Source: a virus. From it: DNA of 45,160 bases. This document shows, one piece after another, positions 1 through 45,160 of the stretch. The position numbers and the translations under genes are program-made. The number at the start of each line of letters is the position of its first letter. Position 1 is the first letter of the stretch. Below the pieces are notes generated by a model, which did not search any database, was not told where the DNA came from, and saw only the letters and a list, made by a program, of their open reading frames with translations. Where the stretch lies: positions 1-45,160 of IMG/VR virus record IMGVR_UViG_3300033148_004581. One strand, given 5' to 3'.

Positions 1-132
1 TTATATATATACTAGTTATTAGTTAATAAGTATTAGTTAAATATAATATAGTAAATATACTAGTTAATAAGGTGAAAAAGATATGTTATATATATATTAT
101 CTATGTAATAGTTATTATATTTATTAAATATG
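1..132. other. AT-rich non-coding left end
   Basis: This stretch is almost entirely A and T. It holds repeated short words of the type TAGTTAATA, including two copies of ATATACTAGTTA (near 8 and 53). It follows the last minus-strand gene. I see no convincing terminator hairpin, promoter or conserved ORF here. A replication or packaging element, or simply spacer, are all possible. Confidence 0.5.
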
Positions 133-600
133 TTATATAATAGTAAATATATTGTCTTTTAAATATCTAAGTTCATTACTTTTAAACTTATTACCACTAT
201 CATCTATATCTTCTGCTGATAACTCTATTATATCAATAACAATATCTGCTGTTACATTCAGAAGATTTTCCTGCTCTTTATAAAACGTTTTAAGATGTTC
301 TTTCTTTATCTTACTTTCACCTTTTTTTGTTTCTTCTCCATATTTTTTAAACAGTTTGCTCCTTGCTTTTTGATACAATTCTACATGTTCTAATATTTTA
401 TCTGAAAAAACAATAATTTTCAAGTTGATCTCTGTATTGAAAGCACAACCAAAAAACTTCTGCAAGGTTTTCATTCTAAAATCAATTAGCTTACCTTTTT
501 CGTTTGCAAAAAACATCCCGTAATTTATCTTTACTTTTTTGATATCTTTCTTCTTTGTTTTCTTACCCACTTTTTTCCCCAAACTTTTCTTCTTGGTCAT
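133..600 (-). CDS. DUF1617-like phage protein
   Basis: A 155-residue protein with a very basic lysine-rich N-terminus (about residues 2-25) and a helical, charged remainder. The middle and C-terminal part (KLFKKYGEE, then a Lys/Glu-rich helix, then a beta-like segment ending in IIELSAED) resembles the phage family DUF1617 as I remember it; that match is from memory. Function is unknown. It has a good ribosome-binding site (AGGAG, about 8 nt before the ATG) and is the last gene before the AT-rich end. It lies downstream of the short fibre paralogue and probably shares its promoter. Confidence 0.5.
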   Translation of the reverse strand: MTKKKSLGKKVGKKTKKKDIKKVKINYGMFFANEKGKLIDFRMKTLQKFFGCAFNTEINLKIIVFSDKILEHVELYQKARSKLFKKYGEETKKGESKIKKEHLKTFYKEQENLLNVTADIVIDIIELSAEDIDDSGNKFKSNELRYLKDNIFTII

Positions 601-624
601 TGTATTATCTCCTAAAAAGACCTG

Positions 625-1056
625 TTAACTTGGCATAGCACCTAGTAAAATACTTGATGCACTATCCGGTATTCCTATCATCCTACTTATCGTAGGTTCT
701 GTTTGTGTTACTGCTCCCGATACAGAATCACTTAACCATACAGGGGATTCCGTATTTAAATCCCATGCATTATTTGTTATTCTTCCGTATCTTATTACTG
801 TTCTCGAATCATTTGCACTGCCATCTTCTGTCAATGCTCCTACCCAATAAGATGTATCTGTTGCACTTGCGATTGCTTTATATGCTTTTTTGTCTGCATT
901 CTTGACATACATGATATGAGATTCGCTTGCACTCTCTCCTAACACCTTTGTATGCCTCCACCCCGTATCCAAGTTTTGGAAGTTCGTGTTTATGCTCTCT
1001 CCTGCGTTACTTGCCCCATCTGAGGGTAATTCAAACCCGTTATTGCCTGTTACCAT
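625..1056 (-). CDS. Short paralogue of the tail-fibre N-terminal domain
   Basis: This 143-residue protein is clearly related to the first about 150 residues of the 822-residue fibre at 2253-4721. Both begin with a short lead followed by NGFE-PSDGASNAGES. Both then share KAIASATDTSY, LTEDGSA and an R-GRITN block at similar spacing. Here the protein stops where the fibre continues into its long beta-rich shaft. In tail fibres the N-terminal segment normally attaches to the virion, so this could be a minor decoration protein, an attachment competitor or a remnant. It is intact, has a Shine-Dalgarno site (AGGAG) and its own sigma70-like promoter, which argues against a dead fragment. Confidence 0.7.
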   Translation of the reverse strand: MVTGNNGFELPSDGASNAGESINTNFQNLDTGWRHTKVLGESASESHIMYVKNADKKAYKAIASATDTSYWVGALTEDGSANDSRTVIRYGRITNNAWDLNTESPVWLSDSVSGAVTQTEPTISRMIGIPDSASSILLGAMPS

Positions 1057-1084
1057 CTATTTTCTCCTAAACGTTCTAATTTCA

Positions 1085-1112
1085 ATTCTAAGCCCTCTTA
1101 TGCATTTGTCAA
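1085..1112 (-). promoter_or_regulatory. Sigma70-like promoter upstream of the fibre paralogue
   Basis: On the minus strand a perfect -35 box TTGACA (1107-1112) is followed after 16 bp by TAGAAT (1085-1090). The predicted start of transcription, near 1078, lies about 20 bp upstream of the ATG at 1056. It sits in the 100-bp gap behind the small membrane protein at 1157-1438 and would express 625-1056 and 133-600 independently of the tail operon. Confidence 0.75.
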
Positions 1113-1156
1113 TACCTTTTTATCCTTTATTTTGCAAAAGCCCCTTACAATCGCTC

Positions 1157-1438
1157 TCAACCGTTTTTAAACGCCTTGTAGAGTAATATTGCAAGGGAAG
1201 TTAGCACTCCACCGCTTATAAGTACGGAAATTACCGTAAAAGCCCCTTTTGTCTTGCTGATAAATTTACTGTTCTTTTCCACCTTCTTTGTTACAGTTTT
1301 AACCTCTGTATGATATTTGTCTATCATTTCAAATTGATCTATTTGTGCTACTATCATCACCTCTCTAAACGCTTCTTCGCTAGGCTTCTTTGCATCCTTT
1401 GACATCTCTTTCAATCTCTCATATGCTCCGTTCATCAT
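1157..1438 (-). CDS. Small membrane protein, holin candidate
   Basis: A 93-residue protein with a charged N-terminal two thirds (helical, Lys/Glu-rich) and one hydrophobic segment near the C-terminus (about residues 67-87, followed by YKAFKNG). The Met-Met start follows a clear AAGGAG site. It lies directly downstream of a candidate u-spanin and between tail fibre and lysis-type genes, where tailed phages often keep holins. Size, single C-terminal membrane helix and position suggest a holin or other lysis accessory protein, but nothing in the sequence proves it and no endolysin is visible nearby. Confidence 0.4.
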   Translation of the reverse strand: MMNGAYERLKEMSKDAKKPSEEAFREVMIVAQIDQFEMIDKYHTEVKTVTKKVEKNSKFISKTKGAFTVISVLISGGVLTSLAILLYKAFKNG

Positions 1439-1447
1439 TTGCTCCTT

Positions 1448-1933
1448 TTATCCAAATGTATTGTTTGTGCCTTTTATCAAACTCTTCATAACTATCCTGA
1501 AAATCCAATAAAGAAAAAATAATATAAAAACAACTATTACAACCACCGCTATTACAACACCGAACACCAGCCATGCAGAGTTCTGGGTTTTCTCTACCTT
1601 GTTATTCACATCGCCCTCTACTTTTGCTATTTGGGTTTTCATGCTGTCCTGCCATGTTTCCTGTACTGTTTCGATATGCTTGTTGATAGTTGTCTTGAAC
1701 TCTGTAAACATCTGGTTGAAGGTTTTCACTTCGTTATGATTACCTTCTATTTGTGTTTCCTGTTCCGATTGTTTCTTGTTTATCTTCTCTATCTCTTCTC
1801 TTGCAACCGTATCTACTGCTGGTTTTGCCGTATTACTCATTCCACACCCGCTTGTAATAGCAAGGATAATAAATATAAAAAGTAATACCCCCCCCGCAAT
1901 AAACTTATCTCTGTCTTTTATATCGTATGACAT
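1448..1933 (-). CDS. Lipoprotein-like protein with C-terminal membrane helix; u-spanin candidate
   Basis: A 161-residue protein. Residues 11-29 form a hydrophobic signal-like stretch ending ITSGC, with Cys30 as possible lipidation site. A charged linker rich in Glu, Lys and Gln (about 45-118) looks coiled-coil. A second long hydrophobic segment (about 122-150, starting SAWLVFG) precedes a short basic tail. Lipobox at the N-terminus plus a C-terminal transmembrane helix is the layout of unimolecular spanins such as phage T1 gp11, which bridge outer and inner membranes during lysis. The lipobox has Thr at -3, which is permitted but not classic. The alternative is an ordinary two-span membrane protein. 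Confidence 0.45.
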   Translation of the reverse strand: MSYDIKDRDKFIAGGVLLFIFIILAITSGCGMSNTAKPAVDTVAREEIEKINKKQSEQETQIEGNHNEVKTFNQMFTEFKTTINKHIETVQETWQDSMKTQIAKVEGDVNNKVEKTQNSAWLVFGVVIAVVVIVVFILFFLYWIFRIVMKSLIKGTNNTFG

Positions 1934-1934
1934 A

Positions 1935-2243
1935 TTATTTTTCCTTGACAGGCGGGTTGTCTCTTGCTTCTATTTCTGCAATCTTTTCCGCTACTGCATC
2001 ATCTATATTTGTTTCTATCTCTTCTTCTGTTCCCCATTCCTCATCCAGACCAAATGCAACAGCATATTCTTTTACTGCTGATAATTGACGTTCTGTCATT
2101 TCCTTTTGATCTTCGTTCATTGCAACAGGATACCATATTGTATCCTCTGCTTTTCGATACACCGATTTTACGGTTTTGTCTATCGGATTAAATACTAACC
2201 CGTAACAATTGTCCGGCTGTGCCACTGCTTCTTTATCAAACAT
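1935..2243 (-). CDS. Hypothetical acidic protein, possible fibre-associated or chaperone protein
   Basis: A 102-residue protein with no family I recognise. The N-terminal half (about 1-45) looks like a small beta domain (CYGLVFNP, then KSVYRKAEDTIWYPV). The C-terminal half is an acidic helix rich in Glu, Asp and Ala. It sits 9 bp downstream of the large tail-fibre gene, with a good AGGAG site. Genes in this position often encode fibre assembly chaperones or minor tail proteins, so that role is inferred from position only. Confidence 0.5.
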   Translation of the reverse strand: MFDKEAVAQPDNCYGLVFNPIDKTVKSVYRKAEDTIWYPVAMNEDQKEMTERQLSAVKEYAVAFGLDEEWGTEEEIETNIDDAVAEKIAEIEARDNPPVKEK

Positions 2244-2252
2244 GATTTTCTC

Positions 2253-4721
2253 CTAATTTTTAAACCTCATAAATCCCTGTAATAAACTAACTGTGTTTCC
2301 TGCCTTTGCGTTGTTCCATTGTGCCGTAAGCGTTATATTCATATTTGCAGTAGTATCAACTGTTCCAAGACCTATAACTACCGTAGCGTATTCATCTACA
2401 ATCAAATCAAGATGAATGGCTCTTGAACCTGTAGCCCCTATCGTTCTTTGGGTAGCGTTAGCGTCAAGATGCCAGTGAGCACCGGTTAATTGCTTTGCCC
2501 CGCTTACAAGAGTTGCCATAGTAACTCCCCCGACCTTAACTCTCAATGTGATAGTATCTGCGGCACTCGCACTATCAATCGTACCGTCTGCGTGCATCAT
2601 AAACGCATTACCCGCAACAAGACAGTCAGCATCCATTCCGGCAGTCCATATCGTTGTTTCTGTCGTAGTGTTCGCAACGGTCACAGTAGATACCGCAACG
2701 TCAGATGTTCTGTCTATAGCTTTTTGAGTGCAGACATTTGTTATATATAATCTCCCCGCATCGTATTCAATAGCACCTGCAAGTGGAGTGCCAAGCAATG
2801 ATCCGGGGTCTTTCATCACTATAGGTTTATGCGCCTCCATGCGTTCAGCAGCATCAGTCGAAACAAAATCAAAATAAGGATTCGCACCTTCGGCAAACCT
2901 CAACGCAACAGCAAGGTTATCAGGAAACTTCGCAAGGTTTTGTGTTGTGGCTCCAAGCCATGTTAAATCCTCATACAGACTTACACTTTTTCCGTTTGAG
3001 AATATTGTATCTGCGTTAATTCCTAAAGCTGTTGAACTGATATACATTGCCCCGCTTGCAGTCACTTGAGCGGATGCCCCGTCATAAGCAATGCTAAGTT
3101 CTTTTGAGCCGCCAAAATAAGCATGAACACCAGAACCCATAAATGTATCATCATTAAAATGTATATCGTGATCGGCTGTCGTTTCGTAAAAATCGTCACA
3201 GTATATTGCGCTATGGAATCTCGAAGCTGTTCCGGCATAGAAGTCAAGGAAGTTATCTGCATCAGAATCTATCTTTTCGGCTCCGTCTGTCTGTGTGAGG
3301 TAGATTGCGTCTGTTGCGAGAAGTATATCGTCAAGTGTTATCTTATGGCTTCCTGTATTCTCTGCTATGTGGTCAACAAGCATAACATTATTAACTGCAA
3401 CATTCCCGTCCGGTTTGAAAGTAAAGCAAAGATTGCTGTTGGCATACCAATACATATTTGCATTTTCTCTTTGGTTTATCCATAGGTTTTTACTGTTATC
3501 TATTACCATTGTAAAACCGTCAGCCGAACCTCTGCCTGTACTATTCTGAACTAACTGAAAACCCCTTACCTGTGACGCTCCTTGGTCAATCGTCCAAAAA
3601 TGCAACGGATTTGATAAGTTACTTCCAACCCCTGCATACGGATACCTTAATATCATCCCGTATTCTGACTGTGTATCATTCCACCAGAAAAATTCATCGT
3701 TGACCCCACACCCAATACGCCAATCCTGTGCATCGTTTCTGAATATTGCTCTTACCTGACCATTAACCTTGTCTGTTTCTATGACATAATCAATATCATT
3801 TGTTGCGTCATAAATATCAAATAATGCTGTGGCTGTTCGCCCAATACCGAAGCTTGCCCCCATAACATTTACAGTATTTCCGTCACCGTCAAAAACAATT
3901 CTTTCCGAACCGCTTCCAATCCCAATCCACCCGTCCTCTGGCATGGTAATATTGCCCGTCATTGTCAGACCGGATACATTAGACAAAGCCCCGTCCTCAA
4001 GATGCACTGTCTCTATATCTATGCCGTTGTCTGCTGTCAGTTCTGTGAGGGTATCTACAAGCACAGTTCCTATTTCTATTGTTTTGGTGCTTCCTGCTTG
4101 CCATGTTGTTGATAACGCACTTAAACTCATTGTAATCTGATCTGTAATAGATACTGTTGCTATTCCGTTTCCACCCAATATCGCAAGGCTATCGTTTGCA
4201 CTATCCGCTGTTGTACTTCCGCTATCTCCGGTTATAGTTTTGTAAACAGATTGCACACCTGCCGTTGCTGATATATAAGCATTTATTTTACATAATATTG
4301 TATCTGTTGTTGCGACTATTCCTAAATCCACCCTTTTATTCGGATCACCTGATTCCTGTGTTGTTACTGCTCCTGCTGTTACCCAATCCAGATATATTGG
4401 CTTCCCTATATATGCGCTGAAATCCCAATTTGTATTTGTTATCCTCCCGAAGTGTCTGAAATATCTACTCGCTCCTGCACTCCCATCCTCTGTTAAAAAT
4501 CCTATTGCATAACTTGTATCGGTAGCGCTTGCGATTGCCTTTTGTGCTTCACCGCTTCCATCTATATATCCTACCTGTGCCTCTGTCATATCCGCACCAA
4601 GTTCAAGATTAAATGTATGCCCCTTATCGGCTTTACCCCAATTTGTATTTAAACTTTCCCCCGCATTACTCGCACCATCTGAAGGTTGTTCAAATCCATT
4701 ATCATCAGTAAGGGTAATCAC
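2253..4721 (-). CDS. Tail fibre / receptor-binding protein
   Basis: An 822-residue protein. The start is a GTG placed 7 nt after a very strong GGAGGTGAT site; no ATG fits as well. Residues 1-150 form a module shared with the 143-residue protein at 625-1056 and presumably attach it to the tail. The rest is a Gly/Ser/Thr/Asp-rich, beta-prone shaft with spaced aromatic residues. The last about 150 residues (Thr/Val/Ala-rich, ending GFMRFKN) look like a compact beta domain. Its length and its place just after the tail hub gene support a receptor-binding fibre. I see no C-terminal intramolecular chaperone motif. The distal coding DNA is less AT-rich than its neighbours. Confidence 0.7.
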   Translation of the reverse strand: MITLTDDNGFEQPSDGASNAGESLNTNWGKADKGHTFNLELGADMTEAQVGYIDGSGEAQKAIASATDTSYAIGFLTEDGSAGASRYFRHFGRITNTNWDFSAYIGKPIYLDWVTAGAVTTQESGDPNKRVDLGIVATTDTILCKINAYISATAGVQSVYKTITGDSGSTTADSANDSLAILGGNGIATVSITDQITMSLSALSTTWQAGSTKTIEIGTVLVDTLTELTADNGIDIETVHLEDGALSNVSGLTMTGNITMPEDGWIGIGSGSERIVFDGDGNTVNVMGASFGIGRTATALFDIYDATNDIDYVIETDKVNGQVRAIFRNDAQDWRIGCGVNDEFFWWNDTQSEYGMILRYPYAGVGSNLSNPLHFWTIDQGASQVRGFQLVQNSTGRGSADGFTMVIDNSKNLWINQRENANMYWYANSNLCFTFKPDGNVAVNNVMLVDHIAENTGSHKITLDDILLATDAIYLTQTDGAEKIDSDADNFLDFYAGTASRFHSAIYCDDFYETTADHDIHFNDDTFMGSGVHAYFGGSKELSIAYDGASAQVTASGAMYISSTALGINADTIFSNGKSVSLYEDLTWLGATTQNLAKFPDNLAVALRFAEGANPYFDFVSTDAAERMEAHKPIVMKDPGSLLGTPLAGAIEYDAGRLYITNVCTQKAIDRTSDVAVSTVTVANTTTETTIWTAGMDADCLVAGNAFMMHADGTIDSASAADTITLRVKVGGVTMATLVSGAKQLTGAHWHLDANATQRTIGATGSRAIHLDLIVDEYATVVIGLGTVDTTANMNITLTAQWNNAKAGNTVSLLQGFMRFKN

Positions 4722-4757
4722 TATATCACCTCCCCAAATTTATATTTATAATCTTCA

Positions 4758-7700
4758 TTATACATTCAACTTTATATATATTTTATCTATATCATCTACA
4801 CCCTCGTTACTGTTCAGGGGTTTTACTCCTAGATAAAATTCTGTTGTTAAACTTCCGAAATCTGTGTTGTTCTGTTCTTTTGTGTATTCGTATTCCGTTA
4901 CCGCACTTCCAAGCACATGAGTTACAACAAATGCTTTTGCGTTATTGTAAACTATTACTTCGTAATCATCTACATCACCATCTACGAAACTGTTGTACTG
5001 CCAACTTCCCCATGACATCCTATCTATCCCACCTAATCTATATGTATCTCTCCACTTAATTGTTACATCGCTTGTATCTACCGTATATAGACTTCCTCGC
5101 AATTCGCTGTTATCGTATATTTGTATTCCGCTTGTATGTGTTGCTCTTTGTGTATCTCCTTGCACTGTATATTCAAATGTTTCTACATCTGCTAAATTTT
5201 GTTTTATTCCTCGGATATTAAATGCAACACACTTGATAAGTATTGGTTTTCCTACATCTGTTTGTTTGAAATTGTATCTGAAAAAACGATCCTTCCCTGT
5301 TTGTAACAATACGTCTGTTACATCGTGTGCTTTTGGTAACGTATGATATTTGCCTCTGTAAATGTTCCGTAACGTTAATATATCTCCATCTGTTTCTACT
5401 TCACGGAACGACATAAATTCGCTGTTAAGTAATTCGCAATTTCCGCTTTGTAATTCGCCTACAACACAAAAAGATGCATCGTTTCTTTGTTCTTCTACCG
5501 TATAAGATGCTAACGTATCTGGATAATTTGATACATCCACATTAAATCTGTTGTCTCCGAAATCATCTGTTATTATTTCGCTTATATCCGCACTGTAAGC
5601 CGGATTTTTAATCGTACCTACAAATGAAAAGTCTTCTGTGTCGCTGTAACTTAAATACACATCACATCCCACAACATCTTCATCGTATCTTATGCATGTT
5701 ATTCCTACTGCATACTGATCATTCGTCCATAACGAAGGTAATTCAAATATAACCGGTCTTACCGAAACAGGAAACGCAACCGTATTATCTTCCGACCTTA
5801 CTTTTTGTATTGTATATTTCTCGAAAGTATTTAAGTATGACTCTTCCCTTCTTGCAACAATCTTCACGCTTCCCTCATTTAAAAAATCTGGCTCTCCTAT
5901 ATTTAACAGCCTTATTTTTTGATTATTTAATTCTTGCTCTGTTAAATCTATTGTTAATACTTGCCCCGGTAATCTATTGAAATGTTCCGGCATTAAACTT
6001 GCCTCAAATATAAACGTATCGTATCTTTCCCATTTCATAAACCTCCATATCATTTTACCTGCTAATTCATGGTTACTTATCATTATTAACGGTATATTCT
6101 TTTCTGTTATTTCATCGTCCTCTTCTTGTGATAAAAAATGATCTATCGAATTTTCAGCGTTGGTATATTTTGCAAGCCTATCTATATAATTGAAATTTAA
6201 TCTGTTTGCTATTCTTCTCCTGTCTTTCATTGTTATGCTTACCCAATTTGTTATATCGCTTTTGTCTAATGTTGCTTCGCTTGAATCGTTGTTTTTGAAT
6301 ACTTTTGCTTCGTATTCTCCATCATTATTTTGATATATCGTACCGTTTACATATGTCATTATTGTACGTAACACATCTCTTGCTGTTTGTTTTTCCGATA
6401 AGGAAAATGATAACCCGATTCTATTATCTACACAATATTGTGACATCGTACTAAACGAACTTATATTTATATCTGTTACAGACTTATCTAATTGATTTCT
6501 AAATATATCGTAACATATCTGTGACGGGTTTGCATCCCTTATCAATATTTGTACGGTTTTCCTGTTCAATACAGATGCACTTACTGTATCCCCCGTACTT
6601 ATAACCAATGTCCCGTCTAATGCTCCCCATACCTTCATTGATCTATATGCACTATCTACCAAATCATATGCCTGTGCTTCTTCTTTATCGAAATAAGTAT
6701 CTATATCATAATTATTTTGATATGTTATATTGTTTCCCGTTCCATCATGTGTAAACGAAAACAATTGCAATGTTCTATCATCATCTTTTATTCCACCCGT
6801 AATTATCTCGTTACTACCAACACCCAAAGTACAATATGTCGCAACTGCATCTGTTGCCGAAGCACTTACATCTGTATATGAAATCTTTGCCATTGTATCT
6901 GCGTTGTAAGCAATAATTCTGTTTGGTTGCCATTCTGTAGCAGTCGTTTTTGTTATTGCAAATACATAATCATCATCTGCACATATACTTCCTACCATAT
7001 GCGTAGTTGTATTTTCTAAATCAGTTTCTTTGTCATATGTATTATCCAATGTTAATGTATGTGCATATACGTTTATACTTTCACCGCCAACCGTTCTTGC
7101 TACACTGGTTTTTGATAATGTATAACGTCTTATCATAAACTGTGATTCTTCATTGTTGTAATATGATATATATGTATATGTACTGTTATGTGTTATCTTA
7201 AAATTTTGCAATCCTAAAGAATTACTTTGCGATACAATTAACCCTACATTTATATAATTAGCATTTGATGTTGCAACATTTGGTATTGTTGTTGTATTTT
7301 TTAATCTACCTAAGTTTATTGTTGCCCAATATGCTTCTGTATCTGTTCCACCAGTAATATTTGATACCCATATCAATACCAATATTCTTTCGTTGTTCAC
7401 CTCAATTATATCTGCATCTGTAAACCCGATTTCTTTTGGAAATGATGGATCTTGAAAATCATAATCTGTATCCAAAGAAGTAATATCTATGGTATTTTCC
7501 AGTGTTGACATATCTTTGTTATATTCTTTGATTTCTAAATTAGATTCATCTATTACCCATATTGTTCCACTGCTATCTTTTACCGCTAATCCTACACCTC
7601 CTGTTGAATCTGTTATGCTTGCGTAATGATTGTAAACCGCTACATGACTTCCTGCGTTAGTATCAAACGGATATCTATGCATCTCCACCTGTATATTAGG

Positions 7701-8279
7701 TGCTGTTGCTGAATTTTCTCCCAATAAATGATCATCAAATAATATATATGCTGTGCCTCTAAACGCAACCGCATCATCTGTTCTACCGCTATAAACAGAA
7801 TTAACCGTTTGATCTGTTGTACCCGCATAGAATGTTATAGAATCTCTGCCCTGCCACACTCTCTGTTCATTGTTCTCCCAATACCTTCCCATCTCTGCTT
7901 CGCCTCTACACAGCCCCAATGCACCTTCCATAAAGTATGTATAACCTACCTTCTGCTTCGACCCACCCTTGCCCCCTACGTCTTGATATATGGGGTCAGA
8001 AGTCAGTTTCCCCTTCCATATGTAGTTACCTGCTATCTTTGTTGTTCCGTACACTAGGGGTATCGGTATGCCTGTCTCTGCGGTGTTCATTCCGTAATCT
8101 TTTAACTTGTCCGGTTCTTTCATTTGTGGAGGGAATAAAAAACTACCTATCATCCCGCCTATATATGCTCCCCACATTGCTCCTTGCGAAAAACCCATAC
8201 CGCCTGTAACTCCACCCGCTATCGCACCACCGATTAAAGCACCGAACCCGATTGTTGCTATTTGTCCATCTTCAGACAT
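4758..8279 (-). CDS. Tail tip hub / host-specificity protein (J-like, GTA-type)
   Basis: A 1173-residue protein. It opens with a Gly-rich hydrophobic stretch (about residues 9-50) typical of the start of large tail-tip proteins, then GIPIPLVYGTTKIAGN, a hallmark of phage central-tail or J-like hubs. The middle contains beta-propeller-like or structural repeats, and later parts carry fibronectin-like beta segments. In gene transfer agents and related siphophages this gene follows the DUF2460, DUF2163 and NlpC/P60 genes, exactly the order here. It would form the tail tip, contact the host and carry the fibres. The start overlaps the upstream stop by 8 bp, with a weak ribosome site. Confidence 0.75.
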   Translation of the reverse strand: MSEDGQIATIGFGALIGGAIAGGVTGGMGFSQGAMWGAYIGGMIGSFLFPPQMKEPDKLKDYGMNTAETGIPIPLVYGTTKIAGNYIWKGKLTSDPIYQDVGGKGGSKQKVGYTYFMEGALGLCRGEAEMGRYWENNEQRVWQGRDSITFYAGTTDQTVNSVYSGRTDDAVAFRGTAYILFDDHLLGENSATAPNIQVEMHRYPFDTNAGSHVAVYNHYASITDSTGGVGLAVKDSSGTIWVIDESNLEIKEYNKDMSTLENTIDITSLDTDYDFQDPSFPKEIGFTDADIIEVNNERILVLIWVSNITGGTDTEAYWATINLGRLKNTTTIPNVATSNANYINVGLIVSQSNSLGLQNFKITHNSTYTYISYYNNEESQFMIRRYTLSKTSVARTVGGESINVYAHTLTLDNTYDKETDLENTTTHMVGSICADDDYVFAITKTTATEWQPNRIIAYNADTMAKISYTDVSASATDAVATYCTLGVGSNEIITGGIKDDDRTLQLFSFTHDGTGNNITYQNNYDIDTYFDKEEAQAYDLVDSAYRSMKVWGALDGTLVISTGDTVSASVLNRKTVQILIRDANPSQICYDIFRNQLDKSVTDINISSFSTMSQYCVDNRIGLSFSLSEKQTARDVLRTIMTYVNGTIYQNNDGEYEAKVFKNNDSSEATLDKSDITNWVSITMKDRRRIANRLNFNYIDRLAKYTNAENSIDHFLSQEEDDEITEKNIPLIMISNHELAGKMIWRFMKWERYDTFIFEASLMPEHFNRLPGQVLTIDLTEQELNNQKIRLLNIGEPDFLNEGSVKIVARREESYLNTFEKYTIQKVRSEDNTVAFPVSVRPVIFELPSLWTNDQYAVGITCIRYDEDVVGCDVYLSYSDTEDFSFVGTIKNPAYSADISEIITDDFGDNRFNVDVSNYPDTLASYTVEEQRNDASFCVVGELQSGNCELLNSEFMSFREVETDGDILTLRNIYRGKYHTLPKAHDVTDVLLQTGKDRFFRYNFKQTDVGKPILIKCVAFNIRGIKQNLADVETFEYTVQGDTQRATHTSGIQIYDNSELRGSLYTVDTSDVTIKWRDTYRLGGIDRMSWGSWQYNSFVDGDVDDYEVIVYNNAKAFVVTHVLGSAVTEYEYTKEQNNTDFGSLTTEFYLGVKPLNSNEGVDDIDKIYIKLNV

Positions 8280-8691
8280 TTTTTGCCCTATATATATTTA
8301 CTGCTTTAGTTTTTAACATTTTAAAAGGATGCTTCATTACTTTTCTTCCGCTTGGTGCATGTATTACATTATCATCTTCGACTATAATTCCTAAATGACT
8401 CTCTACACCATCATAAAAAAAACTAATCACATCATCCTCTTTTCTGTCTGTTATGTTTTCTATATTACAAAACTTTAACAATTCGTTTTTAAAATAATCT
8501 TTGTCTATTTTTTTACCAAACATCCAATCCCTATGTTGTTTGGGTGGTTGATATCCTTTTCTTAATATTCCTGCTTCTTTAAATACCGAAGTAATAAACC
8601 GTACACAATCCACTCCCTTTTGTTTGTGTGCACCTCCATATCTATATGGTGTACCTATCCAACTTTCCGCTATTATGCCTATGTCTGTCAT
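8272..8691 (-). CDS. NlpC/P60 tail peptidase
   Basis: A 139-residue protein of the NlpC/P60 cysteine-peptidase family. The N-terminus carries the typical W-GTPYRYGG segment followed by GVDC with the candidate catalytic Cys, then a helix. A later SHLGI (with the candidate His) precedes a short beta core. Such proteins cleave peptidoglycan stems and are built into tail tips to help genome entry. I place the start at the ATG overlapping the upstream stop (ATGA), which has a GGAGG site 10 nt upstream. A longer reading from 8727 would lack that support. Its neighbours are the DUF2163 and J-like genes. Confidence 0.8.
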   Translation of the reverse strand: MTDIGIIAESWIGTPYRYGGAHKQKGVDCVRFITSVFKEAGILRKGYQPPKQHRDWMFGKKIDKDYFKNELLKFCNIENITDRKEDDVISFFYDGVESHLGIIVEDDNVIHAPSGRKVMKHPFKMLKTKAVNIYRAKNV

Positions 8692-9497
8692 AACAATGCT
8701 TCCTCCGGTTTTGGTATATGTGGACATCCTCCGAAATTAGCCTTGTTACCAAATCTTGTATCGCATAAATCGTATTTTCTTAAACAGTGTGGATATACAG
8801 TATATGTATCACTTGCACTTACTGCATTTGTAAATGGCACTAACAATTCTATTACTCCGACCGTGTAACTTTTTACCATTCTTTTTTCGTTATTATTCGC
8901 ACCGCTTGTCATTTGTACATATCCAAAATCAAAATATCCATCCTCTTCTGCTCTTGCGCTATCATTTATTGTATCGCTATCACCGCTATCTACTACACCC
9001 GTCATACTATTTGCACTGATGCTTAATGTGCATTCTTCACCGTATATTCTAAATGGGCAAGTTACATCATATGCTATTTTTGGAATTATTTTGTTTAGTT
9101 CGTTGTAATTACTCTTAAATGATACATTCACATTAGCTCTTGAATAGTTTACCCCTGCCGATTTTCCTTTGAAATTCAATCTATAATTACTTACATCATT
9201 TCGATCCACATAATACATTGACAATACTGCATTATCTAAATATCTGTCAAGCATTTTTGATGGTATGATATAATCTGAATTAAACGGTATGTTATTTAAT
9301 TGAACTTCGACAACAGACATATCAACTTTCTTTTCTACCGAATTAGTACTTATAGGCATTGGTATATAAGTGTTACCGTCAAACGTAAAATTCTTTTCTC
9401 CTGCTGACCAGTACACATCTGTTACATCTACAAAATTCAAGTAGTACAGTTTTATTATTTGTATTGTATCTCCATCCACGCTTATGTCAGGACACAT
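8688..9497 (-). CDS. DUF2163-like distal tail protein
   Basis: A 269-residue protein. The N-terminal part is beta-rich, with TFDGNTYIPMPI near residue 40, as in DUF2163 (BR0599-type) proteins. The C-terminal third has the cysteine-rich pattern of that family: CPFRIYGEEC, then a distant C-RKYDLCDTRFGN, ending NFGGCPHIP. In gene transfer agents and lambdoid-like tails this is the hub component, comparable to lambda gpL, and binds a metal cluster or disulphides. Its place between the DUF2460 and NlpC/P60 genes agrees. Its start overlaps the upstream gene by 11 bp. Confidence 0.75.
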   Translation of the reverse strand: MCPDISVDGDTIQIIKLYYLNFVDVTDVYWSAGEKNFTFDGNTYIPMPISTNSVEKKVDMSVVEVQLNNIPFNSDYIIPSKMLDRYLDNAVLSMYYVDRNDVSNYRLNFKGKSAGVNYSRANVNVSFKSNYNELNKIIPKIAYDVTCPFRIYGEECTLSISANSMTGVVDSGDSDTINDSARAEEDGYFDFGYVQMTSGANNNEKRMVKSYTVGVIELLVPFTNAVSASDTYTVYPHCLRKYDLCDTRFGNKANFGGCPHIPKPEEALL

Positions 9498-10092
9498 TTA
9501 TAATTTCCTCTTCTAATATTAAATTATCTACTTGCCATCTGTAATATGTTGTTTCTCTTGCAGGAAAATCATCGTTTAAAAAATGTACTCTTCTGTAAAA
9601 ATTAAATGTTGCAACAATACTTGCTCCTGTTGTTGGTGCTGAATTAAATATAATTCTTCCATCATTTGTTATATCTAATGTATAATCATTCCCGCCACCC
9701 TCTGTTTGTTCTGTTACCCCTGCCCATATTGTATAACTTCCAGATTGTATATTCCACCGATCAAACCCATCTTCCGTTAATTGAAATGTAACCGTACTTG
9801 CATCACCTGTGCCGATTGTTTCTGATATTGCTTGATATAATCTATCATCTTGAAACAAAAAACTTTCATTGCTTCCGTATCTATCCTCAAAAAATTCCTC
9901 TAAACTTAATTTTTCCGTGTTGTTTAAATTCAAAAAATTCAATGTATATATTTTTTTATCATGGTCGCTATTCCTGAAACTCTGCCGTGTACCCAATACA
10001 CTTCTTACGTTTACATTATTAAATACTGTTTTTGGCAAATATTCAAATGCCCAAGATGCTGATACTTCATCATTAAATACTAAATCACTCAT
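9487..10092 (-). CDS. DUF2460-like distal tail protein
   Basis: A 201-residue beta-rich protein that follows the tape measure directly (ATGA overlap). It contains a Phe/Asp-rich segment around FFEDRYGSNESFLFQD and a later FNFYRRVHFLNDDF stretch. Order and overall pattern match the DUF2460 family (gene-transfer-agent tail proteins), which form the distal tail ring above the hub. Assignment rests on context plus remembered family pattern, not on a search. Confidence 0.65.
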   Translation of the reverse strand: MSDLVFNDEVSASWAFEYLPKTVFNNVNVRSVLGTRQSFRNSDHDKKIYTLNFLNLNNTEKLSLEEFFEDRYGSNESFLFQDDRLYQAISETIGTGDASTVTFQLTEDGFDRWNIQSGSYTIWAGVTEQTEGGGNDYTLDITNDGRIIFNSAPTTGASIVATFNFYRRVHFLNDDFPARETTYYRWQVDNLILEEEIINVS

Positions 10093-12200
10093 CCTATACC
10101 CCTTACACCGTTAAATCCGGCTTGCATTAACCATGCTCCTACTGCATCGCTATTTCTTTGCAATGTGTTAAATACATCTTTTCCATCCATTGCACCTTGT
10201 ACTATCAAAGTTATATTTGAACCGCCACCACCACCGCTACCACCTAAAAAATTAATCAGATTCTTTTGTTGCTGTTTATTTAATATCATCTCTCCTTTTG
10301 ATGTTCTGATTATCTGGTTGTCACCTCGCCCCGTACCTCCTACTATGCCTCCTTTGGAAAATCCCGGTACATTTCCTGTTACAGCACTTGCACCTATTGA
10401 TGGTATCCCTCCTGCTACACCTCCGGCACTAGACAAAGCACTTATCCCTACACCCATAGCATCTACACCGCCATCACCTCCTGCAGAAAATAAACTCATA
10501 ACTAATTTTTTTGATAATATCTTTGACATCTCTCTTGATATATCAGCAAAGAAATTCATAAAATATACTTTCAAACTCTGCAATCGTCCCTGTGACGCAT
10601 CGAAAAATAATTGTTCAAATGAGGACTGCAATCCACCTGCACCGATCCTTCCCATATCTTGCAGTGTTTCCATAAACTTTTTCCATCTATCTTCCATTGA
10701 TATAAATTTTTCTTCTTGTATTTTGAAAGCATTGAGTATTTCAGCCATTGTTTTTGCCATTTTTTCCCCCTCTACATTGTTCCCCTTCATTGCTTCCTGT
10801 ATTTTTAATATCTGTTCAAGTGTTTTTTTGTTAATACCTTCTATGTCAATATCAATCAATTTGCCATCTTCAATCAACTTATATAACTTATACTTTTCGC
10901 TGTATTGTTTTTTTGTTATGTTAAGTTGTTTTGTTAAACTTTTAAAAACCGCATCTTCTCTTTGCAGATATCTTTCCTGCGCACCAGCACCCATAAATTT
11001 ATTTTTTTTTCTGAATTGCTCTACATAATCATCCAAATCACTCTTTATATTTCTATATTCATGTTCTATGTCTTTTAATTCAGATTTTAAACTCGTACCT
11101 ATCCCAACAGTAGATAAAGCAGACAACAAACTATTTACACTTTTTATAAACATATTTAATGCCATTGTAAAACTACTCACCATATTCATTATCGCTTGTC
11201 CTATTGCTGGTAAATTAGCTATAATTCCTTTTGCCATACTCGACCATTTTGCAAAATTATTCACCCAATCATCTATCAATGTTTCCATCTGTCCACTTGC
11301 TATTAAATCTAAAAACTTTTTCCTGAAATCTGTTACAACACTACCCGCTATCTGTCCTATTCTCTGCATTGCTTTTACTATCATATCGCCCCTCAAAAAT
11401 ACCATCACTGCCTTACCTGTTTTCTTTACCTCTTCAAATACACCTGCATCTGCAATAGTTTTTTTGATAACTGTCACACTATCGCTTATCATTGACTTGA
11501 TCCCCGTCCATGTACTTGCTAACTTTTCACTCATCCCTGCAACACCGTATTGTGGGTCTGTAAGTAATTTGGCTAATACAAGCTGAAATTCTCTTGTAGA
11601 TAATGTTGTGGCATCTATTCCCATTTTTGTTTTCATTATTCCACGTAACAAAGCACCGGGACCTCTGGATAAAAAAGTACCCTGCTGAAACGCTCTGCCG
11701 ATAACATTCGACATCATATCTATGCTTACACCAGCAGTTGCACTTGCATCTGCCAAACCAAGCATAACAGTTTGTACGTCCTCTCCCATTACACCCCACG
11801 CTTCCATTGCCTTTGCTCCACGTGCTATTTCATCTATTGTAAAAGGTATTTTTTTTGCAGTATCCCATAACTCATCAAATACTCTTTTACCTTCTTCCGC
11901 ACTTCCTCTCAAATTACTTATCTGCAATTCAAGACTCTCAAACATATCCGCAACCTTCAAAGAAGATTTTACAAGGTTCAAACTCATCTGTATCATCTTC
12001 TTCATCGCAACTGCCCCCACCGCTAATATCGCAACGTTCAACGCAAGAAACGCACCCTTCATTACTTTCACACCTTTTTTTACGGCTTCTACACTTTGCT
12101 TATTATTCTGTCTAAGCTTCATAAACGCTTGTGCAGTTCTATCCTTTGCCCTTAATATTATTGTCATTACCTTGCTTTGTACTTTATCACCTGCTGGCAT
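10089..12200 (-). CDS. Tail tape measure protein
   Basis: A 703-residue protein that sets tail length and is injected ahead of the DNA. It has a helical N-terminus with AQAFMKLRQNNKQS, a hydrophobic segment at about residues 47-70, a TMP-typical region (IPFTIDEIARGAKAMEAWG near 115-135), long helices, and a Gly/Ala/Ser-rich C-terminus with FSKGGIVGGTGRGDNQ and KGEMILN, a recurrent ending in this family. At about 0.15 nm per residue it predicts a tail near 105 nm. It starts by TAATG overlap with the chaperone frame, the classic order. Confidence 0.88.
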   Translation of the reverse strand: MPAGDKVQSKVMTIILRAKDRTAQAFMKLRQNNKQSVEAVKKGVKVMKGAFLALNVAILAVGAVAMKKMIQMSLNLVKSSLKVADMFESLELQISNLRGSAEEGKRVFDELWDTAKKIPFTIDEIARGAKAMEAWGVMGEDVQTVMLGLADASATAGVSIDMMSNVIGRAFQQGTFLSRGPGALLRGIMKTKMGIDATTLSTREFQLVLAKLLTDPQYGVAGMSEKLASTWTGIKSMISDSVTVIKKTIADAGVFEEVKKTGKAVMVFLRGDMIVKAMQRIGQIAGSVVTDFRKKFLDLIASGQMETLIDDWVNNFAKWSSMAKGIIANLPAIGQAIMNMVSSFTMALNMFIKSVNSLLSALSTVGIGTSLKSELKDIEHEYRNIKSDLDDYVEQFRKKNKFMGAGAQERYLQREDAVFKSLTKQLNITKKQYSEKYKLYKLIEDGKLIDIDIEGINKKTLEQILKIQEAMKGNNVEGEKMAKTMAEILNAFKIQEEKFISMEDRWKKFMETLQDMGRIGAGGLQSSFEQLFFDASQGRLQSLKVYFMNFFADISREMSKILSKKLVMSLFSAGGDGGVDAMGVGISALSSAGGVAGGIPSIGASAVTGNVPGFSKGGIVGGTGRGDNQIIRTSKGEMILNKQQQKNLINFLGGSGGGGGSNITLIVQGAMDGKDVFNTLQRNSDAVGAWLMQAGFNGVRGIG

Positions 12201-12514
12201 TATTTCTTCTCCATATTTTTTTTATACATTTCATACACTGCATCTAAGTATGCGAATCTTTTCATTAGGTATGCTGGCTGTTTCATTACACCACCATCGT
12301 ATGGCATAAAGCCTTTTCTATAAAATCCATGTAATTCAATGATTTGAAATGTGGAAAGTTTAACTGCCGAAACAGGACATCTATCGTAATATTCTCCCGT
12401 TTCAACGTCTTGTATGGTATATATTGTAGGTGTATCATTGCAACCACGCTCCTTTTTTAGCTTCTCTGTTTCAGCTATTTTATCAGCGGTATTCTCTTTG
12501 GGGTGACAATCCAT
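12200..12514 (-). CDS. Tail assembly chaperone, frameshift extension (gpT-like part)
   Basis: A reading frame of 104 residues from its first ATG, but probably expressed mainly as the C-terminal part of a fusion with the upstream chaperone. The frame stays open upstream of the ATG back to the slippery site at 12556-12562, adding 14 codons. The -1 frame entered there is exactly this one. The fusion would have 117 + 14 + 104 = 235 residues. In lambda the equivalent gpGT recruits tail tube subunits to the tape measure. The sequence is Cys/Tyr-rich with no known motif. Independent translation from 12514 is possible but lacks a clear need. Confidence 0.7.
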   Translation of the reverse strand: MDCHPKENTADKIAETEKLKKERGCNDTPTIYTIQDVETGEYYDRCPVSAVKLSTFQIIELHGFYRKGFMPYDGGVMKQPAYLMKRFAYLDAVYEMYKKNMEKK

Positions 12515-12546
12515 ACAACTCCATCCTTCAAAGATACAGAATACCG

Positions 12547-12906
12547 CTATTCGGAGTTTTTTGCTTCTTCCTCATCTATTTCTATCCTGCTTATTGCATC
12601 AGCATACACCTCTAAAACTGATTCTAATGGAAATTGTTCTATGTTGATAGTTTGTATATCATCCTTTTCTATTGTCTGTAGTTTTCCCTCTAGTTCAAAA
12701 TTCTCTATCAAAACAATTTTACTACAGAAAAAACCTTCTATCATTTTCTTTTGTTCTATACCCTTGAAACTATCTTCATCCACATCCTGATACTCAAAAC
12801 AATCCCACTGTGTAAACGGTATCACATGCCATTTTGTCTTGGGTTCCTCTGTGTCTTTTTCTGATACAAATATATATGGTTTTAAATCTTTACTCCGAAT
12901 AGCCAT
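12547..12906 (-). CDS. Tail assembly chaperone (gpG-like)
   Basis: A 119-residue acidic protein between the tail tube and tape measure genes, the invariant place of tail chaperones. It shares no motif with lambda gpG that I can point to, so the call rests on position, size and the frameshift signal near its end. Translation ends two codons after an A AAA AAC heptamer; ribosomes that slip there make the longer 235-residue form. It starts with an ATG after a normal AGGAG site. Confidence 0.7.
   Translation of the reverse strand: MAIRSKDLKPYIFVSEKDTEEPKTKWHVIPFTQWDCFEYQDVDEDSFKGIEQKKMIEGFFCSKIVLIENFELEGKLQTIEKDDIQTINIEQFPLESVLEVYADAISRIEIDEEEAKNSE
12556..12562 (-). promoter_or_regulatory. Programmed -1 ribosomal frameshift site
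   Basis: The minus-strand heptamer A AAA AAC is in phase with the gpG-like frame (codons GCA AAA AAC). A -1 slip puts ribosomes in the frame of 12200-12514 with no stop. A GAGGA Shine-Dalgarno-like stretch lies just upstream, and a GAATA-GCGG-TATTC hairpin lies 3 nt downstream; both could stimulate slippage. The downstream hairpin is short and rather close, so its role is inferred. Zero-frame translation stops at TAG (12547-12549). Confidence 0.78.
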
Positions 12907-12920
12907 TTATTTATCTCCTA

Positions 12921-13853
12921 CTAATAGCCTTTAAAAACAAACTCATCATCATCACCTCTGGCAACATACTCACATTCAAAGGTTCTTATACCATCTCTGT
13001 CACCGGGTGGTAAATTAAGCAACTCTACACCTGTCATATCTAAATCAAACTTATTCCCCGCTGTACTACCTATCGTACATCCTATTGTTTTTTCAGTTGT
13101 ATTCTCAAAGAAATCATAAAAATCCATTGTTGATCTTGCTACCATTTCTGGATTAAAATTTCCCTGTACGTTTCTGCTTGCAATATACAACCCTTTCAAC
13201 CCTTCCGAAGAATTAAGATCAGGTCGCTCAACTACTTCATTATTAAGATTCACAATTAAACTCTGCGTAATAAGGTCTGTCGAACTGTTATATGAAAAAT
13301 CAATATTCTCAATTATAGGCGGTTTTTCTGAAGATGCAAAACTAGGTGAAATCTGTGTTTGGTCTGTAGGACTATTATACAATCCCTTAAACTCAAAATG
13401 TATTACACCAAATTGTCCTGCAACTAATTCAATACCTAACGTACCAAATGCTCCTGATAAATAATACTTTAATCCATCATAATTAAATTCCAATGCAGTA
13501 CTCACCATATTTGTATCATCACTCCATACAGTATATGTCCCACCACTGGAATATGCAGTTGTCAAACCACAAGCCTTTAACAACGCATCGTATTCAAGCG
13601 GATCAGAATTGGTTGGTACACTTCCTATTCCTTTTAACTCTACATCGAAACTTACACTAAAAATCTTTTTGCCGATTATAATACCATCGCTTGAAATCGT
13701 ATCTCTAAAGTTGTTACGTTCAAGCTGTTCGGGATCAACCCCCAAATCTAAATTACTTACAAGTATTGCATCGCTTGTATCCATTGATGGTGCGGAATTA
13801 TAACTTGCTTCAGATTTAGCCTGTAAAACTGTTTTTCTCGTTAAATAACTCAT
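12921..13853 (-). CDS. Major tail tube protein
   Basis: A 310-residue beta-rich protein. The N-terminus (LTRKTVLQAKSEASYNSAP) and the following DLGVDPEQLERNNFRDT are typical of siphophage tail tube subunits of this type. So is the alternation of beta strands with Gly/Ser/Thr loops (around residues 60-160, including LEFNYDGLKYYLSGAFG). It lies between the connector genes and the tail chaperones, as expected. The protein would stack in rings to form the tail tube. It has a strong AGGAG site. Confidence 0.75.
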   Translation of the reverse strand: MSYLTRKTVLQAKSEASYNSAPSMDTSDAILVSNLDLGVDPEQLERNNFRDTISSDGIIIGKKIFSVSFDVELKGIGSVPTNSDPLEYDALLKACGLTTAYSSGGTYTVWSDDTNMVSTALEFNYDGLKYYLSGAFGTLGIELVAGQFGVIHFEFKGLYNSPTDQTQISPSFASSEKPPIIENIDFSYNSSTDLITQSLIVNLNNEVVERPDLNSSEGLKGLYIASRNVQGNFNPEMVARSTMDFYDFFENTTEKTIGCTIGSTAGNKFDLDMTGVELLNLPPGDRDGIRTFECEYVARGDDDEFVFKGY

Positions 13854-13862
13854 ATCTATCTC

Positions 13863-14348
13863 CTATGATATACTATTACTAAATATTTCATCTACATACA
13901 CATCCCACAATATAACATTTACCCACATCAATCCTACTTCTGATTCTATCAAAGATATTTCTTGTTTTTCTGGAAACTCGCTATCGAAGCACTGTCCAGA
14001 ACATGTTAAATTGTGTGCAAATTTGTTTTGTATCCTATCTGTTATATCTTCTATATCCGAATGACTATCCCCGTCAGCCCTATCCTTCGTTCCCAAAAAA
14101 GTATCGGTTACAATTGTGTATGTTTTTCTTGTCTTGTTAAAACCTAAAAATTCTCCGCTTGGTGAACCACCCATATATATCTGTACACCAATATATTGTG
14201 ATCCTGTTTTGTCCCAAAACTTATCGTGGTAATCCTCTTTGCTTTTCGGGGTTACTTGTCTTGTAAACACATTGTCGCTGACCACATCTGTAACAGCTTG
14301 CACCAATACCTTACATGCATTTAATACTTCTGTCAATGCTCCGCTCAT
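13863..14348 (-). CDS. Putative tail terminator
   Basis: A 161-residue protein between the HK97 gp10-like gene and the tail tube. It has an N-terminal helix followed by mixed beta strands (YIGVQIYMGG; YTIVTDTFLG). The size and mixed fold fit tail terminator proteins, which cap the tail and join it to the head. There is no decisive motif, so the call is mainly positional. It begins by ATGA overlap with the previous gene, implying coupled translation. Confidence 0.5.
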   Translation of the reverse strand: MSGALTEVLNACKVLVQAVTDVVSDNVFTRQVTPKSKEDYHDKFWDKTGSQYIGVQIYMGGSPSGEFLGFNKTRKTYTIVTDTFLGTKDRADGDSHSDIEDITDRIQNKFAHNLTCSGQCFDSEFPEKQEISLIESEVGLMWVNVILWDVYVDEIFSNSIS

Positions 14349-14866
14349 AACTTCCCCAATCCTTTTCCTATATAATGTGCAAACCTATCCTGCATATACT
14401 TTCTGCTTTTTAATAATGCAAGGGTCATTATCAGCTTTCTTTTGTGTGCCTTTTTCCCTGCTTTTCCTTGCATTACATAACTTCTCGCTATAGCAAATGC
14501 CACACTTTCAACTCTATCTGGATCAACACCTAACTTCATCTTTATCCATTTATAAAAAACATTCGGGGGTGGCATCTTACTCTTCCAAATCCCACCATAC
14601 TCTATTACTCCCGAATAAGGCTGTGAATTAAATATTGCTATCCATCTGTTACCTTTTCCACCTTTTACACCGCCTATATTAAAACTATTCATATAAGACC
14701 CTAACCATTTAGCTTTCCTACTCGCACCCTTCACACTATGTTCCTTTACCTTCCATGCACTATCCCATAGCCAACTCTTCATTGCGTTATCAAAAATAGC
14801 TGGTCTTTTCTTCTCAAGTCTTTTTCCCTTTTCCTCAAAATCTTTCATATCTATTACTATTTCCAT
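14345..14866 (-). CDS. HK97 gp10-like head-tail joining protein
   Basis: A 173-residue basic protein. The arrangement of an N-terminal helix, an R-KAKWLGSYMNSF strand region, PYSGVIEYGG, a Pro-rich MPPPN and a following W resembles the HK97 gp10-like family, where the YA-IEYG-like motif is typical. Such proteins form part of the neck. I choose the ATG at 14866, which overlaps the upstream stop (TGATG), rather than the TTG one codon earlier. The C-terminal helix is Lys/Arg-rich. Confidence 0.6.
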   Translation of the reverse strand: MEIVIDMKDFEEKGKRLEKKRPAIFDNAMKSWLWDSAWKVKEHSVKGASRKAKWLGSYMNSFNIGGVKGGKGNRWIAIFNSQPYSGVIEYGGIWKSKMPPPNVFYKWIKMKLGVDPDRVESVAFAIARSYVMQGKAGKKAHKRKLIMTLALLKSRKYMQDRFAHYIGKGLGKL

Positions 14867-15549
14867 CAATGATACCTTCTATCATGTGTTATTCGTTCAT
14901 TTCTCTTACCAAACCATGTATCCCAATTCCCATGTGATATCCCCGGTTTTACCTTTTCATCCCCACCAAATATATGCTTCTCGTAATAGTCCATAAACCT
15001 CTTACTGTTTGTGTTCCTCTGTCCTGCACTTCCTATATGGTTGGTAAAATCCAATCCCCTGCCATCATCTGTTGTATTAGCGTCCTTCTGTGCCTCCGCT
15101 TCGCAAGCATAGTAACATGCAAGGCTAATCAATGATCTCTCGTCCTGTGTCCTTACATCGCTCACAGACGTAACCCTGATAGTCATATGCAAGTGTACTG
15201 ACTGACTTGAACTCGGTGATTCGTCTAAAAACACAATCTCATCAGATGCACCTTCCGGTGTTTGATGCATTCTCCAATATCTAGCATCTATAAATTCAGG
15301 CGGTGTTTTGCTTACAGGATATTCTATTGTATCTATCACTGTAAAATCCCTCACATAGTTACTTGGCAATGCTAATGTTTTTGCATCATTTCCCGTTACT
15401 ACTATTACCTGTTTTATTGGCTTATCATCGTTATATCTCTCCACCGCATCAGCTAAACATTCCTCTAGTACATTTGAAACTGAACTGAAATTTATATCTT
15501 GACTCTGTAAAAGATACTTCATTTTTTGTATTGCGGTAGATGTATCCAT
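14866..15549 (-). CDS. Head-tail connector / adaptor protein
   Basis: A 227-residue protein that follows the capsid gene and begins by TAATG overlap with an 18-codon ORF. The N-terminal helices (about 1-40, AIQKMKYLLQSQ and LEECLADAVERYNDD) and mid-region beta segments are compatible with a gp6-like adaptor that binds the portal. The C-terminal third is His/Arg/Trp-rich and likely extended. The assignment uses position between capsid and gp10-like gene; no signature motif is decisive. Confidence 0.5.
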   Translation of the reverse strand: MDTSTAIQKMKYLLQSQDINFSSVSNVLEECLADAVERYNDDKPIKQVIVVTGNDAKTLALPSNYVRDFTVIDTIEYPVSKTPPEFIDARYWRMHQTPEGASDEIVFLDESPSSSQSVHLHMTIRVTSVSDVRTQDERSLISLACYYACEAEAQKDANTTDDGRGLDFTNHIGSAGQRNTNSKRFMDYYEKHIFGGDEKVKPGISHGNWDTWFGKRNERITHDRRYH

Positions 15550-15605
15550 TATTTCTTCCTCTTACCCTTGCCCTTTTTATTCTTCAATGCTCTGCTGTCT
15601 GCCAT
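15549..15605 (-). CDS. 18-codon lysine-rich micro-ORF
   Basis: A very short ORF encoding 18 residues, of which nine are Lys or Arg, mostly in the C-terminal half. It has an excellent ribosome site (AAGGAG, 7 nt before ATG) and its TAA overlaps the ATG of the adaptor gene (TAATG). It lies downstream of a hairpin that follows the capsid stop. It may be a true small basic protein or a leader that delivers ribosomes to the adaptor gene after the hairpin. Conservation is unknown. Confidence 0.55.
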   Translation of the reverse strand: MADSRALKNKKGKGKRKK

Positions 15606-15624
15606 AATTATTCTCCTTATATAA

Positions 15625-15659
15625 GGTGTAGGAGTAGCTATAAAAGCTACCCCTCACCA
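15625..15659 (-). promoter_or_regulatory. Hairpin downstream of the capsid gene
   Basis: On the minus strand GGGGTAGC and GCTACTCC (15646-15653 and 15631-15638) pair over 8 bp with one G-U, around a 7-nt loop. Flanking GGTG/CACC can add four pairs. No U-run follows, so it is not a standard intrinsic terminator. It could protect or process the capsid mRNA, or lower expression of the downstream connector genes relative to the capsid. Confidence 0.55.
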
Positions 15660-15680
15660 TTATTCTATTTACTTACAATG

Positions 15681-18125
15681 CTATGATACAAGTCCACCAT
15701 AGAATGAACGATAATCTATAACCGCTCCACCATAGATATGCCTTACTTTCCAAGCAATTCTATCATGTGTCCAAACCTCTCCTACAGAAGGATTGTCTTG
15801 CTTGAACAGTTCCGGTGCTTCTTTTCCATCAAGAAACGCAAGATGAATGGTATCATACTCTGCCGGATCGGCTACCAGATACCAGTTATTTGCGTCACCC
15901 TGCAAAAAGGTTTTCTTTACAGGCAGAAGTTCAGCCATACCCTTTTCAGAGTTGATGTCATTATTGCTACTTCCTGTAATGAACTCACTATCAAGAATTA
16001 TCCTCCCTGTTGCCTCAAGCGTTTCGCTTTTGGGAACAATAAGATATTTCGGATCAATTCCAATTTCCAGTTCGCTATCAAGGTCTTTATGTGCACCCAT
16101 AGCATTCCTTGCTGTACGAAAATTAGAACTAGACAGCGCACCTGTCATTGTATTTGCATGACTTACCGCATGATACAATGCAATGGCATCATAAATTGAG
16201 CCATCGTTGATTGAACTGGTTACATAATTAAGAAGTTTCTTTCCCACAAACGTATTGACGGCACGATTAGCCGCTTTTCCTATTTTCTTGGGTGTCTGCA
16301 TAAAATGGTTAAGATCATCATTCTTAATCGTTTCAATCGTCAGCCCTATATAATTACCAAACTTTGCAACACTGTAAGTTGCTGTCTCTTCGGTATATGC
16401 ACTGAACTCTGTATAAGTTGCACTTTCACTTACACTCGAAAGATCAGCATATTCGCCAAGCGAAATAGCAGTTACAGTTTTGAAATCATTAGCAGATTTT
16501 ATGTTACAAATCTTCCTATAGAAATCATCTCCACCATTATACTCATTCACTATAATTCTATGAATTGATGTACCAAGTAAAGCGGTAAAATCAGAAGTAG
16601 TAATAGTTTCGTGCAACGGACTACGTCCACCAACAGCATAGGGTATTCTTCCATTAACATTCACATCACCTGTCATTTTAATGTATGCTTCCTTAATACT
16701 TCCACCGAAATTCATACCGATACCTTCAGCAGGAGCAACAACCTTGCCGTCCTTGTCCTTTACACCACACATATGATCGAATGATGCTTGTATTGCCTCT
16801 TTTACCTTCTGACCTTCTTCAACTTTTACATTAACAATGGTTTCTTTCTTTTCAGATGCCTGTTTCTCTGCTTCTTTCTTCTTGAGCAGGGATGTCAGTT
16901 CTTCCCTCAATCCCTTTTCATCGTCAACCTTTTCAGAGTAATACTTTCCAATAAGGTCTTTTTCGCTATCTTCAAGCCCTTTCGTATCTTCAAGGATTGA
17001 AACAACCTTTTTTGTCCACTCGGTTTTCTTGTTGCTTTCCTTGATCTCGTCAAGTTCTTTCTTGACTTCTTCGTATTTTTCGTCCACTTTTTCCTCCTTT
17101 ATTACTTCTTCTTCATCCTTCTTCTTCTCTTCTTTTTTCTTACCAAGCTTGTCAATAGATTCAGAAATACACTTCATTCCTTCTTCCATCTTTTCAAAAC
17201 TTGCCTTGAATGTATCCAGTTCTTTCTTTTCATCTTCCTCAAGCAACATAGATACTTTCATTTCAATCTCAGTAGCGGTATCTTTTGTTACTTCAAACTT
17301 AAACCGCTCATCTTCTTTTGCTATTGCTTCCAGAACAGACTTGAAGTCCTCAACACTAACTTCATCCTTACTCTCTTTTACAATTTCAGGAAATCTATTC
17401 ATAAGCTTTTTGTAAACCCTCAAATAATTCATCTTATTCTCCTTTATATTTTCTTTAATATAAGATTCTACAATTGCTAAAAATTCTCCACCAGCCGAAG
17501 GTGACGTTACTATGTCAACACTATTCAGCCCGTTTACTCTATCTACTCTTTGCACCTCTTCATTCTCTATTACATCCGGTGCTAATTCTCCTTCTCCGTC
17601 TATACTTAACCCGAAAGGCTTTTTAATCCCGTTGTTAAATGCAACTGTTAAGCCTTTCTTTATCCATTCGGCACTATCGCTTGTTATCAATTCTGCAATA
17701 ACATCAGCACCCTTCCTTACAGCATTTTTGTACCAACCTACGACATTACCGCTAAACTTTTTAGTCATATCCTTGAATTGATTTGGTAAATGGCTCAACC
17801 AATCTTTGTCAAACTTAAAACTTTTGCATGGTATATCATTCTCATTTATAATACTTACTATATCGTCTAACGCTTGTTCGGTATAATAAGTTTTGTTCAT
17901 GCTTGTGCCACCCTTGATAATCCTTACCTTGAACCTATTACCAACAGCTTCCAATATCTCACATTCAAAACTTTCCTTGCTGAACATCTTCATTCTTTTT
18001 ATATGTGCGTTAGCTTCGTTCTCTGTATCGAAGCAAGCAAGTTCTTTCCCTGTCTCATGTTGCATAATACACCACTTCTTTTTTGTATCGTTATATTTTA
18101 CTACCTCTTTTATTTCATCTACCAT
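15681..18125 (-). CDS. Prohead protease - scaffold - major capsid polyprotein
   Basis: An 814-residue fusion. Residues about 1-225 are a head maturation protease: KSFKFDKDWLSHLPN, GNVVGWYKNA, PFGLSIDGEG and LNSVDIVTSPSAGG are family hallmarks; Ser and His in these motifs are candidate catalytic residues. Residues about 290-440 are Lys/Glu-rich coiled coil, a scaffold-like delta region. From about 480 onward is an HK97-fold major capsid protein (YADLSSVSESATYTEFS, then IETIKNDDLNHFM). The protease would cut the scaffold away during maturation. I start at ATG 18125 (AAGGAG 8 nt upstream) rather than the TTG before it. A second start inside, at 17432, is listed separately. Confidence 0.85.
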   Translation of the reverse strand: MVDEIKEVVKYNDTKKKWCIMQHETGKELACFDTENEANAHIKRMKMFSKESFECEILEAVGNRFKVRIIKGGTSMNKTYYTEQALDDIVSIINENDIPCKSFKFDKDWLSHLPNQFKDMTKKFSGNVVGWYKNAVRKGADVIAELITSDSAEWIKKGLTVAFNNGIKKPFGLSIDGEGELAPDVIENEEVQRVDRVNGLNSVDIVTSPSAGGEFLAIVESYIKENIKENKMNYLRVYKKLMNRFPEIVKESKDEVSVEDFKSVLEAIAKEDERFKFEVTKDTATEIEMKVSMLLEEDEKKELDTFKASFEKMEEGMKCISESIDKLGKKKEEKKKDEEEVIKEEKVDEKYEEVKKELDEIKESNKKTEWTKKVVSILEDTKGLEDSEKDLIGKYYSEKVDDEKGLREELTSLLKKKEAEKQASEKKETIVNVKVEEGQKVKEAIQASFDHMCGVKDKDGKVVAPAEGIGMNFGGSIKEAYIKMTGDVNVNGRIPYAVGGRSPLHETITTSDFTALLGTSIHRIIVNEYNGGDDFYRKICNIKSANDFKTVTAISLGEYADLSSVSESATYTEFSAYTEETATYSVAKFGNYIGLTIETIKNDDLNHFMQTPKKIGKAANRAVNTFVGKKLLNYVTSSINDGSIYDAIALYHAVSHANTMTGALSSSNFRTARNAMGAHKDLDSELEIGIDPKYLIVPKSETLEATGRIILDSEFITGSSNNDINSEKGMAELLPVKKTFLQGDANNWYLVADPAEYDTIHLAFLDGKEAPELFKQDNPSVGEVWTHDRIAWKVRHIYGGAVIDYRSFYGGLVS
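17430..17445 (-). promoter_or_regulatory. Internal ribosome-binding site and start within the capsid polyprotein gene
   Basis: Inside the fusion gene an AAAGGAG site (17439-17445) lies 6 nt before an in-frame ATG (17430-17432, Met232 of the 814-residue protein). This point falls just after the protease domain. Initiation here would give a 583-residue scaffold-capsid product without protease, 15681-17432. Phage lambda uses nested genes (C and Nu3) in a related way to balance protease and scaffold. The domain boundary and ideal spacing make chance unlikely, though an AG-rich coding stretch could mimic the site. Confidence 0.6.
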
Positions 18126-18137
18126 CAAACACTCCTT

Positions 18138-18584
18138 CTATTCGTCATAAACGAATTTTGGTCCTTGATGCAAAACAAATATTCTTTTACCGTCCCTTAT
18201 ATTTGTACTTGCAATTTCATCTTCCGGTATCGACATCCAATTTTTAGGCTTCGGATAATATCGCACACGCTTTCCTTTTATTACTTCATTTATTGCTACA
18301 ACCGAAATCTTTTCTACATCTTTTGCATCAACAATATCTTTGTTTGCTTTTTCTTTATTATGTTTTTCATCTTCATACGCTTGCAACTGTGCCATATACA
18401 TATTTTCCAACTCATCTCTTGTCTGCAATGTGCTACACTCTGGATGCCCATTTTTTCTCAACCACAGAGCAAGTTCCTCTTTTGACATTGTTTTGTTCTT
18501 ACGCTTTCTATTCTTTGTTGCAACTACATCGCTTGCTTTCTTTGTTTTCCTTGTTCTCTTCTTCGTACTCTTTTTTTTTGCCAT
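18138..18584 (-). CDS. Hypothetical lysine-rich protein in the head operon
   Basis: A 148-residue protein. The first 35 residues are extremely basic (Lys/Arg/Thr), followed by a helical region (EELALWLRKNGHPECS, then a Glu-rich helix) and a more compact C-terminal third with KRVRYYPKPKNWMS and IFVLHQGPKFVYDE. It lies between the zinc ribbon and the capsid gene. The basic N-terminus could contact DNA or RNA, or the capsid interior. I do not recognise the family. It has a normal AGGAG site. Confidence 0.6.
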   Translation of the reverse strand: MAKKKSTKKRTRKTKKASDVVATKNRKRKNKTMSKEELALWLRKNGHPECSTLQTRDELENMYMAQLQAYEDEKHNKEKANKDIVDAKDVEKISVVAINEVIKGKRVRYYPKPKNWMSIPEDEIASTNIRDGKRIFVLHQGPKFVYDE

Positions 18585-18608
18585 TATATTTATCTCCTAA
18601 AAATCTGG

Positions 18609-18803
18609 CTATTTACCTACCATCAATGCACCACATTTAGTACACTTAAATTCATTACATGGTATTTCTCTTTGATGTGTAGCAATGTTTCCACAACTCA
18701 GACATACACACTTATCTGCTCCACCATCTCTTTGAACCTGTCCACCAATACCTCTACCCTGTCCTCTTTCCTCAAACAATCTTGCTCTAAACCTTCTTCT
18801 CAT
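18609..18803 (-). CDS. Small zinc-ribbon protein
   Basis: A 64-residue protein. An Arg/Gly-rich N-terminus (R-RARLFEERGQGRGIGG) is followed by a zinc ribbon, CLSCG, then PC, then CTKCGALM near the C-terminus. Small cellular zinc-ribbon proteins with a Gly/Arg lead and this CxxCG - H - PC - CxxCG pattern occur in many bacteria and archaea; here it sits between the minor head gene and the capsid gene. Function is unknown; nucleic-acid binding or a structural role is possible. Confidence 0.65.
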   Translation of the reverse strand: MRRRFRARLFEERGQGRGIGGQVQRDGGADKCVCLSCGNIATHQREIPCNEFKCTKCGALMVGK

Positions 18804-18815
18804 AATTGTTTTCCT

Positions 18816-19739
18816 TTATACTAAAATAGTTGTATAATCTCTCAAATAACTATCATCTGGCATGACCAAAACATGAGCACAACCGCAATTTATTACTTCG
18901 CTTGCAGGTGCTTCGGGATCACGTGGGAACATAAATGATACCCCCGTAAAAGGATTGACAAACCTATCATCTAATGTCACCTTCTGCCCCGACATTAACA
19001 CATGCCCTTCTCTGGGTGTATATGATCCACCTGCTATATATACACCGTGTATCCATTCCTTCTCTGGATTAGTTAAAAATTCTCTCGACAACTCCATTTG
19101 GTGTTCTGTTGCCATACTATGCATTCTTAATGTTTCTGTTCTGAATATTGTCCATGAACGTGTTAACGGTCTTAATGCTCCGCTTAAATTCCCCGCTTCC
19201 GTTGTTAACACCCGCATTATATTATTGATTGTCGTTTGCTGTGTATCTAATCCCGATAGATTACCGAATATTGCCTGTCTGATTATAGCCTTTGCATCTG
19301 CACTTACCCTTGTTATTTTTAGCCCTATATCCTTCACTCTTGCTAATACCAGATCATCCATTATTGCAGGTCTGAATATCCTTGGCTCATCTACCATTAA
19401 ACTTACATTCAAATTATCTTTCATCGGTTCCATAACTACTTCTATGCCATTCACTGTGCTATCTGCCAACCCTCTATTTATTGTTACTGTATATTGACTA
19501 TAATATTTGTTTATTACATCATCTACTATTGAATCTATTTCAAACAACATACCTTTTTCCCATCTAGTTGCTGATATGCTCATTAACCTTCTTTCGATTT
19601 CATACTTTGCTTCTATCATCAATATCCGTAGCTGTTCCCTGTAATCTCTGTATATCAAATTCTGTGTTGTAAAGAACTCAAACACCTCGTCACGGTATTT
19701 TGTCTGTCTTGCACTTGGTCTGCCAGCTTCGGTAATCAT
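18816..19739 (-). CDS. Minor head protein (Mu gpF / SPP1 gp7-like)
   Basis: A 307-residue protein. The C-terminal domain has the family signature: REGHVLMSGQKV (His after Arg-Glu-Gly), then DPEAPASEVINCGCAHV, the counterpart of the R-H-DG and NC-C motifs of Mu F and SPP1 gp7. The N-terminal two thirds is helical. These proteins are packaged in few copies and assist head assembly or DNA ejection. It follows the portal by ATGA overlap, the usual order. Confidence 0.82.
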   Translation of the reverse strand: MITEAGRPSARQTKYRDEVFEFFTTQNLIYRDYREQLRILMIEAKYEIERRLMSISATRWEKGMLFEIDSIVDDVINKYYSQYTVTINRGLADSTVNGIEVVMEPMKDNLNVSLMVDEPRIFRPAIMDDLVLARVKDIGLKITRVSADAKAIIRQAIFGNLSGLDTQQTTINNIMRVLTTEAGNLSGALRPLTRSWTIFRTETLRMHSMATEHQMELSREFLTNPEKEWIHGVYIAGGSYTPREGHVLMSGQKVTLDDRFVNPFTGVSFMFPRDPEAPASEVINCGCAHVLVMPDDSYLRDYTTILV

Positions 19740-21460
19740 TTATCCTCTACCTTTACTTTTTCTCTATTCTTCTTACCCAAATCCTTATCTATCCTGTTTA
19801 ATACTTCGTAATATTCTTTATCGCTTTGCTCATCTTCTGCATTTTCTGGCTGTACATCTTCTATATCGTCTGCCAAATCTATATCTATCCCTAATCTATT
19901 CGATAACTTCACATACTCTGTTGCCCCATCTGTATTTGTTATCCACCCATCACGTACAGCTTGCATCAATGTCTTTTGTGTCTCTGCTAATATGCTTGCT
20001 CTCAATTTTCTATCTATCCCGGCTACACTTGGAAATTCTAAATTTATACCCTCTGTTAATACCATTACTTCTTTTGTTGATGCAGTAGGTAAATATTGCT
20101 CTATCTGATACCGCATTAACTTCTTTAACATTCCCTTTATTTGTCCCTGTTTTCTTTCCAACCTTCTCTCTATAGGTGCGCTCTGTTCCTTAGCTGTAGC
20201 GAAATTTGTGTTGTCTCCGGAAACTACCCAGTGTTCTGGAATGCCAACACCTGCGAGTATATATTTTGTTAAAAATCTGAAAACCTGTTCAAGGTCTGTT
20301 CCCCCAAGTGTTGGCGTTTTTAACTCCATTTTTACTTTATCGTTATGTTTTACATACGTACTTGTATTTGGGTTCGGTACGTCAAAGTTTTTTATATCTT
20401 CTGGACTCATCCCTGTAAATGTATAATCGGCAACAAACGACATAGCAAGCAATGATCTCTCCGCACCTTGATACACAAACTGTTCTAATATATCTAATGT
20501 ATCAAGCATAGGTAACATTTCGCTGTAACCTCTTACCTGTGTCGGCAAGGAATTTATCTGGAATACAAATACATCCCCCTTGTATTCTCTTCCCTTGGTT
20601 TCTTTCTTCTGATCTTCCCCAACACCTAACCTGAACTGTCCGGTAGTTTTATCTAGTATTTCGTTTATAACACCGTATGTAGGCATTTTATCTACCATCT
20701 GATTGGAGCCTGTTATTACTTTGTCATATCTTTTTTGATTGTTTTTGTTTACTTCTATCTTGTGTACTATCCTTGGGTCTATACATCCTAGCTTTACAAC
20801 TTTATCCTGCCCTATATATGGTACATAAAACTGTTCGCCTAGTGTCCACATCTCGCTTAACATCTCATGCAAGTTTAAATCGAAATCGTTATCATAATCA
20901 TTCCAGAACCTATCTATGATATCCCCTACCTTCGCCTGTACATCAACCTTCTTTCCATCCAGCATTGCATCTTTTGAAAACGAATATGTCAACTCCGCAC
21001 CTATGACATAATCGGTTAACATATCTATGATTCTTTTCCCGTATGAATTTAATTTATATACTTCGTAACATTGTCTCTGTATCTCTTGGTAATCACCTCT
21101 TTGTATATCGCTGTCACTGCTTTCATCTATGCTTATCCAATCTCTACCTTCACCTGTATCTGAAAAATAATAGTTGCTCTCCATGATAGTACCGGAATTT
21201 ATTGCACTACCCTTTGTCATTCTCTTTTTGATTTTCTTTGCTACACCCTCAAATCTATCCTCTTCATCAGACAGAAACGCTTGCATCTCTGGTACTCTTC
21301 TGCGTAACGCTCTGGCTGTGCTTTTAAACTCTTCGTTTTTCTTCGCACCGCTATCTAACGCAATCTGTTGTTTTGCAATCTCTTCTTTTTGGTTCGATAC
21401 TTGCTCTTGAAGTCTTTGTACCTTTTTGCTCTTTATAAATGAAAAAGGATTTAGGTTCAT
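19736..21460 (-). CDS. Portal protein
   Basis: A 574-residue protein. Residues about 10-60 are a coiled coil (VQRLQEQVSNQKEEIA). The central portal core carries SYGKRIIDMLTDYVIG near residue 135, a Trp/Asp-rich helix (FWNDYDNDFDLN), and SLPTQVRGYSEMLPMLDTLDILEQF. This is followed by the NTNFATAKEQSAPIERRLE region, a pattern typical of portal stem and crown segments. Length and gene order before the Mu F-like gene are standard. It forms the dodecameric DNA channel. It is the first gene behind a strong sigma70-like promoter and has a GGGAG site. Confidence 0.82.
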   Translation of the reverse strand: MNLNPFSFIKSKKVQRLQEQVSNQKEEIAKQQIALDSGAKKNEEFKSTARALRRRVPEMQAFLSDEEDRFEGVAKKIKKRMTKGSAINSGTIMESNYYFSDTGEGRDWISIDESSDSDIQRGDYQEIQRQCYEVYKLNSYGKRIIDMLTDYVIGAELTYSFSKDAMLDGKKVDVQAKVGDIIDRFWNDYDNDFDLNLHEMLSEMWTLGEQFYVPYIGQDKVVKLGCIDPRIVHKIEVNKNNQKRYDKVITGSNQMVDKMPTYGVINEILDKTTGQFRLGVGEDQKKETKGREYKGDVFVFQINSLPTQVRGYSEMLPMLDTLDILEQFVYQGAERSLLAMSFVADYTFTGMSPEDIKNFDVPNPNTSTYVKHNDKVKMELKTPTLGGTDLEQVFRFLTKYILAGVGIPEHWVVSGDNTNFATAKEQSAPIERRLERKQGQIKGMLKKLMRYQIEQYLPTASTKEVMVLTEGINLEFPSVAGIDRKLRASILAETQKTLMQAVRDGWITNTDGATEYVKLSNRLGIDIDLADDIEDVQPENAEDEQSDKEYYEVLNRIDKDLGKKNREKVKVEDK

Positions 21461-21486
21461 AAGCTACTCCCTTATATTCATAAAGG

Positions 21487-21515
21487 ATTGTAGCCTATTT
21501 ATTTCGCTATGTCAA
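21487..21515 (-). promoter_or_regulatory. Strong sigma70-like promoter of the virion operon
   Basis: On the minus strand TTGACA (21510-21515) and TACAAT (21487-21492) are separated by exactly 17 bp, the ideal spacing. The predicted start lies near 21480, about 20 bp before the portal ATG. It is inside a 92-bp gap between the Fis-like gene and the portal and would drive the run of head and tail genes down to about 1.2 kb. No operator-like palindrome is obvious. Confidence 0.8.
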
Positions 21516-21552
21516 TTTATTTTATATTTCGTGACGGGTCTGTTTTTGACCC

Positions 21553-21747
21553 CTATTCTATATACTTCTTCAACTTGTTTCTGCTTATACCTAATTTCTT
21601 GCTTGTTGTTCTTATTTGCTTATGTTTTCGCAAAGCAACTCTGCATATCTCTTCCTCAAATACATCTCGTATATTTGTGTAAACTTCACCTTCTGATAAT
21701 GCCTCACTGACAGCTTCGCGTATTCCATCCCTATACTTATCATCCAT
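21553..21747 (-). CDS. Small Fis-type HTH protein
   Basis: A 64-residue protein. The C-terminal half (FEEEICRVALRKHKQ, then TSKKLGISRNKLKKYIE) matches the Fis/NtrC C-terminal helix-turn-helix (HTH_8): a leading helix, a short turn and the LGISR-L recognition helix. The N-terminal half is acidic. It lies directly upstream of the promoter at 21487-21515, so it is a candidate regulator of the virion operon; a DNA-packaging role is an alternative. It overlaps the upstream stop by 8 bp and has its own AGGAG site. Confidence 0.65.
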   Translation of the reverse strand: MDDKYRDGIREAVSEALSEGEVYTNIRDVFEEEICRVALRKHKQIRTTSKKLGISRNKLKKYIE

Positions 21748-22309
21748 TGCAACTCCTAATATTTCTATACAATTTATTATCCACTGCCTTTACTGCTTTA
21801 TCTATATCTAACCCACCTACAAACTCGCTTACCTTCTTAACGCTTCTGTGCGGGTCTTTCAACACCTCTCCATACCCAACTAATATAATCTTCTTGCCTA
21901 TTAAATATCCAAGCAAATTGTTTTCCTCTTCCCTCAATTGATCCTCTGTTACCTCTGCACCCATCTTTTTCATGGACATTACCAATTCTTTATAATCTCT
22001 CCACATGAATATTACTTTGTAATCCACATCATCCGGTAAATATCTCAACCCCTGCGATGTAACCTTTAATGCTTTGTTTGCATATTGCTTCATATCCACA
22101 TTGCCATCTATCAATTCTTTTATTATCTTCCCATTATATAACTCAAAATATCCATGTGGATTATGTATATCTGGCTTCCTACTATTACCCATTGCTATAT
22201 GAAACCCTCCCATATACAATATCCTCATCATCATACTTGTGCCACTTCTCTCCAATCCTGATACTATATACACCATTTCCCTGTTTTTACCCATACTACA
22301 CTCGCTCAC
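21740..22309 (-). CDS. Sulfotransferase-like P-loop protein
   Basis: A 189-residue protein. VSGLERSGTSMMMRIL near the N-terminus is the phosphosulfate-binding loop typical of sulfotransferase families, and a following NPHGYFE segment is also frequent in them. A later hydrophobic strand with MWRDYKELVMSM fits the second conserved region. Members transfer sulfate from PAPS to glycans or other acceptors; short phage members are often annotated only as sulfotransferase family. The start is a GTG overlapping the upstream stop, or the ATG at 22294. It fits the glycan theme of the neighbouring genes. Confidence 0.6.
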   Translation of the reverse strand: MSECSMGKNREMVYIVSGLERSGTSMMMRILYMGGFHIAMGNSRKPDIHNPHGYFELYNGKIIKELIDGNVDMKQYANKALKVTSQGLRYLPDDVDYKVIFMWRDYKELVMSMKKMGAEVTEDQLREEENNLLGYLIGKKIILVGYGEVLKDPHRSVKKVSEFVGGLDIDKAVKAVDNKLYRNIRSCNG

Positions 22310-22527
22310 AGCCCTTTTAAGCCATCTTTATCTGTTTTCCCTGTACTACCCCTACCACCGCTACATGGATTCTCTGACCCTCTCACAAAGCCGTTCACCC
22401 TGCTTACTGTTCTGTTCATACCACTCTTGCCACACTTCCTGCACTGCACTATCGGCACATCAAACATACCATGATTCTCTTCCTGTATATTCCCACACTT
22501 CATACATTGATAATCATATTCTGGCAT
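22306..22527 (-). CDS. FmdB-type zinc ribbon protein
   Basis: A 73-residue protein with MPEYDYQCMKCGNIQEE at the start and VQCRKCGKSGMNR after, the CxxC - CxxC zinc ribbon of the FmdB regulatory family. The tail after residue 50 is Gly/Ser-rich and probably disordered. The cellular role of FmdB proteins is poorly known; in phages they occur as small DNA- or RNA-associated proteins. Its stop overlaps the start of the sulfotransferase-like gene. Confidence 0.75.
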   Translation of the reverse strand: MPEYDYQCMKCGNIQEENHGMFDVPIVQCRKCGKSGMNRTVSRVNGFVRGSENPCSGGRGSTGKTDKDGLKGL

Positions 22528-22528
22528 A

Positions 22529-22717
22529 TCATTTCTCCATTACATCTGTTTCTTTATCATCTGTGTTATCTTCGTTCATCTTTATAAAATCAGGGTCTAT
22601 CAATACCAATATCGGCAACATACACATCATCACAAATAATATGCATATCATTACTGCCATCAATGGTATAATCCCGATTGACATAATAAACTTATACAAC
22701 CTGTCCTTTATCCTCAT
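22529..22717 (-). CDS. Small single-span membrane protein
   Basis: A 62-residue protein with a basic N-terminus (RIKDRLYKF) and one long hydrophobic segment (about residues 11-41, rich in Ile, Met, Cys and Leu), then an acidic tail. It overlaps the upstream gene by ATGA. No family is recognised. It could alter the host membrane, for instance in superinfection exclusion, but this is only positional speculation. Confidence 0.6.
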   Translation of the reverse strand: MRIKDRLYKFIMSIGIIPLMAVMICILFVMMCMLPILVLIDPDFIKMNEDNTDDKETDVMEK

Positions 22718-22899
22718 TTAACCTTCTCCTTAACGTTTTGTTTATTTTGCTCGACCGCTATTCCTTTTTTAATAGCATTCATTAAAAGATGCTGACCATA
22801 ATTAGATACAAAATCATCGGTATTAAAATCTTTTTCAAGCGTTCTCACCACAGCTAACATAATATTACCAATCAAATTTTCGGTTATTTCTATCCTCAT
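22714..22899 (-). CDS. Hypothetical small protein
   Basis: A 61-residue protein, probably helical, with an amphipathic first half (NLIGNIMLAVVRTLEKDF) and a Lys-rich tail. No motif is recognised. It is joined to both neighbours by ATGA overlaps, so it is likely a real gene co-translated with the dehydrogenase-like gene and the small membrane protein. Confidence 0.55.
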   Translation of the reverse strand: MRIEITENLIGNIMLAVVRTLEKDFNTDDFVSNYGQHLLMNAIKKGIAVEQNKQNVKEKVK

Positions 22900-23666
22900 C
22901 CCTTAAACCTTTCATTATACTTTAACGCAAACTTGCACAACTCATCTCCTACTATCTCAAGGTCTGGACACAAGCAATGACCGCCCATTCCACCATCCAT
23001 ATGATCTATCACATACTTCCTAAACCTATTATCATCCAACTTCTCATACCCCCGGTTGTATGATGTGTTGAAATCCTTGTACACCACCCTGTAATCCAAA
23101 TCGTTATCCTTGCAATATTTATATATCGTTTTCTCTATCAATATGTTTATCCCGTATTGGTTCACGCTCCACAACTTCCCTGCTTCTGTATTCCTGCTCC
23201 CCGATACTATCCTACATGCTATCAACATATACTTCTCCATATGATCCTTTGCCTTATACCCTGCTTCTATATCATCACAGCCTATATATTTCACAAATGT
23301 TTTTAACCCCTCATATAAATTCGGATGTACTCCCCTTACCGGACTATGTACTGTTAACCTGTTACCATAACATTTACTAAAATAATTTGTCACACCTATA
23401 TCAACCGTACTATGTATTATTACCAATGTTTTATTAATTGCCCATTGTATCCCTGCTTCATGCACACTATCACAAAATCTTTTCTTCTCGTTATACGGAA
23501 CACATATATGCAAAACATCTAATACTTCCTTTTCATTCACCATACGCTTGCACAACTCTTCTTGCCTATCATATACATATAAATCAATATTGTTTACCGT
23601 TTTCTTCTTGTAACACCTCGCTATGCTCTTTCCTATCTGCCCATACCCTAATATTCCTATGTTCAT
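22896..23666 (-). CDS. UDP-glucose/GDP-mannose dehydrogenase-like protein
   Basis: A 256-residue protein. GILGYGQIGKSIA at residues 4-16 is a Rossmann NAD(P)-binding loop. HICVPY, IIHSTVDIGVT and HSPVRGVHPNLYEG follow in the order seen in nucleotide-sugar 6-dehydrogenases and related oxidoreductases. EAGKLWSVNQYGINI and GGHCLCPD correspond to the helical middle and the conserved Gly-Gly-His-Cys segment, where Cys is the catalytic nucleophile in the classic enzymes. It is shorter than cellular enzymes (usually above 380 residues), so it lacks most of the C-terminal sugar domain. It probably acts on a nucleotide sugar for glycan synthesis. Confidence 0.65.
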   Translation of the reverse strand: MNIGILGYGQIGKSIARCYKKKTVNNIDLYVYDRQEELCKRMVNEKEVLDVLHICVPYNEKKRFCDSVHEAGIQWAINKTLVIIHSTVDIGVTNYFSKCYGNRLTVHSPVRGVHPNLYEGLKTFVKYIGCDDIEAGYKAKDHMEKYMLIACRIVSGSRNTEAGKLWSVNQYGINILIEKTIYKYCKDNDLDYRVVYKDFNTSYNRGYEKLDDNRFRKYVIDHMDGGMGGHCLCPDLEIVGDELCKFALKYNERFKG

Positions 23667-23761
23667 TTCTTTTCCTCCATATCATTACTTACCCAATTAG
23701 CTAAAAATATTATCACCCATCCTGATATTATACCACACACAAATATTATCAATTCTTTCAT
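23663..23761 (-). CDS. 32-residue membrane peptide
   Basis: A 32-codon ORF whose product is a single hydrophobic helix (about residues 3-23) followed by WVSNDMEEKK. It overlaps the upstream stop and the downstream start, each by ATGA, and its end contains a GGAGG site for the dehydrogenase-like gene. This double coupling makes a real gene likely. Function is unknown. Confidence 0.65.
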   Translation of the reverse strand: MKELIIFVCGIISGWVIIFLANWVSNDMEEKK

Positions 23762-24081
23762 ACCTTCCCCTCCACATCGTTATACACCATGAAGTGTAGA
23801 TACTCGCACTTATCGGTATCGCTACATACACCGCATTTCGGCTTTAAACTCTCGAAACACTTCCTCGGCATTCTCTTTATCATCCTTGCGTAATAGGTTG
23901 CCGTATCCTTGTACACGCTCACTCTTCTCATCCCCTTCATCGGGTATTCCTTCTGCATCTTCACACTCTTGTTATTCTGCTCCATACACTTCCTGCAATA
24001 ATACCCGTTTCCTACCACCCACATCACCTCTTTGTTCTCACTTCCCCTTATTCCATGCTTCTTACATACATATACGTTCAT
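23758..24081 (-). CDS. Cysteine-rich small protein
   Basis: A 107-residue protein. It begins MNVYVCKKHG, then YYCRKCMEQN, and later KCGVCSDTDKC, giving a CxxC plus CxxC arrangement compatible with a zinc-binding fold. The middle is basic (RMIKRMPRKC). No family is recognised. It lies between a two-helix membrane protein and the 32-residue membrane peptide, all joined by overlaps or near-overlaps. Confidence 0.6.
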   Translation of the reverse strand: MNVYVCKKHGIRGSENKEVMWVVGNGYYCRKCMEQNNKSVKMQKEYPMKGMRRVSVYKDTATYYARMIKRMPRKCFESLKPKCGVCSDTDKCEYLHFMVYNDVEGKV

Positions 24082-24082
24082 C

Positions 24083-24250
24083 CTACCAAATCTCCCACAA
24101 AAGACATATATTCCAAACTATCATTATCCCCATCAATACTAAAATACATACCCCCACCTTATCCTCAAACCCTGTATTGTTCTCTACGCTATACCCCATT
24201 ACAAATACACATATATACAACATCACATTCATTATTAAAAACCATTTCAT
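24083..24250 (-). CDS. 55-residue two-helix membrane protein
   Basis: A 55-codon ORF with two hydrophobic segments (about residues 3-20 and 34-52) separated by a polar, acidic loop. It overlaps the preceding gene by ATGA and its TAG sits one base before the next ATG. It fills what would otherwise be a 165-bp gap. Size and two-helix topology are holin-like, but the place upstream of head genes makes another membrane role equally possible. Confidence 0.65.
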   Translation of the reverse strand: MKWFLIMNVMLYICVFVMGYSVENNTGFEDKVGVCILVLMGIMIVWNICLLWEIW

Positions 24251-24540
24251 TTATCTTCCTTTCTAACCCAACCAAAACTTACCATTTCTTTCTCATCCAT
24301 TATTGATACATCTAATTCTTCTGTCATAATCCATATAGAATTATTTTTACCTTCCAATGCCTTATTTCCTTGTATCCCAGCCAAACAATCTCTTACACCC
24401 CTCACATCCCCATCTGATTTACACTTAATAACAATAACATCATTTTCTTTTATCTCTAATTTCTTTATCTCAATATACTCTATATACTCCCCATTCTCAT
24501 CTTCCATCATACCCGTTTCTGTACAACAATATCTCTTCAT
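24247..24540 (-). CDS. Hypothetical small protein
   Basis: A 97-residue protein with an acidic central part (MMEDENGEYIEYIEI) and alternating beta-like segments (DVIVIKCKSDGD). No family is recognised. I place the start at the ATG overlapping the lipoprotein stop (ATGA); a longer reading to 24594 would overlap that gene by 58 bp. It is part of the coupled chain of small genes after the terminase. Confidence 0.55.
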   Translation of the reverse strand: MKRYCCTETGMMEDENGEYIEYIEIKKLEIKENDVIVIKCKSDGDVRGVRDCLAGIQGNKALEGKNNSIWIMTEELDVSIMDEKEMVSFGWVRKEDK

Positions 24541-24962
24541 AATCTCTTGAACCTTTCTACAAAGTAATAATCTGTCCCGTTTATCGTTACCCAATACTTC
24601 ACCGTTAAATCACCTCCATATAGCGTGTAGTCCACCTGTATCAATCCTAACGGCATTATATCCTCGTTATCACTGCTTACCACTGTTATATTCCAAACCC
24701 CGTTAGAAGCCGTCCAGTCAGCATCAAAGTTACAGCCTCCTAGCCCCTCTACTCCATACACATACCCGTCCAGTACATCTTCTTGCACGTATAGCCCACC
24801 TGTTAAAAACTCTATTGTATTGCTATCCCTCTCTAACGACCGCATATCCCAATCGCCTATCAATGCCAACGGGTCTGTATTGCTTTCTCTATCACTTACC
24901 TCTTCTCCGCTACAACCTATCAGAAATAGGCATAATATGACTACTTGTATTATCTTTTTCAT
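24537..24962 (-). CDS. Secreted lipoprotein, possible superinfection-exclusion factor
   Basis: A 141-residue protein with a classic lipoprotein signal: KK near the start, a hydrophobic core, and the lipobox LIGC with Cys17. The mature part (about 124 residues) is beta-rich, with regularly spaced aromatic residues (LIGDWDMRSL, YTLYGGDLTVKYWVT), resembling a small lipocalin-like barrel. It would be anchored to the host envelope. Phages commonly use such lipoproteins to block receptors or DNA entry of competitors. That role is inferred. It directly follows the terminase. Confidence 0.65.
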   Translation of the reverse strand: MKKIIQVVILCLFLIGCSGEEVSDRESNTDPLALIGDWDMRSLERDSNTIEFLTGGLYVQEDVLDGYVYGVEGLGGCNFDADWTASNGVWNITVVSSDNEDIMPLGLIQVDYTLYGGDLTVKYWVTINGTDYYFVERFKRL

Positions 24963-24963
24963 T

Positions 24964-26754
24964 CTATCTTCTCCTATCTAATGTTCTCTTACCGTACCTG
25001 CTCCTGAACAATCCCAACTCTCCGCTTGTTACTAATTCTATCTGCTTCTCCCCTACATGCTCGAAATTCTTCTCTGCTTTCTCCTGCTTATCATCTATCA
25101 TTACTACATCCCCTGTCTTTCTCCATGCCATCATACTGAATGCATGTGCGAATCTGAAATGGTCGTGATCCGTCTTGCTCCAATGGTACTCTTCCTTCTC
25201 GTTATCGTATATCCTTGTTATACTGCACATACTCTTCGCCCAATACCCGTTCAGCAACATCTCCCATCCCTTGGGTATTATCGAATATCCTAAATTATGT
25301 ATCTTCATTGCTTCGTCTAGTAACCATGTTCTATCTACCACTATTACCCCATCGTCCTTCTTCTCCTTGAACCCGTCTAACTTCAAATCACCGCTCCTTG
25401 CTTTCTTTATATCTATCCGTATCACTTCGCATATACCGTACATCTCTCGCTGAAACTCTTCTATTGCATTTCTCTCTGGCTGTGCATCTATACACAACAC
25501 TCCTATGTTATACCGTAACACCATCTCTTTTACTTCGTGCAAATCCTTACACCTTACTACGTTCAGCATCATCATCTTTATCTTGCCCTTGCTCTGTACG
25601 GGTAAATCTATCTCCATATCGTAATACGTTCCTACATCTACCCCTGCTACTGCCTTTGCTGTCTTGCTTCTCGGCTTTGCTATCTTGTGTATCCAAGTAT
25701 CGTCAAACCTCTGCAATACTGTATATTCTGCTCTGTTACATGATAACATCTCTAATGTTATCTTACTGCCTACCCCCTCGTACGGTAGCCCTGCCCACTT
25801 GTTAAACCATACCATTAACTTGTACTCGTTACCCTCTGCTTCTTGTAGCACCTCCCACATCTCCGTTAACGGACTGTTCAGCTTCATCATCTTGCCTATG
25901 TGATACCCGCTCCAATCCTTGTTCTTTGTCTCTGATTCATACTTTCCCTTCCCTCTGCTCTGTAAATGTCCACATATGGTACACTTCATCTTTATATCTC
26001 TACCCCCGTCCTCTTTCCATTCCTTATCGTACAACTCATACATTACATGGTTGCCGTCTGTATCGCATATCTCATCTATCAACACATCAAACGGATTCCA
26101 TGCAGGAAACCGCTTGCCACACTTCTCACACTTGAAATACCAATAGTTCTTTGTACTCTTATCGAACCTATCCGATATACCTATGCTCTTTACTGTTGGA
26201 TTACCTACTCTTATTTGAAACTTAAATATGCTGTTCTCCATCCTTGCTATTGCTTTCGCCAAGTTCTCTTCGTTGCAACTGTCCTCTTCATCTACCATCA
26301 ATACATCTGCCGGAAACTCATCGAAATCACTTGACGTACCGCTTACCGCAAACTTCCACACCCCTTCGCCTAAATTACGTATTACCATGTTCCTCTTGTT
26401 CATCCCGTCCCTCTCCATTGCCTGATATGCTGGCACTCTACCTACAAGATCGTTTATCCTTGTCTTTACGAAGCTGTTCTTTGCCTTGCCTGTACTGAAC
26501 ACATGGAATACACTTAATCCAAACCTCATGAAACTCATTCCCCGTATCAATTCAAACTCGCTCTTCCCTGTCTGCACACTGCTCTGTATAACTATCTTAG
26601 GTGACTTATCCTTGTATATCGGATATAGATAAGGCATATCATAAAAACTCATCGGCATATTATGTGTGTTCTTATGATGCTTTAAGAAAAATATCAAGCC
26701 CTGGTTCACTACATCCTGCAATACTTTCCTTGTTTGCTTTTCGTTATTATTCAT
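24964..26754 (-). CDS. Terminase large subunit
   Basis: A 596-residue packaging ATPase and nuclease. Walker A is SSVQTGKSE (58-66), with Lys64 and Ser65. Walker B is VLMVDEE (151-157). A zinc-ribbon insertion follows: C209-C212 and C258-C261, as in lambda gpA-type terminases. The nuclease half begins near 370 (AVAGVDVGTYYDMEI) and contains VLCIDAQPE and a late DHDHFRFAHAF, candidate metal ligands. The protein cuts and pumps DNA through the portal. It is unusually separated from the portal by about 3.5 kb of small and accessory genes. Confidence 0.88.
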   Translation of the reverse strand: MNNNEKQTRKVLQDVVNQGLIFFLKHHKNTHNMPMSFYDMPYLYPIYKDKSPKIVIQSSVQTGKSEFELIRGMSFMRFGLSVFHVFSTGKAKNSFVKTRINDLVGRVPAYQAMERDGMNKRNMVIRNLGEGVWKFAVSGTSSDFDEFPADVLMVDEEDSCNEENLAKAIARMENSIFKFQIRVGNPTVKSIGISDRFDKSTKNYWYFKCEKCGKRFPAWNPFDVLIDEICDTDGNHVMYELYDKEWKEDGGRDIKMKCTICGHLQSRGKGKYESETKNKDWSGYHIGKMMKLNSPLTEMWEVLQEAEGNEYKLMVWFNKWAGLPYEGVGSKITLEMLSCNRAEYTVLQRFDDTWIHKIAKPRSKTAKAVAGVDVGTYYDMEIDLPVQSKGKIKMMMLNVVRCKDLHEVKEMVLRYNIGVLCIDAQPERNAIEEFQREMYGICEVIRIDIKKARSGDLKLDGFKEKKDDGVIVVDRTWLLDEAMKIHNLGYSIIPKGWEMLLNGYWAKSMCSITRIYDNEKEEYHWSKTDHDHFRFAHAFSMMAWRKTGDVVMIDDKQEKAEKNFEHVGEKQIELVTSGELGLFRSRYGKRTLDRRR

Positions 26755-27002
26755 TTCTCTTCTTTCACAACATCCACAATATATGTTACACTTACTTTCC
26801 TGTCCACATACTCATCCCCCGTACCCCCTAACGCTCTTTCTACGCAATCACATATGTAATAGCTTCCGTCTATGTTCTTCCCTCTATGCCCCTTACCGTT
26901 GCACCTCTTGCAATTCTCATTCGGATTGTATCTTAATATCAACTGCTCAAACGTAAATTCGTTTGCTTCTCTCTTGATTAACCCTCCCTCTTCTTTTTTC
27001 AT
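26751..27002 (-). CDS. Small DnaJ-like zinc-binding protein
   Basis: An 83-residue protein. The segment CKRCNGKGHRG followed by YYICDC resembles half of a DnaJ-type cysteine-rich zinc site (CxxCxGxG, then CxC). The N-terminus is charged and the C-terminus beta-like. No enzymatic motif is seen. It overlaps the terminase start by ATGA and could be an assembly or packaging accessory. Confidence 0.6.
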   Translation of the reverse strand: MKKEEGGLIKREANEFTFEQLILRYNPNENCKRCNGKGHRGKNIDGSYYICDCVERALGGTGDEYVDRKVSVTYIVDVVKEEK

Positions 27003-27535
27003 TCCTTCTCCTTCCTTATTCTAACTACAACTTTTCCACATCCGGCACAGGTCAGTGTTCCATTCAATATGACACCTCCATTTGTCATATCTGCCCTTAA
27101 CACTACAGCACCACATCCACATATAACCTCCACTATTTCTTTTTTATCCATACCATCTTCTATATTCATTATACCATTCGCTCCCCCACCCTCTATGCTA
27201 CAATTATCTGGCATATCATACATCACACCACCCTCTCCTTCTATCTTGTCCACATCTAGTTCCTTTGCATACTCTATATCATAGCTTCCCTTATTCTCTT
27301 TCTTTATCACCCCTAATTCATCTGTGTTCTTATTCCAATCGTTGTACATCTCTTCCTCTGTCGCATCTATTGTTACCGTCACTTGCATAAAACTTCCCAC
27401 CTCACCCGTTATCCTCAAATAATCCCTACCCCCGTCTATCGCTACCTCCTTGCATTCACATCTATGCATATCGTGTGTTGATCTACTGTATATCACACAC
27501 CCGCATTTCGCACACTCTATTCCTGCTACCTTCAT
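26999..27535 (-). CDS. DUF7695-like protein fused to a second cysteine cluster
   Basis: A 178-residue protein. The first about 55 residues, CAKCGCVIYSRSTHDMHRCEC then VAIDGGRDYLRITG, match a small phage family (CxxCG - H-D - CxC - AVDGG-DYLRR) that I recall as DUF7695. A long acidic Gly/Asp-rich linker leads to a C-terminal cysteine cluster (VICGCGAVVLRADMTNGG, then LTCAGCGKVVVRI), probably a second zinc ribbon. The fused second domain is unusual in my memory of the family. Function is unknown. It is coupled to both neighbours by ATGA overlaps. Confidence 0.6.
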   Translation of the reverse strand: MKVAGIECAKCGCVIYSRSTHDMHRCECKEVAIDGGRDYLRITGEVGSFMQVTVTIDATEEEMYNDWNKNTDELGVIKKENKGSYDIEYAKELDVDKIEGEGGVMYDMPDNCSIEGGGANGIMNIEDGMDKKEIVEVICGCGAVVLRADMTNGGVILNGTLTCAGCGKVVVRIRKEKE

Positions 27536-27651
27536 TTCTTTATCTCCTTATATCGCTTGTCCCTGAAATACATTTCACACTCTCTCCACTTCTCTTTCAC
27601 CGCTCCCTTGCATTGTGTTCTGTTGACACATTTGCTACATTTGTTCTTCAT
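27532..27651 (-). CDS. 39-residue cysteine-rich protein
   Basis: A 39-codon ORF. KCSKCVNRTQC near the N-terminus and a later Cys25 give a CxxC-x5-C-x10-C pattern that could bind zinc; the rest is basic. ATGA overlaps join it to the genes on both sides, filling the 112-bp gap between them, so it is likely real. Confidence 0.65.
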   Translation of the reverse strand: MKNKCSKCVNRTQCKGAVKEKWRECEMYFRDKRYKEIKK

Positions 27652-27848
27652 CGTTTTGTTGCCTCCTTGTACACATCCCCTATTGTTTCAATTTCATAAT
27701 CAGCACTCAACTCTCTTGGCTCTGTTATTGTTACCTTTACTACATTACCTGCTTTCTCTATGTCCTTCTCTGTTTTAAATGTTTCTTGTATCACAGCTGT
27801 TACCTCTGTTCCATCCTCAAATTCAAATACTATTGTCTGCGCTTTCAT
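27648..27848 (-). CDS. Hypothetical small beta protein
   Basis: A 66-residue protein, MKAQTIVFEF at the start, then alternating polar/hydrophobic beta-like strands (TEVTAVIQETF, VVKVTITEPREL) and an acidic end. No family is recognised. The start is the ATG overlapping the upstream stop (ATGA), preceded by a purine-rich GGGAGAAGAAGGG; reading from 27893 would overlap the upstream gene by 49 bp. Confidence 0.55.
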   Translation of the reverse strand: MKAQTIVFEFEDGTEVTAVIQETFKTEKDIEKAGNVVKVTITEPRELSADYEIETIGDVYKEATKR

Positions 27849-28051
27849 CCCTTCTTCTCCCTTACAACAACCTCTACCCTTATCGGCTTGCATCCGTTAC
27901 CGCACCTACATCTCCCTATTGTACCCATCAATCCCTTCCTTGTATCAACGGGTGCTGTATCAATAGGTATAGCCAACCACCGATCATCCCATTCCAAAGA
28001 ATTATCCCAACACGGATATATCCAGCCCCTTTTGATTTCTCTTTCAACCAT
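27845..28051 (-). CDS. Hypothetical tryptophan/cysteine-containing protein
   Basis: A 68-residue protein. The N-terminus (KRGWIYPCWDNSLEWDDRW) is Trp-rich and the C-terminal half contains CRCGNGC, a likely metal site. I choose ATG 28051, which follows GGAGG by 4 nt, over an upstream GTG. It is the first gene after the structured intergenic element at 28072-28132. No family is recognised. Confidence 0.55.
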   Translation of the reverse strand: MVEREIKRGWIYPCWDNSLEWDDRWLAIPIDTAPVDTRKGLMGTIGRCRCGNGCKPIRVEVVVREKKG

Positions 28052-28071
28052 GTTTCCTCCGCAAAAGAACA

Positions 28072-28132
28072 CAGTGAACTATGCATTTTTGAAGTGTTTT
28101 TAAAGGATTATATTGGGGTACATAGTCCACTG
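28072..28132 (-). promoter_or_regulatory. Long-armed inverted repeat between operon segments
   Basis: Two 12-bp arms (28072-28083 and 28121-28132) are inverted copies with one difference. On the minus-strand RNA this difference is a G-U pair, so all 12 positions pair; in the complementary RNA it would be an A-C mismatch. The loop is 37 nt and contains TATAAT and A-rich runs. No U-tract follows. It begins right after the stop of 28135-28821 and may be an attenuator, a processing site or a regulator-binding element. Confidence 0.55.
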
Positions 28133-28134
28133 CT

Positions 28135-28821
28135 TTATTCGTCCTTATCCAAAAACTCTAATTCGTCCTTATCCATCTTCTCTTCTATCAATTCCTCTAT
28201 CTTCTCTGCTTCTACTATCTCTGCTTCTACCTCTACTTCTTTCTTCTCCGCTAATTCTCTTCTGTATGCTCCTATCCCTATCTCAGCCGTGTTCTGCTGT
28301 ACATTTAACTGCGGTGCCATTATTTCTTCTTCCTTCGTACTGAACCCTAAATGCCCTCCTGTCCTGCTTAATACATCTGCTAAATTTATCTTTATCCCTG
28401 CGTTTCCATCTGCTATTTGATTATATATTGCTGTTAGTATTGCCTCTTCTATTTGTAACTGACCATCTACACGCTGACATAATTTCGATCCCAATTCCTT
28501 CAGGTTCTTGTTTATCCCTCGCTTTGCCAAATCCTCAAATTGCTCTGTTATATATGCTTTCTTCGTATCTATCCATTTTTCTACGCATGCCTTTTTCACT
28601 ATTGTATCTCTTGACGGTATGCTCTCCCCCTCCTGTTTTTTCTTGTCTATCCACCTGTCCACCCATTGCTGTAATATTATAAATGCACTCTCCATATAAT
28701 CCGTTCTTATCGCATCCCAATTATACCTGTTTCCTGCCGGGGTCTTGCCCTCTGTCTGCTGTGTTTTTATATCAATCCCTTTGTCAATCTTCTTGTCACT
28801 CTTTGGTTGCTTCTTGTTCAT
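28135..28821 (-). CDS. Candidate terminase small subunit
   Basis: A 228-residue, largely helical, highly charged protein with a Lys/Gln-rich N-terminus, a central helical region (ESAFIILQQWVDRWIDKKKQEG; ACVEKWIDTKKAYITEQFEDL) and an acidic coiled-coil C-terminus. It is the largest unassigned gene upstream of the large terminase, and small terminases have this size, helical make-up and position. I cannot point to a clear helix-turn-helix, so the call is tentative; another helical packaging or scaffold protein is possible. It has a normal AGAGGA site. Confidence 0.4.
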   Translation of the reverse strand: MNKKQPKSDKKIDKGIDIKTQQTEGKTPAGNRYNWDAIRTDYMESAFIILQQWVDRWIDKKKQEGESIPSRDTIVKKACVEKWIDTKKAYITEQFEDLAKRGINKNLKELGSKLCQRVDGQLQIEEAILTAIYNQIADGNAGIKINLADVLSRTGGHLGFSTKEEEIMAPQLNVQQNTAEIGIGAYRRELAEKKEVEVEAEIVEAEKIEELIEEKMDKDELEFLDKDE

Positions 28822-28860
28822 ACCTATCCTCTATTTTGTTTATTGTTTTCCCATATTATG

Positions 28861-29994
28861 CTACATTTCCATGTGTCTGTCAAGAAATTTCCGCAAAAAA
28901 CCTATTTTTTCTTTCGCATATCCTACAAATACAAGTGTCCCCTGCATGTTCGTGGGGTCGCTCACCTGCTCTATCTCTATCAATTCTAAATACCTTCGTG
29001 CATATACAAACGCACTTATCATTCGCCCATGCCTATACATCCACGCAAACCTATAGAAACAATTATCTACCGTTAAATCCTTCTTTATATCTGTATGCAT
29101 CTCCAACATTTCATATACATCCCAATTCCCGTTCCTCATCATTACATCTACATACAGCAAACAAAATCTGTTATACCTCCACTTCCATTCGTTATCACAC
29201 ACCACAAATACCTTGTATATCTTCTTGTAATACTCTATCAATGTTTTTGTTTCTATTATACCTTCCCCCTCTAACAACATTGTCATTTTCCCTAGATTAT
29301 ACATATCCTCTATTTTATTTTCTGTCCACCCCTCTTCATCCAGTTCCTTTATGATCCTGTTTGCATGACGTTCTGTTCTATCTAGTCTTGCTTTCTCCTT
29401 CTTCTCTGTTGTATGCCCCATATGTACAAACATTATATTTGTACTCTTCATCTTTTCGTTCTTCATGTTATACACAGCATCTATCATCACGTAACCCTCG
29501 TTTGCTACTTTCCTCTCTACCCTGAAACAAAGCTGGTTATGTTCTCTCCCGCTGTAAAACACCTCTTTTCTATTCGGGAACACTCGAAACTGTTTCAACT
29601 GTGCATATTCAAATCCATCCTTATGTACCTGTTTGTGATGTGTTGTAAATATCGTATCTACATCAAACCTCAATATCAATTCTCTCATCTCGCTTGCATC
29701 TGTTTCAAGTTCTTCATCCGCATCTATTATGGCTATCCTTTTCCCACTGCACAAAGCCATACAACGATTCCTTGTATCTGAAAAACCAAAATCCTCTACG
29801 GGTATATCCTCTGTATGCAATTTAACTTTTACATCACTATTGTTATGTTTCCATTCCTTGATCTTCTCTATTGTTGTATCCGTGCTACCATTATCCAATA
29901 TAACAATCTCTTCTCCTACCCCCTTTATACTGTCCAAGCACTGTACTATAAAATCTTCTTCATCTCTACATATTATACTTACACTAATTTCCAT
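28861..29994 (-). CDS. Family 2 glycosyltransferase with helical C-terminal half
   Basis: A 377-residue protein. The N-terminus ISVSIICRDEEDFIVQCLDS and EEIVILDNGSTDTT are diagnostic of GT-A family GT2. SDTRNRCMALCSG and IAIIDADEELE supply the nucleotide-sugar and DxD metal motifs. The C-terminal about 180 residues are helical, as in protein- or peptide-glycosylating GT2 enzymes with TPR-like tails. It likely adds a sugar to a glycan or phage/host protein. I start at ATG 29994 (AAAGGA 6 nt upstream), not the GTG at 30021. Confidence 0.82.
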   Translation of the reverse strand: MEISVSIICRDEEDFIVQCLDSIKGVGEEIVILDNGSTDTTIEKIKEWKHNNSDVKVKLHTEDIPVEDFGFSDTRNRCMALCSGKRIAIIDADEELETDASEMRELILRFDVDTIFTTHHKQVHKDGFEYAQLKQFRVFPNRKEVFYSGREHNQLCFRVERKVANEGYVMIDAVYNMKNEKMKSTNIMFVHMGHTTEKKEKARLDRTERHANRIIKELDEEGWTENKIEDMYNLGKMTMLLEGEGIIETKTLIEYYKKIYKVFVVCDNEWKWRYNRFCLLYVDVMMRNGNWDVYEMLEMHTDIKKDLTVDNCFYRFAWMYRHGRMISAFVYARRYLELIEIEQVSDPTNMQGTLVFVGYAKEKIGFLRKFLDRHMEM

Positions 29995-30079
29995 GCTTTT
30001 TCCTTTTACTATCCACCACAAATCTCATAAAACACCCCAACAAAAAACAAACAACCCCAAGTATTATCCATCTAATCAT
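29984..30079 (-). CDS. 31-residue membrane peptide
   Basis: A 31-codon ORF: one hydrophobic helix (about residues 3-19, containing LLGC) and a basic tail. It begins inside the stop region of the upstream glycosyltransferase with an AAAGGA site 8 nt ahead and overlaps the next gene by 11 bp, so it is translationally coupled. It could be a tiny lipoprotein or a simple membrane peptide. Confidence 0.6.
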   Translation of the reverse strand: MIRWIILGVVCFLLGCFMRFVVDSKRKKHGN

Positions 30080-31307
30080 TCTTTGCATCCTTTAAAAACT
30101 GCTCATACACCCAGCTTTCAAACATCAAATCCTTATCCCTGCCCATACCATACATGCCCTGCTTCGTTATTTCCTTGCCCTGATACTTGTCGAATACATC
30201 AGTAGTTTTTGTATATTCTTCCCCTTCTATCATATGCTCTGCTTCCACCTTTTTGTAATCATGCTTTGCGTTTATTCTTTTATATAACGGTATCAGCTTT
30301 TTCTTTATCTCTTTATCAAACGTCCATCTGTGCCTGTCCTCTCCTATCATATTCATATCAAACATCTTCATTTGCTTTACATCACTATATATAAATCCAA
30401 GGTTATTATTCTTTACAAATTTGTTATGCTCCAAAAGATTATCCCTGCATAATATAGGTAATCCAGCACTAACATACTCAAACATCTTGTTGCTTAACCC
30501 CATATTCAAATGATCCTTGTTAAACATATGCGGTTTAAACGGTATCAGCCCTGCATCATACTGTGATATTTCATGCATCAGCCTATCATACGGAACATGC
30601 CCCATGCTATGCCATTCCCTATGCCCTCTTAACTTTGAATACTCATCCATTATTCTAGGTGCATACACATATAAATTATGACCCTCTTTCATTATATCCT
30701 CGAAATGTTTTATTAAATTCCTGTGATGTCCTTCCTGCGAAGATAATCCACCTGCATACACTATATTCAAACACCCCTTCTTCTTCTGGTTCTTTGTTTT
30801 TTCTATCTTCGGTTGCAGTTCCTTCGGTATGTATTTCTCTAACGGTGCATTATATATTATTGTACTCTCTACTTGTTGTTGCCCCGTATATTCATTTATT
30901 ATATCCCTCTGTGTTTCCGAACAATACAATGCATGATCCGCAAAACAATTAGCCATCTGTTCTGCCAATACTACAAATTCATTTACATTTTGCCTTCCAC
31001 TTACCCAATCATGGCAATCATGTATTACAGGTGTAGTATGTTTCTTCGTTGCTATAATTCCAAACCCTGTCCATATATCCGGTTCATTATGACAATGTAC
31101 TATATCAAAATACGGTGCAATATAAAAAAATGATGGATAACTATGCAAATAAAAATGTTCCGTATAACAATCCATTGGCATTTTATAATAATTTCTTATG
31201 TTATTGCTATTGTATGCCAAAGATATTTCTATACCTGCATCATTCAATACCTCTGCCATCTTATGCATTCTTATGCACGGTGCTTCCTGTACAAATAATA
31301 CTTTCAC
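30072..31307 (-). CDS. Family 4-like glycosyltransferase
   Basis: A 411-residue GT-B enzyme. The N-terminal Rossmann domain starts MKVLFVQEAPCIR and contains DIVHCHNEPD and PVIHDCHDW. The C-terminal domain has LNIVYAGGLSSQEGHH, MGHVPYDRLMHEISQYDAGLIPFKP and SNKMFEYVSAGLPILC, the nucleotide-sugar binding region of GT4-type enzymes. It would transfer a sugar from a nucleotide donor. It overlaps the downstream SAM enzyme frame by ATGA and forms part of the glycan cassette. Confidence 0.85.
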   Translation of the reverse strand: MKVLFVQEAPCIRMHKMAEVLNDAGIEISLAYNSNNIRNYYKMPMDCYTEHFYLHSYPSFFYIAPYFDIVHCHNEPDIWTGFGIIATKKHTTPVIHDCHDWVSGRQNVNEFVVLAEQMANCFADHALYCSETQRDIINEYTGQQQVESTIIYNAPLEKYIPKELQPKIEKTKNQKKKGCLNIVYAGGLSSQEGHHRNLIKHFEDIMKEGHNLYVYAPRIMDEYSKLRGHREWHSMGHVPYDRLMHEISQYDAGLIPFKPHMFNKDHLNMGLSNKMFEYVSAGLPILCRDNLLEHNKFVKNNNLGFIYSDVKQMKMFDMNMIGEDRHRWTFDKEIKKKLIPLYKRINAKHDYKKVEAEHMIEGEEYTKTTDVFDKYQGKEITKQGMYGMGRDKDLMFESWVYEQFLKDAKND

Positions 31308-31969
31308 AGCTTTACTCCTTTATGTCTTTTTATAAACGCATCGTGATTATCTATCGGTGGCGGTGAATCAAACGAAATTCTATAATTTATATGAACCTCG
31401 TTATCTGTTTTCGGCACCTTCCTTATTATTCCTGTGCCACAAGACCCTCTCCACTGTACCGAACTTCTAACCTCGATACTTTCATATTCTTCTTTCAACT
31501 CACAAAACAATCTATCCACTCCAAACTCCGTATGCTTTCCATTCGGCACTACTATATCATGGAATGCAATAAAACCACCATCTCTTACCATACCTAAAAA
31601 ATTTTCGTAATCTTTCTTTGCACCGTTATATGTATGGTTGCCATCTATGTGTAACAAATCAATCTTTCTATCCCCCATCAAATCCCTTACCGCATTTAAA
31701 ATCCCCGCACTTCCCGAATCACCAAATATCATTTTTGTGTTCTTGCTCTTCTCCCAATCCCATTCCATTTTATTCTGCTCATCTATACCCACAACAAATC
31801 CATCATCCCCGACTAATTCAGAAAACAAAAACAATGTACCGCCCTTGTTCGTTCCTATCTCCAAAACATTCTTTATTTCATATCTATCCAAAACCCAAAA
31901 CACACAATACAACTCTTCTCTTCTCTGCATAGAAAAATACTTGTCATAATCTCTATTAAATTTCTCCAC
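31304..31969 (-). CDS. Class I SAM methyltransferase (Methyltransf_24 / CmcI-like) A
   Basis: A 221-residue protein. VLEIGTNKGGTLFLFSEL is motif I of SAM methyltransferases; FVVGIDEQ follows. LLHIDGNHTYNGAKKDYENF and GGFIAFHDIV are the signatures of the CmcI / Methyltransf_24 group, often acting on sugars. The start is a GTG 8 nt after AGGAG. It is directly downstream of murB-like gene and is related to the methyltransferase at 32815-33399, which shares HIDG-HTYNG. Confidence 0.8.
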   Translation of the reverse strand: MEKFNRDYDKYFSMQRREELYCVFWVLDRYEIKNVLEIGTNKGGTLFLFSELVGDDGFVVGIDEQNKMEWDWEKSKNTKMIFGDSGSAGILNAVRDLMGDRKIDLLHIDGNHTYNGAKKDYENFLGMVRDGGFIAFHDIVVPNGKHTEFGVDRLFCELKEEYESIEVRSSVQWRGSCGTGIIRKVPKTDNEVHINYRISFDSPPPIDNHDAFIKRHKGVKL

Positions 31970-32818
31970 CTAAAAATCTCCTAACAATTTAATCTCTAGT
32001 TCTCTTGGCTGACCACTTATCTCTGTTATCTCCCCTATCACTCGCATCACATCTTCCGCTGTTGCTGTTCCATCATTACATATATATCTCTGATCTTTCT
32101 CGCTTATATATGCACCACCTATTTTAAACGGCTTTATATCCAGCATAAAATTCGGGTCTTTAAACACACACCCCGCACTCTTCTCATGTATCGGCTGTTC
32201 CTTTGACTTCTTCTTTATCTTATCCATCATCCGTTTCTTTATATTGACTTTATTGTCCTCTTTCAATTCTATTCCAACACTTACAATTATCCAATTCTCA
32301 TCCTGCAAAAGTGTATATCTGCTCTTGCTCCAATCTCCCATCTCTTTCTTGCTTATATACTTTCTCTTCCCCGTACTCAACCCTACAAATCCTACACCAC
32401 CTATGCAATGCTTTATCCCTTTATCATAACTTGCATTCATCACCACCGCTCCCCCTATTGTTCCCGGCACACACACTCCCCATTCCATACCGCTCAACCC
32501 ATTCTTCCATACTATCTGTGCCACCCTTGCTGTTTTCATCCCTGCTGGCACACTTACACCAATAAAATTCGCTCTTGCACTATTTTTCTTATATACTTCC
32601 CATCCCCACCTTTGATCCTTCATACATATCACTCTACCCTTTATCCCCTTATCGCTTATCAACACATTGCTACCGCCACCAAAATATGTTATCTTCTTAT
32701 CTGTTTCTATCGCACTATACACATCTGTTACATCACAAGGAAAACATATCTCTTCTGCTTTTCCACCTATACCAAATGTTGTCAGTCCCGATAAATCAAA
32801 ATCTCTATATATCTTCAT
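31970..32818 (-). CDS. murB: UDP-N-acetylenolpyruvoylglucosamine reductase (MurB)
   Basis: A 282-residue protein with all MurB hallmarks: LTTFGIGGKA (12-21), the FAD-binding GGGSNVLISDKGIKG (47-61), VPGTIGGAVVMNAS (117-130), SRYTLL with Arg167, SAGCVFKDP (214-222) with Cys at the catalytic Ser/Cys position, IGGAYISEKD, and ELEIKLLG with candidate catalytic Glu275. In cells MurB makes UDP-MurNAc, the second committed step of peptidoglycan synthesis, with FAD and NADPH. The length fits the short (type II) class. It is rare in phages and sits between two sugar-type methyltransferases. It may supply UDP-MurNAc, or a relative, for a phage-directed glycan. Confidence 0.9.
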   Translation of the reverse strand: MKIYRDFDLSGLTTFGIGGKAEEICFPCDVTDVYSAIETDKKITYFGGGSNVLISDKGIKGRVICMKDQRWGWEVYKKNSARANFIGVSVPAGMKTARVAQIVWKNGLSGMEWGVCVPGTIGGAVVMNASYDKGIKHCIGGVGFVGLSTGKRKYISKKEMGDWSKSRYTLLQDENWIIVSVGIELKEDNKVNIKKRMMDKIKKKSKEQPIHEKSAGCVFKDPNFMLDIKPFKIGGAYISEKDQRYICNDGTATAEDVMRVIGEITEISGQPRELEIKLLGDF

Positions 32819-33399
32819 TCCTTCTCCAATACAAAATCACCCCTGAATGATTGAATCTGATAATACTTCTTTATCGCCTTGTCATATTTATTTAAAAATG
32901 AAACTATCGCACCCCTTATACATGCTTTCCTGTAATCATCCACTACCATTATTCCACCGCTTTGCAATCCACCCCACATCAATTCCATATCATGCAAACA
33001 CCCGTTATACGTGTGATCACCGTCTATATGCACAAAATCATAACCGCCACTCCCTATTGGATTATCTGTAACACTCTGTGTATCTACATTCAATAACGTT
33101 ATCTTGTTTGCATCCGATACAGGTTCTAACAATTCATATACATAATCAAACGTATCCTTACCCACACCACCATGCTCACTGCTGAAACAATCAATTCCGT
33201 AATACCTCGCCTTTGGACACGCACATAAAAACGAATATGCGCTGTACCCATACCTTACACCTATCTCCGCTATTGCTTTCGGCATATACTTCTTGCATAT
33301 ATTATACTTATGCTTGTAATAATTGTACCGCAACTTGTCCTTTTTGTCCTCATCGTCTTTATGTATTATACCAATCCATTTTTTATACTTTGGAAACAT
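32815..33399 (-). CDS. Class I SAM methyltransferase (Methyltransf_24-like) B
   Basis: A 194-residue protein. IAEIGVRYGYSAYSFLCACP is motif I, then YGIDCFS. YDFVHIDGDHTYNGCLHDMELM and GGIMVVDDY match the group of the methyltransferase at 31304-31969. The C-terminus ends in a short strand (YYQIQSFRGDFVLEKE). It is expected to methylate a small molecule or sugar. It overlaps the murB start by ATGA, so both are translated together. Confidence 0.78.
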   Translation of the reverse strand: MFPKYKKWIGIIHKDDEDKKDKLRYNYYKHKYNICKKYMPKAIAEIGVRYGYSAYSFLCACPKARYYGIDCFSSEHGGVGKDTFDYVYELLEPVSDANKITLLNVDTQSVTDNPIGSGGYDFVHIDGDHTYNGCLHDMELMWGGLQSGGIMVVDDYRKACIRGAIVSFLNKYDKAIKKYYQIQSFRGDFVLEKE

Positions 33400-34143
33400 T
33401 TATTTATCCTCAAATAATAACATCTGACCCGCATCTTGTTCTTCAAATGTTAGCCCTGTTTTTGCTTGCTCACACCTCTTGGCAGACATCTCGCAATATT
33501 TTTCCTTGTCATCTATCAAAACACATTTTCTGTCCATTTTCATACATCCCACCCCTGTCGTGCCAGATCCGCAAAACGGATCAATAATTGATTCGCCTTT
33601 ACTTGAAAACTGGTTTATATTTTTTAAGATTATTTCAATGGGTTTGGGTGTAGGATGATCGATTGAGACATCTTGACCGTTTTTGTTTATATATGCAGTG
33701 CTTTTTTCTTTATAAGGAATATCCGGATAGTGAAATCCTTTATTTAAAAAACAAACACAATATTCACAGTCGTTTAGAAGCTTGTTGTTTACTAATGGTA
33801 CTGGATTTGTTTTTACCCAAGTTATAACATTGAACCTTTCTCCAACGAATTTTAACAAATCGGGGAGTTGTTTGCAACTGCACCATACAAGGCTTGATTT
33901 TGCCGATTTTAAAAGAATCGGCATATAAACAGATATATCAAAGTCGGGGGAAGATCCCACATCATCGTTTATTTCATTGTGCGTTTTTAACCTTGAACCA
34001 GTCATTAAACCTCCCTCATGTGCAAAATCACCACGATACGGTGGATCGGTCAGCATTAAATCCGCGGGTTCAAGTTTCGGCAATATATCCAGACAGTCAC
34101 CGTGATATATTGTAACTAATGCGTTCTCATAATACGATTCCAT
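33400..34143 (-). CDS. Beta-class DNA N6-adenine/N4-cytosine methyltransferase
   Basis: A 247-residue enzyme. TDPPYRG (about 32-38) is motif IV, and IIDPFCGSGTTG (about 186-197) is motif I with the FxGxG SAM site; the order IV before I defines the beta class. DPPY favours N6-adenine. The start is ATG 34143 behind GGAG, not the upstream 34182. There is no restriction endonuclease next to it, so it probably protects the phage genome or regulates. Its coding DNA has more G on the given strand than the surrounding C-rich cassette, suggesting separate acquisition. Confidence 0.85.
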   Translation of the reverse strand: MESYYENALVTIYHGDCLDILPKLEPADLMLTDPPYRGDFAHEGGLMTGSRLKTHNEINDDVGSSPDFDISVYMPILLKSAKSSLVWCSCKQLPDLLKFVGERFNVITWVKTNPVPLVNNKLLNDCEYCVCFLNKGFHYPDIPYKEKSTAYINKNGQDVSIDHPTPKPIEIILKNINQFSSKGESIIDPFCGSGTTGVGCMKMDRKCVLIDDKEKYCEMSAKRCEQAKTGLTFEEQDAGQMLLFEDK

Positions 34144-34145
34144 CC

Positions 34146-35099
34146 CTATTCTCCTAACAATCTTACAACATCTTCTACCCACTTCATGCTCTGTTCCAAT
34201 TGCGTATCTTTTATATGCATATAATTTATGTTCTTTATATTGTATGGTATATTCCTGTAAAACACACTCGCATTATCACACAATATCATACTATGCATCA
34301 TCATGTTTATCACCCGATCCATCTTACTATACGCATACACCATCTCCTTTGGCTCTCTATCAAACACCCCCTTCAATTCTATCCCCGACTTCTTCAGCTT
34401 GTCTATATTCCCACTGCAAGCCTTATGATGTTTGAAATAATATAAATCCATATCTGCGTTACTGTTTATCTCTTTTAACAAATACATTATATAATGCCAA
34501 TTCATATCCCTTGACAATCTCGCTCCCTCTGTATGCCCTGCCAAATTTATCCCTATATTGCACCGCTTCTCATTCACCCCTGTTTCAAACTTCTCACTCT
34601 TCAGAAAATATGCAGGGTCTTGTATCATTTTTATATCCTTTAACCCCAACTTCTCTGTAACGTATGCATATGTATATAAATCCCTTACGCTTGATAACGC
34701 TGTGAATTGATGCATAACTTTTATTGCTTCTTCTGCTTCTTTTGATAACGGCTTTTCTTTTGTTCCTAAAAAATCCATGTTCATTCCGCTACCCCATATC
34801 ACTATCGGTATATTTATATCTACATAATTCTTCCAATTGCAAGGAAAATACCAGTGTGCACCTTCATAATTCTTCCAATAAAAATTACTGTACAATCCGC
34901 TACCGCCTATTATCAGCATATCCCCATCTGCATTCATCCGCTCTATTACTTCCATTGTACATTCATCGTTATTCAAATCCATCTTCACCCATTCTATCTC
35001 ACCGCTGTATGCTTCTTCTACCATCTGCCATATACCTTCGTGTATTGCTCTATCTCCCAAATTCGTATTGTATATGTGATAATGATATATTTTTTTCAT
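34146..35099 (-). CDS. Polysaccharide pyruvyltransferase family protein
   Basis: A 317-residue protein. YNTNLGDRAIHEGIW, ADGDMLIIGGSGLY, IPIVIWGSGMNM, TALSSVRDLYTYAYV and MIQDPAYFL appear in the order typical of the polysaccharide pyruvyltransferase family (PF04230). Members attach pyruvate ketals from phosphoenolpyruvate to surface glycans such as exopolysaccharide or cell-wall polymers. It follows a small cysteine-rich protein by ATGA. Together with the neighbouring glycosyltransferases it points to modification of a surface polymer. Confidence 0.82.
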   Translation of the reverse strand: MKKIYHYHIYNTNLGDRAIHEGIWQMVEEAYSGEIEWVKMDLNNDECTMEVIERMNADGDMLIIGGSGLYSNFYWKNYEGAHWYFPCNWKNYVDINIPIVIWGSGMNMDFLGTKEKPLSKEAEEAIKVMHQFTALSSVRDLYTYAYVTEKLGLKDIKMIQDPAYFLKSEKFETGVNEKRCNIGINLAGHTEGARLSRDMNWHYIMYLLKEINSNADMDLYYFKHHKACSGNIDKLKKSGIELKGVFDREPKEMVYAYSKMDRVINMMMHSMILCDNASVFYRNIPYNIKNINYMHIKDTQLEQSMKWVEDVVRLLGE

Positions 35100-35257
35100 T
35101 TGCTCTCCGCTTTCTTTTTCCCTTTTAATATTGGACAGTTAGCTTGTTCACACTCATCAAACTCACCCTTTCTTTTATTGCAATATCTAAAATCTACTAC
35201 TGGCTGTCCATACTTGCAGTTTCGCCTTATTGTTCTCCAATCAAGCACATAATTCAT
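35096..35257 (-). CDS. 53-residue cysteine-rich protein
   Basis: A 53-codon ORF. It has RRNCKYGQPVVDFRYC, then DECEQANCPILKGKKK, giving four cysteines that may bind zinc, and a basic tail. ATGA overlaps link it to both neighbours, so it fills the 154-bp gap and is very likely a real gene. Function is unknown. Confidence 0.7.
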   Translation of the reverse strand: MNYVLDWRTIRRNCKYGQPVVDFRYCNKRKGEFDECEQANCPILKGKKKAESK

Positions 35258-36144
35258 TTCACATACCCCTTACATGCAAACCTCAAATTAGCCCCTGCCC
35301 ATTCCCTTATCATCTTCACATCTCTCTCTGCCTGTATCCTCTCCAAAGCTACACCCCTCAATGTTCTCAACGCTCCTACACTCATCTGATTTAACACCTT
35401 TATATAATCAAATATATTCTTTTCCTCTGACAACATCAACCCCCCGTTAAACCCCCTTAACTCCTGCATCTGCCCCACTCTTGTAGATATAACCAAACAC
35501 CCCCTGTTCAACGCATCAAACGCTGGCAACGGTGCACCCTCCATATATGATGTACACACATATACTGTATAATCATCCAATAATTTAATATACTCTTCCT
35601 CTGTTAACACGTTTTTCCTGCCCTTTTTTATATAAAACCTTATACCTTCCCCCTCACACCTTTTCTGTATGCTCTCTAACACGCTCATTTGCTTTCTGGG
35701 GTAGTCTTGACACACACTAATACAACTTACCCCTTGCTCCGTCAAACTCTCTCTGAAGGGCAACAGTGAAGCCGTGGCGGTATTGTGTGCTTCTACCCCA
35801 TGCATCTTTAATCTCTGCTTCATTTCAACACTTACCGTCAATATACCCCTCATCTTCTTCAATATCTCTATCCTGCCCTCTCTTAACCGCCCGTTTTCCT
35901 TCCAATCCTTATCATCCTCGTATATCTCACACGGATCATTTATCAATATTATGCTCTTATTCGGATTATAATTATACATCTCATATATTCCATACCACCC
36001 GAATATCACAAAATCGTAATCATCCAGCTTTAATTCTTTATCAAAGCAACTCCTTAACTCTACATCTTCATTCTCTCCATACCACAGCTTCCCTACGTTA
36101 TGTAATGCCCAATCTTTGTGATTATATATAAATGCTATTTTCAT
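35254..36144 (-). CDS. Glycosyltransferase, GT4-like
   Basis: A 296-residue protein. The N-terminus MKIAFIYNHKDWALHNV, then DFVIFGWYGIYEM, resembles a short GT-B donor half. The C-terminus has the more telling CTSYMEGAPLPAFDALNRG, then CLVISTRVGQMQELRGFNGG, the usual E-G region of GT4 enzymes. It is shorter than most GT4s (about 350-400), so the acceptor domain is reduced. It would act in the same glycan pathway. ATGA overlaps join it to YopX and the 53-residue gene. Confidence 0.72.
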   Translation of the reverse strand: MKIAFIYNHKDWALHNVGKLWYGENEDVELRSCFDKELKLDDYDFVIFGWYGIYEMYNYNPNKSIILINDPCEIYEDDKDWKENGRLREGRIEILKKMRGILTVSVEMKQRLKMHGVEAHNTATASLLPFRESLTEQGVSCISVCQDYPRKQMSVLESIQKRCEGEGIRFYIKKGRKNVLTEEEYIKLLDDYTVYVCTSYMEGAPLPAFDALNRGCLVISTRVGQMQELRGFNGGLMLSEEKNIFDYIKVLNQMSVGALRTLRGVALERIQAERDVKMIREWAGANLRFACKGYVK

Positions 36145-36491
36145 TTCTTCTCCAATAGTTCTGAGTTCTCGTATATGTTTCCGATTACTTCGACCTTGCG
36201 CATGTCGTGACCGCTTATACCACCCGAATAGGGTGTGTTAATATCGCCCAACTGATTCCAATAGAACCATGCGTGGCGATATGAATAGCAACATTGATAG
36301 CGCAAGCCGTTTAACTCGCCAACATCACCTTCATATATCTCCACCCCCTTCTTGTCCTGCAAGCCGGTGTATTGCATTAAAACAGTGCGTCCATCGTCTT
36401 GTTGCATGATACCGTCTAAGTTACACAGAACCTTTGGTGTTATTATTTCTTTATCTTTTTTATCCCACGCTCTAAACTTTATCTCTCTCAT
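36141..36491 (-). CDS. YopX family protein
   Basis: A 116-residue protein. REIKFRAWDKKDKE at the start, LMQYTGLQDKKGVEIYEGDVG in the middle and VEVIGNIYENSELL at the end are the unmistakable signature of the phage YopX family (PF09643). Function is unknown; the fold forms a beta-rich oligomer. It lies inside the glycosyltransferase cassette. Its DNA is less C-rich on the given strand than that of the neighbouring genes, a hint of separate origin. Confidence 0.9.
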   Translation of the reverse strand: MREIKFRAWDKKDKEIITPKVLCNLDGIMQQDDGRTVLMQYTGLQDKKGVEIYEGDVGELNGLRYQCCYSYRHAWFYWNQLGDINTPYSGGISGHDMRKVEVIGNIYENSELLEKK

Positions 36492-37216
36492 TTATTATCC
36501 TTTGGAACAATCTTTGTATCACCAATTTCTTTATCAACACTTTTCTTTTTAGGTATTTCCCATCTGTTAAAACATTCCAATTCCTCTTCCGTTATATGCT
36601 GTACGTACCCCATTTTATTATCCAACGTTCTTTGCCTACCACCCTTAAATGAAAAATATTGAAACTCATCCCTAAATCGTTCATGCCATAAATGCTCTGG
36701 CGGGTTTACTTCTGATTCTTTATTTATGCGGATAAACTCTGATAAATAATATGCCTTTACTATAAAAAAGCATTGCTGTATTTCCCACGGCAATCCATCT
36801 GCATCACCAAACATCAACGGCTTTTTCATTTCCTTGCAACAATTCTCTATTATATCTTCCCCCCACACCAAACAATCCTGCTCTATATACACGTAATAAT
36901 CATACCCCTTACACATACAATATTCCGCTCCCTTTATCACGCTATCTTTCCACCCCATGCTATGCCCTAAATTATTTGCCCTTCTATACCTAACTATCGG
37001 AACCGTATTTTGCAATCTTGTTGCCGGCACTACATCTGAATGTGCATCTGTTATCCATATCTCTTTTGCATTTGTGTATTTCTCTATATACTGATACCAT
37101 AACCTGAAAAAATCTGCCGTATGTGTTTTCGGTGATGCTCCCCACCGATCCACACCACCATGCTTTACCTTGCCGTCTAATGTATAATAACATCCTGTAC
37201 CAATTAAATATGACAT
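36488..37216 (-). CDS. GT-A-type glycosyltransferase-like protein
   Basis: A 242-residue protein. Central YDYYVYIEQDCLVWGEDII has the strand-DxD-like arrangement of GT-A enzymes (acidic residue pair after a hydrophobic strand). The N-terminus (WITDAHSDVVPATR) and YRRANNLGHSMGWKDSV fit a nucleotide-binding core. It belongs to no well known family. I start at ATG 37216, which overlaps the upstream stop (TGATG); the TTG at 37222 is less likely. It lies downstream of the GT2-GT9 fusion. Confidence 0.55.
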   Translation of the reverse strand: MSYLIGTGCYYTLDGKVKHGGVDRWGASPKTHTADFFRLWYQYIEKYTNAKEIWITDAHSDVVPATRLQNTVPIVRYRRANNLGHSMGWKDSVIKGAEYCMCKGYDYYVYIEQDCLVWGEDIIENCCKEMKKPLMFGDADGLPWEIQQCFFIVKAYYLSEFIRINKESEVNPPEHLWHERFRDEFQYFSFKGGRQRTLDNKMGYVQHITEEELECFNRWEIPKKKSVDKEIGDTKIVPKDNK

Positions 37217-38928
37217 CAACAAACCCCTTTTATCTTAAACGCTTCTGCAACTATCTCCATATGATCGAACTCCGCACATCTCCACACGCTACAATCCTTC
37301 CACTTATTCCCCCTGCTCCAATCATCCTCTTGGCAAGTACAATCCGTACTTACTACATGTGCAAATCTATGCATCCCGTTTGCATTACAATTTTTCTTCT
37401 TATTTGTTGCCGTAAATACAACTATATTTTCCTTTCCTATCAAGTTAGCAAAATGATATAACCCACAATCATTCCCCATAGCTGTTTTACATTCGTTTAT
37501 CAAATCGCAAGTTTCCAACAAACCTATATCTGTTAAATCCTCTGTTCCCTCCACCCAATCTCCATCTGCACTCAATCCTACACTCGCTACCGTAAAATCC
37601 CTACCAATCAATTCATCAACTACATCCTTCCATTTTTTATATCGTTTCCTATCCCATGATCCACTTCTGAAACCACCAGCATACAAAACAAAATCAAACT
37701 TCTTTAAATCCTTACCCCCATATCTATTCCCCCTTATCTGTTTCCAATTCAACGGTGTTGTACCCCTCACCCTCTTCATAAATACGCTGTCTATATTGAC
37801 TGGTTTTAACTTTGCAAATGCTTGAAAATTTCTTTTCACTTCATTTATATATGTTCTATCGCCACAATTCATCAATGTTCGCACACCCTTCACTTCATTG
37901 TTCTGGTAACTTGTGACCAACCCCCTAAACTCATCATGCCCAACCTTCTCTATCTCTTCTTCGCTTACAAATAAACTACCACCACAATATTCCACAATCT
38001 CTTTCAGCGGTTTCAACTTCTCCAAATTATCCTTATCCGGTCTAAAATGGTAGTAATAATCTACACGTTCATACAACAATAAAAGATTCAAAAATGTTGG
38101 CACCGTTTCCAATACATTACCCAACCCCTCTTGACAAGAATAAATCACCCTGCCCCATCTCTTGAACGGCTCAACCTTACCAACATCTATTCCGTGTATC
38201 ATATCTATCAACCCTATCTTTGGGTTCTTGTAATTCTCTATCCACCGCTTTGTTTTCAACGGGTCTTTTGCTCTTTCCTCTGGATTTATTAAACTATCTT
38301 TCGGTGATGTATGATACACCAAAGAATAATCAGTATAAAATATCTTTGCGTGTTTGTTTTTACGCAACACACATTTGCTAATCTGCCTCCACACACCGGA
38401 ACTTCCCTTTGATGTATCCGCAAGCATGAGTTTCCAACCCCACCGCTCCATATGTTCATATCTCAACAAACATATCCCATCTATCATCTGGTTAGGTATT
38501 CCATTTAACTTTGTCCATATTCTATTATCAAGAAAAAAACGCAATATCACATCGCATCCAGTATTATGCAACGACCTTTCGTATGTATCAAATAAACGCT
38601 TGAAAAAATCTTTGCACACATAACAATCATCTGGTAAAAATATGACAAATTCCGACCACTCTTCTTTTACAACTTCGAATATTATATTATATGTGTCCCA
38701 ATATCCACCGACCCCCCTATGAAATTCATTGTCTTTGAAATGTATCTTGTAGTTTATTAACTCCTGCTTTGATTCTATTTTCTTGTACGGCTCTCCACCG
38801 TCCTTCACTATATAATGTGTTACCGCATAATCATAGTTTCCTTCCAAATCATTCTTTATTGATTTTATCATTTTCTTTAACAATTTTTCTCTTAAATACG
38901 TTGTTGTTATTAATGCTATCTTTCTCAT
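37216..38928 (-). CDS. GT2 - GT9 (heptosyltransferase-like) fusion
   Basis: A 570-residue two-domain enzyme. Residues about 1-250 are GT-A: ALITTTYLREKLLKKMIKSI, then FVIFLPDDCYVC with the acidic pair. From about 262, GRVIYSCQEGLGNVLETVPTF is the N-terminal hallmark of family GT9 (LPS heptosyltransferases). DFVLYAGGFRSGSWDRKRYKKW and GNDCGLYHFANLIGKENIVVFTATN are the sugar-nucleotide C-terminal motifs. The fusion suggests that two sequential transfers are made by one protein, perhaps on an LPS-core-like acceptor. It may be the central enzyme of the cassette. Confidence 0.8.
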   Translation of the reverse strand: MRKIALITTTYLREKLLKKMIKSIKNDLEGNYDYAVTHYIVKDGGEPYKKIESKQELINYKIHFKDNEFHRGVGGYWDTYNIIFEVVKEEWSEFVIFLPDDCYVCKDFFKRLFDTYERSLHNTGCDVILRFFLDNRIWTKLNGIPNQMIDGICLLRYEHMERWGWKLMLADTSKGSSGVWRQISKCVLRKNKHAKIFYTDYSLVYHTSPKDSLINPEERAKDPLKTKRWIENYKNPKIGLIDMIHGIDVGKVEPFKRWGRVIYSCQEGLGNVLETVPTFLNLLLLYERVDYYYHFRPDKDNLEKLKPLKEIVEYCGGSLFVSEEEIEKVGHDEFRGLVTSYQNNEVKGVRTLMNCGDRTYINEVKRNFQAFAKLKPVNIDSVFMKRVRGTTPLNWKQIRGNRYGGKDLKKFDFVLYAGGFRSGSWDRKRYKKWKDVVDELIGRDFTVASVGLSADGDWVEGTEDLTDIGLLETCDLINECKTAMGNDCGLYHFANLIGKENIVVFTATNKKKNCNANGMHRFAHVVSTDCTCQEDDWSRGNKWKDCSVWRCAEFDHMEIVAEAFKIKGVC

Positions 38929-38939
38929 TTTTGTTTTTC

Positions 38940-40040
38940 CTATAAATATCCTAAATCTCTCAACCTTTTTTTATGCTCTTCATCACTATTACCTTTACCA
39001 TATTCCAACGTAACACTATCCAATAATTCATTCATATAAAAAACATCATCCCTACAATCAACATATTTCACAAACCCCTTTTCGTACATGCCATCCATTT
39101 TGTAATAACACATATCCGTTCCACCGTTCAAATTTGTCTGTATTGCCTTGTACTTCCCGTCATTGATACAACTCTTTAACACCCCTTCGTTTTCTGTTTC
39201 CGAATATACCCAATCATAACCAACCGCATCCTCTGGCATCAATGTATGCCTACCGCTTGTCAATCTGTATATATCGTCCTGCTTATCCAAACTCTTTATC
39301 GGTTTCCATATCAACGGCACATGCAATGTTTCCTCAAACAATTCCTGCTTGTGGCTCAACTCGTATTTCCCGAAATCATCTCCGTGATCCGAAGTTAAAT
39401 ATATATCTGTATTATCAAAATCAAACTTATCTAATATAACAGGCAACCACTCTTCGTCAAACCACTTCAATTTCGCATCATACAACTCGAACAGTTGCGG
39501 TAAACTTGGATCAATCAAATTATGATACTTGAACGGTAACGCTTTCTCGCCTCCTGTATGCAGATGAAAGAAATGCAACCAAACAAATACCGGCTTATCC
39601 TTTGGAAATTCATGCTTTTTAAAATTCTCTAGCCACAAATTCCCCTTATATCCACATTGCGTATGACTCCCCCACCTCTTTGATAAATCACTGTTCTCAT
39701 CTACGTAATCCCACCCCTTATTCATCCCGTACCCTCTTATCAACCCATCATATCCTGTAAACACCGCTGTATAATAACCCTGCTCCTGCAACCCTACCTG
39801 TATCATTCTTTTCTCTGGATGCATAGCACAGTCATACATTCTTCTTATCCCATGTTCATACGGATATAGCCCTGTCAACATTGAACAATGACTTGCTGGT
39901 GTATATGGTGCTGTTGCCTGTACGTTATGATACACAAAGGAGTTCCCCATCAACTCTTTTATGTTTTTCAAATCCACCATATCATTATGTATTACAGCAT
40001 CATACCTCCCACAATCTATTGTTATCAATATTTTATTCAT
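38940..40040 (-). CDS. Sulfatase / alkaline-phosphatase-superfamily hydrolase or transferase
   Basis: A 366-residue protein. The N-terminal ILITIDCGRYDA gives metal ligand Asp9. APYTPASHCSMLTGLYPYEHGIR has the sulfatase layout but with Thr47 where the active Cys/Ser normally stands, like the Thr nucleophile of LtaS and EptA-type phosphotransferases. IYLTSDHGDDFGKYELSHKQELFEE supplies Asp-His metal ligands. So it may hydrolyse sulfate or phosphate esters or move a phospho-group. No membrane segments are present, unlike LtaS or EptA. A role in glycan or lipid decoration fits the neighbours. Confidence 0.78.
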   Translation of the reverse strand: MNKILITIDCGRYDAVIHNDMVDLKNIKELMGNSFVYHNVQATAPYTPASHCSMLTGLYPYEHGIRRMYDCAMHPEKRMIQVGLQEQGYYTAVFTGYDGLIRGYGMNKGWDYVDENSDLSKRWGSHTQCGYKGNLWLENFKKHEFPKDKPVFVWLHFFHLHTGGEKALPFKYHNLIDPSLPQLFELYDAKLKWFDEEWLPVILDKFDFDNTDIYLTSDHGDDFGKYELSHKQELFEETLHVPLIWKPIKSLDKQDDIYRLTSGRHTLMPEDAVGYDWVYSETENEGVLKSCINDGKYKAIQTNLNGGTDMCYYKMDGMYEKGFVKYVDCRDDVFYMNELLDSVTLEYGKGNSDEEHKKRLRDLGYL

Positions 40041-41064
40041 TTGTCGTTATCCTACTAAAATCTCTCCTTGCGTAGGGTACTTTTCCCTTACGCTTTTCCA
40101 AACATATATTATATTTCTGTTGACACCAATTTTTCAAATCATCCTTCCTTATATAATACTCACCCATAAAATAATTTATCACATCCCTCAACATATAATT
40201 CCCCCACACATCCCCGAATACTATTCCGCTCTGCAACCTCGGATTCCAGTCTATCAATTTCCATCCTCCATCACCGCTCTGTGCATGCTTAAATTGAAAT
40301 CCATGTACACCATACAACTGATTCATCTCCCCCAAAAACTCACATACATCATATACATGCTCAAAAAATTCATGCTTCGCCACCGTTGTTTTTCCATCCA
40401 TCTCTTCCATCCTCTTCCTCATTAGCATCTCTTGTATCATCCCATCATGGTAAAGCACATCAACACTCAAAAGAAAACCATTACAATATTCCTGAAAGTA
40501 CCAATCATCTTTATTCAATTTTGGATAAGGTATATCACCATAATACCACCTCTCTTTACCAGACTTCACAACACCTATATCTTTACCAAAAGAATTGATA
40601 TTATCCGTTACAACATAAAAACCCCTACCACCATTACTGCTTTTCTTTTTCAAACATGCCCTATCTTCCTTCTCTGATACCAAAGGATACAATTCATTTA
40701 TAAATCCCTCATCAATACTTAATATTTTCGGCACTACATATTCAAAACCGCTACCGTCCAACATATCCCACAACTTTCCCTCTGTAAATTCGGTCAACAA
40801 CAAGTTGCCTGTTCCGAATACAGACTTATCCATCACTTCTGGCTCAAACATAAAATCATGCAATTTTTGCGTATTCAACGGTACAAATAAATCAATCTCA
40901 CCATACCTCTTTGCAAACTCACTCACATCCTCCACCCCATCATAATCATTTTTTAACTTCCTATCTATCCGTATGATCTCTACCTCTGGTTCATACCATT
41001 TTTGTATGTTTCTGCAAATGCTACTGCCACCAATTCCCTCACTTCCAAAAACCATAATTCTCAT
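40033..41064 (-). CDS. ATP-grasp ligase-like protein
   Basis: A 343-residue protein. The N-terminus FGSEGIGGSSICRNI resembles a pre-ATP-grasp Rossmann domain. ACLKKKSSNGGRGFYVV is the glycine-rich ATP-binding strand, YFQEYCNGFLLSVDVLY the central strand pair, and WKLIDWNPRLQSG the acidic metal-binding N-x-R region, as in carbamoyl-phosphate-synthase-like ligases. Such enzymes join carboxylates to amines or thiols. The substrate is unknown; it overlaps the start of the sulfatase-like gene, so both act together in expression. Confidence 0.75.
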   Translation of the reverse strand: MRIMVFGSEGIGGSSICRNIQKWYEPEVEIIRIDRKLKNDYDGVEDVSEFAKRYGEIDLFVPLNTQKLHDFMFEPEVMDKSVFGTGNLLLTEFTEGKLWDMLDGSGFEYVVPKILSIDEGFINELYPLVSEKEDRACLKKKSSNGGRGFYVVTDNINSFGKDIGVVKSGKERWYYGDIPYPKLNKDDWYFQEYCNGFLLSVDVLYHDGMIQEMLMRKRMEEMDGKTTVAKHEFFEHVYDVCEFLGEMNQLYGVHGFQFKHAQSGDGGWKLIDWNPRLQSGIVFGDVWGNYMLRDVINYFMGEYYIRKDDLKNWCQQKYNICLEKRKGKVPYARRDFSRITTNE

Positions 41065-41072
41065 AAAATAAT

Positions 41073-41122
41073 CCTTAACTTACCTTAACTCAACGCAACA
41101 TAACATGACTCAACTCAACACA
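41073..41122 (-). repeat. Pentamer leader array A
   Basis: Read on the minus strand this is a run of about ten degenerate 5-bp units of the form TTNNG (TTGAG, TTATG, TTGCG, TTAAG). It ends in GTAAGTTAAGGATT, a few bases before the ATP-grasp ATG. The last TTAAGGA is a plausible ribosome-binding site. It shares its last about 25 bp closely with arrays B and C. Confidence 0.8.
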
Positions 41123-41127
41123 CCAAA

Positions 41128-41412
41128 TTATTCAAAATCTATATTTATCAAATTATCCAATGATTCTTGATAATACCCATCAACTTCTTCAACCTCAACA
41201 TCCTTATCCAAAAACTTCTCAAAATCAATATCCCCGGCACTCAATGCACTCTCCTTTACAGCTTCCAATGCGCTTGCCACATCCACCTGTGTTTCGTTTT
41301 CCTCTGCCAACTTTGACAACACATACACTCTATCAAGCACATCACCACTAATATTTATTACATCCCTCACATTCTCGATCTTTCTTACTGCTCTATTTGT
41401 TTGTAATAGCAT
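41128..41412 (-). CDS. Small acidic protein
   Basis: A 94-residue protein, strongly acidic in its C-terminal half (DIDFEKFLDKDVEVEEVDG), with a helical N-terminus (RKIENVRDVINISGDVLDR). No family is recognised. A position between the metallophosphoesterase and the ATP-grasp gene, each with its own pentamer leader, suggests a regulated unit. An accessory or inhibitor role is possible but unproven. Confidence 0.55.
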   Translation of the reverse strand: MLLQTNRAVRKIENVRDVINISGDVLDRVYVLSKLAEENETQVDVASALEAVKESALSAGDIDFEKFLDKDVEVEEVDGYYQESLDNLINIDFE

Positions 41413-41419
41413 AATTTTT

Positions 41420-41474
41420 CCTTAACTTACCTTAACTTAACGCAACATAACTAAACACAACTCAACATAACTCA
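41420..41474 (-). repeat. Pentamer leader array B
   Basis: About ten degenerate TTNNG units on the minus strand (including TTATG, TTGAG, TTGTG, TTTAG, TTGCG, TTAAG) end in GTAAGTTAAGGAAAAATT immediately before ATG 41412. It fills the whole gap between the acidic gene and the upstream phosphoesterase stop. Confidence 0.8.
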
Positions 41475-42284
41475 TTATGCCTTCAACGCTTTGTGTGTAT
41501 TCTCTGGCAATACTGCAATCTTCTCACCCCACTCAACACTCCCATCATCATACACATCAAAACACATTATTCCGAAATCTATTGCATCGTTAAAATTTTC
41601 CATCCCGTACTCGCTTCCAAATCCCTGTAATGACGGACAAGTAATAATCCAACTCCCTAATGATTTCTGTGCATGAAAATAATGTACATGACCCCTCAAT
41701 ATAAAATCAGCATTCGGTTCTTTCCCTATTCCACTGTTTATCAAATTCCAAAGATTCTCTCTTGCTGGTGCCGTTGCTCTTCCGTGTGGTATGCTCGATC
41801 TTCCAACTTTATGTTTCAAATCAAAGGTTACATTTTTACCCTTCTCACATTCTATCTCAACAAAAGAATGCGATTTTAAACTTGCACCATCTATACCATC
41901 ACACACATCCTCTTCCCAATCTCTCACATGATACCTTGATCCATACACCATAAAATATTTCTCTGCTTTTAACACTTTCAAACATTGTGTTGCCATACTT
42001 ACCTGTGCGCTTCTCTTTGTTCTAATTGAATCCCTACCATCATTTTTTGATTGTTTTCCATCAACAATATCTCCAAGCACAAACCCTATATCTATTGGAT
42101 ACAAACTTGCCATTATTGCATTATACCACTTCCATTGTGCTTGCTGTATTCTTACCCACGGTTCATCTTCTGTATTGTTTGGATTTCCTTGCCACTCCGC
42201 TGGTGTCATACCAACCCTGCTTCCACAATGCAGATCATTCACGGTAACTATCCTCTTAAAACCTCGCTTCTTCTTCTTCGCCAT
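41475..42284 (-). CDS. Calcineurin-like metallophosphoesterase
   Basis: A 269-residue protein. TVNDLHCGS supplies Asp and His of metal site 1, VLGDIVDG the bridging Asp region, YGSRYH replaces the usual GNH block, and LRGHVHYFHA gives the last two His ligands. This is the metallophosphoesterase fold used by phage DNA repair nucleases and cyclic-nucleotide enzymes. Substrate is unknown; proximity to an HD phosphohydrolase suggests nucleic acid or nucleotide metabolism. The replacement of Asn in GNH by a Ser-Arg-Tyr stretch is noteworthy. Confidence 0.78.
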   Translation of the reverse strand: MAKKKKRGFKRIVTVNDLHCGSRVGMTPAEWQGNPNNTEDEPWVRIQQAQWKWYNAIMASLYPIDIGFVLGDIVDGKQSKNDGRDSIRTKRSAQVSMATQCLKVLKAEKYFMVYGSRYHVRDWEEDVCDGIDGASLKSHSFVEIECEKGKNVTFDLKHKVGRSSIPHGRATAPARENLWNLINSGIGKEPNADFILRGHVHYFHAQKSLGSWIITCPSLQGFGSEYGMENFNDAIDFGIMCFDVYDDGSVEWGEKIAVLPENTHKALKA

Positions 42285-42310
42285 ATATTTTCCTTAAAAA
42301 AATAAATAAT

Positions 42311-42360
42311 CCTTAACTTACCTTAACTTAACGAAACCTAACTTAACTAAACGCAACTAA
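42311..42360 (-). repeat. Pentamer leader array C
   Basis: About ten units on the minus strand (TTAG, TTGCG, TTTAG, TTAAG, TTAGG and so on) end GTAAGTTAAGGATTATT. A second, separate ribosome site (TTTAAGGAAAA) lies 20 bp further on, just before the phosphoesterase ATG 42284. Confidence 0.8.
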
Positions 42361-42361
42361 T

Positions 42362-42934
42362 TTATTCAGCCTTTAATTTCTTAACCTTGAAATCCTTCAC
42401 CTCAAATCGTCCATACAATCCGCTCTGCCTTGGTCTCCAACGTAACAACCCTATAAACATCCCCGAATAGGAAAGGTATTCTTTCAGCTTTTCGGGATCC
42501 ACTGTTTCATCCAGCACCGTGATCTCTGCCTTTCCCTTCCACTTATCTATAATAGGAAATGTTTTCCACACCCTGCTTGTTCCACCCTTCTTACCATCAG
42601 AAGGAACATGCACCCTTATTTTTTTTACCTTATCCTCTTTGATTCCCAGCATAACATCCTTCAAAACCATAACCCCAGCTTCAAAATGCTTTGTATATGT
42701 TGCCTTGCCCTTTCCCGGCACTGTCTCGCTAACATACTTTGCACATCCCTCCAAGCACTTTTTTAATGCTGGTGCCGGTATAAATACCTCCCCATTTTTA
42801 TCTGTATGTAACTTCTGCTTCCACGTTCTATCCTCAAACGCTTCATGTGTCTCCCCTTTTGCTTTCTTCTCCAATAGCACCTTACTATAACTTAACGGAC
42901 TCTGCCCAACCAATGTGCATGTAGCTTTGTACAT
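42362..42934 (-). CDS. Conserved phage protein with RAMP/Cas7-like look
   Basis: A 190-residue protein of a family I recall from many phages without a settled function. GQSPLSYSK at the N-terminus, E-RTWKQKLHTDKNGEVFIP, then APALKKCLEG, a basic region, and a C-terminal SGMFIGLLRWRPRQSG leading to LYGRFEV are its recurrent blocks. The order of strand, IP-ALK helix and the final G-RP--GL-GRF loop recalls RAMP-fold proteins such as Cas7. That similarity is my inference and no active site is visible. It precedes the phosphoesterase and may bind nucleic acid. Confidence 0.5.
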   Translation of the reverse strand: MYKATCTLVGQSPLSYSKVLLEKKAKGETHEAFEDRTWKQKLHTDKNGEVFIPAPALKKCLEGCAKYVSETVPGKGKATYTKHFEAGVMVLKDVMLGIKEDKVKKIRVHVPSDGKKGGTSRVWKTFPIIDKWKGKAEITVLDETVDPEKLKEYLSYSGMFIGLLRWRPRQSGLYGRFEVKDFKVKKLKAE

Positions 42935-42960
42935 CTTTGTTCTCCATAAAAAAGAAAAAT

Positions 42961-43012
42961 CCTCACCTTAACTTAACTGAACCCAACTCGACTTAACCCA
43001 ACCAAACTCAAC
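42961..43012 (-). repeat. Pentamer leader array D1
   Basis: On the minus strand, TTGAG, TTTGG, TTGGG, TTAAG, TCGAG, TTGGG, TTCAG, TTAAG units end GTTAAGGTGAGGATTT. It lies upstream of the RAMP-like gene, whose proximal ribosome site (GGAGAAC) is 10 nt before ATG 42934. It overlaps the 23-codon ORF. Confidence 0.75.
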
Positions 43013-43039
43013 GAATTTATCTCCTACAAAATCATACAT
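42968..43039 (-). CDS. 23-codon leader ORF inside the repeat region
   Basis: A short ORF from ATG 43039 to TAA at 42968-42970. Its ATG follows the GGAT end of array D2 at the same spacing as genuine genes follow arrays A-C, and most of its coding part is array D1. It may be a leader peptide whose translation governs the RAMP-like gene, or the remains of a small gene between two arrays. Confidence 0.35.
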   Translation of the reverse strand: MYDFVGDKFVEFGWVKSSWVQLS

Positions 43040-43049
43040 AATTACAAAT

Positions 43050-43114
43050 CCTTACCTTAACATAACTCAACCGAACACAACCAAACTCAACAAAACACAA
43101 CTCAACGCAACTAA
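43050..43114 (-). repeat. Pentamer leader array D2
   Basis: The longest array, about 13 degenerate TTNNG units on the minus strand ending GTTATGTTAAGGTAAGGATTTG. It starts 6 bp after the PIG-L stop and precedes the 23-codon ORF. Its 3' end is one unit shorter than in A-C. Confidence 0.75.
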
Positions 43115-43120
43115 CGGGAT

Positions 43121-43708
43121 TCATTCCACTATCCTTATTGCTTCAAATATTTCTGCATACTGCTTCCCAACCTTGCCACCATAATGTTTTGCCAACTCAA
43201 TAAATTTATCACCATCAAAATAATCTCTCCAATCTTGACTTTTAAAACATTTTATCCCCTGTATCTTTTTCTCTATATCCTCTTTCTCCAATACGCTAAA
43301 AACATCCGAATCTATTTTAAACACATTCCACTCAAGAATATATCCAAGAATACTGCAATATTTAAAACACCTCAAAGATTCTTTATATATCTGTTGATGG
43401 TCTTGGTGTATGTCTGCACCACATGGGATAAACACTAAATCTGGCTTATAGGATTCTTTTATCTGTAACATCTTATCAAGTATTTGCTGTCTATCTCTTC
43501 CAAAATTTCTCACTTCAAAGTTGTGGGCAAAACCTTTTATTCCAAACAATGTTTTATATTCATTAAACTCTTCAACTAAATCTGTTCTATCAACAAAAGA
43601 AAAACAAACCTCTTTCACCTCATGCCCAAGCCGAACATGCTTTGCTATTGTTCCACCCATTGAAAAACAACCATCATCCGTATGCCCACTTAATACAAGC
43701 ACCTTCAT
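43121..43708 (-). CDS. PIG-L/LmbE-family deacetylase
   Basis: A 195-residue protein. KVLVLSGHTDDGCFSMGGTIAKH carries the zinc ligands of the family (usual form HPDDE-L--GGT) with His-Thr-Asp-Asp; FIPCGADIHQDHQ supplies the third ligand and His. The length is typical. These zinc enzymes remove acetyl groups from N-acetyl-glucosamine in lipids, mycothiol or glycans. With the glycan cassette nearby, a GlcNAc-type substrate is plausible. I choose ATG 43708, which overlaps the upstream stop (ATGA) and has GGGAG 9 nt upstream. Confidence 0.82.
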   Translation of the reverse strand: MKVLVLSGHTDDGCFSMGGTIAKHVRLGHEVKEVCFSFVDRTDLVEEFNEYKTLFGIKGFAHNFEVRNFGRDRQQILDKMLQIKESYKPDLVFIPCGADIHQDHQQIYKESLRCFKYCSILGYILEWNVFKIDSDVFSVLEKEDIEKKIQGIKCFKSQDWRDYFDGDKFIELAKHYGGKVGKQYAEIFEAIRIVE

Positions 43709-45048
43709 TTTGTGTACTCCCAAAACTTCTCTATATACAAACTCTTTGCTTCTGCTGGTGTTAATATCTTCTCTATCTTTATTACTTCATGCGGTTCTAT
43801 ATATTTCCAACCCCAGCCGTCCACCATATAATCAAAAAACCTCTGTGCTTCACTCACCAACAATACCTTATCTGCCCACTTCACAATCATTTCAGATTCA
43901 TCATCTAACTCCAAATTAAACGCTTCATATATCTCTTTATATATTTTATCTTCCAGCTTTGTTATCGCTCCACCATTCTCATCATTCAAATATCTCTTCA
44001 TTGGTGTTATTACATCACTCATATATGCTTCCAATGCATCATGTAATAATCCATGTATCCTTATTTCTTCTGGTATTATCCTTGAAACCTCTATACAATG
44101 CTGTGCTACCGAATTATGTGCGCCAAACCCTTCACAAAAATATGTGTGTGTAGATGTTGCAATCCCACCAACATATTCTTCCCCCTCATCATATGCCTTT
44201 ATTATTTGCAAAACATCTTTTCCGCTCCTTAATTCTTTTTTAAAATCATCTGCTTCCATGATAGACTTTATTTTTTTTATCAATCGTATTGGCTGAACAG
44301 CCCCAATAAACTCAAATATTTTTTTCCAACCTCCTTTTAACTGAACATAACAAACTCCGCTTGTTCCTTTTGGTGCCATACGATACTGCACGCCAAAATT
44401 GTTAAAAATTCTTACAAGTTTGTCTAAAACAACACCTTGCTTTTGCCCAACAGCACACTGCGTTCCCTTTCTGTTCTTTATTGATATATTCCCTTCACCA
44501 TCCCAAAAACCACTTAACCAACCACCAACCCTGCCCCCCCAACAACCCCAAGGCTCAAGAAATTTATGAAGATAACGCTTCCTTCCTCGTTCAATATCAT
44601 CTTTAATTTTTTGTGACGTTAACCATGTTTGATTGTGCGATTGTTTTGTTGCTACAAGCCAAGGGTGTTCAGCGGATGCACGAACAGTACTGCCATCTGA
44701 CATTTCTAACCTAATAATTTTCCTTTTTGGATTTTGCTTATGGGTAACAAATGTTGGTCTTATTTTTCTTCGCTTTTTGTTCCCACTACCAGAAAAAAAT
44801 GGGTATTCATCGAATCCAACCAAACAATCTCCAACATCAATATCACCAACGGCAACCCAAGTTAAATCACTCTTCAAAACCCTCTGCTCTTGTGTTGGAC
44901 AATAAAACTCTCTTGTATGCCCATTGTATCTGCACTTCATACTTAATGCATGTGCTATATCTATTATATCAATCTTATCAGCATTGCTCCCAGTGTAATC
45001 TATTTTTTGATTGCAAAACGTTTGAAACCAATAACTATCATTACCCAT
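43705..45048 (-). CDS. HD-domain phosphohydrolase (YfdR/YfbR-like) interrupted by an intein
   Basis: A 447-residue precursor. Residues 1-49 and 313-447 join to a 184-residue HD-domain protein: IDIAHALSMKCRYNGHTREFY + SVAQHCIEVSR with His, then GLLHDALEAYMSD with His-Asp, and KWADKVLLVSEAQ with Asp. This is the layout of the YfdR/YfbR family, which hydrolyses deoxynucleotide phosphates. Residues 50-312 are a 263-residue intein with a LAGLIDADG endonuclease domain, described separately. Splicing would restore FYSVAQH at the metal site. The right gene in the cluster may be in nucleotide metabolism; DatZ-type dATPases are relatives. Confidence 0.88.
   Translation of the reverse strand: MGNDSYWFQTFCNQKIDYTGSNADKIDIIDIAHALSMKCRYNGHTREFYCPTQEQRVLKSDLTWVAVGDIDVGDCLVGFDEYPFFSGSGNKKRRKIRPTFVTHKQNPKRKIIRLEMSDGSTVRASAEHPWLVATKQSHNQTWLTSQKIKDDIERGRKRYLHKFLEPWGCWGGRVGGWLSGFWDGEGNISIKNRKGTQCAVGQKQGVVLDKLVRIFNNFGVQYRMAPKGTSGVCYVQLKGGWKKIFEFIGAVQPIRLIKKIKSIMEADDFKKELRSGKDVLQIIKAYDEGEEYVGGIATSTHTYFCEGFGAHNSVAQHCIEVSRIIPEEIRIHGLLHDALEAYMSDVITPMKRYLNDENGGAITKLEDKIYKEIYEAFNLELDDESEMIVKWADKVLLVSEAQRFFDYMVDGWGWKYIEPHEVIKIEKILTPAEAKSLYIEKFWEYTK
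44113..44901 (-). mobile_element. Intein with LAGLIDADG homing endonuclease domain
   Basis: In frame within the HD gene: 263 codons. Cys50 starts block A (CPTQEQRVLKSDLTW, then VAVGDIDVGD). Block B is SDGSTVRASAEHPW with His128. The endonuclease motif is GGWLSGFWDGEGNISI near 175-190. Block F is ATSTHTYFCEGFG, and block G ends His311-Asn312, followed by Ser313 as extein +1. All catalytic splicing residues are present, so it should splice. Only one clear LAGLIDADG motif is seen; the second is degenerate (FEFIGAVQ near 245), so endonuclease activity is uncertain. Confidence 0.9.
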
Positions 45049-45061
45049 TGCTCTCTCCCTG

Positions 45062-45160
45062 CTAACTTTCCTTGAAATAATCTATCATATTCTGCAAATC
45101 ACTAAACACCGGTATATTATTTTTCTTTGCACGTTCTATCTCTCGCTTTGTTCCCTCGCT
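45062..45160 (-). CDS. C-terminal end of a DUF4406/deoxyribosyltransferase-like protein (partial)
   Basis: Only the last 32 codons are inside the window; the gene continues beyond the right edge. SEGTKREIERAKKNNIPVF resembles the C-terminal helix-strand (S-GT-REIE-A---G-PVF) of nucleoside 2-deoxyribosyltransferase-like and DUF4406 proteins, which act on nucleotides. The similarity covers a short piece, so the call is weak. Its TAG lies 13 bp before the start of the HD gene, as expected for one operon. Confidence 0.4.
   Translation of the reverse strand, partial: SEGTKREIERAKKNNIPVFSDLQNMIDYFKES

Follow-up and report, generated by a model that had tools for sequence, protein, structure and literature searches.

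The window analyzed here is the whole of a virus record from IMG/VR, 45,160 nucleotides long. Pfam and PHROG matches identify a terminase large subunit (TerL), a portal, a protease-capsid fusion, a tape measure and tail genes, which bears out an earlier note that placed the locus inside a phage genome. All open reading frames named in that note are present at the positions it gave, on the minus strand, and overlap or nearly abut (Table 1). Glycan-related genes are mixed in among the phage genes, and the main cassette adjoins the packaging and head genes. Because the record is a fragment of a phage genome, membrane or export genes could lie beyond the sequence.

Table 1. Coordinates and best evidence for the phage landmarks and glycan-related genes of the window. 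"Sister" gives amino acid identity to the homologue in the sister phage.
Feature	Position	Strand	Evidence
IMGVR_UViG_3300033148_004581, whole record	1-45,160		
Portal, head morphogenesis, tape measure and tail genes	4758..21460	(-)	PHROG matches
Fused prohead protease-major capsid protein	15681..18128	(-)	phrog_4523/133
g24, sulfotransferase-domain protein, outlying	21740..22309	(-)	PF00685 32.9 bits, cut-off 22; sister 51%
g28, short NDP-sugar-dehydrogenase-like protein, outlying	22896..23666	(-)	TIGR03026 E 6e-5, sub-cut-off; sister 41%
TerL, gpA type	24964..26754	(-)	PF05876, 45.8 bits
g37, GT2 glycosyltransferase	28861..30021	(-)	PF00535 57.2 bits, cut-off 23.3; DxD-like DADE; sister 31%
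g38, GT4-type glycosyltransferase	30072..31307	(-)	PF13439 32.4 bits, cut-off 28.5; sister 40%
g39, SAM methyltransferase	31304..31969	(-)	Methyltransf_24, 60.2 bits
g40, MurB-type FAD reductase, partner of g43	31970..32818	(-)	PF02873 45.7 bits; PRK13905 E 3e-53; sister 48%
g41, SAM methyltransferase	32815..33399	(-)	Methyltransf_24, 56.6 bits; sister 44%
g42, N6/N4 DNA methylase	33400..34182	(-)	PF01555 75 bits; sister 38%
g43, polysaccharide pyruvyltransferase family (PS_pyruv_trans)	34146..35099	(-)	PF04230 70.6 bits, cut-off 25.3; sister 49%
g44, GT4-like glycosyltransferase	35254..36144	(-)	PF13692 25.4 bits, just below cut-off 27; sister 38%
g45, YopX family, not a glycan enzyme	36141..36491	(-)	76.3 bits
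g46, probable GT-A-fold transferase	36488..37222	(-)	conserved EQDC motif; sister 42%
g47, two-domain GT2 + GT9 protein	37216..38928	(-)	PF00535 24.2 and PF01075 22.9 bits, both barely above cut-off
g48, alkaline-phosphatase-superfamily enzyme, Thr nucleophile	38940..40040	(-)	PF00884 61.8 bits; sister 41%
g49, ATP-grasp-like ligase	40033..41064	(-)	PF15632 28.5 bits, under cut-off 29.1
g53, PIG-L deacetylase, outlying	43121..43723	(-)	PF02585 44.2 bits

The phage genome encodes about a dozen soluble enzymes that assemble or decorate sugars. None of the cassette proteins scanned contains a membrane segment, with no 19-residue stretch above KD 1.3. Pfam confirms the enzymes proposed earlier as GT2, GT4 and GT2-GT9 glycosyltransferases, MurB, pyruvyltransferase, two Methyltransf_24 enzymes and a PF00884 protein; less secure are g44 and g49, which score below cut-off, and g46, which has no Pfam match. 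The sister copy of g44 exceeds the PF00534 cut-off. Compared with the PDB, a low-confidence structure model of g46 (pLDDT 62, pTM 0.71) resembles GT-A/NDP-sugar-transferase folds (E 9e-6, TM about 0.5), and g46 is probably a GT-A-fold transferase. Among the flanking genes, PIG-L and the sulfotransferase domain are above cut-off, whereas the nucleotide-sugar-dehydrogenase assignment of g28 is weak. The g28 GGHC motif is common to the window and the sister phage; its predicted structure was too poor for use.

The "sulfatase-like" label for g48 is correct at the level of the superfamily but not of the sulfatase motif. The nucleophile region reads Y-T-P-A-S-H in place of the C/S-x-P-x-R of sulfatases, and the sister homologue (YTPAAI) likewise lacks C/S-x-P-x-R. 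Because Thr occupies the nucleophile position, g48 is not a formylglycine sulfatase, and its sequence points to a phosphotransferase or phosphodiesterase. Sulfate removal is unlikely since g48 lacks the formylglycine motif; the gene that speaks for sulfation is g24, with its sulfotransferase domain.

Two SAM enzymes had been listed in the cassette. The small-molecule methyltransferases g39 and g41 fit this description, but the interspersed DNA methylase g42 and YopX gene g45 had been left out. DNA-base glycosylation is a frequent role of phage glycosyltransferases, and the presence of g42 within the gene run raises the possibility that these enzymes glycosylate phage DNA. This is very unlikely. 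No base hydroxylase, hydroxymethylase or TET-like gene was recognized in the scanned genes of this genome fragment or in the translations of the sister phage, and we know of no DNA-modification pathway that includes MurB, PF04230, PIG-L or PF00884 proteins. g42 itself is probably not a glycan enzyme.

Searches of viral contigs with TerL or g47 alone, or with an alignment of two capsid sequences, gave no matches; hand-made degenerate capsid and MurB patterns did find relatives. The search of other phage genomes for the gene set that the earlier note had called for returned a sister phage (IMGVR_UViG_3300030616_000025, G001) that has TerL, portal, capsid and tail genes in common with the window. 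Eleven glycan-related genes are present in both genomes (g37, g38, g40, g41, g43, g44, g46, g47, g48, g24 and g28). Their reading frames are intact and their amino acid identities (31-51%) are like those of the structural genes (31-55%). Gene order in the sister cassette is rearranged; the g37 homologue follows the g38 homologue within a single fused ORF of 835 aa, and g47 has two homologues, one with GT9 only. PF04230 and MurB were not seen in the available fragments of three further TerL relatives (47-48%).

These data support the earlier proposal of a dedicated phage set for glycan assembly and decoration. The set diverges as the structural genes do, catalytic residues are not generally lost, and the MurB and phosphatase-superfamily motifs are kept. 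Host-chromosome contamination or a chimeric assembly is extremely improbable, even though the cassette genes tested had no homologues, or doubtful ones only, in named phage isolates. The sequence is a virus record, the genes are interspersed with phage genes, codon usage is similar (r 0.91), and host contamination was ruled out by the sister genome with the same gene set.

Scanning 2.9 million viral contigs for a MurB motif yielded 13 stretches, and MurB was encoded in nine records. PF04230 was present in 7/9 of the MurB-bearing records versus 0/24 MurB-less records (p 8e-6), and the association persisted when near-duplicates were removed (p 1e-4). Two MurB-bearing records, G005 and G007, had no detected PF04230. 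In all seven pairs the genes lie on the same strand and are either fused, adjacent or no more than about 1 kb apart; in the window two genes stand between g40 and g43. Fusion ORFs occur in both orders, with MurB first in phage G003 and PF04230 first in a bacterial contig and in Paracoccus plasmid pAES7. Glycosyltransferases are found in all pair-bearing phages, several of which carry their glycan genes between terminase, portal and capsid genes. Cellular pairs occur in Cetobacterium, L. brevis and Novosphingobium, in each case within a polysaccharide locus.

Searches for bacterial relatives returned none for the PF04230 protein and, for MurB, nothing beyond housekeeping types. PF04230 genes in 287 Patescibacteria had no MurB neighbor in the 30 loci read, with flanks of about 1.5 kb. 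MurB in named "phage" records was rejected as phage evidence; most of these records lacked annotation, and an Enterococcus record contained chromosome-typical uppS-cdsA-like and exporter genes. The MurB tree suggests several phage acquisitions, and the number is left unclaimed because its cellular sample is biased. Searches of an open-access library turned up no described PF04230-MurB pair and nothing on phage pyruvyltransferases. The new element is a pairing, seen repeatedly in unrelated phages and in bacterial polysaccharide clusters, of a PF04230 pyruvyltransferase and a MurB homologue.

g40 consists of FAD_binding_4 (28.5 bits) and MurB_C domains, both above cut-offs. Arg159 and Glu325 of MurB have been assigned to the carboxylate and Asn233 to the diphosphate (PMC12844806). 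The g40 residues Arg167, Cys217 and Glu275 are the equivalents of Arg159, Ser/Cys229 and Glu325, and an Asp occupies the Asn233-type site. The same pattern extends to the paired MurBs (n = 12), which retain the Arg and Glu in 12/12 cases each and the Ser/Cys in 10/12. Asn/Arg at the UDP-diphosphate contact is found in 2/12 paired MurBs versus 30/31 housekeeping MurBs. The proton-donor site is Gly in phage MurBs G002 and G005 and Thr in L. brevis. It is quite improbable that g40 is a stray host gene supplementing peptidoglycan precursor synthesis. The protein does score as a MurB (Table 1), but it falls below every NCBIfam MurB cut-off (TIGR00179, 110 versus 144.5 bits; PRK13905, 180.7 versus 259), its diphosphate-contact residue is lost, the cassette has no MurA, and MurB is tied to PF04230 in several phage lineages.

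The glycan had been described as pyruvylated. A PF04230 enzyme is indeed present, but the description probably falls short: the partner of this enzyme is a MurB-type reductase, which suggests that the product is a reduced (lactyl) one. We know of no PF04230 enzyme that makes an enolpyruvyl ether, and g43 scores 37 bits against the CsaB model TIGR03609 (cut-off 213). PF04230 members with biochemically characterized activity all form ketals (PMC6801904). An ordinary pyruvate ketal, with the MurB-like flavoenzyme engaged in something unrelated such as sugar redox modification, would fit this record and the replaced proton donors, but is a rather doubtful reading given the recurrent PF04230-MurB linkage, its constant order, the independent fusions and the retained Arg and Glu that bind the enolpyruvyl carboxylate.

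The interpretation we favor, tentatively and at somewhat less than even odds, is that the phage has its own cytoplasmic glycan set with an enolpyruvyl-then-reduce step. About five glycosyltransferase proteins would build an oligosaccharide, to be modified by the two Methyltransf_24 enzymes, the Thr-type phosphatase-superfamily enzyme and the ATP-grasp ligase, and probably by the PIG-L and sulfotransferase-domain proteins. With PEP as the donor, the PF04230 enzyme would place on a sugar hydroxyl an enolpyruvyl group that the MurB-type flavoenzyme would then reduce to a lactyl (1-carboxyethyl) ether. Enolpyruvyl-type chemistry has precedent in MurA/MurB and in F420 assembly. This would yield a negatively charged sugar resembling muramic acid, probably not formed on a UDP-sugar, and the glycan would most likely be attached to virion proteins during head and tail assembly. 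The enzyme set is solid, and its domains, catalytic motifs, conservation in the sister phage and recurrent PF04230-MurB linkage are observed; we infer the lactyl product, the reaction order and virion protein as the target. Several observations count against this reading: the ketal-only characterized PF04230 enzymes, the proton-donor replacements, G005 and G007 with no detected PF04230, the surface-polysaccharide context of cellular pairs, which fits host-surface modification equally well, the two genes between g40 and g43, and three TerL relatives whose available sequence lacks the pair.

A virion protein is favored as the target because the cassette has no membrane protein and adjoins packaging and head genes. 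The same enzymes could instead modify the host surface (LPS, capsule or teichoic acid) and block superinfection or hide the cell. Serotype conversion by prophages is a known strategy, the PF04230-MurB pairs of cells occur within Wzx/Wzy or teichoic-acid-type loci, and CDP-glycerol-transferase-like and IspD/TarI-like genes adjoin the G003 fusion. A host-surface target is possible but unlikely, given the location next to the packaging and head region and a cassette that, in what are incomplete fragments, includes no flippase, lipid-carrier or membrane protein.

Phage glycosylation is usually framed as the modification of DNA, as serotype conversion or as simple glycans on the virion. About a dozen enzymes inherited as one set suggest that this phage makes a complex, charged glycan. 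Lactyl-ether sugars are known from bacterial polysaccharides, and the PF04230-MurB pair provides a concrete two-enzyme hypothesis for their formation outside peptidoglycan synthesis. A more speculative extension, to which we give limited credence, is that PF04230 and a specialized MurB may form a general MurA-independent module for lactyl (1-carboxyethyl) ether sugars of bacterial polysaccharides, acquired by several phage lineages to build methylated, muramic-acid-like glycans on their own virions. If true, many genes now annotated as "murB" or "pyruvyl transferase" in phages and capsule loci would be annotated differently.

The proposed step resembles the MurA/MurB step of peptidoglycan synthesis in its PEP-derived enolpyruvyl group, its reduction by MurB and the same catalytic Arg, Ser/Cys and Glu. 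It differs in that PF04230 replaces MurA, that the contact to the UDP diphosphate has mostly disappeared, and that the genes lie in glycan operons rather than a cell-wall cluster. The ketal pyruvyltransferases CsaB, GumL, WcaK and Pvg1p belong to the same Pfam family as g43, and to our knowledge no characterized member has a MurB partner. The loci of Paracoccus pAES7, Cetobacterium, L. brevis and Novosphingobium plasmids share the same pair in the same order with glycosyltransferases near, although some also have a flippase or polymerase; they carry family-level annotation only, and their function was not described in the literature searched. Prophage Gtr serotype conversion also uses phage-borne glycosyltransferases, but it requires membrane GtrA/GtrB and a lipid-linked sugar, whereas this cassette has no membrane protein. 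Large glycosylation clusters have precedent in the mycobacteriophages, which are unrelated to the window phage and combine phage-encoded glycosyltransferases with methyltransferases; we know of no PF04230 or MurB in them. Their glycans on capsid and tail-tube proteins serve as a shield, according to Freeman et al. 2023 as cited in PMC12619734. The window phage would resemble them in bearing phage-associated glycans, and like such clusters it combines several glycosyltransferases, encoded by a genuine phage genome, with conservation within the phage lineage.

Every gene assigned in the window, a whole, linear IMG/VR virus record that is probably a genome fragment, lies on the minus strand. In the direction of transcription, from right to left, the order is PIG-L with a nucleotidase that bears an intein, the glycan run, large terminase, portal, head morphogenesis, a fused protease-capsid, tape measure and tail. 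The glycan-enzyme run reported in the earlier note is confirmed inside this phage genome with corrections. The "two SAM enzymes" are two Methyltransf_24 genes with a DNA methylase besides, and a YopX gene also lies inside the run. The "sulfatase-like" gene is present, but has Thr at the nucleophile position and lacks the C/S-x-P-x-R motif in both the window and its sister phage G001. The proposed GT-A-like gene has no Pfam hits, and its predicted model has a GT-A/NDP-sugar-transferase fold with modest confidence. The apparent intein carries a LAGLIDADG domain, starts at about Cys50 and ends at the HN/S boundary ahead of SVAQHC; its intein-splicing Pfam hit is weak and the PHROG hits are split. 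Protein g2 is small and similar to the N-terminal region of tail fibre g6; this duplication recurs in G001 (s74, s78).

Positions of features in the window and in other virus records
Record	Position	Strand	Feature
Window	625-1056	-	g2, small protein
Window	2253-4721	-	g6, tail fibre
Window	28861-41064	-	Glycan-enzyme run
Window	36488-37222	-	GT-A-like gene
Window	43705-45048	-	5'-Deoxynucleotidase-like gene split by apparent intein
L166 (IMGVR_UViG_3300032516_004471)	6244-7179		WbpD-like acetyltransferase and DNA methylases upstream of terminase
L154 (IMGVR_UViG_3300005918_000172)	7754-13425		Phage MurB-PF04230 fusion and neighbours
L130 (IMGVR_UViG_3300027901_000377)	8723-14145		MurB-containing glycan run of a phage
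L158 (IMGVR_UViG_3300006345_001308)	662-3116		T4-like fragment with MurB gene

Single-sequence scans gave no close relatives of the window, and G001 (IMGVR_UViG_3300030616_000025; 69 kb) was recovered with a degenerate MurB pattern across all viral contigs. The structural module is common to both genomes, as are eleven glycan-related genes (g37, g38, g40, g41, g43, g44, g46, g47, g48, g24 and g28). Besides these, G001 has genes for a DegT aminotransferase, an acetyltransferase of the hexapeptide type (WbpD-like by eye), a GT8-like protein and another Methyltransf_24 enzyme. Gene order is unlike; in G001 most of the run sits between terminase and portal, and the g38-g37 homologues are one fused gene. 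Glycan genes are 31-51% identical at the amino-acid level and structural genes 31-55%, divergence is highest at third codon positions throughout, and all frames are unbroken. Cassette and structural genes resemble each other in codon usage (r 0.91; GC3 0.39 versus 0.32). These properties indicate that the cassette has long been co-inherited with the phage under purifying selection rather than being a recent host insert, and together with the G001 gene sharing they contradict its being a fragment of a host chromosome. The earlier note's interpretation is supported in part: the co-inherited set speaks for a dedicated phage glycan system, and the "sulfatase-like" gene is unlikely to remove sulfate. 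PF04230 and MurB were not seen in the fragments of three relatives nearer by terminase (47-48%), one of which (G018) carries a GT2 and a WbpD-like acetyltransferase (by eye), so glycan content varies within the group. L166, a TerL relative, has a GT2 fragment where its contig begins.

Across 2.9 million viral contigs, only 13 stretches fitted the MurB pattern. PF04230 was present in 7 of 9 MurB-encoding virus records and in none of 24 records without detected MurB (Fisher p 8e-6; 1e-4 with near-duplicates removed, records being treated as phylogenetically independent). The geometry is constant and always on the same strand: PF04230 precedes MurB, adjacent or one or two genes apart, in the window and five other records (G001, G002, G006, G008, G013), and G003 and G004 encode a fused protein in the order MurB-PF04230. 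In G006 and G008 the pair is placed between terminase and portal, in G013 between portal and protease-capsid; glycosyltransferases accompany it in all scanned pair records (the 8-kb fragment G004 was outside the scan). The L154 fusion, set between portal/minor-capsid and scaffold-like genes, is next to two DXD-type (GT32-like) transferases and to IspD/TarI-like, SDR and CDP-glycerol-transferase-like genes (by eye). The L130 run has several glycosyltransferases and LicD-like and TagD-like genes (by eye); PF04230 was not found there, and the MurB proton donor is Gly. The L158 MurB gene retains Asn at the diphosphate site and adjoins helicase and peptide-deformylase-like genes. At least one public phage-labelled record (L220, OR846590.1; also MT83xxxx records) resembles a bacterial chromosome piece; counting "phage" MurB hits calls for care.

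In bacteria, a contig encodes an 817-aa PF04230-MurB fusion within a teichoic-acid-type cluster, Paracoccus plasmid pAES7 encodes a fused 845-aa PF04230-MurB protein, and the two genes are adjacent or near-adjacent in polysaccharide loci of Cetobacterium, Levilactobacillus brevis and Novosphingobium. The existence of fusions in both domain orders argues for a shared pathway. All 12 paired MurBs retain the two residues, Arg and Glu, that bind the carboxylate of the enolpyruvyl group, and 10 of the 12 have Ser or Cys as proton donor. Asn233 of Escherichia coli MurB, with Tyr190 and Lys217, contacts the substrate diphosphate (PMC12844806). The equivalent position, identified through the G-[SC]-x-F-K-[NR] context, which is conserved, carries Asn or Arg in 30 of 31 housekeeping MurBs, a set that leans to Patescibacteria, versus 2 of 12 paired MurBs (p 4e-7; rows non-independent). 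Judged from these residues, paired MurBs appear to have kept the chemistry and lost the UDP handle, so the enolpyruvyl group on which they act is probably carried by a molecule other than UDP-GlcNAc.

In the known routes to lactyl groups (MurA/MurB; F420 assembly), an enol unit is transferred from PEP and a flavoenzyme then reduces it. PF04230 enzymes form ketals with PEP as donor, and few are characterised (PMC6801904). The simplest explanation for the pair is that the PF04230 enzyme would add an enolpyruvyl group that the MurB-type enzyme would reduce to a lactyl ether, and the other cassette enzymes would assemble and O-methylate the glycan. The main alternative for its target is a glycan made on the host surface; there is no membrane protein among the cassette enzymes and the cassette adjoins packaging and head genes, which makes a virion protein the likeliest acceptor. 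Phage glycan clusters are already known; what is new here is the PF04230-MurB pair, of which no published description was found in the open-access literature, and the breadth of the enzyme set.
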